Made by a program: the position numbers and the translations under genes
Shown: positions 1 through 37,382 of the stretch, piece after piece
Numbering within the stretch: position 1 is the first letter of the stretch
How the letters are laid out: each line of letters begins with the position of its first letter
IMG/VR virus record: IMGVR_UViG_3300023109_001422
Location: 1-37,382 of that record
Length of the DNA stretch: 37,382 nt
Direction: 5' to 3' (one strand)
Source: a virus
The notes under the pieces: generated by a model
What the model was told of the DNA's origin: nothing
Seen by the model: only the letters and a program-made list of their open reading frames with translations
Databases searched by the model: none

Positions 1-83
1 GAGAATATTATAATGATAATACTAAACAAATAGTAGAAAACAAGTTTAAAAAAGATATTAATACATTCGGATATAAATTCTGA
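1..83 (+). CDS. 3' end of an upstream gene (partial)
   Basis: An open frame enters from the left edge (codons in frame from base 3) and ends at a TGA at 81-83, giving only about 26 C-terminal residues that finish in GYKF. The end is lysine- and asparagine-rich. In T4-like phages the gene before gp16 is usually a neck or tail-completion gene such as gp15, so that is a guess from gene order only; the fragment has no recognisable motif. The stop codon overlaps the late-promoter-like box at 82-89. Confidence 0.4.
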   Translation, partial: EYYNDNTKQIVENKFKKDINTFGYKF

Positions 84-89
84 TAAATA
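82..89 (+). promoter_or_regulatory. T4-type late promoter box GATAAATA
   Basis: GATAAATA differs from the T4 late consensus TATAAATA only at the first base. A start about 6 nt downstream (near 95) would give a leader of about 20 nt to the gp16-like ATG at 116, with a GGAAAG ribosome site. This is the conventional, leader-bearing case among the late boxes of this window. Confidence 0.55.
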
Positions 90-115
90 ATAGTAGCAGT
101 TAATGGAAAGTTAAA

Positions 116-613
116 ATGACTAAAAAATTAGAAGATTTGCTTAACCTAGATGATTCAAAAGAAATCATCAAACAAGCACAACAGCAAGAAAAAGAGCAAA
201 CAAAGCACGAAATAGCTCACGAAGAAAGTTTTCGTGACATAGCCGAGTTTGATAAAATTGCTAGTGCATTACCTGCTGTCAAAGGATTAGGTGATAAAGC
301 TGATAGCGAATTAAATGATATTGCCGATCGTGCATTAACAGCATACGAAGATCTAATGGATTTAGGTATGAATGTTGAAAGTCGTTACAGTGGCAGAGTA
401 TTTGAAGTTGCTGGCGGACTACTTAAAACAGGACTAGATGCAAAAGTAGCAAAACTTAATAATAAGTTAAAAATGGTCGAATTACAACTTAGAAAAGAAA
501 AACAGGATAAAGATAGCGGTGCTGATGAAGGTATGATCTCCGGTGAAGGCTATGTTGTTACAGATAGAAATAGTCTATTAGAGAAGCTTAAAGGGCTTGA
601 TAAAGATAAATAA
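116..613 (+). CDS. Terminase small subunit, gp16-like
   Basis: A 165-residue protein, all alpha-helical in appearance and charged, with a predicted coiled coil near residues 115-133 and a lysine-rich end. T4 gp16 (164 residues) is a helical oligomeric ring that recognises DNA and stimulates the gp17 packaging motor. Size, helical character and position two genes before gp17 fit this role; there is no catalytic motif to confirm it. It has a GGAAAG ribosome site and follows a late-type box. I infer it acts in head packaging late in infection. It could be another small helical virion assembly factor. Confidence 0.6.
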   Translation: MTKKLEDLLNLDDSKEIIKQAQQQEKEQTKHEIAHEESFRDIAEFDKIASALPAVKGLGDKADSELNDIADRALTAYEDLMDLGMNVESRYSGRVFEVAGGLLKTGLDAKVAKLNNKLKMVELQLRKEKQDKDSGADEGMISGEGYVVTDRNSLLEKLKGLDKDK

Positions 614-634
614 CATATAACGGGAATGTATATA

Positions 635-1147
635 ATGGAAACAAGATTTCAAGAATTGCTTAACGAGTCTAAAAAGACTTATAATTTTAAGATTGGTGTA
701 GCGGGATCGCTGCCAGAAGGATGCGAAGAAAGTATAAAATCATGTTTGAAAAAATATGATGTTGCTTCAATGACTAAAGGCAAAAAAACACCAATACAGG
801 AACGTCCGTTGGATTTTCCACAACTAGAGAATATGGAAGTTACATATTTTGAAGTTGAACTTAATTACCCTTCAACACAGCAAGTTTTACAAGAATACAT
901 TGGATCATGCTGTAATATTGACCAAGCACACATTATTGTACGTAATCCAGAAGAAATGCAAGAAAAGTATCAGGCAATGCCGGAAGATACTACTTATGAA
1001 ACAAAATTAACAACAGAAGACATGGGCGGTGAGAGCGCACAAGAGAATGTAGGCGACAACCGTGTAATGGATCTTTTGAAAGAGCTAGAAGTGGCTCGTA
1101 AAGAACGTGAGCACAATCCAAGCGCCGCGGCACCGGAGGCAAACTAA
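635..1147 (+). CDS. Conserved phage protein between gp16 and gp17 (unknown function)
   Basis: About 170 residues. I start it at the ATG at 635 (METRFQELL) because the GGGA at 622-625 is properly spaced for it and too close to the in-frame ATG at 626. The first 120 residues look like a compact alpha/beta domain (KIGVAGSLPEG, then TYFEVELNYP); the last 50 are acidic and end in an Ala/Pro tail. No enzyme motif is visible. Position in the late packaging block, between the terminase subunits, suggests a virion or assembly protein. Function is not recognised. Confidence 0.7.
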   Translation: METRFQELLNESKKTYNFKIGVAGSLPEGCEESIKSCLKKYDVASMTKGKKTPIQERPLDFPQLENMEVTYFEVELNYPSTQQVLQEYIGSCCNIDQAHIIVRNPEEMQEKYQAMPEDTTYETKLTTEDMGGESAQENVGDNRVMDLLKELEVARKEREHNPSAAAPEAN

Positions 1148-1148
1148 A

Positions 1149-1985
1149 ATGAACATGAAAAAACTACTAGAATCAATGGATAGCATTGAGTTAGAAGGCG
1201 GAATGCCAATGGTACCACCAATGGCACCACAACCACAAGAAGACAAAGGCAATCCAGTAACAATGAATGTATCAATGAATGCAAGTGGCAAAGATAATGT
1301 TACAGACTTAATTGATATGATGAAAAATGCAGGATTAGGCGATGCAGGCGAAGTTACTGCTGACATGATGCCTATGCGTACAGACATGGAACGGTTACGT
1401 GATATTGTTAAAGGTCCAAAAGATATGGACGATCTTAAACCAGGCATGCAAGATGAACCTTGTGATGCTTGTGGCAAACAACACGTCGGTGCAAGCAGTT
1501 GTAATGATGATCTTGAAATAGATGACGAAGCAGTTGCAGAAGAATCCGACGTTGAGATTACAGACGAAGTTTGGCAACAAATTGCGCAGCGTAGAGAAGA
1601 GCTTGTAGACGACGAAGGTATGGAGCCAGAAGAAGCATTAGAACAAGCAGCCGAAGAAATGGGCGTTGATCCGATGGAACTAGAAGACTGGTTAGAAATG
1701 AATGTTGAAGGTTATGATAACGAGCCTGATGAAGAATACAAGTCAATTGACGATGTAATTAACTCTGGTGACGACCTACACAGATCTAAGAAAGCATACC
1801 CTGCTGCACAAGACGGTGACAATGCAATGGCACTAGAGGACAACATTAGAGAAGAACTTGCAGCAAGATTAAAAGAGCTAATGGCAGATGGATATGACGA
1901 AGACGAAGAAGTTGAAGACTGTCCAGAGTGCGGCGAAGCAGGTAAGAAAAAATTAATGGCTTGCGGCAGTTGCGGCTGTAGTTAA
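1149..1985 (+). CDS. Acidic protein with Met/Pro-rich N-terminus and C-terminal zinc-ribbon-like cysteines
   Basis: A 278-residue, strongly acidic protein starting at the ATG one base after the previous stop. It opens with MNMKKLLESMDSIE, then a Met/Pro-rich stretch, then Asp/Glu-rich helical segments; a CDAC pair lies near residue 110 and the C-terminus has CPECG followed by CGSCGC, arranged like a zinc ribbon. Acidic helical proteins of this kind in T4-like phages are often head-core or virion components, which is an inference from context only. The message ends at a strong intrinsic terminator directly behind the stop codon. Confidence 0.7.
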   Translation: MNMKKLLESMDSIELEGGMPMVPPMAPQPQEDKGNPVTMNVSMNASGKDNVTDLIDMMKNAGLGDAGEVTADMMPMRTDMERLRDIVKGPKDMDDLKPGMQDEPCDACGKQHVGASSCNDDLEIDDEAVAEESDVEITDEVWQQIAQRREELVDDEGMEPEEALEQAAEEMGVDPMELEDWLEMNVEGYDNEPDEEYKSIDDVINSGDDLHRSKKAYPAAQDGDNAMALEDNIREELAARLKELMADGYDEDEEVEDCPECGEAGKKKLMACGSCGCS

Positions 1986-2007
1986 TAACTATCGTAACAT
2001 ACAACTC

Positions 2008-2034
2008 AATAGCACCTTCGGGTGCTATTTTTTT
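2008..2034 (+). terminator. Intrinsic terminator with UUCG loop
   Basis: AATAGCACC (2008-2016) and GGTGCTATT (2021-2029) form a perfect 9-bp stem around a TTCG tetraloop, followed by a run of T to 2034. It ends the unit of the three preceding genes, immediately before the late box of the terminase gene. Confidence 0.9.
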
Positions 2035-2035
2035 G

Positions 2036-2043
2036 GTTAAATA
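2036..2043 (+). promoter_or_regulatory. Late-type box GTTAAATA, 5 nt before the terminase ATG
   Basis: The box lies between the terminator and the gp17 start. Counting a T4 late start 6 nt after the box puts +1 on the A of the ATG at 2049, so the message would be leaderless. The same GTTAAATA form recurs twice, face to face, at 15739-15765. It departs from TATAAATA at the first two positions, so the call rests on position and repetition. Confidence 0.5.
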
Positions 2044-2048
2044 CTATT

Positions 2049-3626
2049 ATGGCAGCATCATTAGACGGCGTCTTAATTAAAAAGGCGAATAAACAAGAAA
2101 CATTTACTGAGTCTCAAATAGAAGACCTTACACTATGTATGGATCCTGAGCTTGGCTATCTGCATTTTGCAAAACATTTTGCTTTCATTCAACATCCTGT
2201 AAAAGGTAAATTGTTGTTTGATCCTTATGAGTATCAGTTACGTTTAATGGACAGTTACCATAGCTATCGTTTTAACATTAATATGATGCCTAGACAAACA
2301 GGTAAAACTACATGTGCTAGTATCTATCTAGCATGGTATGCAATGTTCAATCCTGATCAAACTGTACTTGTAGCAGCTCACAAATATACAGGTGCACAAG
2401 AAATTATGTCACGCATACGTTATGTCTACGAAACATGCCCAGATCACATTAGAGCAGGGGTTACAAGTTACAATAAAGGTTCGATTGAATTTGAAAACGG
2501 ATCGCGTATTGTAGCACAAACTACAACAGGCAATACAGGACGTGGTATGAGTATATCATTACTATACTGTGACGAGTTTGCATTTGTGCAACCTAACATT
2601 GCTGAAGAGTTTTGGACTTCTATATCACCTACACTAGCAACAGGTGGTCGTGCTATTATTACTAGCACACCTAACTCAGATGAAGATACATTTGCTACTA
2701 TTTGGAAACAAGCAGAGCAAAAGTTTGATTCACATGGAAATGAACAAGAGCTAGGTATAAACGGATTTCATAGTTTTGTTGCACAATGGGACGAACATCC
2801 TGACAGAGACGATACGTGGAAAGAAGAAGAAATTGGACGTATTGGCGAAGAAAAGTTTAGACGTGAATACGGTTGTGAATTCTTAGTATTTGATGAAACA
2901 TTAATTAATTCGATAAAACTTGCTGCTTTGGAAGGCGGCAGTCCTATATTGAATATGGGACAAACACGCTGGTATAAAAAACCAACTAATCAATATACAT
3001 ATGCTATTGCACTTGACCCTAGTATGGGAACAGGCGGCGACTTTGCTGCTATACAAGTGTATGAACTACCAAGTTATGAACAAGTAGCCGAATGGCAGCA
3101 CAATCAAACTGCTATTCCTGGCCAGATAAGAATACTAAGTGATATATGTAAGTATATTGCAGATTCTGCAGGTGATAATAATGTATATTGGAGTGTAGAA
3201 AACAATGGCATAGGAGAAGCGGCACTGATCGTTATAAACGATTTTGGGGAAGAGAACATTCCGGGTTTGTTCGTAAGTGAACCGATGAGAAAAGGTCACG
3301 TTAGAAAGTTCCGCAAAGGCTTTAATACTACACATGGTACAAAGATTACAGCATGTAGTCGATTAAAAACAATGGTTGAAAATGACAAAATGAAAATACA
3401 TAGTAAACCATTAATAGGCGAGCTTAAAAACTTCATTGCTACAGGTAGTAGTTTCCAAGCAAAGTCAGGCACACATGATGATTTAATTGCATCAACATTA
3501 CTTGCTATTCGAATGATGGCAGTTCTAAAAGATTGGGATCCCAGAGTGTATAATACCTTTAATCAGGCAGAACATGATGATAATTATGAACCGCCAATGC
3601 CTATCTTCATTAGCAGCAACATATGA
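2049..3626 (+). CDS. Terminase large subunit (gp17-type ATPase-nuclease)
   Basis: A 525-residue packaging motor. The N-terminal ATPase has a Walker A-like MPRQTGKTT near residue 85 and a Walker B LLYCDEFAF near residue 175. The C-terminal RNase H-like nuclease has the catalytic Asp in ALDPSMGTGGDF near residue 325 and a late DDLIAS acidic pair near residue 480. T4 gp17 is 610 residues, so this is a compact homologue. I choose ATG 2049 (MAASLDG) because the upstream in-frame ATG at 2022 falls inside the terminator. No Shine-Dalgarno precedes it; the late box 5 nt upstream suggests a leaderless message. It works at the head portal with the small subunit. Confidence 0.95.
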   Translation: MAASLDGVLIKKANKQETFTESQIEDLTLCMDPELGYLHFAKHFAFIQHPVKGKLLFDPYEYQLRLMDSYHSYRFNINMMPRQTGKTTCASIYLAWYAMFNPDQTVLVAAHKYTGAQEIMSRIRYVYETCPDHIRAGVTSYNKGSIEFENGSRIVAQTTTGNTGRGMSISLLYCDEFAFVQPNIAEEFWTSISPTLATGGRAIITSTPNSDEDTFATIWKQAEQKFDSHGNEQELGINGFHSFVAQWDEHPDRDDTWKEEEIGRIGEEKFRREYGCEFLVFDETLINSIKLAALEGGSPILNMGQTRWYKKPTNQYTYAIALDPSMGTGGDFAAIQVYELPSYEQVAEWQHNQTAIPGQIRILSDICKYIADSAGDNNVYWSVENNGIGEAALIVINDFGEENIPGLFVSEPMRKGHVRKFRKGFNTTHGTKITACSRLKTMVENDKMKIHSKPLIGELKNFIATGSSFQAKSGTHDDLIASTLLAIRMMAVLKDWDPRVYNTFNQAEHDDNYEPPMPIFISSNI

Positions 3627-3632
3627 TAAATA
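3625..3632 (+). promoter_or_regulatory. Late-type box GATAAATA, 4 nt before ATG 3637
   Basis: GATAAATA overlaps the end of the terminase gene and lies 4 nt before the next ATG. A late-type start would fall within about one base of that ATG, again predicting a leaderless message. Confidence 0.5.
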
Positions 3633-3636
3633 CAAT

Positions 3637-5544
3637 ATGCAGAATTTAGACTTTATAGCAGACGAACTATTCAATAAAATAAGAGGACGCTTTCCGAGTG
3701 TCACTATTGGGGACGCCGAAGGCAATGTAACTAATGAGCCAAAACTAGCTCGTTACTTTGACTTTAACTTTGTAAACGAAGGACGTCCAGTAGGAAAAGT
3801 GAGTGTAAGTTTAGATGATAAAAACGTAGCAGTTGTTTACGGAGAAGATTTAGTTGCTAACGAAACTGAATTAACAAGAAGCAGCTGGTATGATTTTTTA
3901 AAAGAATTAAGAATGTTTGCAAGAAAGCGAACATTAGCGTTTGATACAAGAGATATAACTAAATCAAATTTAAATACTAGAGACTACAAATTTTTAGCAA
4001 ATAACCGTGGCGGGGACGAAAACATGAACGAATCTAAAATGTATGGCACATCAAGAGTGAGTTATCAAGACTTTGATGGAGCACGTTTAATGATTAAACA
4101 CACTGAGGGCATTGACCAAGAAGCAGCAGGTGGAAGATCAAAGAAAGTTGGAACTTTATATATTGAAAGTTCTGAAGGTGAAAGATTTAAATATCCATAC
4201 AAGCACGTAACTGGTGCAAGAGCAATGGCACGTCATGTTGCAGAAGGCGGAAACGCTTATGATGATTTTGGTAAGCATATTGTAAGTATGTCAGAAGAAA
4301 TGAACAAACTACGTAAGTTTAAAACTTACATGGGTCGTTCAGCAGTAATGGCAGAAAGCCTAGCAGAGTATGTAGACGTAGTTAAAGAACGTATCGCCAC
4401 AGTTAAGAAAACACTAGAGTCACTACAACGCCCATCATATTACAAAGAAACATTTGAAGCATTTGCTCCAGCAGTAATGGAAGATGTCCCAACTGACGTT
4501 GCTGAAAATTGGATTGATCAATTAACTATTAGACAGTTTAACGAAGAATTGTCAGATGTATTCCCGTACATTTATAAGTTAGTTAGTGAAGCAAGTAAAG
4601 CTGACGAAGTAGGACCAGACGAATTAGACGAAGTTGCAGGACCAGACAAATGCTGGCCAGGACACAGAAAAGTCGGTACTAAACCCGGCACAGGTAAAAA
4701 TAAAGGCAAGCGTGTAAATGATTGTGAAAAGATTCCAGAAGAGATTGAAATTGAATCAGCATTTGAAGAAATGATGGGTCAGTTTGCTGAAGGTGAAATG
4801 AAGTGGAAGCAAACTAGTATGTCACCAGAAGAAGCTGTAGCAAAGTACGGCAAAGACAATGTAAAAGTTAAAAAAGGCGGACTTAACAACGGCGACGATA
4901 TGGTATCAGTACAAGTTGCAGATGAAAGTTTTGACCCGCAGTCAGAGCCAAGTGACCGAGATTTAGCTGTAGAAGAAATGATGGATGCATACGAAAAAGG
5001 TGGCGAAAAAGCTCTAGCAGCTTATATGCATATTAGCGAAGAAGAACTTGATCAAGATATTAACGAATGGTGTGCAGAACACGGCAAGCATCCAGACGAT
5101 GATAGAGATGAAGCAATTGAAGGTGTTGTTGAAGAGTTAGCTGATATGACAGAGTTTGACTCTCCTGCTGATTTTGCAGCTGATGTTGCAGCTGATAACG
5201 CAGCAGAAGGCAATGCATACGCACACGCTGTAAAGAAAGCCAAAATGAATGGCAAGAAAAAAGGCGACAAAGTAGACGGTCCAGACGGTGACGAAATTAC
5301 GCTTGAAAAAGACCAAAAGACCCCATTAGGAGAGTTTATACTTTCTTATTACGATAAAGAAACAGGCGAATTTCCAAAAGGCGAAACAGCAATACTTACT
5401 ATGGTAGAAAAAGATTACGGCGAGCAGTTTATTGAACCTGCAAAAGCGTTTATTACCAAAGTATACGAAGTAACAGAAACATATCGAGAACCAGCACAAA
5501 CTCCAGAATTCGAAAGAATGAGAGAACTAGCAGGCTTAAGATAA
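3637..5544 (+). CDS. Large acidic protein, probable virion protein (unknown function)
   Basis: 635 residues, starting MQNLDFIADELFNKIRGRF at the ATG behind the late box; in-frame ATGs further upstream lie inside the terminase gene and are not needed. The N-terminal 110 residues look like a folded alpha/beta domain; residues 110-320 are mainly helical and basic/acidic; a short Lys/Gly-rich loop near residues 330-355 holds two cysteines (CWPGHRK and NDCEK); the remainder is strongly acidic and helical, with a final domain containing TPLGEFILSYYD. No catalytic motif is seen. The late box and neighbours suggest a structural or assembly protein. Function is not recognised. Confidence 0.75.
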   Translation: MQNLDFIADELFNKIRGRFPSVTIGDAEGNVTNEPKLARYFDFNFVNEGRPVGKVSVSLDDKNVAVVYGEDLVANETELTRSSWYDFLKELRMFARKRTLAFDTRDITKSNLNTRDYKFLANNRGGDENMNESKMYGTSRVSYQDFDGARLMIKHTEGIDQEAAGGRSKKVGTLYIESSEGERFKYPYKHVTGARAMARHVAEGGNAYDDFGKHIVSMSEEMNKLRKFKTYMGRSAVMAESLAEYVDVVKERIATVKKTLESLQRPSYYKETFEAFAPAVMEDVPTDVAENWIDQLTIRQFNEELSDVFPYIYKLVSEASKADEVGPDELDEVAGPDKCWPGHRKVGTKPGTGKNKGKRVNDCEKIPEEIEIESAFEEMMGQFAEGEMKWKQTSMSPEEAVAKYGKDNVKVKKGGLNNGDDMVSVQVADESFDPQSEPSDRDLAVEEMMDAYEKGGEKALAAYMHISEEELDQDINEWCAEHGKHPDDDRDEAIEGVVEELADMTEFDSPADFAADVAADNAAEGNAYAHAVKKAKMNGKKKGDKVDGPDGDEITLEKDQKTPLGEFILSYYDKETGEFPKGETAILTMVEKDYGEQFIEPAKAFITKVYEVTETYREPAQTPEFERMRELAGLR

Positions 5545-5549
5545 ATAGA

Positions 5550-5587
5550 ATTGGATAATAAATCCAATAAGTTTTAAGTTTTTCTTT
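5550..5587 (+). terminator. Weak intrinsic terminator after the 635-residue gene
   Basis: ATTGGAT (5550-5556) pairs with ATCCAAT (5562-5568) around a 5-nt loop, followed by T-rich sequence to about 5587. It separates the late unit from the gp32 promoter at 5597. Confidence 0.6.
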
Positions 5588-5596
5588 AAAAAAGAC

Positions 5597-5625
5597 TTGA
5601 CATTGTTTGTAGAATAGCATATAAT
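5597..5625 (+). promoter_or_regulatory. Consensus sigma-70 promoter of the gp32-uvsX operon
   Basis: TTGACA at 5597-5602, a 17-nt spacer, and TATAAT at 5620-5625 match the bacterial housekeeping consensus exactly. Predicted start near 5632 gives gp32 an 80-nt leader, much longer than other leaders in the window. It uses host RNA polymerase and so should fire early. Confidence 0.88.
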
Positions 5626-5631
5626 AATAAC

Positions 5632-5711
5632 TGTGCTACAAACAAATAGGCACTTGATAACACGTAGCAACGTAGCTACAACCATAAAGGCATATATAGG
5701 AGGCATTAATT
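5632..5711 (+). promoter_or_regulatory. gp32 mRNA leader with alternative GCTAC/GTAGC stems
   Basis: The 80-nt leader has GTAGC (5664-5668) and GCTAC (5675-5679) as a hairpin with a 6-nt loop. An earlier GCTAC (5635-5639) could pair instead with GTAGC at 5664-5668 or 5672-5676, and GTGC (5633-5636) can pair with GCAC (5650-5653). The leader ends in a strong AGGAGG site at 5699-5704. T4 gp32 represses its own translation by binding a structured leader; this element is a candidate for the same control, by inference. Confidence 0.45.
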
Positions 5712-6674
5712 ATGGCATCATTAGCAGAAATCCGAGCGAAGCTCAAAGAGCAAGAAGCAGGTAACAACAACCGCAGTTCAGGCGGTGGCGACAACAGCAT
5801 TTACCCATTTTGGAATATTAAAGAAGGCGAGAGCGCAACTCTACGTTTCCTTCCTGATGGCAACGCTGATAACACTTTCTTTTGGCAAGAGCGTTTGGTA
5901 ATTAAATTACCGTTTGCTGGAGTTAAAGGACAAACTGACTCACGTCCAGTACAAGTACAAATTCCATGTATGGAAATGTATGGCGAGACATGTAACATTC
6001 TCAACGAAGTACGTGGTTGGTTTAAAGATCCAAGTCTAGAAGACATGGGTCGTAAGTATTGGAAAAAGCGTTCGTATATTTTCCAAGGCTTTGTAACAGA
6101 CAATCCGTTGTCTGAAGACACAACTCCAGAGAATCCAATCCGTAGATTTATTATTGGTCCACAAATCTTTAATATTATTAAAGCGGCTCTTATGGATCCT
6201 GATATGGAAGAATTACCAACTGATTATACAGCAGGTGTAGACTTCCGTCTAAACAAAACATCAAAAGGTGGATATGCAGACTACAGCACAAGTAATTGGG
6301 CACGTAGAGAGCGTCCGTTAGATGATGCACAAATGAACGCAGTTAACGCTAATGGGTTATTTAATCTAGGAGACTTCCTACCTAAAAAGCCAGGCGATGT
6401 AGAACAGAAAGTCATGCAAGAAATGTTTGAAGCATCAGTAGATGGTGAAGCGTTTGATATGGATCGTTGGGGACAATATTTCCGTCCAGCAGGAATGGCA
6501 CAACGTACAGGTGATCCGGTAGCGACACCAAAAGCGTCAACTCCAGCACCAGCGGCAGCACCTGCTCCAGTAGCAGAGGCAGCACCAGTAACAGAGGCAG
6601 CACCAGCGGCAGCACCAGCAGAAGCAGGTAAAGCAGAAGACATTCTAGCAATGATCAGAGCACGCCAGTCGTAG
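5712..6674 (+). CDS. Single-stranded DNA-binding protein gp32
   Basis: 320 residues, similar in size to T4 gp32 (301). It coats single-stranded DNA during replication and recombination and works with UvsX, UvsY and the helicase. Start is the ATG 7 nt after AGGAGG. The N-terminus is basic and polar (MASLAEIRAKLKEQE, basic tail for cooperativity); the core contains FWNIKEGESATLRFLPDG and a Cys-containing segment (PCMEMYGETC) in the place where T4 gp32 binds zinc. Residues about 270-305 form an Ala/Pro/Glu-rich linker encoded by a degenerate tandem repeat, ending with AEDILAMIRARQS. That tail is less acidic than in T4 gp32. It heads an early operon with uvsX. Confidence 0.9.
   Translation: MASLAEIRAKLKEQEAGNNNRSSGGGDNSIYPFWNIKEGESATLRFLPDGNADNTFFWQERLVIKLPFAGVKGQTDSRPVQVQIPCMEMYGETCNILNEVRGWFKDPSLEDMGRKYWKKRSYIFQGFVTDNPLSEDTTPENPIRRFIIGPQIFNIIKAALMDPDMEELPTDYTAGVDFRLNKTSKGGYADYSTSNWARRERPLDDAQMNAVNANGLFNLGDFLPKKPGDVEQKVMQEMFEASVDGEAFDMDRWGQYFRPAGMAQRTGDPVATPKASTPAPAAAPAPVAEAAPVTEAAPAAAPAEAGKAEDILAMIRARQS
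6541..6633 (+). repeat. Degenerate tandem repeat coding the Ala/Pro linker of gp32
   Basis: Repeats built on GCAGCACCAG with variants (GCAGAGGCAGCACCAG, GCGGCAGCACC) code for APA/AAPA/EAAP. Such repeats are prone to slippage, so linker length may vary between relatives. Confidence 0.7.
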
Positions 6675-6686
6675 TACAATAGCATT

Positions 6687-6761
6687 GCGTCTACTAGCAA
6701 AATCGGTAACAGAGATTCAAGGTTTACCTGTCAACGTTCCAAACGCTAGTAGACGCACTTT
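6687..6761 (+). terminator. Long-armed hairpin between gp32 and uvsX
   Basis: GCGTCTACTAGC (6687-6698) is perfectly repeated in inverse at 6745-6756 (GCTAGTAGACGC), followed by ACTTTTTA. The 46-nt loop can form a small inner stem (GGTAA with TTACC). The T run makes it a plausible partial terminator, trimming transcription between very abundant gp32 and less abundant UvsX. It could instead be an mRNA-stabilising 3' structure for gp32 or a processed small RNA. Confidence 0.65.
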
Positions 6762-6778
6762 TTAGATAGGAGAATAAT

Positions 6779-7867
6779 ATGGCGAATAAATCATTCGACC
6801 CCACAAGGTTCCGTAAGGACCTAACAAAATCCATCTCAGGCATGAGTAGTGGATTCAACGATCCTAAAGACTGGATCAGCACAGGTAACTTTGCACTAAA
6901 CTATCTTATTAGTGGCGACTTTCACAAAGGTGTTCCGCTTGGTAAGGTAACTGTGTTTGCTGGTGAATCAGGCGCAGGTAAATCTTATATCTGTTCAGGA
7001 AACATTGTAAAGGCAGCACAAGATCAAGGTATCTTTGTAGTACTAATTGACTCAGAGAATGCACTTGATGAAAGCTGGTTACATGCACTTGATGTTGATA
7101 CATCAGAAGAAAAACTACTTAAACTTAATATGTCAATGATTGACGATGTTGCTAAAACACTGTCAACATTTATCACAGATTATAAAACAATGGATGAAGA
7201 AGATCGTCCTAAAGTATTGTTTGTAGTTGATAGTTTAGGTATGTTACTAACACCTACTGATATTGATCAGTTTAACAAAGGTGATATGAAAGGTGATATG
7301 GGTCGTAAGCCCAAGCAATTAACATCACTTGTTCGTAACACAGTTAACATGATTGGTTCTCTTAACGTAGGTTTAGTATGTACTAATCACACTTATGCAT
7401 CGCAAGATATGTTTGATCCAGATGATAAGATTAGTGGCGGTTCAGGCTTTATCTATGCATCAAGTATTGTTGTTGCAATGAAAAAGATGAAGCTGAAAGA
7501 AGACGAAGATGGTAACAAGATCAGTCAAGTTATGGGTATCCGTGCTGGCTGTAAGGTTATGAAGACTCGTTATGCAAAACCGTTTGAAGGTGTACAAGTA
7601 AAGATTCCTTACTCAACAGGAATGAATCCTTACAGTGGTTTGCTTGAATTGTTTGAAGCAAAAGACATTATTAAAAAGCAAGGCAATAGACTTGCTTACA
7701 CTACACTTGATGGTGAAGAAATTCTTGATTATCGTAAAAAGTGGATTGGAGAGAACCTCGACAAAGTTATGGCAGATTATCTAGTAAAAGAATCACAAGT
7801 GGTAAATACCGATGATGATGTTACTGATGATGTTGACATTGACGAACTACAGACAGCCGAGGAGTAA
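6779..7867 (+). CDS. uvsX: UvsX, RecA-like recombinase
   Basis: 362 residues, close to T4 UvsX (391). It polymerises on single-stranded DNA and catalyses strand exchange in recombination-dependent replication, with gp32 and UvsY. Walker A is GESGAGKS near residue 63; Walker B is VLFVVDSLG near residue 150; the C-terminus is very acidic (DDDVTDDVDIDE). Ribosome site GGAG lies 8 nt before the ATG. It follows gp32 behind a hairpin that may partly terminate, and is followed within 3 nt by a small acidic gene. Confidence 0.95.
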   Translation: MANKSFDPTRFRKDLTKSISGMSSGFNDPKDWISTGNFALNYLISGDFHKGVPLGKVTVFAGESGAGKSYICSGNIVKAAQDQGIFVVLIDSENALDESWLHALDVDTSEEKLLKLNMSMIDDVAKTLSTFITDYKTMDEEDRPKVLFVVDSLGMLLTPTDIDQFNKGDMKGDMGRKPKQLTSLVRNTVNMIGSLNVGLVCTNHTYASQDMFDPDDKISGGSGFIYASSIVVAMKKMKLKEDEDGNKISQVMGIRAGCKVMKTRYAKPFEGVQVKIPYSTGMNPYSGLLELFEAKDIIKKQGNRLAYTTLDGEEILDYRKKWIGENLDKVMADYLVKESQVVNTDDDVTDDVDIDELQTAEE

Positions 7868-7870
7868 GTT

Positions 7871-8101
7871 ATGGAAGAAGAACAGATCGTAGATGTATGG
7901 AATATGTTTAAAGAATATCTTGATAAAAAACATATTGAAATGGCAGCTGAACGCTTTGTAGACTTGTTAGCCGATATGGGCACAGGAGATGATACACTAC
8001 AATCTGCACTAGGCAGTGATAATGCACTAGATGATGCTATTCATTATTATCTAGACATTGACGAAACTGACGCAGTGGATGAAGAAGAAGATTGGGATTA
8101 A
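7871..8101 (+). CDS. Small acidic protein between uvsX and uvsY-like gene
   Basis: 76 residues, strongly acidic with a DETDAVDEEEDWD tail. A helical N-terminal half (VDVWNMFKEYLDKKH) and no enzyme motif. It sits 3 nt behind uvsX and 3 nt before the next gene, so it is cotranscribed with the recombination genes. An accessory role in recombination is only suggested by context; function is not recognised. Confidence 0.75.
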   Translation: MEEEQIVDVWNMFKEYLDKKHIEMAAERFVDLLADMGTGDDTLQSALGSDNALDDAIHYYLDIDETDAVDEEEDWD

Positions 8102-8104
8102 TTT

Positions 8105-8560
8105 ATGGGTTGGTATAGCGAAGTAAGTCGTGATGTAGGTAAGATACCGCAAGCAGTTGCACATTTTGAAAATGAACTAGGAGACGCTCGTAATGAATGT
8201 AAGCTAGTTGGTAATGTCGAACGTGCGGCTGCAAGTATGCCAGGCATTGTCGAACATCGCTTTAACCAACTTCAAGAAATTGAAGCAATCTTACACTATC
8301 TAAATATTGAGCTACGCAGGTTGCGTAGTTCATACTTTAAAAAATACTTAGAAAACTATCAACGAGCTCTGTCTAGTCGTGACGTAGAAAAATACGTTGA
8401 CGGCGAGGCAGACGTTGTTGACTACGAAAAGATTATTAACGAGTTTGCGCTAATGCGTAACAAGTGGTTAGGTGTACTTAAAGCTCTTGATCAGAAACAA
8501 TGGCAAATAACAAATGTTGTTAAGCTAAGAGTAGCGGGTATGGAAGATGCCTCGTTATAA
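8105..8560 (+). CDS. UvsY-like recombination mediator (tentative)
   Basis: 151 residues, predominantly helical and charged. The middle (LRRLRSSYFKKYLENYQRAL, then EKYVDGEADVVDYEKIINEF) and the C-terminal helix (QKQWQITNVVKLRVAG) resemble in layout the T4 UvsY mediator (137 residues), which loads UvsX onto gp32-coated DNA. Position in the gp32-uvsX operon supports this. Similarity is judged by eye and by gene order, not by a signature motif. Its last 14 nt overlap the first glycosyltransferase gene, so the glycan cassette is physically coupled to the recombination operon. Confidence 0.5.
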   Translation: MGWYSEVSRDVGKIPQAVAHFENELGDARNECKLVGNVERAAASMPGIVEHRFNQLQEIEAILHYLNIELRRLRSSYFKKYLENYQRALSSRDVEKYVDGEADVVDYEKIINEFALMRNKWLGVLKALDQKQWQITNVVKLRVAGMEDASL

Positions 8561-9197
8561 TGTTTTATTAGGATGTGACCAAAAATATTACGACGACTGG
8601 GCAGTACCTTTACTAAAAAGCATTCATTTTCATAATCCGTGGATTAACTTACACTGTCATATTGTAAATCCAACAGTTGAAAATTCCTTAGATAATGTTA
8701 GTATAACTACTGAAAAAAGAGAATTTTTAAACTCCGATACTAAAATAGCATATCTACAAGCGGTAAGATTTTTAGTAGCATCTGAGAAATTTTCTAATAA
8801 TGAAAACGTAGTTACCCTTGATGCAGATAGTATTTGTACACGCTCAATAATCGAACCTACTGAAATTGAAAATCTTTTTCAAAAGCAATATGTTTTAAAA
8901 CATCATAAAGAAGATAGATGGCTTGCTGGACTTGTAGTGTTTAATCAAAATGGATTTAGGCAAGAATTAAATAAAGAATTAACATCAATTGCGTTTGATA
9001 ATTGGCAATGGGGCAGAGATCAAATAGTGTTAAATACATTTGCAAACGAATTTAATTTTCAGTCAGTTGGCAATCAGTGGATGTCAATAGGAAAGAATAA
9101 AGCAAATAGTGTGTTTTTAACATTAAAAGGTAATCAAAAAGTTAAAGAAAAATTTTTAGTTAACTATAATAGATATAAGAATCAAGGTACAGCATGA
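8547..9197 (+). CDS. GT-A type glycosyltransferase (GT8-like)
   Basis: 216 residues. The N-terminus NVLLGCDQKYYDDWAVPLLKS is a Rossmann-like nucleotide-sugar start, and VVTLDADSICTRS near residue 95 carries the DxD motif that binds the metal and the nucleotide sugar. WQWGRDQIVL near residue 150 resembles the conserved acceptor-side D/Q region of small GT-A enzymes. It transfers an unknown sugar in the cytoplasm. It overlaps the upstream gene by 14 nt and the methyltransferase by 4 nt (ATGA), so translation is coupled. First gene of the glycan cassette. Confidence 0.7.
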   Translation: MPRYNVLLGCDQKYYDDWAVPLLKSIHFHNPWINLHCHIVNPTVENSLDNVSITTEKREFLNSDTKIAYLQAVRFLVASEKFSNNENVVTLDADSICTRSIIEPTEIENLFQKQYVLKHHKEDRWLAGLVVFNQNGFRQELNKELTSIAFDNWQWGRDQIVLNTFANEFNFQSVGNQWMSIGKNKANSVFLTLKGNQKVKEKFLVNYNRYKNQGTA

Positions 9198-9754
9198 CAT
9201 TAGAAGAACATTTAGGCGGACACAACGGTGTAACACATTTAGACGAAGGTGCTCTTCGTTGGGCAATATCTACTTTAAAAATTGAATCTATGTTAGACGT
9301 TGGCTGCGGCCCAGGAGGTATGGTTGAACTTGCTGAATGGTATGGTCTTGATTCCCACGGCATTGACGGCGATTACACATTAAAACGATATAATGAAAAT
9401 AATTTTACAATACACGATTTTTCAAAAGGTAACAGCCCGATAGATAAGAATTATGATCTTGCTTGGAGTTGTGAATTTGTAGAACACGTATACGAAAAGT
9501 ATATTCCAAATTATGTTCAAGCAATGCAAAAATGTAAGTTTTTAATAATGACATATGCTCCAATTGGACATGGTGGCTATCATCATGTAAATGAAAACAC
9601 TCAGGAATATTGGATAGAGACAATGTCCAAATATAATTTTACATACGATGAAAGTTTAACTAATCAAATGCGACAAGCATCGACAATGGGCAAAAAGAAG
9701 AAACATCAATTTGTTAAAAAAACAGGTCTTTTATTTAGAAATGAACAAAGATAG
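9194..9754 (+). CDS. SAM-dependent methyltransferase
   Basis: 186 residues with a class I SAM-binding motif MLDVGCGPGGMVELA near residue 35, an acidic residue in GIDGDY after strand 2 (near residue 55) and a motif II-like NYDLAWSCEFVEHV near residue 87, as in the Methyltransf_11/23 type. The overlap with glycosyltransferases on both sides (4 nt and 14 nt) suggests a sugar or glycan methyltransferase rather than a DNA methyltransferase; no DPPY/NPPY motif is present. Substrate unknown. Confidence 0.75.
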   Translation: MTLEEHLGGHNGVTHLDEGALRWAISTLKIESMLDVGCGPGGMVELAEWYGLDSHGIDGDYTLKRYNENNFTIHDFSKGNSPIDKNYDLAWSCEFVEHVYEKYIPNYVQAMQKCKFLIMTYAPIGHGGYHHVNENTQEYWIETMSKYNFTYDESLTNQMRQASTMGKKKKHQFVKKTGLLFRNEQR

Positions 9755-10670
9755 TTTAGTAGTAGCTATTGAGGAAATGTATAGGAACCATCCTATACCC
9801 AAGTTTCCTAACTTTAAGCTAGTATCCTGGAACGACAAGGCTGAACTTGAAAAAGCCGAGGTGTTCTTGCAACACAACATAATCGGCCAAAAACGTAAAA
9901 AATTACAAAAATATTATCAATACATTATAGACAGCGGTAAACCTTTTATAGTTGCTGAAGCTCCGGTATTTCGACGCAATGCAAAAGTAAGCGGCGTACC
10001 TGGAGCATATCATAGATATAGTTGGACTAGTTATTTCCAAAACGAAGGAGACTATTGTAATGAAAACTCTCCACCTGACAGATGGCATCGTATACAACGA
10101 GATCAAAATATACAAATTAAACCTTGGCGTACAAAAGGCAAATATATACTTTTAATTTTGCAACGACCAGGAGATAGCAGTTTAAAAAACTTATTAGTAC
10201 AGCACGGGTCGTATAAAAACTTTGTTGAGTTTACATTAAATGAAATTAAAAAATATACTAATCGACCTATACGTGTACGTATGCATCCTTTACGTCAAGA
10301 TCGACAATTAGAAGCATTAAAAGATTTTGATATTGATCTTAGTACAAATACTCTTGGGAGCCGTAGTGGTCAAGGAGCACTTGAAGGTGGAGATGGATTG
10401 TACCAAGACTTTAAAGATGCATATGCTGTAGTAGGATTTAATTCAAATGCACTAACTGAAAGTATATGCGAAGGTATTCCTACTTTTAGCATGTGTGCTA
10501 GTTCAATGGCCTGGCAATGTAGTAATAAAGATCTAAAAAATATTGAAAATCCTATCTTATTTGCTAGAGAACAATGGCTATACAACTTAGGTTATTGCCA
10601 ATGGCGAGAAGACGAAATATCTCAAGGCCTACCTTGGGATCATTTAATAAACCATTCTAAGAAATCATAA
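9741..10670 (+). CDS. KpsC/KpsS-like capsule-type glycosyltransferase, paralogue A
   Basis: 309 residues from the ATG at 9741, overlapping the methyltransferase by 14 nt. It shares its C-terminal pattern with four other proteins of the window: a strand-plus-RPIRVRMHP motif near residue 185, AYAVVGFNSNALTE near residue 235, EGIPTFSM, and a final W..NLGYCQWREDEISQGLPW. This matches the C-terminal donor domain of KpsC/KpsS beta-Kdo transferases and related capsule proteins (GT-B fold). Catalytic assignment cannot be made from sequence alone. With kdsA/kdsB on the same genome, a CMP-Kdo donor is plausible. Confidence 0.6.
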   Translation: MNKDSLVVAIEEMYRNHPIPKFPNFKLVSWNDKAELEKAEVFLQHNIIGQKRKKLQKYYQYIIDSGKPFIVAEAPVFRRNAKVSGVPGAYHRYSWTSYFQNEGDYCNENSPPDRWHRIQRDQNIQIKPWRTKGKYILLILQRPGDSSLKNLLVQHGSYKNFVEFTLNEIKKYTNRPIRVRMHPLRQDRQLEALKDFDIDLSTNTLGSRSGQGALEGGDGLYQDFKDAYAVVGFNSNALTESICEGIPTFSMCASSMAWQCSNKDLKNIENPILFAREQWLYNLGYCQWREDEISQGLPWDHLINHSKKS

Positions 10671-10681
10671 TACTAGTACTT

Positions 10682-10689
10682 AATAAATA
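10682..10689 (+). promoter_or_regulatory. Late-type box AATAAATA, 5 nt before ATG 10695
   Basis: AATAAATA followed by 5 nt and the ATG puts a T4-type late start exactly on the A of the start codon. It implies that the downstream glycan genes are re-expressed late. Confidence 0.5.
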
Positions 10690-10694
10690 CCAGT

Positions 10695-11459
10695 ATGGAT
10701 ACAGTTTTAGTCACCGGCGGCTTTGACCCGCTACACTCCGGACACATAGAGTACTTTAAATCAGCTAAACAATTAGGCGATTGTTTGGTTGTTGGTGTTA
10801 ACTCAGATGAATGGTTAACACGTAAAAAAGGTAGACCATTTATGCCTTTTAGCGAGCGCATGTCTATTATTAAAGAACTATCTTGTGTAGATAAAGTTAT
10901 TGCATTTGACGATAGCGATGATAGTGCTTGCCATGCAATATTTTATACCATGTCAACTAACACAGGTAAAGTTATTTTTGCAAACGGCGGTGATAGAACT
11001 AATACTACAACACCCGAATATACAACATATGGAGATCATCCGCAAGTTGAATTTGCATTCGGAGTAGGCGGTAACAACAAAGCTAATAGCAGTAGTTGGA
11101 TACTCGACGAATGGAAAACACAAAAGACTGAACGTGATTGGGGCTACTGGCGTGTGTTAGATCATAAACCTGAAAAAGGTTATAAAGTAAAAGAACTTGT
11201 AATTTATCCAGGCAAAAGCCTAAGCGATCAAAAACATTTCTTACGATCAGAGCAATGGACTGTACTTGAGGGTACAGTAAAAATGGATACCGAATGGAAT
11301 AATATACAAAGCTGTATAATATTAGAACAACATAGTAGACCATTTGAAATTGGTAAACAAGTATGGCACCGAGCAAGTAACCCAGGTACCGAAAATACTC
11401 ATATACTAGAAGTACAATGGGGTGAACAATGCGTGGAGCAAGATATTGAAAGAAGATAA
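10695..11459 (+). CDS. Nucleotidyltransferase-cupin fusion (TagD/HldE-like plus type II phosphomannose isomerase-like)
   Basis: 254 residues with two domains. Residues 1-130 are a cytidylyltransferase-like fold with GGFDPLHSGH (HxGH active site) and NSSSWIL in the place of the second signature. Residues 140-254 are a cupin resembling the C-terminal isomerase domain of ManC: KELVIYPGKSLSDQKH, RSEQWTVLEGTV, then HR and ILEVQWGE. It could activate a sugar phosphate and isomerise or bind a sugar phosphate for the cassette. The start is the ATG behind a late box, with no Shine-Dalgarno. The GDP-mannose domain of ManC is absent, so substrates are unknown. Confidence 0.75.
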   Translation: MDTVLVTGGFDPLHSGHIEYFKSAKQLGDCLVVGVNSDEWLTRKKGRPFMPFSERMSIIKELSCVDKVIAFDDSDDSACHAIFYTMSTNTGKVIFANGGDRTNTTTPEYTTYGDHPQVEFAFGVGGNNKANSSSWILDEWKTQKTERDWGYWRVLDHKPEKGYKVKELVIYPGKSLSDQKHFLRSEQWTVLEGTVKMDTEWNNIQSCIILEQHSRPFEIGKQVWHRASNPGTENTHILEVQWGEQCVEQDIERR

Positions 11460-13149
11460 ATTAAAAATTTATGTAGGATGGGACAGCAGAGAGGATATTG
11501 CTTATCAAGCCTGCAAACAAAGTATTATTGATACTGCAAGTGTTCCTGTAGAAATTATTCCGTTAAAACAGAAACAACTTAGGAAAGACGAGTTGTACTG
11601 GAGAGACAAAGATAAACTTGCAAGTACAGAATTTACATTTACTAGATTTCTTGTTCCTGAACTTCAAGAGTTTGACGGATGGGCGTTATTCATTGACTGT
11701 GATTTTATTGCTCTCGAAGATGTTAAAAATTTATTTGATCAAAGAGATGACAAATATGCAGTAATGTGCGCCCAACACGATTATACTCCTAAACGGGGTA
11801 TAAAAATGGACGGACAAAAACAGACCGTCTATCCACGTAAAAATTGGTCTAGTATGATGTTAATTAATTGTGGGCATGAATCAAATAAACAATTAACTAA
11901 AGATCTAGTTAATAATGAAGATATTACGGGCGCATTTTTACATAGATTTAGTTGGCTAGACGATAGTGAAGTTGGAGAAGTAAGTCACGAATGGAACTGG
12001 TTAGTAGGTTGGTACAAAGAACCAGAAGATGGTAGGCCAAAGTTTTTACATTATACAGAAGGCGGACCATGGTTTGACGCATACTACAATTGTGAATATG
12101 CAAACGAATATTATAAGAACGAACGCAAACACTTGAAGAATGAATACTATAATATCTTAGCAAAGCATTTAGCTGAAAAAAGATCGCCAAAACTTATTAA
12201 TAATTTAACATTGCCGCAAAGTTTGTTAGAATCAATAGAAGCGTTTACATACGCAACGATTGATCCTGACGGAACTTACTACGGACACACTGAGGAAAAT
12301 GCTATGAAAATTATACAGAATAAATTTCAACAAGGAAAGACTGCAAAGGTAGCAGCAATATTTAATGACGATTTAAATTACGATAATAAATCTTATGTAT
12401 ACGACGAATATCTAGAAGCGTTAAGTATAGGCAGCGGCGGCAAATTGAGTAATTGGGATAAAGAAAAAAATACAGATACTCCTTTAATTATTCGCGGAGT
12501 TGGAAAATCTAGTAGGGAAGCAGTCAAACACTGTTGGGAAACAGGAAGAGATTTTTATGCGATTGACACTGGATATTTTGGCAATTCAAAAAGTAAGTCT
12601 AAAGGTTGGCATAGAGTTACAAAAAATAACTTACAAGACTATGGCCCAATTATTGAACGTCCTACAGATAGACTATTAGGCTGGAAATATAGAAAATTTA
12701 AAAAGGGAAGTAAAATATTAATTTGTCCTCCTAGTGATAAAGTTATGAAATTTTTTAATCAACCTAGTCCAGAAGAGTGGACTAAACAAATAGTAGAACA
12801 ATTAAAAGATATTACTGATCGCCCTGTTGAAATTAGATTAAAACCTAACAGAACACAAAGATTGTCTAATGATTCAATTGAAGCTGCATTAGCAAATGAT
12901 GTACACTGCTTAGTAACCTATAATAGCATTGCCGCACTAGAAGCATTAAATGCCGGAAGGCCTGCTATTGCACTTGGACCTAACTGTGCATCAATAGTGT
13001 GTAATACTAAATTAGAAGAAGTAGAAAATTTGCATACTCCAGACAAAGATGAAATGACTGCTTTAATGTCACACCTTAGTTATTGTCAATTTTCAAGAGG
13101 TGAATTAATGAATGGGTTTGCTTGGGATACTGTTAATGAAAGTAGTTAG
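11446..13149 (+). CDS. Fused glycosyltransferase: GT8-like N-terminus plus KpsC-like C-terminus (paralogue B)
   Basis: About 567 residues. I prefer the TTG at 11446 (GGAG 9 nt upstream; product begins near LKIYVGWDSRE) over the GTG at 11422, which lacks a ribosome site. Residues 1-230 form a GT-A domain with WALFIDCDFIALED (DxD) near residue 80 and a tryptophan-rich acceptor region. The C-terminal 250 residues are a KpsC-like GT-B domain: ILICPPSDKV, RPVEIRLKPNRTQR, LVTYNSIAALEAL, GRPAIALG, LSYCQFSRGEL. Two transferases in one chain suggest addition of a two-sugar unit. The C-terminal half is closely repeated in the gene at 14065. Confidence 0.75.
   Translation: MKEDKLKIYVGWDSREDIAYQACKQSIIDTASVPVEIIPLKQKQLRKDELYWRDKDKLASTEFTFTRFLVPELQEFDGWALFIDCDFIALEDVKNLFDQRDDKYAVMCAQHDYTPKRGIKMDGQKQTVYPRKNWSSMMLINCGHESNKQLTKDLVNNEDITGAFLHRFSWLDDSEVGEVSHEWNWLVGWYKEPEDGRPKFLHYTEGGPWFDAYYNCEYANEYYKNERKHLKNEYYNILAKHLAEKRSPKLINNLTLPQSLLESIEAFTYATIDPDGTYYGHTEENAMKIIQNKFQQGKTAKVAAIFNDDLNYDNKSYVYDEYLEALSIGSGGKLSNWDKEKNTDTPLIIRGVGKSSREAVKHCWETGRDFYAIDTGYFGNSKSKSKGWHRVTKNNLQDYGPIIERPTDRLLGWKYRKFKKGSKILICPPSDKVMKFFNQPSPEEWTKQIVEQLKDITDRPVEIRLKPNRTQRLSNDSIEAALANDVHCLVTYNSIAALEALNAGRPAIALGPNCASIVCNTKLEEVENLHTPDKDEMTALMSHLSYCQFSRGELMNGFAWDTVNESS
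12706..12734 (+). repeat. 29-nt exact repeat shared with 14446-14474
   Basis: Identical 29-nt DNA stretch inside the ILICPPS-coding region of two paralogous glycosyltransferase genes, with strongly similar flanks. It indicates a recent duplication or gene conversion between the two genes. Confidence 0.85.
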
Positions 13150-14065
13150 TTACTATAATGTAGTTCCTAATAAAAACAAAAGCCAAGAAAAATTTGACAT
13201 ACTTACTAAATTTATTCAAGGTGTAAATGCTGCTGGGGACACTGGAATCGTACACAAAGGATACGATTTGCAAAAGTGTGACGTTGGAATGATTCAAGGC
13301 TGGCAACACGAAGTTGGTAAAAATGCACCTCACTTACAATTGCGGCAGCATGTAATGCAACGCACAGAAAATAAACGAGTGTGTACAGCAGATGCAAACT
13401 TATTTCTATATGCAAATAAAACTAATCATCCACATCATTATTTAAGATATAGTTTTGATGGTATCTTCCCAAATACTGGTAATTACTTTGATAATAATCT
13501 TGATCCAAAACGATGGCAACAACTATCAAAGGATTTACAGATACAAATACAAGAAAGACCATTAAAGGGTAAAAATATTGTAATATGTTTACAACGCAAT
13601 AAAGGATGGAGCATGGGAAAACTATCAGTTGTACATTGGCTTGAATCTGTAATATCTAAAATTACAAAATACTCTGACAGGACTATTGTTATTAGACTAC
13701 ACCCGGGAGATAAAAAAGCAATAGTTGACTATCTTCCGTTGCTTTTGCACAAGTATAAATCAAATCCTAAAATAAAAATATCTCCATTCGGAACTCCATT
13801 AGAACAAGATTTAAACAAAGCATGGGCTGTAGTAAATCATAACAGTAGTAGTATTGTTGGGCCTTTGATACAAGGGTATCCCGGGTTTATTACAGATCCC
13901 GAAAGAAGCCAATGTGCAGAAGTTGCACATACTGATTTTAGTATGATTGAAACTCCGCAACAATTTGATCGTCAAAAATGGTTAGAGCGTATTAGTATGT
14001 TCCACTGGAACTTTGACGAGTTGTCAAATGGTACTGCTTGGAAACATATGAGAGATTATGTATAA
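13136..14065 (+). CDS. KpsC/KpsS-like glycosyltransferase, paralogue C
   Basis: 309 residues from ATG 13136 (MKVVSYYNVVPNK), overlapping the previous stop by 14 nt. The N-terminal half is distinct, with a YDLQKCDVGMIQGWQH segment; the C-terminal half carries the family pattern: KNIVICLQRNKGWS, RTIVIRLHPGDKK near residue 190, AWAVVNHNSSSIVGPL, QGYPGFITDPE, and a closing ISMFHWNFDELSNGTAW. RLHP and the NHNSSS/QGYP segments match the donor-binding end of capsule Kdo transferases. Sugar and acceptor are not known. Its last base is shared with the next start codon. Confidence 0.65.
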   Translation: MKVVSYYNVVPNKNKSQEKFDILTKFIQGVNAAGDTGIVHKGYDLQKCDVGMIQGWQHEVGKNAPHLQLRQHVMQRTENKRVCTADANLFLYANKTNHPHHYLRYSFDGIFPNTGNYFDNNLDPKRWQQLSKDLQIQIQERPLKGKNIVICLQRNKGWSMGKLSVVHWLESVISKITKYSDRTIVIRLHPGDKKAIVDYLPLLLHKYKSNPKIKISPFGTPLEQDLNKAWAVVNHNSSSIVGPLIQGYPGFITDPERSQCAEVAHTDFSMIETPQQFDRQKWLERISMFHWNFDELSNGTAWKHMRDYV

Positions 14066-14883
14066 TGGCTGCTAAGTGTGCTGCTATTGATATGAACTCG
14101 TCAAAGTTTACTCGTACTTTTCGATGTGATTTTGCGTTAGAAGCATTTGCAATGGGTATTAATAAACGATTATTACCTGCTTCAGAAGCAGCCTCACGAT
14201 CGTTACCGTTGATAGTAAGAGGAATGTCAGCATCATCAAAGCAATGGATTTATCATGCTAAAGATAACAATTTACCATTTTATTATATCGACTCTGGATA
14301 TTTTGGCAATCAAAAAACTAAAAAATGGCACCGTATTACATATAATGAATTACAAAATACAAGTAAATTTAAACAACGTGACGCAATAAGATTATCTTCA
14401 CAAGTTTGGAATTGGGAAAAAAATGTGTATAAATCATTTACACCAGGAAGTAAAATATTAATTTGTCCTCCTAGCATAAAGGTTATGAATTTTTTTAATC
14501 AGCCTAGTCCGAAATTGTGGACAGAGAACATTATTAAACAAATAAAACAATACACTGATCGACCTATCGAAGTTAGATTAAAACCTAGTAGAACTGATCG
14601 ACAAACTGTTAAAAGTATAAAACATGCATTAGAAGATGATATACATTGTTTGGTAACTTACAATAGTATTGCTGCAACAGAAGCACTGATGATTGGAAAA
14701 CCTGCTATAACACTAGGTCCAAATGCTGCACAATCTATTTGTGAGACAGATCTAAAAAATATAGAAACTCCAAAAATTCCAACTGAATCTAAAATGTATT
14801 CATTTTTAACACACTTGTCATACTGTCAATTTACAGTACAAGAAATGAAAGATGGACTGCCTTGGAATTTTGTAAAACAGTAA
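14065..14883 (+). CDS. KpsC/KpsS-like glycosyltransferase, paralogue D
   Basis: 272 residues, starting at the ATG whose A is the last base of the previous stop (TAATG coupling). It is collinear with the C-terminal part of the fused enzyme at 11446: PLIVRGMSASSK, DSGYFGNQKTKKWHRIT, GSKILICPPS, RPIEVRLKPSRTDRQ, LVTYNSIAATEALMIGKPAITLG, LSYCQF and GLPW. It has no GT-A domain. A free-standing copy beside the fused copy points to duplication, supported by the 29-nt identity. It ends directly against the convergent minus-strand gene. Confidence 0.65.
   Translation: MAAKCAAIDMNSSKFTRTFRCDFALEAFAMGINKRLLPASEAASRSLPLIVRGMSASSKQWIYHAKDNNLPFYYIDSGYFGNQKTKKWHRITYNELQNTSKFKQRDAIRLSSQVWNWEKNVYKSFTPGSKILICPPSIKVMNFFNQPSPKLWTENIIKQIKQYTDRPIEVRLKPSRTDRQTVKSIKHALEDDIHCLVTYNSIAATEALMIGKPAITLGPNAAQSICETDLKNIETPKIPTESKMYSFLTHLSYCQFTVQEMKDGLPWNFVKQ
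14446..14474 (+). repeat. 29-nt exact repeat shared with 12706-12734
   Basis: Second copy of the identical stretch described at 12706; the offset between the copies is 1740 nt. Possible substrate for recombination that would delete the genes between. Confidence 0.85.
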
Positions 14884-15726
14884 TTACTTCCAGTAATCCT
14901 CAGTTCTATTAACCATAATATCAGAAGAACGACTACGCCCTTCTTCTTTACGGACGCCCTTCATATGATCCATCCATTTGCCTAATACGCTATTAATTAA
15001 AGGATGGCCACCTCCGCCTGTACGAGCTTCACGCAAATACATTTCGGCACTATAATCTAAAACAGTTGGAAAGTCTTGCTTCATACGATTAAGTATATTT
15101 CCAAACACATAACTATCATGCCATTCTTCTAACAAAAATATACCGTTCTCGGCTTCTTCGTAAACACGTTCAAATTCTTTAAGAAACTCGTGACATACAG
15201 GATGATTTAAATTCATACCATAGAAGCCACACTCTGGCCAAGTCTGTGAGCCTTTGCCTCGACCAACATATGTAATCCAAGCGTTTTGAGGAAGTAGACG
15301 TTGAAATTCTTTATGGCTCCAATCACTATGAATAAATGTATCGGCATCCATCCATACACACCAGTCCTTAGAACGCTCACAAGCATCATACACTGCATAT
15401 GTTTTATTAGCAAAGCGTATGGCATCCCATTTAAACTTCTTTTGCCAATCACGGGGTCTACGTAATTTAATACTGTCTGGAGGTATGCCGTTTGCTTTTG
15501 GATCGTCTTTCCAACGTTCTTTAAATGCATTTAATTTAGGTAATACTTCTTTAGCATCAAGAACTGTTATTTGTTCCGGATCAGGATTAACTGGATTGCA
15601 GTCTTCTGCATATACTAATAGCTTTATTTTTTTACTAACTCGTTCTGCAAAACTATCTAAGAATCGTTGACCGTATGTGTCTAATCCCGGTTTATGAAAA
15701 GTTGTAACCACTGTTATTGATGTCAT
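14884..15726 (-). CDS. Glycosyltransferase-like protein on the opposite strand
   Basis: 280 residues from the ATG at 15726 (MTSITVVTTFHKPGLD), with AAAGGA as ribosome site; an upstream in-frame ATG would run into the divergent gene and is rejected. WCVWMDADTFIHSD near residue 130 has a DxD motif, followed by WPECGFYGMNLNHP and EEWHDSYVF, which resemble GT-A acceptor regions. It is the only minus gene in the cassette, abutting gene D tail to tail and facing gene E head to head. Strand reversal suggests separate acquisition. A late-type box lies upstream on its own strand. Confidence 0.7.
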   Translation of the reverse strand: MTSITVVTTFHKPGLDTYGQRFLDSFAERVSKKIKLLVYAEDCNPVNPDPEQITVLDAKEVLPKLNAFKERWKDDPKANGIPPDSIKLRRPRDWQKKFKWDAIRFANKTYAVYDACERSKDWCVWMDADTFIHSDWSHKEFQRLLPQNAWITYVGRGKGSQTWPECGFYGMNLNHPVCHEFLKEFERVYEEAENGIFLLEEWHDSYVFGNILNRMKQDFPTVLDYSAEMYLREARTGGGGHPLINSVLGKWMDHMKGVRKEEGRSRSSDIMVNRTEDYWK

Positions 15727-15738
15727 AGTGTTCCTTTT

Positions 15739-15746
15739 GTTAAATA
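15739..15746 (+). promoter_or_regulatory. Late-type box GTTAAATA, rightward, for paralogue E
   Basis: Together with the inverse copy at 15758-15765 it forms a perfect 8-bp inverted repeat with an 11-nt centre. The predicted start at about 15752 gives a 16-nt leader carrying GGAG before ATG 15768. Confidence 0.45.
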
Positions 15747-15757
15747 TGTATATGGAG

Positions 15758-15765
15758 TATTTAAC
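15758..15765 (-). promoter_or_regulatory. Late-type box GTTAAATA, leftward, for the minus-strand glycosyltransferase
   Basis: Mirror image of the box at 15739. The predicted leftward start also falls near 15752, giving a leader of about 26 nt with AAAGGA before the ATG at 15726. The two promoters face each other across 11 nt. Confidence 0.45.
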
Positions 15766-15767
15766 CA

Positions 15768-16646
15768 ATGATTTTTTGTCTATACACTGATTATGGCGCA
15801 CTAAACAGCAAACCAGTATTTGAAGCATTTGCAAAAAGTCTGCTCGACGCCGGACATACTGTAATATATAACGAGCCATATAGAGTTGGCGGACACTACG
15901 ATAATTATGACGTTGCTGTTATCTGGAGCGTATTATGGCACGGAAGAATGGCTAAGAACAAGACTATCTGGGAACAGAATCGCATGTTAAATAAACCTGT
16001 TATAGTATTAGAAGTAGGCGGAATAAAAAGAGGAACAACATGGAAGGTAGGGTTAAATGGTATCAATCGTGATGGATATTTTCATATGGGGAATAATAAT
16101 TCTCTTCGTAGTGAGTCTTTGGCCCTGGCGATAAAACCGTGGCGCACCGACGGAGAATATATTCTTATATGCGGTCAGCACGACAAAAGTTTACAATGGC
16201 AAGATATGCCTAGTATGAGTAACTGGTTCTTAAGTACCTATGATAAAATACGTAAGCACACTAGTCGACCTATACTATTTCGCGCTCATCCGCGATGTAA
16301 TTTACCAGAAATAGAAAGAGGATTAAAAAATGTTTATAGACAACAACCTAGACAACTGCCAGGCACCTATGACGATTATGATATGGGTTTTAACAATGTA
16401 TGGGCCACTATAAGTTATAATAGTAACCCGGGCATACATAGTATCATAAACGGCGTTCCAGCGTTTGTAGGTACCAGCTCGTTAGCGTATGACGTTGGTA
16501 ACGATATTAATTGCTTACAAGATATAGAACAACCGCATATGGGTGCAAGGCAATCTTGGCTCAACAACTATGCACATACCGAACATACTATAGAAGAAAT
16601 ATCACAAGGCATCCCACTTAAACACTTGACTTCTAAGTTATTCTAA
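15768..16646 (+). CDS. KpsC/KpsS-like glycosyltransferase, paralogue E
   Basis: 292 residues. N-terminus MIFCLYTDYGALNSKPVFEA begins a GT-B-like Rossmann domain. Family features follow: IKPWRTDGEYILICGQHDK near residue 125, TSRPILFRAHPRC near residue 165, VWATISYNSNPGIHS near residue 210, NGVPAFVG, and the ending WLNNYAHTEHTIEEISQGIPL. It most resembles paralogue A (both have KPWRT.G.YIL). Donor and acceptor are not known. GGAG lies 10 nt before the ATG. The next gene's promoter begins inside its 3' end. Confidence 0.65.
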   Translation: MIFCLYTDYGALNSKPVFEAFAKSLLDAGHTVIYNEPYRVGGHYDNYDVAVIWSVLWHGRMAKNKTIWEQNRMLNKPVIVLEVGGIKRGTTWKVGLNGINRDGYFHMGNNNSLRSESLALAIKPWRTDGEYILICGQHDKSLQWQDMPSMSNWFLSTYDKIRKHTSRPILFRAHPRCNLPEIERGLKNVYRQQPRQLPGTYDDYDMGFNNVWATISYNSNPGIHSIINGVPAFVGTSSLAYDVGNDINCLQDIEQPHMGARQSWLNNYAHTEHTIEEISQGIPLKHLTSKLF

Positions 16647-16654
16647 GCTATACT
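16626..16654 (+). promoter_or_regulatory. Sigma-70 promoter TTGACT-N17-TATACT with N6-ATG
   Basis: TTGACT at 16626-16631, a 17-nt spacer, TATACT at 16649-16654, then 6 nt and the ATG at 16661. With the -10 at -12 to -7 the start nucleotide is the A of the ATG, so a leaderless message is predicted. It would drive the gene at 16661 and uvsW. Confidence 0.75.
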
Positions 16655-16660
16655 GTATGT

Positions 16661-17902
16661 ATGAAAACAGTAGAAGATTGCATAGAAATACTTGTTGGTA
16701 TACAACAACATGACGGCACATTTGATATAGATCGTCAAGACTTTAACCTAGTAACAAGTTTGGCTAGACAAACTTTCAGAGGTATAGCTTACACTGATCG
16801 ACAGTGCGAACTAGCTAGACAAAAAATACTATACTACAAAAAACAATTTCAAGACAACGGATATAATGTTGATATTGCTATTAAAAATTTAAGAATGCCA
16901 TTACGGCAAGTAGATAGAAGTAGATGGGTCAAGATTGTTAGTAGTCCTGATTACATTTTAGAAAGACAGCAAACTGAAGGCCCTTGGATTGCTGTGCGTT
17001 TTATATTTCAAAAGAAACTTATAAATTGTATAGAAGCAATGAAGCGTACACTAGGCGACGGCATTTACGATAAAGAAAATAAAATTCATTATTTTCCATT
17101 TACTGAATCATCAGTATATCATATACTTTCGGTATTTAATGAAAACAATAATTTTGAAGTAGAAGATCAAATAAAGGAATATTATAAAAAGTTAACGAGT
17201 ATGAAAAATAATAAAGAAAATCATTTACCGGGCATATACGGATTAAAATTAAAAAATTTGCACAAGAAGAGTTTTAACTATGCAGTCAGTAGTATTGGAC
17301 AACCTAATATAGACAACCTTTGTCATTATTATGATCAAAAAGATAAATTTGGTTTATATCATTTTGATGAAGAAGACTTATCACAAAGTTTAAAAAATCT
17401 AACCCCCCTTGCAACAAAGATTGTTAATAGAAATATGCCTCAAGTATTTCTTAATTCAAAGCAATATACAGTAGAAAATATAGCAGAAGTTGTACTAGAA
17501 TTGTATCGACTTCCGCTCCTAATTATACTAGATGAAAAAAATTGTTATAATGAATTATTAAGATTTCACAAAGCGTTTAACGGTATAATAATGAACGAGA
17601 GTTGCAGTGTAATGTTTAGATTAGATAATAACGACAGCGAAGGTATTGAATTTAATCAGTATATTAAGTCTAATAATCTTAATAATGTGGTTGACAACAA
17701 TACAAAAATAGTGTATATTAGTAATAATAAAATACCAAAGCCTATGTTAAGTAGTGGCTGGTTACCAAACGCCGCTGTTACTACTAGTAGTTCTCCTAGT
17801 GTAAAGACAAAATTTGATTCTTATTTGACAGGATTAGATTTAGTAATACACTATGAAGAAGACATTAGTCAGTGGAAGAGAAAAACTATAGAGAAACTTT
17901 AA
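16661..17902 (+). CDS. Uncharacterised protein upstream of uvsW, possibly helicase-related
   Basis: 413 residues, no Walker or DEAD motifs. The segment at residues 98-150 (WIAVRFIFQKKLINCIEAMK, then a YDKENKIHYFPF strand) resembles by eye the HARP-type DNA-binding module found before SNF2 helicases; residues 270-413 contain a Rossmann-like run (LPLLIILDEKN, KIVYISNNKIPKPML). It may be an accessory or inactive partner of the UvsW helicase, which overlaps its stop codon (TAATG). That is weak inference. No Shine-Dalgarno is visible, consistent with the leaderless promoter. Confidence 0.75.
   Translation: MKTVEDCIEILVGIQQHDGTFDIDRQDFNLVTSLARQTFRGIAYTDRQCELARQKILYYKKQFQDNGYNVDIAIKNLRMPLRQVDRSRWVKIVSSPDYILERQQTEGPWIAVRFIFQKKLINCIEAMKRTLGDGIYDKENKIHYFPFTESSVYHILSVFNENNNFEVEDQIKEYYKKLTSMKNNKENHLPGIYGLKLKNLHKKSFNYAVSSIGQPNIDNLCHYYDQKDKFGLYHFDEEDLSQSLKNLTPLATKIVNRNMPQVFLNSKQYTVENIAEVVLELYRLPLLIILDEKNCYNELLRFHKAFNGIIMNESCSVMFRLDNNDSEGIEFNQYIKSNNLNNVVDNNTKIVYISNNKIPKPMLSSGWLPNAAVTTSSSPSVKTKFDSYLTGLDLVIHYEEDISQWKRKTIEKL
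17691..17719 (+). promoter_or_regulatory. Possible internal sigma-70 promoter for uvsW
   Basis: TTGACA (17691-17696), 17 nt, TATATT (17714-17719) inside the coding region, about 180 nt before uvsW. The match is good, but the position within AT-rich coding DNA makes chance possible. Confidence 0.35.
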
Positions 17903-19365
17903 TGGCAACTTGCAAACTAATAATTGAAGATGAAGTAAACATTAAGCTAGAAGGACTAGAAGTTGATGTACGAAGGAAGCTCGCGAATGCTCTCAAGTTT
18001 GAAGTGCCTTACGCAAAGTACATGCCACAATATAAACTTGGTCGCTGGGATGGAAAAGTTGCTTTCTTTGGTATTGGTGGCACTGGCTATGTCAATCATC
18101 TTGATACTGTTAGTGAAGTGTTACAAAAAAATAATGTACAAATAGTAGACATTCAAGACAACAGACATCCTATACAATTTGACTTTCAGCCAGTAACAGA
18201 ACGTTATTGGGCTGATCAAAATGTACGTTGGCCAAAGGGTCATCCAGCAGAAGGTGAAGAGATTATTCTACGTGACTATCAAGTAGAGTCAATCAATAAC
18301 TTTTTAAAACATCCACAGAGCTTGCAACAGATTGCTACTGGTGCAGGCAAAACAATTACCACAGCAACACTTTCACATATAACTGAGCCGTATGGACGTA
18401 GTCTTATTATTGTGCCTAACAAGAGTCTTGTTACACAAACGGAGGAAGACTATATTAACTGCGGTCTCGATGCTGGGGTGTACTTCGGCGACAGAAAAGA
18501 GTTAGGTAAGACTCACACTATTTGCACTTGGCAGAGTTTGAATATACTCGACAAGAAGCACAAGGACGGAACAGCAGTATTATCATTAGCTGAGTTCTTA
18601 GATGGTGTAAGCACTATTATTGTCGACGAAGTACACCAGGCTAAAGCAGAAGTACTAAAGAATTTGCTTACACGCAATTTAAAGAACGCTCCAATACGTT
18701 GGGGACTAACAGGAACAATACCAAGAGAGAAGTTTGAGTTTGAAAGTATTCATGCTAGTCTAGGTCCTGTGATTGGACAAATTAGTGCTAAAGAACTACA
18801 AGACAAAGGTGTACTATCACAATGTCATGTTAATGTAGTTCAACTATTAGATGTAGTAGCACACAGTAACTATCAAGAAGAATTAAAATATCTAACAACA
18901 AATCAGGCAAGACTAGAATATATAGGCAAATTATTAAGCACAGTAAAAGAATCAGGAAACACACTTATACTTGTAGACAGAATTAGTGCTGGAGAAATAC
19001 TTCAAGAACTAATACCAGGTAGTGTGTTTGTAAAAGGCGATGTTAAATTAAAAGATCGCAAGGAAGCATATGATGAAATCAATCAAGGAACGAATCATGT
19101 CGTTATCGCCACATACGGTGTCGCGGCTGTCGGTATTAATATACCGCGTATTTTTAATCTTGTTCTTATTGAGCCTGGCAAAAGTTTTGTCCGGGTAATT
19201 CAATCAATTGGCCGAGGCGTAAGAAAAGCAAAAGATAAAGACTTTGTACAAATTTGGGATATTACATCATCGTGTAAATTTGCAAAGAGACACTTAACGC
19301 AAAGAAAAAAATTCTATAAGGAAGCAGAATATCCGTTCACTATAGAAAAAGTAGATTGGAATTAA
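17902..19365 (+). CDS. uvsW: UvsW, SF2 DNA helicase
   Basis: 487 residues, similar to T4 UvsW (503). It unwinds branched DNA and R-loops, catalyses branch migration and shifts T4 from origin- to recombination-dependent replication. An N-terminal DNA-binding domain (residues 1-110, with MPQYKLGRWDGKV) precedes RecA domain 1: Q motif DYQVESIN, Walker A ATGAGKT near residue 155 and DEVH box IIVDEVHQ near residue 255. RecA domain 2 has motif VI QSIGRGVRK near residue 440. Start is the ATG overlapping the previous stop. It is translated as a pair with the upstream gene. Confidence 0.93.
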   Translation: MATCKLIIEDEVNIKLEGLEVDVRRKLANALKFEVPYAKYMPQYKLGRWDGKVAFFGIGGTGYVNHLDTVSEVLQKNNVQIVDIQDNRHPIQFDFQPVTERYWADQNVRWPKGHPAEGEEIILRDYQVESINNFLKHPQSLQQIATGAGKTITTATLSHITEPYGRSLIIVPNKSLVTQTEEDYINCGLDAGVYFGDRKELGKTHTICTWQSLNILDKKHKDGTAVLSLAEFLDGVSTIIVDEVHQAKAEVLKNLLTRNLKNAPIRWGLTGTIPREKFEFESIHASLGPVIGQISAKELQDKGVLSQCHVNVVQLLDVVAHSNYQEELKYLTTNQARLEYIGKLLSTVKESGNTLILVDRISAGEILQELIPGSVFVKGDVKLKDRKEAYDEINQGTNHVVIATYGVAAVGINIPRIFNLVLIEPGKSFVRVIQSIGRGVRKAKDKDFVQIWDITSSCKFAKRHLTQRKKFYKEAEYPFTIEKVDWN

Positions 19366-19366
19366 A

Positions 19367-19957
19367 TTGAGTTTGATAGAGCATGAACAAACACACGAGG
19401 CCAATGGCTTCATTAAAGGTTGGTACATAGACACTAATGTATGTGACACACTTATTGATTATTTTGAATCATCAAACAAGCAGAAGCCTGGCAAGGTTAG
19501 CTGGGGCGTTGACGAAAAACAGAAAAAAAGTGTAGATGTTGTGTTAGAAGACCCTGACTTATTTAATCTATATGCTGCCGAACTACAGAAAGTCTTTAAT
19601 GAATATGTTAAGATATTTCAATACGTTGATGAGTATTCGCCTTGGGGAATAGTTGAAGCAGTTAACCTTCAACGTTATCTTCCTTCTGAAGGATTTTATA
19701 AATGGCATACTGAACGAGGCGAAGCTAACGGTAAACAATCTAATCGGCATTTAGTTTTTATGACTTATTTAAATGACATTACTGATGGTGGAGAAACAGA
19801 ATTTTTTTATCAAAATACAAAAGTTAAACCAGAAAAAGGACTTACTATAGTTTGGCCAACAGACTGGACTCATACACATCGAGGATGTGTATCTAACACA
19901 GAAACAAAATATATACTAACTGGCTGGGCTAGTTATTATAATAAAACAGGAAACTAA
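19367..19957 (+). CDS. 2-oxoglutarate/Fe(II) oxygenase (prolyl 4-hydroxylase-like)
   Basis: 196 residues, no ATG available near the 5' end; TTG at 19367, one base after the uvsW stop, is taken as start. The double-stranded beta-helix core shows YKWHTERG (first iron ligands H-x-E rather than the usual H-x-D) near residue 113, GGETEFF near residue 141, THTHRG (distal His) near residue 169 and a basic residue in ETKYILTGW for 2-oxoglutarate. Such enzymes are common in marine T4-like phages; substrates are unproven. The Glu in place of Asp is unusual but seen in some family members. Confidence 0.8.
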   Translation: MSLIEHEQTHEANGFIKGWYIDTNVCDTLIDYFESSNKQKPGKVSWGVDEKQKKSVDVVLEDPDLFNLYAAELQKVFNEYVKIFQYVDEYSPWGIVEAVNLQRYLPSEGFYKWHTERGEANGKQSNRHLVFMTYLNDITDGGETEFFYQNTKVKPEKGLTIVWPTDWTHTHRGCVSNTETKYILTGWASYYNKTGN

Positions 19958-19958
19958 T

Positions 19959-20465
19959 ATGCAAATACTAACACTGGAAAATGAAACATTTCCCTTAAAA
20001 CAAATACCAGACGAGCTTGAAGAAGAAGTTCGTTTTGCTGTACTAGATAATTCAGATCCTAAGAATCCTGATTTCTTCTTTGTGCCAATGATTTTTTTAG
20101 AATCATTTAGTGCTCCGGCAATGGTATTAGAGATAAACGGACACGAGATTACTATGCCAGTTGATTGGCATATTGCAGTAGGCGATAGTACAAGCGGTAA
20201 TGACTTAGAAGTATTACCTTTAACATCAATTAACGATAGAGGCTTTGAAGCATTCTTGTTTAATCCTCTTACAAGTTATAAATTTGATTTTGGCACTATT
20301 AAGATAACAAATTTTTATTCTGATGTTAAATGGTATTTTCCAAAAGTTAAAAATGGACAGCTACTTGGTGTGCCACTTACAAACAAACCAAAATCAGTTT
20401 GTGCTTATTTCATCAAAGATATAAGTCGACAAAGTGAAGTGATAGATTATACAAACTTGTTATAA
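19959..20465 (+). CDS. Conserved phage protein of unknown function
   Basis: 168 residues, beta-rich, starting MQILTLENETFPLKQIPDE one base after the oxygenase stop. Segments FAVLDNSDPKNPDFFFVPM and TSYKFDFGTIKITNFYSDVKWYFPKVK are distinctive but carry no known catalytic motif; no signal peptide or membrane helix. Genomic position among metabolic genes gives no clear clue. Confidence 0.7.
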   Translation: MQILTLENETFPLKQIPDELEEEVRFAVLDNSDPKNPDFFFVPMIFLESFSAPAMVLEINGHEITMPVDWHIAVGDSTSGNDLEVLPLTSINDRGFEAFLFNPLTSYKFDFGTIKITNFYSDVKWYFPKVKNGQLLGVPLTNKPKSVCAYFIKDISRQSEVIDYTNLL

Positions 20466-20480
20466 AAGGAAGGATTTAAC

Positions 20481-20840
20481 ATGGGAATTAAAGCAGGTAA
20501 AATATGGGGCGGAACAGAGCTCATACACGCTAACGGCGTACTAGAGTTTCATCGCATTGAATATAAAGCAGGATACAAATGCTCAGAACATGAGCATCAG
20601 TTTAAGTGGAACGGATTCTTTGTTGAATCGGGCAAGATGATTGTTCGAGTTTGGCAAGATGATCAAGGACTAGTTGATGAAACTATTCTTGAAGCTGGAG
20701 ACTTTACGCAAGTGAAGCCAGGCAAGATTCACCAGTTTGAAGGTTTAGAAGATGGTGTCGCCTTTGAGTTATACTGGGCTGAATTTAATCATGACGACAT
20801 TGTTCGTCGAACAAGCGGCACCGCAATCGGAAAGAAGTAA
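20481..20840 (+). CDS. Small cupin protein
   Basis: 119 residues with a single cupin fold. Motif 1 is CSEHEHQFKWNGFFVESG (His ligands in HEH) near residue 34; motif 2 is AGDFTQVKPGKIHQFEGL with the third His near residue 87. A strong AAGGA ribosome site precedes the ATG. Small cupins bind a metal and act as sugar isomerases, epimerases or dioxygenases; which applies cannot be told. It lies in a run leading to kdsA, so a sugar-related role is possible. Confidence 0.75.
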   Translation: MGIKAGKIWGGTELIHANGVLEFHRIEYKAGYKCSEHEHQFKWNGFFVESGKMIVRVWQDDQGLVDETILEAGDFTQVKPGKIHQFEGLEDGVAFELYWAEFNHDDIVRRTSGTAIGKK

Positions 20841-20843
20841 GAA

Positions 20844-21452
20844 ATGTTTAAAAACATCGATAAGAAAATGATGCTAAAACTTGCACTATTGCATGTTGTA
20901 GTAATCACAGTAAGTAACGCACTAGTTGCAATACCAGTAGAAGTTGCTGGTTATAAATTAACATGGGCGGCGTTTACGTTCCCAATTGTTATTCTAGCAA
21001 CTGACTTAACAGTTAGAATGTTAGGTAAGAACATTGCTCGAGCAACAATTGCTATGGCATATCCAATTGCAATTATTACAAGTATTGCAGTTGTACTAGC
21101 AGAAGGTGCACCAGAATCAGTAGCACTACGTATTGGCTTTGCATCAGCAACAGCATATGCAGTAGGTACGTTTATTGACGTATATGTGTTCCAAACAATT
21201 AGAGAACGTATGAGTGTATGGTGGTTAGCACCGGCACTATCAACTGTAGTTGCAAATGTAATTGACAGTTATACATTCTTTGCAGTAGCGTTTAATAACT
21301 CAGCAGATGAGTATATGGCTGCTAACTGGATAGAAATTGCAGGCTCACAGGCTGTACTAAAGATTGCAGTAGGATTAATTATCTTCCTACCAGCATATGG
21401 ATTGTTACTACGTTACATCAAAGGACGTACAAATGACACAGAAGCAGGGTAA
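20844..21452 (+). CDS. YhhQ-type queuosine-precursor transporter (VUT family)
   Basis: 202 residues with about six hydrophobic segments (LALLHVVVITVSNALVAIP, FTFPIVILATDL, IAMAYPIAIITSIAVVLA, then three more), ending in a basic tail. TFPIVILATDLTVRMLG is the family's signature near residue 47. Escherichia coli YhhQ imports preQ0/preQ1. Phages with 7-deazaguanine-modified DNA sometimes carry it. No other preQ0 or DNA-insertion gene (dpdA, queC, queD, queE) is visible here, so the precursor could feed host tRNA or DNA modification coded outside the window. The 3' end overlaps the next gene by 20 nt. Confidence 0.85.
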   Translation: MFKNIDKKMMLKLALLHVVVITVSNALVAIPVEVAGYKLTWAAFTFPIVILATDLTVRMLGKNIARATIAMAYPIAIITSIAVVLAEGAPESVALRIGFASATAYAVGTFIDVYVFQTIRERMSVWWLAPALSTVVANVIDSYTFFAVAFNNSADEYMAANWIEIAGSQAVLKIAVGLIIFLPAYGLLLRYIKGRTNDTEAG

Positions 21453-21702
21453 ATTGCTACCTGGCGAAACACTAATATACGAGCGTAGCGATGGAGTCGT
21501 CTACGCTCGTTATCAAAACAAGCCGGAAATTAAACGTTGGATTATAGGCGGCGACCCAGCAGGTGTTGCTAGGGCTCAAGGAGACTTAATAAGTTATGCC
21601 GAGTGGCAGGAACTCTGTGAGTTGTCAGAAGAATATCCAACACTAAAAAAATTATTAGATACTTTAGTAACAACTTATTATACAATTAAGGAACACACAT
21701 GA
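21433..21702 (+). CDS. Small conserved phage protein
   Basis: 89 residues, start ATG 21433 (MTQKQGKLLPGETLIYERSD) rather than upstream in-frame ATG because it avoids long overlap with the transporter. A short beta-rich N-terminal region (VVYARYQNKPEIKRW) is followed by a helical C-terminus. No enzymatic motif. It overlaps the next ATG (ATGA), so it belongs to the same operon as the cupin and kdsA. Function is not recognised. Confidence 0.65.
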   Translation: MTQKQGKLLPGETLIYERSDGVVYARYQNKPEIKRWIIGGDPAGVARAQGDLISYAEWQELCELSEEYPTLKKLLDTLVTTYYTIKEHT

Positions 21703-22028
21703 AATACAGTGAATGGGATATAGGCGGTGACGTAGTTAAACATGACAATCGTTATATTGTTAAAGATAATACTATATTAAAAAATCTAGTTGTAAGCAGT
21801 ACAATGTTGTCAGCTCATAAAAGTACAACAGGACATAGACATGCTGGACAAGAAGAAGTGTATATGTTTGTTAGTGGTAGTGGTCAGATGGAACTTGATC
21901 ATAAACTAATTGATGTTACAGCCGGCGATACTGTGCTAATTGAAGACAACGTATTCCACAAAGTACATAATAATACAGACTTTGGATTAAAATTTATTTG
22001 CGTATTTGACGGAGGAAGAAAACAATGA
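21699..22028 (+). CDS. Cupin protein next to kdsA
   Basis: 109 residues, one cupin domain: TTGHRHAGQEEVYMFVSGSG carries motif 1 (H-x-H...E) near residue 45 and AGDTVLIEDNVFHKVHN motif 2 near residue 77. The type is like small mannose-6-phosphate isomerase-related cupins. It overlaps the preceding gene and kdsA by 4 nt each, so the three are translationally coupled. A step in supply of arabinose-5-phosphate for Kdo is conceivable since kdsD is absent, but this is speculation from location. Confidence 0.75.
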   Translation: MKYSEWDIGGDVVKHDNRYIVKDNTILKNLVVSSTMLSAHKSTTGHRHAGQEEVYMFVSGSGQMELDHKLIDVTAGDTVLIEDNVFHKVHNNTDFGLKFICVFDGGRKQ

Positions 22029-22804
22029 GAATTATAGCAGGCCCGTGTCAACACGAATCATTGCCACAAAGTTTAGAAATTGCTCGCGAGTGTAAACGTG
22101 TATGCGACAACTACGGAATAGAATATATATTCAAAGCAAGTTACGACAAAGCTAATCGTTCAAGTATGCAGGGCAAGCGTGGCATAGGCATGGAAGAGAC
22201 ACTAACTGACTTCCTTGCACTAAAAGTAGAACTAGGTGTAAAGACACTTACTGATGTACACGACTATGTACAAGTTTCTCGTATTGAAAGGGAATTTAAA
22301 GACGCTGTTGACGTCTATCAAATTCCTGCATTCTTATGTAGACAGACTGACTTAATCAAAGCAGCCTGTGCCACAGATAAAATTGTTAATATTAAAAAAG
22401 GACAGTTCATGGCACCCTGGGATATGAAAGGTGTGCTAAGTAAAACTGAAGGCGCTAAAGACGTCTGGATAACAGAAAGGGGAACAAGTTTTGGTTACAA
22501 CACTCTTGTCGTTGACTATACTGGTCTTATGTATATGCTCGACACTTATGAACATCCTATTGTTTTTGATTGTACGCACTCTGCCCAAAAACCCGGGGGA
22601 CAAGGTGATAGCTCAGGTGGCAATCGTGATTACGTGCCTGGGTTGGCTCGTAGTGGGGCTGCTCTTGGGATCAGAAACTTTTTCTTGGAAGTCCATCCTA
22701 ACCCTGATGTAGCACCAAGCGATGGTCCTAATATGCTACGCTTAGAAGATTTTGAACAGGTAGTAAAAGACATTGTAACCTACAGTTATGGTTGGGATGA
22801 ATGA
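22025..22804 (+). CDS. kdsA: 3-deoxy-8-phosphooctulonate (Kdo-8-P) synthase
   Basis: 259 residues, near the usual ~280. Condenses phosphoenolpyruvate with arabinose-5-phosphate to give Kdo-8-phosphate. Visible signatures: IAGPC at the start, FKASYDKANRSS (residues 37-48), KTLTDVH, YQIPAFLCRQTDL, NIKKGQFMAPWDM, DCTHSAQKPGG and EVHPNPDVAPSDGP. Cys8, a His in CTHS, Glu in FLEVHP and Asp in APSD match the ligands of the metal-dependent class (Aquifex type) rather than the Asn-containing Escherichia coli class. Active-site loops are all present, so it should be functional. Coupled to kdsB by a 4-nt overlap. Confidence 0.93.
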   Translation: MRIIAGPCQHESLPQSLEIARECKRVCDNYGIEYIFKASYDKANRSSMQGKRGIGMEETLTDFLALKVELGVKTLTDVHDYVQVSRIEREFKDAVDVYQIPAFLCRQTDLIKAACATDKIVNIKKGQFMAPWDMKGVLSKTEGAKDVWITERGTSFGYNTLVVDYTGLMYMLDTYEHPIVFDCTHSAQKPGGQGDSSGGNRDYVPGLARSGAALGIRNFFLEVHPNPDVAPSDGPNMLRLEDFEQVVKDIVTYSYGWDE

Positions 22805-23481
22805 AAACAGCAATACTAATCCCTGCACGTTACAATAGCACACGCTTGCCCGGCAAGCCACTAGCTATGTTAGATGGTATCCCTATGATAAAACGTGTGT
22901 ATGACGCTTGTGTTGCGTCTAATCTACCTACATACGTACTAACTGACGATGTACGTATTGCTAGTGTATTTCAAAATACAAGTGTTATTATAGACGACAC
23001 AGACTATGCAAACGGTACTGAAAGATGTGCTGGTGCAATCAAACTAGACTATATGCAAAAGTATGATCACTTCATAAACGTGCAAGGAGACATGCCTGAT
23101 GTAACTACAGATATTATTAATACTTGTTCTAAGTTATTACAATATTATACAGTTTCAACAGTATACACAAAGATGCCTCTTTGTATGCAAGAAGATCCTA
23201 ACACAGTAAAATGTGTACATGCAAGCGAACATGCACTTTGGTTTGGTAGAGGAATTACAGGATACGGTAGTTGGCATTTAGGTATATATGGTTACAAACG
23301 CCATGCACTAGAAATGTATAGCAATCTAGTAGTACCAAAAGAAGAAACAATTGAGCAACTAGAACAACTTAGATGGTTAAAAAACTCTTGGCAAATAGGA
23401 ATAAATCCTGTATACTATAATGGAGTAGAGATAAATTCACCAGAGGATGTAGAGACATGGCATATCAAGAATTCCCAGTAA
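22801..23481 (+). CDS. kdsB: CMP-Kdo synthetase (3-deoxy-manno-octulosonate cytidylyltransferase)
   Basis: 226 residues; Escherichia coli KdsB is 248. Activates Kdo with CTP to CMP-Kdo, the donor for Kdo transferases. Signatures: IPARYNSTRLPGKPL (residues 7-21, CTP loop), NVQGDMP near residue 98 (metal Asp; the usual form is GDEP), WHLGIYGYKR near residue 159, EQLEQLRWL and NSPEDVE near the end. The GDMP change leaves the Asp intact. kdsC and kdsD are not in the window, so the Kdo-8-P phosphatase and arabinose-5-P isomerase would come from the host or from elsewhere on the phage. Overlaps the following gene by 25 nt. Confidence 0.92.
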   Translation: MKTAILIPARYNSTRLPGKPLAMLDGIPMIKRVYDACVASNLPTYVLTDDVRIASVFQNTSVIIDDTDYANGTERCAGAIKLDYMQKYDHFINVQGDMPDVTTDIINTCSKLLQYYTVSTVYTKMPLCMQEDPNTVKCVHASEHALWFGRGITGYGSWHLGIYGYKRHALEMYSNLVVPKEETIEQLEQLRWLKNSWQIGINPVYYNGVEINSPEDVETWHIKNSQ

Positions 23482-23912
23482 GAGAAGTACTTGCTTGTAT
23501 TGATAACAATGCAAAGTCTGTATGGAAAGAACTAACTGACGAGCAAAAGAAATGTGTTAACTTTTGGTTACTTAATAGGTATGCAAGTTCTGTTGTAGGG
23601 ACAAGAGAAGCACAAGAACTTGCTGTTGTTATGACTAATCAAATTTATAACAGGAATTGGAATGAGCTAGGAACAAGACATCCGCAACTGCAATGGCATC
23701 TATTATGTTCAACACATAATGCATCTGCATCAATTAGAAAACATCAATGGATAGGATTTAAGAAAAAGAAAGGCAACAATAATGCACAGAAGTTGCTAGA
23801 AAAAATTTATCCTAATATGAAACAAGACGAGGTAGACTTACTTGCTAGAATATCTACAAAAAAAGAACTCAAAGAATTGGCTAAGGAACATGACATCGAT
23901 GCCAAACTCTGA
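23457..23912 (+). CDS. Clamp-loader small subunit gp62-like (tentative)
   Basis: 151 residues, helical. CVNFWLLNRYASSV near residue 29, an HPQLQWHLLCST run near residue 74, a basic HQWIGFKKKKG near residue 96, and a terminal helix LKELAKEHDID line up in order with the short gp62 proteins of T4-like phages, which hold the gp44 ATPase ring that loads the gp45 clamp. The likeness is by pattern only. No gp44 or gp45 gene is in the window. It overlaps kdsB at its start and the next gene at its end. Confidence 0.45.
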   Translation: MAYQEFPVREVLACIDNNAKSVWKELTDEQKKCVNFWLLNRYASSVVGTREAQELAVVMTNQIYNRNWNELGTRHPQLQWHLLCSTHNASASIRKHQWIGFKKKKGNNNAQKLLEKIYPNMKQDEVDLLARISTKKELKELAKEHDIDAKL

Positions 23913-24591
23913 GAAACCATATATATGTGAATACTGCGGAAGCGGTTATGTAAGAGAAAAAACTCTTGCGGCGCACATGTGTGAGAAGAAACGTAGAGCT
24001 TTGCAAAAAGACGAAAAGAGAGTACGTTTGGGTTTTTATGCTTTTGGTAGATTTTATAAACTAAGTGCAGGTAATAAGAAAGAAAAAACGTATGAAGATT
24101 TTTGTGCTAGTCCCTATTACAATGCTTTTGTTAAGTTTGGCAGTTTTCTTAATAACGTCAAACCTTTATATCCTGAACGATATATTGATTACGTTGTTAC
24201 AAGCGGGGTCAAATTAGATCATTGGGCAAGAGATGAACTGTATGAAAAGTATGCATTAGAATTTATACTAAAAGAAGATGTAACAACAGCATTAGAACGT
24301 AGTGTAAAAACAATGATGGAATGGGCCGCGGAAAATGAACCGGCAGCATGGAATCATTATTTTAATTATATTAGTTTGAATAAAGCAGTATGGAATATCA
24401 AAGACGGAAAAATAAGTCCTTGGTTATTGTTGAACTGTGCTAGTGGTAAAGCTATGCTAGGAAAATTTAATGACGAACAATTAGAAATGGTGTATCATGT
24501 GATTAATCCACAACACTGGGCTATGCGTTTTAGAAAATTACCTAATGATGTACAACTTGTTAAAGATGTTGCAAAAGAAAGTAGTTTATAG
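23890..24591 (+). CDS. Protein with N-terminal CCHC-type zinc finger (unknown function)
   Basis: 233 residues from ATG 23890 (MTSMPNSEKPY), overlapping the previous gene by 23 nt; ATG 23899 is an alternative. Residues 11-33 form a zinc finger, YICEYCGSGY...LAAHMCEKK, with C-x2-C and H-x-C spacing. The rest is helical and rich in Trp and Tyr (RFYKLSAGNKKEKTYEDF, WAAENEPAAWNHYF), with no catalytic motif. It might bind DNA or RNA in replication or late transcription, since it sits between a gp62-like and other genes; this is a guess. Confidence 0.75.
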   Translation: MTSMPNSEKPYICEYCGSGYVREKTLAAHMCEKKRRALQKDEKRVRLGFYAFGRFYKLSAGNKKEKTYEDFCASPYYNAFVKFGSFLNNVKPLYPERYIDYVVTSGVKLDHWARDELYEKYALEFILKEDVTTALERSVKTMMEWAAENEPAAWNHYFNYISLNKAVWNIKDGKISPWLLLNCASGKAMLGKFNDEQLEMVYHVINPQHWAMRFRKLPNDVQLVKDVAKESSL

Positions 24592-24597
24592 AGAATA

Positions 24598-25185
24598 ATG
24601 ATGTTATTAGAAAACTGGTTCGCTACTCCAATTTATTATAATGAAACTAACAATTTTGATAATCTACAAAAAGAGATTGAAGATTGTTATTCTAAATTAA
24701 AGTTATCTAAAAACTCATACTGGGGTAAACAAAACCATTCTTTAAGTGATCCAACCTTTGAAGAAAATATTATTAACAAATATAATTTAAAAATTCTTAA
24801 AAATGAAATTATAAATCATACAACAGCTTACACTCAATGCTTTAGTCAAACAAATTTTGATGTTGACATTGCTGAATGTTGGATCACTAATACAGCACCA
24901 AAAGAACATACAGTAGTTCATAGTCACGGTTACTATGATATATCAGGTTCCTACTATTTTAAAACTAACAGTAATGACGGAAGCATTTATTTCTTAAATC
25001 CTAATATAGCTTCAATGACATCATTGTTTTTAAAACAATACGATCATGTAGAATATCCGCCTACAATGGGTAAAATAATTTTATTTCCAAGTTGGTTATA
25101 TCATGGTGTAAGATCAAACGATACTGATAGCGATAGAATTAGTGTTTCATTTAATATAAAACTTAAAGAGAAAATAAATGCCTGA
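24598..25185 (+). CDS. 2OG-Fe(II) oxygenase of the TIGR02466 type
   Basis: 195 residues. ENWFATPIYY at the N-terminus, IAECWITNTAPKEHT, HSHGYYDISGSYYF near residue 107 (iron-binding H..D), then IILFPSWLYHGVRSN near residue 160 (distal His) and RISVSFNIK with the Arg for 2-oxoglutarate. This family of putative hydroxylases is frequent in marine T4-like phages. Second oxygenase in the window, not closely related to the one at 19367. ATG 24601 is an alternative start. Ends overlapping the next gene by 8 nt. Confidence 0.8.
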   Translation: MMLLENWFATPIYYNETNNFDNLQKEIEDCYSKLKLSKNSYWGKQNHSLSDPTFEENIINKYNLKILKNEIINHTTAYTQCFSQTNFDVDIAECWITNTAPKEHTVVHSHGYYDISGSYYFKTNSNDGSIYFLNPNIASMTSLFLKQYDHVEYPPTMGKIILFPSWLYHGVRSNDTDSDRISVSFNIKLKEKINA

Positions 25186-25738
25186 TATTGATATAGACTT
25201 CGCTGATAGAGATATTGTATTATCTACACTTAAACATCGTGTTGCAAAATTAGATAGTGGCAAGAAACACAATACAGGAGTGTATGCAACTGAGGTTCCA
25301 CATAACCCTGTAGATAATATAAGCACTATCGAACATAAGACTGCGGAAGAACGCGGCTACTTCAAACTAGACTTCTTAAACGTAAGCATCTATAAAGATG
25401 TTGAATCAGAAAAACACTTAACAGAATTAATGGAAAGGACGCCATTATGGCAACTACTGGAACACAAAGACTTCGTCGACAAAGTATTTCATCTAAGCGG
25501 ACACGACAGTCTATTAAAACAATTGAAGCCTACTTCGGTACAGCAATTGGCGGCCACACTGGCAATAATACGTCCAGCGAAGCGATACTTAGCAAACGAA
25601 AGCTGGGAAAAGATAATGGACGAGGTTTGGGTGAAACCAACAAACGGTGATTACTTCTTTAAGAAAGCACACGCATTTGCTTACGCAATGAGTGTTATAG
25701 TACATATGAATTTATTGTGTGACGATCTTAATTCTTAG
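25178..25738 (+). CDS. Miniature DnaE-like (DNA polymerase III alpha active-site) protein
   Basis: 186 residues. Landmarks of bacterial DnaE (about 1160 residues) appear in the correct order but with intervening parts missing: MPDIDIDFADR (two catalytic Asp), KHNTGVYATEVP, GYFKLDFLNV (the third catalytic Asp position), LLKQLKPTSVQQLAATLAII, and FFKKAHAFAYAMSVI near the end. The PHP, thumb, beta-binding and OB parts are absent. All three catalytic Asp positions seem kept, so it is not simply decayed. It could be a minimal polymerase-like enzyme, a regulator of the host polymerase, or a repurposed fold. Overlaps the convergent gene by 11 nt. Confidence 0.65.
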   Translation: MPDIDIDFADRDIVLSTLKHRVAKLDSGKKHNTGVYATEVPHNPVDNISTIEHKTAEERGYFKLDFLNVSIYKDVESEKHLTELMERTPLWQLLEHKDFVDKVFHLSGHDSLLKQLKPTSVQQLAATLAIIRPAKRYLANESWEKIMDEVWVKPTNGDYFFKKAHAFAYAMSVIVHMNLLCDDLNS

Positions 25739-26099
25739 GTTTCTTAACTAGCTGTACTGATTTACGCTTTACACGCTTAATAGCAAGATTATTTAAGTTT
25801 ACACAAGGACCAATAGTTACTTTTACATCCTTGCTGTTCATAGTCATTATTGCATATTTGAAACGTTCCATTTCTCCACCTAAGAAGATGTTAATAGGAA
25901 TCAGTCGATTTGACTCCCACCACCAAGCATCTCCTAATTCTAGCAATAGTTCTTTTTCAGGTTCAGTATGTAGTAATGTATAAACATACATACTAGTAAC
26001 ATATTGATCTTGATTTATAATTATGCCGACGTATTCATTGCCGCCGTAATGAACAACGCTAATGTAAGGAAGATTGTTTTCGATATCTTTTAGTAACAT
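25728..26099 (-). CDS. Conserved phage protein of unknown function
   Basis: 123 residues, start ATG 26099 (MLLKDIENNLPYIS) with GGAAAC as ribosome site; it runs against the plus-strand genes. Beta-rich N-terminal region (VVHYGGNEYVGIIINQDQ) and a basic tail (KRVKRKSVQLVKKPKN). Neither membrane segments nor catalytic motifs. Sm- or OB-like nucleic-acid binding is a possibility suggested by the beta-rich body and basic tail, no more. It overlaps the mini-DnaE gene at its 3' end and diverges from the virion-like gene 22 nt away. Confidence 0.65.
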   Translation of the reverse strand: MLLKDIENNLPYISVVHYGGNEYVGIIINQDQYVTSMYVYTLLHTEPEKELLLELGDAWWWESNRLIPINIFLGGEMERFKYAIMTMNSKDVKVTIGPCVNLNNLAIKRVKRKSVQLVKKPKN

Positions 26100-26107
26100 A
26101 TGTTTCC

Positions 26108-26115
26108 GATAAATA
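26108..26115 (+). promoter_or_regulatory. Late-type box GATAAATA, 5 nt before ATG 26121
   Basis: GATAAATA-N5-ATG in a 21-nt divergent intergenic gap. Late-type start would be the A of the ATG, so the virion-like gene should be leaderless. Confidence 0.55.
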
Positions 26116-26120
26116 GTTGT

Positions 26121-26903
26121 ATGCAAACTTTAAGGTATTTAGTATCAAACAGAACAGAGGTCCTCGCAAATGAAGCAGGACACGTCACGGAGTATAGACC
26201 AGTGTATAGCAGAAACTTACAAGTGTATAAAGGCATTGATAATGTCTTAGAATTTAAATTAATTAATCCAGATCAGAAACCATTAGATGTAGATAGATAC
26301 ACACCTAAGTTTGTTGCATTTGATGAGAACAAACAAATGGTTATTGAACGTGACGGCGTCAACTTACAAGAAGGTGATAGTACTGCATATACTAAAAAAG
26401 GTCTGTTTAGTGTTACTGTTACTGAAAATGATTTACTAAATGTAAAAGATCAATATCTATCTTACAATATCTATCTAGTAGATTATGACGATACTAAAGT
26501 ATTAACATATGCTAATGAATGGTTTGACAGCGCAGGAGTTATTAGAGTAAGTAGTAGTGCATTTCCAGGGCCAATAGATAGTAAGGTAGTTGATACCTTT
26601 GTAATGGACAACGATGTTTGGTATTCAGAAACCATTGAAGCTCAGCCCGGAATAAACGGTAATGAGGCTTTACACACTGCGGCAGTATACACTGATTCGT
26701 ACATTGGCGATGTTGTTGTACAAGGAACATTAGAAAATCAAATAACCGGTACAACTAATTGGGCTGATGTTAGCACAACAACACTAACTGGTAACGAAAC
26801 TGGACCTACGCCTATAAACTTTAACGGTGTGTTTACATACATACGTTTTAAAACAACAGCCAATCCAAACAGCACAGTACCTAAAATATTAGTTAGAAAT
26901 TAG
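26121..26903 (+). CDS. Probable virion structural protein
   Basis: 260 residues, beta-rich, starting MQTLRYLVSNRTEVLANEAG. Residues 1-140 resemble a baseplate/fibre-type beta domain (EYRPVYSRNLQVYKGIDNV, EFKLINPDQKPLD, TPKFVAFDENKQ), followed by a second beta-sandwich-like domain (VVQGTLENQITGTTNWADV, FTYIRFKTTANPN). No enzyme motif. A similar architecture is common among small structural proteins of T4-like marine phages; the late box supports a virion role. It is followed closely by the TonB receptor promoter. Confidence 0.7.
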   Translation: MQTLRYLVSNRTEVLANEAGHVTEYRPVYSRNLQVYKGIDNVLEFKLINPDQKPLDVDRYTPKFVAFDENKQMVIERDGVNLQEGDSTAYTKKGLFSVTVTENDLLNVKDQYLSYNIYLVDYDDTKVLTYANEWFDSAGVIRVSSSAFPGPIDSKVVDTFVMDNDVWYSETIEAQPGINGNEALHTAAVYTDSYIGDVVVQGTLENQITGTTNWADVSTTTLTGNETGPTPINFNGVFTYIRFKTTANPNSTVPKILVRN

Positions 26904-26904
26904 G

Positions 26905-26933
26905 TTGACAACGTAATATAATTACGTTATAAT
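26905..26933 (+). promoter_or_regulatory. Perfect sigma-70 promoter with palindromic spacer, N6-ATG
   Basis: TTGACA (26905-26910), 17 nt, TATAAT (26928-26933). The spacer with one extra base on each side (26910-26928) reads AACGTAAT-ATA-ATTACGTT, an 8-bp inverted repeat around 3 nt, the geometry of a dimeric repressor operator between -35 and -10. Six nt after the -10 comes the ATG at 26940, so the predicted start is the first base of the start codon. Confidence 0.85.
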
Positions 26934-26939
26934 AAGTGC

Positions 26940-28673
26940 ATGAAAAATAAAAATAACTTAATTGCCGCTTTCTGTGCGGCTTTTTTAATGACCCCAGTAT
27001 ATGCAACAGAGCTTGTAATTTATGTATATGCTGATAGAACCCCTTCAATTATTGCTAGTAATACATATTCCTATGACATAGTTGAAACTGATGAGCTAGA
27101 GGATATATCAAGTCTTGATATATTATCAAGCGGACCAAAAGGACAAATGAGCTCCTTGTTTATAAGAGGCGCAGATAGTGATCAAAGCCTTATAACCCTT
27201 AATGGTATTGCTATTAAAGACCATAGTAGCCCAACAGGTACAGACGATCTTGGGCAACACAACTTTACAGGTATAGATGTTGTCGAAGTATACAAAGGCC
27301 CAATGAGTAGTTTGTATGGAGCAAATGCAGCCGGAGGTGTAGTTAATCTAGTATCAGATGTAACAAGCAGATCCTATATAGGTTCCACAATAGGAAATAA
27401 TAATTCAGTTGCAGTAGAAACACAATTATCTGGAAAAGTAAAAAACTTAGATTACACTCTTACTATTGACGGCGAACGCACAGACGGTATTAGTGTATAC
27501 CCAGACGGTGAAGAAACAGATCCATACGAAAATAAAAATATAAATCTTAACTTATTGTATCACACCGATTATAGTAATTACAGACTTATACACATAGACG
27601 AAACTAATTATTCAAATTTAGATTCGCAAGGTGATACCCTTGAGTATACAGGTGATTGGAATTGGACTAATACACAGTTAGATTATAATAACGAAACAGT
27701 TCGTGTAACACTCAACAATTCAAATCATAGGAGAATATATACTAAAGGTAGATGGCTTGAAGGAGACTACGATAGTACAGTGAACACGCTATATGCTTCT
27801 AAACTTATTAAAGTTGATAACAATGATATAATCGTAGGTACAGAAGTTGAAAAGATAGATGCAGATTTCTTATTAGACACTGGAGGAGTTTTTCCTTACT
27901 ACAGTAGTGTAGATAAAAAACGTACTACCAAAGGTATATTTGTAAATAATAATTCTGTTGTTAACGGTACTGTTCTTTCATATGGTGTTCGACACGATGC
28001 CATTGACGGCTTTGGAGAAAAGGACACTGGTAGAATTGGAATAGCTAATAACGGTATAAGAGCTAGTGTATCATCTGGATACAGAGTTCCGACACTATAC
28101 GAAATGTACGGAAAAGATAATTACGGGTTCAATGGCAATCCTAACTTACTAGAAGAAGATACTATAAGTTATGAAATTGGATTTAGAAATAGTTTTATAG
28201 ATACAGCAATATTTCTTACTAAAGAAGATAATGCAATCATATACAACGGCACGTATGTAAATGACTCAGGGCGTAGTTACACTAAAGGCCTTGAAGGTAA
28301 AACTACACACGAACTAAGCGGTGTATATATAGAAAATAATATATCTATTATAGATGCTAGGCAGTCCAATGGAGAACGAAAACTAAGACGACCTAATGTT
28401 ACTAATAAATTAAAACTATCTAAAATAATAGATGAAATTGTTTATTCCTTTGATGTCGACTATTACGGCAAGCACAAAGACATAGATAGTATCACATACC
28501 AAACAATTGATGTAGATGCCCTTGTAACTTACAATGCAGAAATAGACTATAAGAAAAATGATTGGAATGTATTTTTGGGGATATATAACATTAGTAATGA
28601 AAAATATCAAAGACCAAACGGTTACAGTCAATTAGGACGTAATGCTGAAGTTGGCTTTAGGAAGTACTTTTAA
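26940..28673 (+). CDS. TonB-dependent outer-membrane receptor (BtuB-like)
   Basis: 577 residues, a full-length outer-membrane receptor. A signal peptide (AAFCAAFLMTPVYA) ends near residue 22; TELVIYVYADR just after it fits a TonB box. The plug domain contains SLFIRGADSDQSLITLNG, VVEVYKGPMSSLYGANAAGGVVNL (a BtuB-like plug signature) near residue 110. The remaining ~420 residues have the alternating pattern of beta strands of a 22-strand barrel and end in FRKYF, an aromatic C-terminus used for outer-membrane insertion. It takes up a ligand such as cobalamin or iron chelates when TonB energises it; the ligand is unknown. Rarely carried by a phage as far as I know. Confidence 0.9.
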   Translation: MKNKNNLIAAFCAAFLMTPVYATELVIYVYADRTPSIIASNTYSYDIVETDELEDISSLDILSSGPKGQMSSLFIRGADSDQSLITLNGIAIKDHSSPTGTDDLGQHNFTGIDVVEVYKGPMSSLYGANAAGGVVNLVSDVTSRSYIGSTIGNNNSVAVETQLSGKVKNLDYTLTIDGERTDGISVYPDGEETDPYENKNINLNLLYHTDYSNYRLIHIDETNYSNLDSQGDTLEYTGDWNWTNTQLDYNNETVRVTLNNSNHRRIYTKGRWLEGDYDSTVNTLYASKLIKVDNNDIIVGTEVEKIDADFLLDTGGVFPYYSSVDKKRTTKGIFVNNNSVVNGTVLSYGVRHDAIDGFGEKDTGRIGIANNGIRASVSSGYRVPTLYEMYGKDNYGFNGNPNLLEEDTISYEIGFRNSFIDTAIFLTKEDNAIIYNGTYVNDSGRSYTKGLEGKTTHELSGVYIENNISIIDARQSNGERKLRRPNVTNKLKLSKIIDEIVYSFDVDYYGKHKDIDSITYQTIDVDALVTYNAEIDYKKNDWNVFLGIYNISNEKYQRPNGYSQLGRNAEVGFRKYF

Positions 28674-28798
28674 TGAAAGAACTATTTAAACAACCGTCCG
28701 TTTGGGCGGCTTTACTGTTAGTATCACCTTTGCTGTATATATTATTGTATAGGCTTGGCCTAGAACTTTGGTGTATTGCATACGGATTAATATATTAA
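28673..28798 (+). CDS. 41-residue membrane peptide coupled to the TonB receptor
   Basis: The start ATG shares the last base of the receptor stop (TAATG). Product: MKELFKQPSVWAALLLVSPL, one transmembrane stretch (residues 11-26), then RLGLELWCIAYGLIY, also hydrophobic. A basic start followed by one or two inner-membrane helices fits a small membrane protein. Function unknown; tight coupling suggests it works with or regulates the receptor. Too short to be certain by composition, but the overlap makes it likely to be real. Confidence 0.55.
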   Translation: MKELFKQPSVWAALLLVSPLLYILLYRLGLELWCIAYGLIY

Positions 28799-28804
28799 AA
28801 ACTC

Positions 28805-28833
28805 TTGACTTAACTGCAAAGCGGCTGTATAAT
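28805..28833 (+). promoter_or_regulatory. Sigma-70 promoter TTGACT-N17-TATAAT of the primase gene, N6-ATG
   Basis: TTGACT (28805-28810), 17 nt, TATAAT (28828-28833), then six nt to ATG 28840. Predicted start is the A of the ATG. Only the last base of the -35 departs from consensus. Confidence 0.82.
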
Positions 28834-28839
28834 AATACT

Positions 28840-29823
28840 ATGAGTGTAGTAAGCGAAACAGTTCTGACATATATACCGTCTAAGCGTAAACAAACGCCTA
28901 GTGGTTGGCTGTCCTTTAACGCACCGTGTTGTCATAACAATGGTAACAGTGCAGACACTCGAGGACGTGGCGGCTTAATAAGCAACCCCGATGGAGGCGT
29001 AAGTTATCATTGTTTCAACTGCGGCTTCAAGGCATCCTGGCAACCGGGCAGGAACTTCTCACATAAACTGCGTAAACTCCTACAATGGATGGGAGCACCT
29101 GACGATATAATCAACAAGGTAGCACTAGAGGTTATGAGAGAAAATGAAGGAGTTGAAGCTAAAACACAAATAGCCCAACTACCAACTTTCAATACTGTCC
29201 CGTTGCCAGATGATGCTATTAAGATTACAGACATAACAGACTTCAACAAGTATAGTATGTCAGTACTTGAATACATGGCCTCACGTAATTTAAACACAGA
29301 TGATACAGACTATTACTGGAGCCCTAGTCTAGGGTATCGTGATAGATTGATCATACCCTTCTACTTTGAAGGCAGGGTAGTAGGTTGGACTGGACGTACA
29401 GTGAACCCGGACAAGAAGCCCAAGTACTTAACTGAGGTACAACCTGGATACGTATACGGACTAGACGAACAGGGTCATGCTAAAGTGTTTGCTATTGTGT
29501 GCGAAGGTCAACTAGATGCTATACACGTAGAAGGTACGGCACTGGGAGGGTCTGAGATAAGTGATCAACAAGCAATGTTACTCAACAGACTACAGAAACA
29601 AATAATTGTTGTTCCTGACAGAGACCAAGCAGGTAGTAAACTAGTAGAGCAAGCTATCGAGCTAGGCTGGAGCGTGAGTATGCCTGAATGGCCTGCTGGC
29701 TTAGATGACATAGGTGATGTAGTAAACAAACACGGACGTCTATATGCACTACACAGTATTGCAAGTAGTGCTAATGATAGTCCACTTAAAATAAGATTGC
29801 GAGCAAAGAAATGGTTCGATTGA
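28840..29823 (+). CDS. DNA primase, gp61-type
   Basis: 327 residues; T4 gp61 has 342. Makes RNA primers on the lagging strand with the helicase coded next. An N-terminal zinc-binding module has CCHNN near residue 28 and CFNCGF near residue 58. The TOPRIM-type catalytic part has VCEGQLDAIHV near residue 220 (Glu) and IVVPDRDQAG near residue 260 (DxD), typical of DnaG-like enzymes. ATG 28840 is chosen over an upstream in-frame ATG at 28768 because the promoter lies between them; no Shine-Dalgarno is needed if leaderless. Followed by a small overlapping gene and the helicase. Confidence 0.92.
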   Translation: MSVVSETVLTYIPSKRKQTPSGWLSFNAPCCHNNGNSADTRGRGGLISNPDGGVSYHCFNCGFKASWQPGRNFSHKLRKLLQWMGAPDDIINKVALEVMRENEGVEAKTQIAQLPTFNTVPLPDDAIKITDITDFNKYSMSVLEYMASRNLNTDDTDYYWSPSLGYRDRLIIPFYFEGRVVGWTGRTVNPDKKPKYLTEVQPGYVYGLDEQGHAKVFAIVCEGQLDAIHVEGTALGGSEISDQQAMLLNRLQKQIIVVPDRDQAGSKLVEQAIELGWSVSMPEWPAGLDDIGDVVNKHGRLYALHSIASSANDSPLKIRLRAKKWFD

Positions 29824-29957
29824 TCACTTTACTTTTTGTAATAACTGTGCTATACTTAGCAGTAACTAAAAAAGAAATCGAACAAGAGCCGCTTGGGTTT
29901 GCCCCGAGCATAATTACAATAGAAGAACTAGAACCGAGGGTATTTGATGACAACTAG
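29811..29957 (+). CDS. 48-residue membrane-anchored peptide between primase and helicase
   Basis: An open frame from ATG 29811 to a TAG at 29955, overlapping the primase end by 13 nt and the helicase start by 11 nt. The product has one N-terminal transmembrane helix (LITLLFVITVLYLAV) and a polar, acidic tail (KKEIEQEPLGFAPSIITIEE). The 123-nt gap between primase and helicase otherwise would be empty, unusual here. No function is known. The chain of overlaps suggests translational coupling. Confidence 0.55.
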   Translation: MVRLITLLFVITVLYLAVTKKEIEQEPLGFAPSIITIEELEPRVFDDN

Positions 29958-31386
29958 ACAAAACACAGACTACGGATATGATATACAAAAAGTATATCTT
30001 GAAATGATGTTGTCTGATGCTGAGAGCTTTGTACGCTGTCAAGCGGTGTTTGATCCAGGTAGCTTTGATAGACGTTTGAAAGCACCAGCAGAGTTTTTAA
30101 ACAACTATGTTATGGAACACAATGCATTACCTACGTTTGATATGATTAATGCAGCAACTGATATTAATTTAAAAGATCCAGGCGAACTACAAGAGAATCA
30201 TTATGATTGGTTAATGCAAGAGTTTGAAACGTTTAGTAAACACAAAGCATTAGAAGCAGCAATCCTAAAGAGTGCTGACTTGTTAGAGAATGGTGACTAT
30301 GGACAGTGCGAGGACTTAGTCAAGAAGGCTGTACAGATAGGTCTACAAAAAGACTTGGGTACAAACTACTTTGCTGATCCAAGAGCAAGGCTAGAAGGCA
30401 TCAAGAGTACAAACGGACAGGTAAGCACAGGCTGGCCAGCAATGGACAAGAAACTATTTGGTGGCTTCAACAGAGGCGAGCTGAATATCTTTGCAGGTGG
30501 TTCAGGTGCAGGTAAGAGTTTGTTCCTTGCTAACATTGGTGTTAACATGGCCGAGAAAGGATTGAACGTGATCTACTTGACACTAGAGCTTGCAGAGAGT
30601 CTAGTTAGTATGAGACTTGATTCAATGACTACAGGTATTCCAAGTCGTGATGTGTTTAAGAGCATTGACGATGTTGAGATGAAAGTCAAGATGATTGGCA
30701 AGAAGTCAGGTGCATTCCAAGTCAAGTATATGCCTAGTGGCAAGACAGCAAATGATGTACGTAGTTACATTAAAGAATATGAAATTAAAACAGGCAAGAA
30801 GGTAGACGTATTACTGATTGACTACTTGGACTTGTTGATGCCAGCAAGCACAAAGGTAAGTGCAGAGAACTTGTTTATCAAAGACAAGTACGTAAGTGAA
30901 GAACTACGTAACCTAGCAATGGAATTGAACACAGTGTTTGTTACAGCGGCACAGTTGAATCGTGGTGCTGTAGAAGAGATTGAATTTGATCACTCGCACA
31001 TATCAGGTGGACTTTCAAAGATACAAACAGCAGACAACGTGTTTGGTATCTTTACAAGTAGAGCAATGCGTGAACGTGGACGCTATCAGTTACAGTTGAT
31101 GAAGACACGTAACTCGTCAGGCGTAGGACAAAAGATTGATCTAGGCTTTGACATAGACACACTGCGTATTGTTGACATCGGTGATGAAGATGATGACGGA
31201 TACTCAAGTGCGCCACAAGGAGGAGGTTCTAATATACTAGCATCACTCAAACGTGGCACAGGAACAACCACACCCGAAGACAGTATAAGTGATGATCCTG
31301 CTGAAGGCTCAGGCGTTGGCAAGATAAGAGCTCAAACAGATTCAACTAAGTTGAGAGACTTTCTCAACAACCTAGACGACGAATAA
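29947..31386 (+). CDS. Replicative DNA helicase, gp41-type (DnaB family)
   Basis: 479 residues; T4 gp41 has 475. Hexameric 5'-3' helicase of the replication fork. Start ATG 29947 rather than TTG 29944. An N-terminal helical domain (residues 1-150) precedes the RecA-like motor: Walker A GGSGAGKS near residue 184, VIYLTLELAES near residue 213 (H1a), Walker B VDVLLIDYLDLL near residue 285, VFVTAAQLNRGAV near residue 332 (motif H3), and KTRNSSGVGQKIDLGFD (motif H4) near residue 385. The C-terminal tail is acidic. It is coded right behind the primase, so the primosome pair is one unit. Confidence 0.95.
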   Translation: MTTRQNTDYGYDIQKVYLEMMLSDAESFVRCQAVFDPGSFDRRLKAPAEFLNNYVMEHNALPTFDMINAATDINLKDPGELQENHYDWLMQEFETFSKHKALEAAILKSADLLENGDYGQCEDLVKKAVQIGLQKDLGTNYFADPRARLEGIKSTNGQVSTGWPAMDKKLFGGFNRGELNIFAGGSGAGKSLFLANIGVNMAEKGLNVIYLTLELAESLVSMRLDSMTTGIPSRDVFKSIDDVEMKVKMIGKKSGAFQVKYMPSGKTANDVRSYIKEYEIKTGKKVDVLLIDYLDLLMPASTKVSAENLFIKDKYVSEELRNLAMELNTVFVTAAQLNRGAVEEIEFDHSHISGGLSKIQTADNVFGIFTSRAMRERGRYQLQLMKTRNSSGVGQKIDLGFDIDTLRIVDIGDEDDDGYSSAPQGGGSNILASLKRGTGTTTPEDSISDDPAEGSGVGKIRAQTDSTKLRDFLNNLDDE

Positions 31387-31397
31387 AGGAAACCACA

Positions 31398-31853
31398 TTG
31401 TTAAAACTAATCGAGAACTCAGATCTCTGGCACCTATTTGAAGATGATCCAGTACGCCCGCATCTATCACCCTTGTATAGAACTAGCCCAGGTAGACAAG
31501 CATTTGTGCTGTACAGTCGCAACGATATTAGACCTAGAGCAAGAGCTGTTATATGTGTAGCCTATACCAATCAAATACCTGAGAACGAACAACAGTTGGA
31601 TCTATACTCACAAGCAGCTAGTCAAGAAGGCGAGTATGCAAGCACAGCAGTATTTTACACAGTGTGGTCGTATGATCGCGGAGCAGGAAGAGACATAGTG
31701 TTTGCGGCACAGAGTTGGATACAAGAACACAAGGGCTGTACACGTTATGTAACACTAAGCCCACTTACTGAAATGGCCGAACGCTTTCACCTAAAGAATG
31801 GTGCTGTACTAGTCAATCGCGGCGACACATGTCAAAACTTTGAGTATGCGTGA
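31398..31853 (+). CDS. Small protein with GNAT-like C-terminus (unknown)
   Basis: 151 residues from TTG 31398, preceded by AAAGGAAA; no earlier ATG fits. SPLYRTSPGRQAFVLYSRND and ARAVICVAYTNQIPENEQQ form beta strands; the last part RYVTLSPLTEMAERFHLKNGA has the appearance of the end of a GNAT acetyltransferase fold, but the acetyl-CoA P-loop is not clear. Therefore acetyltransferase is only one possibility. Abuts the minus-strand gene tail to tail (31854). Confidence 0.65.
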   Translation: MLKLIENSDLWHLFEDDPVRPHLSPLYRTSPGRQAFVLYSRNDIRPRARAVICVAYTNQIPENEQQLDLYSQAASQEGEYASTAVFYTVWSYDRGAGRDIVFAAQSWIQEHKGCTRYVTLSPLTEMAERFHLKNGAVLVNRGDTCQNFEYA

Positions 31854-32027
31854 TTACTTTTTGTAGTTGACTTTTCTATCTTTTTGTGTAAACGTAGTGC
31901 GTTCAGGCTGTGCCTTTACTGTAACACTACCTCTAGATCCTTTTGAAAAGTCAAGACTTACTGAGTAATTGCCATTGCGACTGGCAGGTGAGTTTGAAGT
32001 TGCGAATACTTTTTTTCTATTGTCCAT
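31854..32027 (-). CDS. Small basic phage protein
   Basis: 57 residues, MDNRKKVFATSNSPASRNGN to a basic tail DRKVNYKK; rich in Ser, Lys and Arg, no membrane segment. The start ATG at 32027 is preceded at 4 nt by a late-type box CATAAATA, with no Shine-Dalgarno, like the leaderless late genes on the plus strand. Basic composition would suit binding of nucleic acid or a head function, but this is guesswork. Confidence 0.6.
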   Translation of the reverse strand: MDNRKKVFATSNSPASRNGNYSVSLDFSKGSRGSVTVKAQPERTTFTQKDRKVNYKK

Positions 32028-32031
32028 ACTG

Positions 32032-32039
32032 TATTTATG
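32032..32039 (-). promoter_or_regulatory. Late-type box CATAAATA, minus strand, 4 nt before ATG 32027
   Basis: Read on the minus strand, CATAAATA-cagt-ATG. The only late-type box with a close NATAAATA match found in the otherwise early minus-strand arm. Confidence 0.55.
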
Positions 32040-32062
32040 ATGTGACCGGGTTAGGCCCAAAA

Positions 32063-32100
32063 GCGCGAAGCGCCTGCGCCGCCAAAGCTGCGAAGCAGCT
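32063..32100 (-). terminator. Two adjacent hairpins, terminator-like on the minus strand
   Basis: AGCTGC/GCAGCT (32086-32091 with 32095-32100) and GCGC/GCGC (32063-32066 with 32070-32073), each with a three-base loop (TTC on the minus strand); the second is followed on the minus strand by TTTTGGG. They lie between the gene at 32201-32401 and the small basic gene, where an end of transcription is expected. The T runs are short, so efficiency is uncertain. Confidence 0.5.
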
Positions 32101-32200
32101 AACGCTAGTTAGTTTAAAGCAAAAATTTTCCCCACTATCAACATAGTACCTCATACTAAAACACGCTGTATGACGCTTATATAAGCACACAGGCACCAGT

Positions 32201-32401
32201 CTAATCCCACTCTAAACTAGCGTTTCCTTTGTATGCTAGTGTAGCGTATACTAGGTCCTGTTGACTCGCAAACAATAGCGTATTGGCGTTGGGTTGTTCG
32301 CTGTATATACCACGTAACATAAGATCAGTTGCAAATGAAAATGTGTTTATATCCTGTATATACTCTGTAGTTGAGTCGTCTATAAATCTCAATTCGTTCA
32401 T
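32201..32401 (-). CDS. Small protein of unknown function
   Basis: 66 residues, MNELRFIDDSTTEYIQDINT with a mostly polar, mildly acidic composition. Minus-strand ribosome site AGGA lies 8 nt before the ATG. No motif is recognised. One base separates the ATG codon from the stop of the membrane peptide at 32403, so they form one unit. Confidence 0.6.
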   Translation of the reverse strand: MNELRFIDDSTTEYIQDINTFSFATDLMLRGIYSEQPNANTLLFASQQDLVYATLAYKGNASLEWD

Positions 32402-32402
32402 A

Positions 32403-32510
32403 TCATAGTCCTAATGAGTGCATCCACAAAGGTATCACAACAGCATGTAACACTACACATACTACTAGCATGAGTACAACTATTTTAGGATTACCTCTAT
32501 CTCCGTGCAT
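32403..32510 (-). CDS. 35-residue membrane peptide
   Basis: Reads MHGDRGNPKIVVLMLVVCVV then LHAVVIPLWMHSLGL: a short basic start and one long hydrophobic helix (residues 10-29). The TGA lies one base before the next gene's ATG. No Shine-Dalgarno is seen; GATAAGTA (a near match to the late box) lies 5 nt before the ATG on this strand. Being short and hydrophobic it could be a holin-like or regulatory membrane peptide, unproven. Confidence 0.4.
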   Translation of the reverse strand: MHGDRGNPKIVVLMLVVCVVLHAVVIPLWMHSLGL

Positions 32511-32897
32511 ACAGTTACTTATCGTTCGTTACACTGCGTTGACTCTAGAGCAGAGCTAAGAGGTTCTAGTAGTGTGTACTACAAGCGAACTGCGTTCACT
32601 ACACACTCGTTAGAGCTCGTGTGTATACGCTACGCTCGAAAAGGGTTTGTATACTGTAAAAAATATATGCGCAAAAAATTTTAGAATGAGATTCTATTAT
32701 AGAGCGAAGTTTTTGTATACAGTGCGAAATGGGTTCTGTATGGTAAAAACATGCTGTACGAAAAATTATAGAGAAGTACTTACAGAATCTGGGTGGTGAT
32801 TTAGCGACCATTAAGCACTAGTAAGTAGTTGTTTTAATTAGTGTTTATAAGCCCCGACCCCCCTCGAGAAAAAAATAAAAAATATTTTATTAAAGTC

Positions 32898-32925
32898 AAA
32901 AAAAATCCCTGCATCACGCAAGGAT
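32898..32925 (-). terminator. Intrinsic terminator on the minus strand
   Basis: GCAAGGAT (32918-32925) and ATCCCTGC (32905-32912) form a stem with one mismatch and a 5-nt loop; on the minus strand a run of eight T follows. It would end the message of the gene at 33056-33460. Confidence 0.7.
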
Positions 32926-32954
32926 CTTTCCCACACTAAGTTCTTTCTATGTTC

Positions 32955-32999
32955 ACGTAGCACTAGCTGTCTAGTGTGTTGTATTACTACATGCTACGT
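32955..32999 (-). other. Nested inverted repeat in the 3' region of the 33056 gene
   Basis: ACGTAGC (32955-32961) pairs with GCTACGT (32993-32999); inside, CACTAG (32961-32966) pairs with CTAGTG (32971-32976) around a 4-nt loop. Located between the stop codon at 33056 and the terminator at 32898 on the minus strand; a candidate 3' UTR structure or small RNA. Confidence 0.45.
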
Positions 33000-33055
33000 T
33001 GTACTAGTCAGTGGGCGTGTCCTACACAGTCCCCACATCAGCCTAGCCTGCTGTA

Positions 33056-33460
33056 TTAGTCTGCCCTACCACCTGCGTAAGCAGTAAAGCCATAGTTTGT
33101 AAACACTTGAGCTGCTGCTCTTGCTCCAGCTTCCTTAACGTCCATTGACTGTCCGCCATAGCCTGCTGGGTTGTATATCTGGTAAGCACCTGTGTAGTCT
33201 TTGGTGTAACCCGCTTGCTTCATAGCACGACCTAGCTTGGTGTTGCCTTTGATCTTGTAGATGTTTACCCAAGCAAAGCCACAATACATTGGCTCACCGT
33301 ATTGGTTGCCACCTGTGCTTGCATTCCAATCGTCTAAGAATGATTGTGCTGCAATTGCTGCTGACTGTTTTGCTTCTTGCATAATAGTCTTAAGGTCCTC
33401 TACAGTGTATAGTTTAGGATCATTTGCAATTGCTGCTAGTGTTTGTGTTGCTGTGTTCAT
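33056..33460 (-). CDS. Conserved phage protein of unknown function
   Basis: 134 residues. The first 45 residues are helical and Ala-rich (IANDPKLYTVEDLKTIMQEA); then CGFAWVNIYKIKGNTKLGRA, DYTGAYQIYNPAGYGGQSMD and VKEAGARAAAQVFTNYGFTA. The CGFAWV/GNTK.GRA/NP..YGGQ pattern is found in conserved hypothetical proteins of many phages, as I recall; no reaction is known. It has its own early promoter and the AGAGGGC leader motif. Confidence 0.75.
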   Translation of the reverse strand: MNTATQTLAAIANDPKLYTVEDLKTIMQEAKQSAAIAAQSFLDDWNASTGGNQYGEPMYCGFAWVNIYKIKGNTKLGRAMKQAGYTKDYTGAYQIYNPAGYGGQSMDVKEAGARAAAQVFTNYGFTAYAGGRAD

Positions 33461-33494
33461 AATGTAAGCCCTCTGCTTTATTGTTTATACTTAC

Positions 33495-33523
33495 AGTATA
33501 CGCTCTTAAACGTATACTGTCAA
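33495..33523 (-). promoter_or_regulatory. Early promoter TTGACA-N17-TATACT
   Basis: Minus strand: TTGACA at 33523-33518, 17 nt, TATACT at 33500-33495; start near 33488, about 28 nt before ATG 33460. Confidence 0.87.
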
Positions 33524-33537
33524 CCTCTTTTTTACCG

Positions 33538-33930
33538 TTATGCTAAAACACTTGTTGTGGTGAATGTTTGTGCATCAACTATATCATAGTCAATTGGCTC
33601 ACAAGGTTCAAAGCCAAAGCCTGCTACCTTGAATGTATCTACAAAGCCTTCACCATCATCTACGATCATCACATCGCCTACTGATGTTGACCTTAGGCCG
33701 TATGCTTTGCCGTTGTGCTGTATGAGGGGTGCTAGGACCTCAACGTCATCATTAGCGTCTTCACCAATCTTCATTGACCAGCTACCATCTACATTGTTTG
33801 TGTATCTGTATGCATACTCTGTTGCTTGGAATAAGTCTAGTCCTGAGGTTGTTACCTTTGCGACTGCTTTTGCTGTTTCGCCTTCTTCTAAGAAGCTTGC
33901 GTGTATTACTGTGATTGTAAAGTTTTTCAT
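33538..33930 (-). CDS. Small protein of unknown function
   Basis: 130 residues, beta-rich and acidic (FTITVIHASFLEEGETAKAV, DGEGFVDTFKVAGFGFEPCE). Repeated aspartate-containing turns; no catalytic motif or membrane segment. It has its own early promoter 33-68 nt upstream and a GAGGGC motif. The early promoter suggests a role in takeover of the host; nothing more can be said. Confidence 0.7.
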   Translation of the reverse strand: MKNFTITVIHASFLEEGETAKAVAKVTTSGLDLFQATEYAYRYTNNVDGSWSMKIGEDANDDVEVLAPLIQHNGKAYGLRSTSVGDVMIVDDGEGFVDTFKVAGFGFEPCEPIDYDIVDAQTFTTTSVLA

Positions 33931-33969
33931 AATGTTTGTGCCCTCACACTTTATTGTTTAACTGTATAC

Positions 33970-33998
33970 AGTATAGTCTCATATGAGTGTGCTGTCAA
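33970..33998 (-). promoter_or_regulatory. Early promoter TTGACA-N17-TATACT
   Basis: Minus strand: TTGACA at 33998-33993, 17 nt, TATACT at 33975-33970; start near 33963, serving the gene beginning at 33930. Confidence 0.87.
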
Positions 33999-34068
33999 CC
34001 TTTTTCTTACCAAAATATTAAATTAATTTGCTGTGGATATCCTGTGGATAAGTCTGCGGCTGCTAGTC

Positions 34069-34115
34069 AAAAAAAAGCCCGGAACGTTTGGACGAGGGCA
34101 TGTCCTGTTCCGGGC
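34069..34115 (-). terminator. Strong intrinsic terminator of the AAA+ ATPase gene
   Basis: GCCCGGAAC (34077-34085) and GTTCCGGGC (34107-34115) pair over 9 bp, with an inner GGAC/GTCC stem in the loop. On the minus strand eight T follow directly. Confidence 0.9.
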
Positions 34116-34162
34116 GCATGTGTCTGCAGAGCGTGAGGGCTTGCTCTATGCTTCCACTTTGT

Positions 34163-34209
34163 ACACTGTGACTGCTCTCGAGGGCATTAAGAGCGTTTCA
34201 TCACAGTGT
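34163..34209 (-). other. Inverted repeat around the stop codon of the AAA+ ATPase gene
   Basis: ACACTGTGA (34163-34171) pairs with TCACAGTGT (34201-34209), with inner GCTCT/AGAGC (34174-34178 with 34190-34194). The stop codon (34187-34189) lies in the inner loop. It could slow ribosomes, stabilise the message or serve as a protein site. Confidence 0.6.
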
Positions 34210-35188
34210 TCTCTGCCATAGCTTCCCAACGTTGTGGAAAGGCTACTGCGAGATCTGCTACCTTTAGTACTGTACGCAATGACAGTTCACGTAGTCTCTT
34301 TTTATTAATATCGACAAAGTCAATTATCTCTGCTTTGACATCGTCGTCTAGTTTGTACTGATCAAGCATACCATCTTTGATAACTTGTGCAATACGTAAC
34401 ATCTTGTCACGTTCTGTTGAGATCGTCAAGTCCATATAGTGGCAACGACTCTCTAGTGCTTCCAAGTGCGAGCGTAATTTCTTGCTCTTGATATCCTGGA
34501 AGTTCAAGTTGGTAATAAAGATCGCGCTACCTTTGAACTCAAAGCTGTCTGGCACACCTTCATTACGTAGTTTGAAACTGTCTGTGTTCCAATGGATTGT
34601 ACGCTTCTTCTTAGAGTCTAATGCAGCTTTTAAAATATTAAGCGCCAATGGCTCTTCGAATATAGCATCACAGTCATCAAACACTAGTACTGAATCTTTG
34701 TCTGCGTAGTTGAACAGTTTACAGTACAAGCCAATTGGACTCATAGCACCTTTGACAACTTCATACTTCTTGCCAGCACCTAGATGCTCTAGTGTGTCAT
34801 AGCGTTCAAGAACTTCTTCGACACCATGTGACTTACCTACACCTGGAGGACCTGATACGATCATAGCTCGCACAGCACCCTTCTTGACTGCTTTGGTCAT
34901 GTCCTTCAACATGTCAAAACGTTCACGGATACGATCAATAACTTCTTCGTCTGACTCCTCTACAACTGCAATCTTCTTGTTGCCGGCTGCACGGTATGCA
35001 TCTGCTGAGTCGCACATGATCTTGATGTTGCGATCTGGAAAGCCATTAACTGCTGTGCCGTCTACTGTTACGTAGCCACCTCTGGCGCCTACTTTGAATT
35101 CTTCTACGAGTGGAAAGGTCATACCTGATAGATCAACATCTTTGCCTCTGATCTTGTAAGTGCCTTCTTGGATAGTAATGTTTTGCAT
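34187..35188 (-). CDS. AAA+ ATPase
   Basis: 333 residues. The N-terminal ~100 residues are a separate beta-rich domain followed by a basic-acidic helix (EEVIDRIRERFDMLKDMT). The AAA+ core has Walker A VSGPPGVGKS near residue 112, Walker B SVLVFDDCDAIF near residue 165, a sensor-1-like AIFITNLN near residue 222 and a Sensor 2-like helical end (KKRLRELSLRTVLKVADLA). A motor of this kind in phages may remodel host or phage complexes; sequence does not tell the target. It has its own early promoter, a structured 3' end and a strong terminator. CobS/MoxR-like ATPases are alternatives for the subfamily. Confidence 0.85.
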   Translation of the reverse strand: MQNITIQEGTYKIRGKDVDLSGMTFPLVEEFKVGARGGYVTVDGTAVNGFPDRNIKIMCDSADAYRAAGNKKIAVVEESDEEVIDRIRERFDMLKDMTKAVKKGAVRAMIVSGPPGVGKSHGVEEVLERYDTLEHLGAGKKYEVVKGAMSPIGLYCKLFNYADKDSVLVFDDCDAIFEEPLALNILKAALDSKKKRTIHWNTDSFKLRNEGVPDSFEFKGSAIFITNLNFQDIKSKKLRSHLEALESRCHYMDLTISTERDKMLRIAQVIKDGMLDQYKLDDDVKAEIIDFVDINKKRLRELSLRTVLKVADLAVAFPQRWEAMAENTVMKRS

Positions 35189-35224
35189 AGTTTGCCCTCT
35201 TTGCTTTAATTAATTTATATGTAC

Positions 35225-35253
35225 AGTATACGCTCAGTTGCTGCTCTTGTCAA
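35225..35253 (-). promoter_or_regulatory. Early promoter TTGACA-N17-TATACT
   Basis: Minus strand: TTGACA at 35253-35248, 17 nt, TATACT at 35230-35225. It overlaps the 3' end of the gene at 35234 and drives the AAA+ ATPase (ATG 35188). Confidence 0.86.
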
Positions 35254-35476
35254 GCTCTTTTGGCTCAATAGCTTGTAATTCTTTTACCATGTCCAACATC
35301 TTTGCAAACACATCAGTCATCTGATCGTTGGCTGCTGTTGTCACTGGCTTTGGAATACAGGCTGCTACTTCCTGGTAGTATACTTTCTTGAGCTGCTCGG
35401 CTGCTAGTTCACAAGTCTTTTGATCATTGTAAACTGGTTGCCAGTCAAGTACAGTTGCTAATAGTATCCATTTCAT
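35234..35476 (-). CDS. Small protein with N-terminal hydrophobic segment
   Basis: 80 residues. MKWILLATVLDWQPVYNDQK begins with a short hydrophobic stretch that may be a signal or membrane anchor; the remainder is helical (TCELAAEQLKKVYYQEVAAC) with two cysteines. The ATG overlaps the stop of the membrane peptide gene at 35473 (ATGA), so the two are translated together. Function is not recognised; with the upstream peptide it could form an envelope complex. Confidence 0.65.
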   Translation of the reverse strand: MKWILLATVLDWQPVYNDQKTCELAAEQLKKVYYQEVAACIPKPVTTAANDQMTDVFAKMLDMVKELQAIEPKELDKSSN

Positions 35477-35610
35477 AGTGCGCCTCCTAGGCTGCTAAGT
35501 GCAGCGCCAAACCAAACAATTGCTGCGCCAAGCATTATCAGCATCATTTGTAGAATGCCTGTGTACAAGCCTACTCCAATTACTGTTAACCAACCTAGTG
35601 TTTTAATCAT
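35473..35610 (-). CDS. 45-residue hydrophobic membrane peptide
   Basis: Reads MIKTLGWLTVIGVGLYTGIL then QMMLIMLGAAIVWFGAALSS to a GGAL end: about two short transmembrane helices with a single Lys in front. It is preceded by GGGCAAAG as ribosome site and by its own early promoter, and its TGA overlaps the next gene's ATG. The strong promoter, ribosome site and overlap make the gene credible despite its length. Size and hydrophobicity recall small holin-like or membrane-modulating peptides, but early expression argues against lysis. Confidence 0.65.
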   Translation of the reverse strand: MIKTLGWLTVIGVGLYTGILQMMLIMLGAAIVWFGAALSSLGGAL

Positions 35611-35642
35611 TTGCTTTGCCCTTTGCCCTAACTGTTATATAC

Positions 35643-35671
35643 AGTATACTACCCCATTTGCGGAATGTCAA
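35643..35671 (-). promoter_or_regulatory. Early promoter TTGACA-N17-TATACT
   Basis: Minus strand: TTGACA at 35671-35666, 17 nt, TATACT at 35648-35643; overlaps the 3' end of the gene at 35649 and serves the membrane peptide (ATG 35610). Confidence 0.86.
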
Positions 35672-35918
35672 TCTCTTTTTTAACAAATCGAGCAATTAAA
35701 TCCATATCCTCGGCTGTAAAGTCTTTCTCTAGCTTTGGACCAAATGCATTGCCCAGCTTGGTGAGCAGCGAACCTACGTGGCTCATATCGTTTAAGAGTT
35801 TGAAGTCTTCGTCCTTCATGCCCTTGCAGTTTGCGTATTCACTCATATCGCACATACGACGACCAACGGCTGCTAGTTGCTTGTGTTGATCGCTTACTTC
35901 ATAAATTGATTTTTGCAT
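35649..35918 (-). CDS. Small helical protein of unknown function
   Basis: 89 residues, helical, with two cysteines (MCDMSEYANC) near residues 23-31 and a C-terminal VKKEIDIPQMG. No motif known. It has its own promoter and an AGGGC motif. A short early protein of unknown role. Confidence 0.65.
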   Translation of the reverse strand: MQKSIYEVSDQHKQLAAVGRRMCDMSEYANCKGMKDEDFKLLNDMSHVGSLLTKLGNAFGPKLEKDFTAEDMDLIARFVKKEIDIPQMG

Positions 35919-35951
35919 AGTGTGCCCTACTTTCCTAATTGTTATACTTAC

Positions 35952-35980
35952 AGTATACAGTCTTTAAAATGGTTTGTCAA
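35952..35980 (-). promoter_or_regulatory. Early promoter TTGACA-N17-TATACT
   Basis: Minus strand: TTGACA at 35980-35975, 17 nt, TATACT at 35957-35952; serves the gene at 35918. Confidence 0.87.
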
Positions 35981-35998
35981 CCATTAATTTGCCAAAAC

Positions 35999-36220
35999 CT
36001 AATCTAAATCACAAACCCATTTACCTGCGCCAGCGTGTGCCTCATACTCTGCAACCAAGCTACCACCTAGTCCGAACGGTGAAGCAATCTCTGCTAGTGG
36101 CTTGCCCGAGAATTCGCACACGGCTGTGGATAGCAGTTCGACTTGCTTGAAGCCTTCGTCTGTGCCATAGCCGCGGTTTACGAAATGAACGTTAAGTGTT
36201 TTTCTAGTTTTGTTTTGCAT
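35999..36220 (-). CDS. Small early protein of unknown function
   Basis: 73 residues: MQNKTRKTLNVHFVNRGYGT, then a mixed alpha/beta segment ending AGAGKWVCDLD. Own promoter and GAGGGC motif in the leader. No recognised fold; the basic N-terminus may touch nucleic acid. Confidence 0.65.
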   Translation of the reverse strand: MQNKTRKTLNVHFVNRGYGTDEGFKQVELLSTAVCEFSGKPLAEIASPFGLGGSLVAEYEAHAGAGKWVCDLD

Positions 36221-36251
36221 GATGCCCTCTTGCGTTAAACTCTATATAACA

Positions 36252-36280
36252 GTTATAGCACATTCTACAGTGCTTGTCAA
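36252..36280 (-). promoter_or_regulatory. Early promoter TTGACA-N17-TATAAC
   Basis: Minus strand: TTGACA at 36280-36275, 17 nt, TATAAC at 36257-36252; serves the gene at 36220. The -10 differs from the TATACT of the other copies. Confidence 0.78.
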
Positions 36281-36283
36281 CCT

Positions 36284-36466
36284 CTATTTGTCCAATTGCC
36301 ATTCTTCAACAGCATATTCTATCTCAAAGTCGTCGTCTTCGTACTCCGCATTTATTGCGTCTGCTTTCGCAACCGCTAGTTCTCTGCTAGTAAACACGCC
36401 TGCAGTCTCAAAAGCGTATTCGTCGTCGCCTGTGCCTTGCAGCATTAGTACATACATAGTTTGCAT
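36284..36466 (-). CDS. Small early acidic protein
   Basis: 60 residues, beginning MQTMYVLMLQGTGDDEYAFE, acidic. The promoter/leader unit (TATACT, AACAATAA, GAGGGC) immediately upstream makes it a real gene. The fold looks like a small alpha/beta protein (YVLMLQGTGDDEYAF / AGVFTSRELAVAKADAI). No function known. Confidence 0.62.
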   Translation of the reverse strand: MQTMYVLMLQGTGDDEYAFETAGVFTSRELAVAKADAINAEYEDDDFEIEYAVEEWQLDK

Positions 36467-36501
36467 AATTTGCCCTCATGCGTTATTGTTTAACTGTATA
36501 C

Positions 36502-36530
36502 AGTATAGCGCCTAAACGCTACACTGTCAA
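36502..36530 (-). promoter_or_regulatory. Early promoter TTGACA-N17-TATACT
   Basis: Minus strand: TTGACA at 36530-36525, 17 nt, TATACT at 36507-36502; serves the gene at 36466. Confidence 0.87.
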
Positions 36531-36544
36531 CCCCTTATTTGCCG

Positions 36545-36841
36545 TTATGTTTCCATACTAGCAAAGCCGTCTTCTTGCATTCCTTGCTCTGTAAATGTAA
36601 CGTCATATCCTAATGCTTCGCTAATAGCACGTTCAAATCCACTGTCCGTGTATATTTCCCACGTAGTGTCGTGCCCTACATATATGCTTTTATAATCGTG
36701 CATAAACTCGTTAGCATCGTCCTCAAACGTCTCTACAGTAATGCTATTCACTGTTACAGTTTTAGTACCCTCGTAGTCCCAAATGCTGTCTCCAGCAAGC
36801 TCTACAGTAAAAGTGTTTTCGATTGTGTTTAGTTTCGACAT
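36545..36841 (-). CDS. Small early acidic protein of unknown function
   Basis: 98 residues, acidic, mixed alpha/beta (TFTVELAGDSIWDYEGTKTV, VGHDTTWEIYTDSGFERAIS). AGAAGGGC in its leader and a TTGACA-N17-TATACT promoter upstream. It is the first leftward gene after the divergent promoter region and tRNA cluster. Function is not recognised. Confidence 0.65.
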   Translation of the reverse strand: MSKLNTIENTFTVELAGDSIWDYEGTKTVTVNSITVETFEDDANEFMHDYKSIYVGHDTTWEIYTDSGFERAISEALGYDVTFTEQGMQEDGFASMET

Positions 36842-36874
36842 ATTAAAGCCCTTCTTTATTGTTTAACTGTATAC

Positions 36875-36903
36875 AGTATACAATCGAACACATTACTTGT
36901 CAA
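36875..36903 (-). promoter_or_regulatory. Early promoter TTGACA-N17-TATACT
   Basis: Minus strand: TTGACA at 36903-36898, 17 nt, TATACT at 36880-36875; serves the gene at 36841. Diverges from the plus-strand promoter at 36948. Confidence 0.87.
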
Positions 36904-36947
36904 CCGTTTTCTAGCCATTTTATTATTTTATTTTGGATAAAAAGAGG

Positions 36948-36977
36948 TTGACAACCACCGGCTGTTCGTGTTATAAT
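36948..36977 (+). promoter_or_regulatory. Consensus sigma-70 promoter facing the tRNA cluster
   Basis: TTGACA (36948-36953), 18-nt spacer, TATAAT (36972-36977). It is the only rightward promoter in this arm. The predicted start (36984) is the A of an ATG that opens only a five-codon frame (MPEEP, stop). Confidence 0.8.
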
Positions 36978-36983
36978 AAACTG

Positions 36984-37071
36984 ATGCCCGAAGAACCTTG
37001 ACCGGCTGCTGCGTACGGGAGGAGCAATACCATTGAGTGAGGGCCTACTCGCCGGCTGCTCGACTCCCGTA
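36984..37071 (+). ncRNA. Candidate structured RNA downstream of the rightward promoter
   Basis: TACGGGAG (37014-37021) plus GAGCA (37022-37026) pair with TGCTC (37057-37061) and CTCCCGTA (37064-37071), 13 bp with a 2-nt bulge; an inner GAGT/ACTC stem (37035-37038 with 37047-37050) fits in the loop. No poly-T follows, so it does not look like a terminator on the plus strand. No protein longer than five codons fits. If transcription continues it is antisense to tRNA-Leu. Alternatively the fold belongs to the minus-strand tRNA transcript as a 3' structure. Confidence 0.45.
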
Positions 37072-37075
37072 ACTT

Positions 37076-37162
37076 TGGTGCTCGCGCCCGGACTCGAACC
37101 GGGATGCTGTAATCAGCGACAGATTTTAAGTCTGTTGTGTCTACCTATTCCACCACGCGAGC
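37076..37162 (-). tRNA. tRNA-Leu (TAA anticodon)
   Basis: Type II tRNA with acceptor GCTCGCG (37162-37156), anticodon loop CTTAAAA (anticodon TAA), long variable arm containing GCTG/CAGC, T-loop TTCGAGT and 3' CCA encoded (37078-37076). Reads UUA codons, frequent in this AT-rich genome. Last of three tRNAs in the operon. Confidence 0.93.
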
Positions 37163-37167
37163 GGTGT

Positions 37168-37244
37168 TGGCCTGCCCTAAAGGATTCGAACCTTTGACCT
37201 ACGGCTTAGAAGGCCGTTGCTCTATCCAGCTGAGCTAAGGGCAG
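37168..37244 (-). tRNA. tRNA-Arg (TCT anticodon)
   Basis: Acceptor CTGCCCT pairs with AGGGCAG; anticodon loop CTTCTAA (TCT), T-loop TTCGAAT, discriminator G and encoded CCA. Reads AGA/AGG codons, which are common in this genome. Confidence 0.95.
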
Positions 37245-37246
37245 TT

Positions 37247-37323
37247 TGGTGGGCGTACACGGACTCGAACCGTGAACCTACGAATTATGAGTTCGGTGCT
37301 CTAACCAATTGAGCTATACGCCC
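37247..37323 (-). tRNA. tRNA with CAT anticodon (Met, or Ile2)
   Basis: Acceptor GGGCGTA (37323-37317) with TACGCCC, anticodon loop CTCATAA (CAT), T-loop TTCGAGT, encoded CCA. Elongator Met is most likely; a CAT tRNA that is modified to lysidine and reads AUA as Ile2 cannot be excluded by sequence. An initiator is unlikely because the first pair is a normal G-C. Confidence 0.92.
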
Positions 37324-37330
37324 GGCTGTT

Positions 37331-37359
37331 AGTATACGTTCTTTCCTCTTCTCTGTCAA
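37331..37359 (-). promoter_or_regulatory. Early promoter of the tRNA operon, TTGACA-N17-TATACT
   Basis: Minus strand: TTGACA at 37359-37354, 17 nt, TATACT at 37336-37331. The predicted start (37324, with an uncertainty of a base or two) coincides with the 5' end of the first tRNA at 37323. Confidence 0.87.
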
Positions 37360-37382
37360 GGCTGCTGCGATAGATGTGCAGC

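Follow-up and report, generated by a model that had tools for sequence, protein, structure and literature searches.

The gene at positions 26940–28673 (+ strand) of the window – as we call the whole 37,382 bp of DNA analysed here, a fragment deposited as an IMG/VR virus record – is confirmed as a complete, phage-carried TonB-dependent receptor of the BtuB type. Far from being the isolated oddity as which it was first handled, it belongs to a family: a search of viral sequences, as proposed in the first-pass annotation, found conserved homologues on about 70 further viral contigs in IMG/VR. The best explanation for this receptor, and one that we think probably correct, is that it forms the outer-membrane part of a phage cassette for the import of vitamin B12 (cobalamin or another corrinoid) that makes use of the host's TonB. 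For the receptor family the evidence pointing to B12 is strong; for the receptor of the window the same role is suggested by homology within the clade, since the window has neither a riboswitch nor a DUF6580 gene of its own. What is new here is a viral branch within the BtuB-type receptors, together with its operon setting. The phage itself, a marine one, is probably large, as the fragment carries a jumbo-phage-like terminase, virion proteins, a primase and a DnaB-type helicase; the terminase is of the T4 type and has its closest matches (53%) in jumbo phages, Pseudomonas phage PA5oct among them.

Evidence for the nature of the receptor came firstly from the protein itself. The reading frame comprises 577 codons and has no internal stop. 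As read from the sequence, the N-terminus, MKNKNNLIAAFCAAFLMTPVYA followed by TELVIYVYA, has the basic n-region, hydrophobic core and VYA cleavage motif of a signal peptide (residues 1–22); a TonB-box-like segment, ELVIYVYA (residues 24–31), comes directly after the predicted signal peptide and aligns with DTLVVTA of BtuB; and the protein terminates in GFRKYF, the last residue being Phe. Signal peptide, TonB box and aromatic C-terminal residue are all kept across the receptor family. The plug, which extends to about residue 140, is recognised by Pfam (PF07715, E 3.8e-14, 53.5 bits against a cut-off of 23.9), while the Pfam barrel model PF00593 finds no match in the receptor and the region after the plug is without any Pfam match. 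Comparison with BtuB by phmmer gives a full-length match (residues 51–568 of 577, E 1e-18). An AlphaFold model, based on the window protein and 35 relatives, comprises the plug and, beyond residue 145, 22 long strands that define a 22-strand barrel at about residues 146–577 (pLDDT 87, pTM 0.87), and the best 12 folds retrieved with this model from the PDB are BtuB without exception (TM about 0.82, E down to 8e-33). A profile of the receptor family scores 249 bits against BtuB in the PDB and 139 bits against the next receptor, Cir. Whether judged by single sequence, by profile or by fold, BtuB is clearly the nearest solved protein to the window receptor. The signal peptide, TonB box, BtuB-like plug and aromatic C-terminus originally claimed for this 577-residue gene are thus all present, and structure prediction, suggested at the same time as a check, returned the expected barrel and plug.

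We nonetheless call the protein BtuB-like, rather than filing it as BtuB, because its best NCBIfam family, the B12-receptor equivalog TIGR01779, is matched at 148.8 bits against a curated cut-off of 599.7. With BtuB of E. coli (PDB 1NQH, 2GSK) it has in common the TonB box, the plug and the 22-strand barrel, but the two proteins are only about 21–25% identical, and the phage plug is about 12 residues short in the conserved sVndvLrrlPGV segment – a segment better retained in the deepest phage branch. The phage receptor differs also in being phage-borne and paired with a microprotein or DUF6580, and in having, in the window, no riboswitch. A finer comparison is afforded by the positions at which BtuB contacts B12 in published simulations, namely plug residues 65–67, 72–74 and 90–98 together with R497, Y579, D528, Y402 and Y446 (PMC7360065). 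Every one of the 31 phage proteins has Q62, S65, G92, D95, Y402, Y446, R497, D528 and Y579 (BtuB numbering) unchanged; Leu stands in place of Y229, N276 has not been retained and the calcium site is kept in part only. Judged by alignment, the B12-contacting positions of BtuB appear to be largely preserved in the phage receptors.

The place of these proteins among receptors at large is equally distinctive. Our scan of IMG/VR produced 78 receptor loci, to which deep members added more, on contigs of up to 328 kb. No member of the clade was found in 50,697 deposited phage records; the matches that did occur there are BtuB genes on contigs that were filed as phages but are, or seem to be, bacterial. 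Chromosomal-looking btuB genes were noted in phage-collection records H1–H4, including Salmonella AFYI01000005 and AGRM01000004 and the 254-kb Acinetobacter phage MD-2021a. Phage-specific patterns retrieved no cellular relatives, and in a search of GTDB with a mixed alignment the best cellular receptors among the matches listed were, over long matches, 22–27% identical. Only one of those matches departs from this, L103 (PACV01000025.1): it is a phage contig binned in a Flavobacteriaceae MAG, and its proteins are 95–100% identical to those of viral contigs L069 and L073. In a tree of 60 receptors, 31 phage proteins make up one fully supported group, with L266 apart on a long branch. The phage receptors are thus a monophyletic, virus-only clade of about 70 loci that has no close cellular relative among the matches listed. 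Phylogeny had been proposed as a means of identifying the host donor: it resolved the viral clade, but as regards a donor it leads to cellular relatives that are, among the matches listed, at most 27% identical.

In 11 of 12 receptor pairs dN/dS lies between 0.06 and 0.19, and for the pair formed by the window and L024 it is 0.30 – low values from which it follows that purifying selection has kept the proteins functional. The window and L024 are 96–99% identical in nucleotide sequence to about codon 430, except for one 48-codon block at 92%; over the last 145 codons, which encode barrel and loops, identity is 67–77%, and the drop is a sign of recombination inside the barrel. The virus-only clade, a dN/dS well below 1 and the empty sites in sister phages described below are, taken together, the marks of a viral auxiliary metabolic gene.

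Upstream of the receptor gene is a sigma70-type promoter, TTGACA-N17-TATAAT (26905–26933, + strand), which matches the consensus at 12 of 12 positions. The ATG is just 6 nt downstream of the -10 hexamer, so the transcript is probably leaderless; and as the TTGACA-17-TATAAT promoter with its near ATG recurs upstream of the receptor gene in 10 relatives, early and probably leaderless expression seems likely. The first-pass annotation had the gene expressed from an early-type promoter: the promoter, of host sigma70 type, is there and recurs in relatives, while expression itself is a prediction. It is only the perfect match and its conservation that carry weight, because the number of promoters counted in the window (15) is not above the number expected by chance (15.2). 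The spacer of the promoter is filled by a perfect palindrome, ACGTAAT-ATA-ATTACGT (26911–26927), visible on inspection and GTAATnnnATTAC-like in most close relatives of the window; it is a candidate operator and possibly a repressor site. Within the signal-peptide codons, at 26964–26980, a terminator-like hairpin followed by a T-run overlaps a weak, sub-threshold Trp_leader match (E 0.13), which was all that the riboswitch search of the window returned. The hairpin could conceivably serve as an attenuator; it is probably a product of chance.

Central to the argument is the company that the receptor keeps. At 70 of 72 loci it lies directly beside a gene for one of two proteins of inner-membrane type, DUF6580 or a microprotein, and the remaining two loci are cut by the contig end. 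DUF6580 (PF20221, E down to 4e-44) is the partner at 43 loci; a membrane microprotein of 36–41 aa is the partner at 27 viral loci, among them the window, from which DUF6580 is absent. The window's microprotein (28673–28798, + strand; 41 aa, MKELFKQPSVWAALLLVSPLLYILLYRLGLELWCIAYGLIY) was overlooked in the first reading; it is coupled to the receptor, its ATG overlapping the receptor stop (TAATG). Proteins of this type share the signature LYKLGLELWCIAYGLIY and have one hydrophobic segment each, and searches of Pfam and NCBIfam gave no match. Among the contigs tested DUF6580 and the microprotein never occur together on one contig. The partner type has switched at least three times on the receptor tree, and the AU test speaks against the microprotein type having arisen only once (p 9e-11). 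Such repeated swapping at one position suggests that DUF6580 and the microprotein may do equivalent jobs.

As to what that job might be, the predicted fold of DUF6580 looks like the S-component of an ECF transporter. ECF S-components occupy ranks 1, 2, 3 and 6 when the model is compared with PDB folds (prob 0.72–0.97, TM 0.44–0.62), with E-values of 0.36–1.9 that are below formal significance; the resemblance to 4huq_S, for instance, has a prob of 0.97 and a TM of about 0.6, again with an E-value that is not significant. The only match of a DUF6580 profile in the PDB, likewise non-significant (E 0.4), is CbrT, the B12 S-component of an ECF transporter (6FNP, PMC5997447). In the openly accessible literature we found neither a description of DUF6580 function nor any mention of the domain. 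The domain is present in 59 of 148 Bacteroidota genomes sampled versus 2 of 249 from Pseudomonadota.

A connection to B12 is drawn from riboswitches. Of the nearest cellular receptor loci tested, 12 of 14 have a cobalamin riboswitch. Among 40 Bacteroidota neighbourhoods of DUF6580 the cobalamin riboswitch was present in 10 of the 10 in which a BtuB-like receptor is adjacent and in 0 of the 30 others. A scan of DUF6580 neighbourhoods of ±1.5 kb had found no riboswitch, because so short a span does not reach the operon start; it was in wider neighbourhoods that riboswitches appeared. In Pedobacter (L116) riboswitch, BtuB, DUF6580 and a BtuF-like protein are consecutive. Bacteroidota btuB–DUF6580(–btuF) operons such as this one have adjacent the same two protein families as the phages, but they are cellular, their receptors are at most 27% identical, and their riboswitch is RF00174, whereas that of the phages is AdoCbl-II (RF01689). 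The latter was found in two phage loci, L090 and L360, scoring 78 and 81 bits where the cut-off is 36.5; it is placed between DUF6580 and the receptor, just upstream of an AAGGAG Shine-Dalgarno sequence, and the receptors of the two loci are 62% identical. RF01689 scores of 11–15 bits in other contigs were dismissed as noise. Neither a phage BtuB-type receptor nor a phage cobalamin riboswitch was found in the openly accessible literature. A glutamine riboswitch (RF01739), a class described for Melnitz-like marine phages (PMC9004378), is situated upstream of the receptor-bearing phage locus L040 (5411–5458).

Three functions had been entertained for the receptor at the outset – replacement of the host receptor, blocking of further phages, and increased uptake of cobalamin or metal. 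Raised cobalamin uptake is the best supported of these, by evidence that goes beyond the first-pass annotation: the DUF6580 partners, the cobalamin riboswitches at homologous cellular operons and the AdoCbl-II riboswitch in two phages. Early transcription from the host-type promoter would be followed by export of the receptor and its insertion in the outer membrane, where it would bind a scarce corrinoid and pass it to the periplasm, powered by the TonB–ExbBD of the host (the window encodes no TonB–ExbBD genes). In most relatives the adjacent DUF6580 may then move the substrate across the inner membrane, either by itself or together with energising subunits of the host; in the window's branch the 41-aa membrane protein would stand in place of the DUF6580 gene. 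The additional B12 could serve B12 enzymes of the host or, in some relatives, B12-binding radical SAM enzymes of the phage. A corrinoid substrate here, transport, the use of TonB, the roles of DUF6580 and the microprotein, and the benefit to infection are all things that we infer.

Possible consumers of B12 were sought on the phage contigs themselves. Beside the receptor of one clade, in convergent orientation, lies a B12-binding radical SAM gene, and such genes occur on 11 of 50 receptor-bearing contigs versus 1 of 36 sister contigs (nearly all receptor-free). This excess is suggestive, the two sets differing in lineage and the lineage of the window having none: no B12-dependent phage enzyme was found in that lineage, the 37 kb of the window included. 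At the Pfam cut-off, B12-binding radical SAM-like proteins of about 480–770 aa (L183–L188, G022, G023, G025–G027, G033, G035, G047 and G052) are carried by nine receptor-bearing phage contigs. A link to B12-dependent class II ribonucleotide reductase was rejected, as the four ribonucleotide reductases found are class I (nrdA/nrdB); the simplest use of B12 is therefore ruled out for the four contigs in which such an enzyme was seen. The AAA protein at 34187–35188 was considered as CobS and rejected, family searches (Pfam, NCBIfam) giving no support. Several observations count against a B12 cassette: the absence of riboswitch and DUF6580 from the window, the lack of a B12-dependent enzyme in its lineage, the class I reductases, the missed TIGR01779 cut-off, the replacement of Y229, the non-retention of N276 and the only partial calcium site, the non-significant S-component fold match, and the existence of two DUF6580 genes without a receptor (in L238 and L244), which means that the link between the two is not absolute.

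Vitamin B12 is limiting for much of the marine plankton, and auxotrophs obtain it by way of BtuB-type receptors. If the B12 reading is true, a widespread viral receptor family with partner proteins and a B12 switch of its own would imply that phages alter how the vitamin is acquired in the course of infection, and that cells under infection are competitors for B12. More tentatively, many uncultivated marine phages may possess a complete two-membrane B12 module – a BtuB-type receptor plus DUF6580 as inner-membrane transporter, in some under an AdoCbl riboswitch – in which DUF6580 and the microprotein of 36–41 aa have been exchanged repeatedly in several lineages, that of the window included, with the microprotein either carrying out the step of DUF6580 or licensing it. 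Should this be so, B12 transport would be assigned to DUF6580 in bacteria too; a testable function is offered for DUF6580 and for a conserved phage microprotein. Among systems already described is the TonB-dependent receptor 'SusC' of the marine megaphage Mar_Mega_1, for which sugar uptake was suggested (PMC9723777). It too is phage-encoded, and a marine-phage 'SusC' is the only strong match to our receptor among predicted viral structures, but the 'SusC' model has 805 aa, is 12% identical to the window receptor and belongs to a different family. Cyanophages carry cobS-type 'cobalamin' genes (PMC9301287), also cobalamin-linked; these are annotated as biosynthesis, whereas it is uptake that is proposed here.

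The alternative that survives best, although we judge it unlikely, is superinfection exclusion or replacement of the host receptor: the phage protein would crowd out, mimic or compete with that receptor, be it BtuB or another TonB-dependent protein, for space or for TonB, and later phages or colicin-like toxins would be blocked, perhaps with the microprotein helping to obstruct the machinery of the host. Phages commonly use BtuB-type proteins as receptors, and FhuA–phage T5 complexes are among the fold matches; the early-type promoter, the mosaic last 145 codons of the window and L024, and the KDO-synthesis genes of the window lineage, which could remodel the cell surface, all count in favour of exclusion. 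A decoy, however, needs no intact plug, TonB-box-like segment or conserved ligand contacts maintained by purifying selection, and the control by a B12 riboswitch in two phages, along with the link to DUF6580, favours transport. As proteins of the BtuB type also serve phages as receptors, the question of nutrition versus exclusion can be put directly to test with the receptor gene.

Also unlikely, and next in order, is the import of a different scarce ligand – heme, a siderophore, or another cofactor or precursor – the likeness to BtuB reflecting ancestry only. The identity of 21–25% and the missed equivalog cut-off would fit such a substrate, as would the iron requirement of the class I ribonucleotide reductase and several Fe(II)-oxygenases of these phages, and the lack of both DUF6580 and riboswitch in the window's branch. 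But BtuB is clearly the nearest relative by sequence and fold, relatives of the same clade are under AdoCbl-II control, and R497, Y579, Q62, S65 and D95, which contact B12, are invariant. A role in the virion or in lysis, the barrel being packaged or permeabilising the outer membrane late with the microprotein as a holin-like partner, strikes us as very improbable: a virion gene is indeed the neighbour and a small membrane protein adjoins, but the receptor has its own early-type promoter, an intact plug and, in relatives, B12-type regulation, and its site adjoins replication genes in the window lineage and lies elsewhere in others.

That the gene is host DNA, an assembly chimera or part of a mis-binned contig – the one circumstance named at the outset as fatal to a phage origin – is scarcely credible and was rejected: such receptors are normally cellular and several of the public "phage" records are really bacterial contigs, but at least 10 independent IMG/VR contigs have the junctions in common, GC around the gene matches that of the phage flanks, sister phages show empty sites, and the clade is virus-only, its one close "cellular" match (L103) being a phage contig in a MAG. 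The gene is truly phage-borne. It also lies where it had been said to lie, between virion and replication genes. The left border of the insertion site is a gene for a virion structural protein (26100–26903, + strand; PHROG 14467, E 6.5e-10); the right border is a DNA primase gene (28840–29823, + strand; PHROG 47, E 7e-41), its start being set at the ATG after a promoter at 28805–28833, and beyond it is a DnaB-type replicative helicase (29944–31386, + strand; PF03796, E 2e-20; PHROG 19, E 2e-69). The order virion gene, receptor, primase, helicase holds in the seven contigs first found (L001–L006 and L018), as far as the contigs reach, and phage genes surround it there.

Sister phages were represented by 80 contigs with a related primase, of which 77 have enough upstream sequence. 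The receptor is missing upstream of the primase in 72 of the 77; most of the 72 have the virion gene abutting the primase start, which leaves an empty site. The other five have receptor and microprotein at the virion–primase site; four are from the window's receptor clade, and the fifth, L266, has at the same insertion site a far-diverged receptor of 467 aa (3478–4881) followed by a microprotein of the same type (4856–4969). L238 and L244 (4136–4974 in each) have DUF6580 together with a 120-aa secreted protein at the virion–primase site, without a TonB receptor. The variety of occupants, alongside the empty sites, marks this locus as an insertion hotspot.

Other genes of the window deserve mention. 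At 20844–21452 there is a queuosine-precursor/VUT-type vitamin transporter (PF02592, TIGR00697), a second gene for a transporter of vitamin-uptake type in this phage. NCBIfam matches at 22025–23481 and 10695–11459 denote a KDO-8-phosphate synthase, a KdsB-like CMP-KDO transferase and an HldE/GMP-PMI-like protein; a run of glycosyltransferase-like reading frames, mostly without a Pfam match, adjoins the KDO genes (8547–16646), and the KDO gene pair is conserved in L001–L006 and L018. From their annotation, these KDO and glycosyltransferase-like genes might possibly take part in remodelling surface polysaccharide. Finally, a stand-alone, fragment-sized piece of 186 aa (25178–25738) matches DNA-polymerase PHROG 11778 (E 5e-58), and this DNA-polymerase-like gene is kept in nearly all sister phages.
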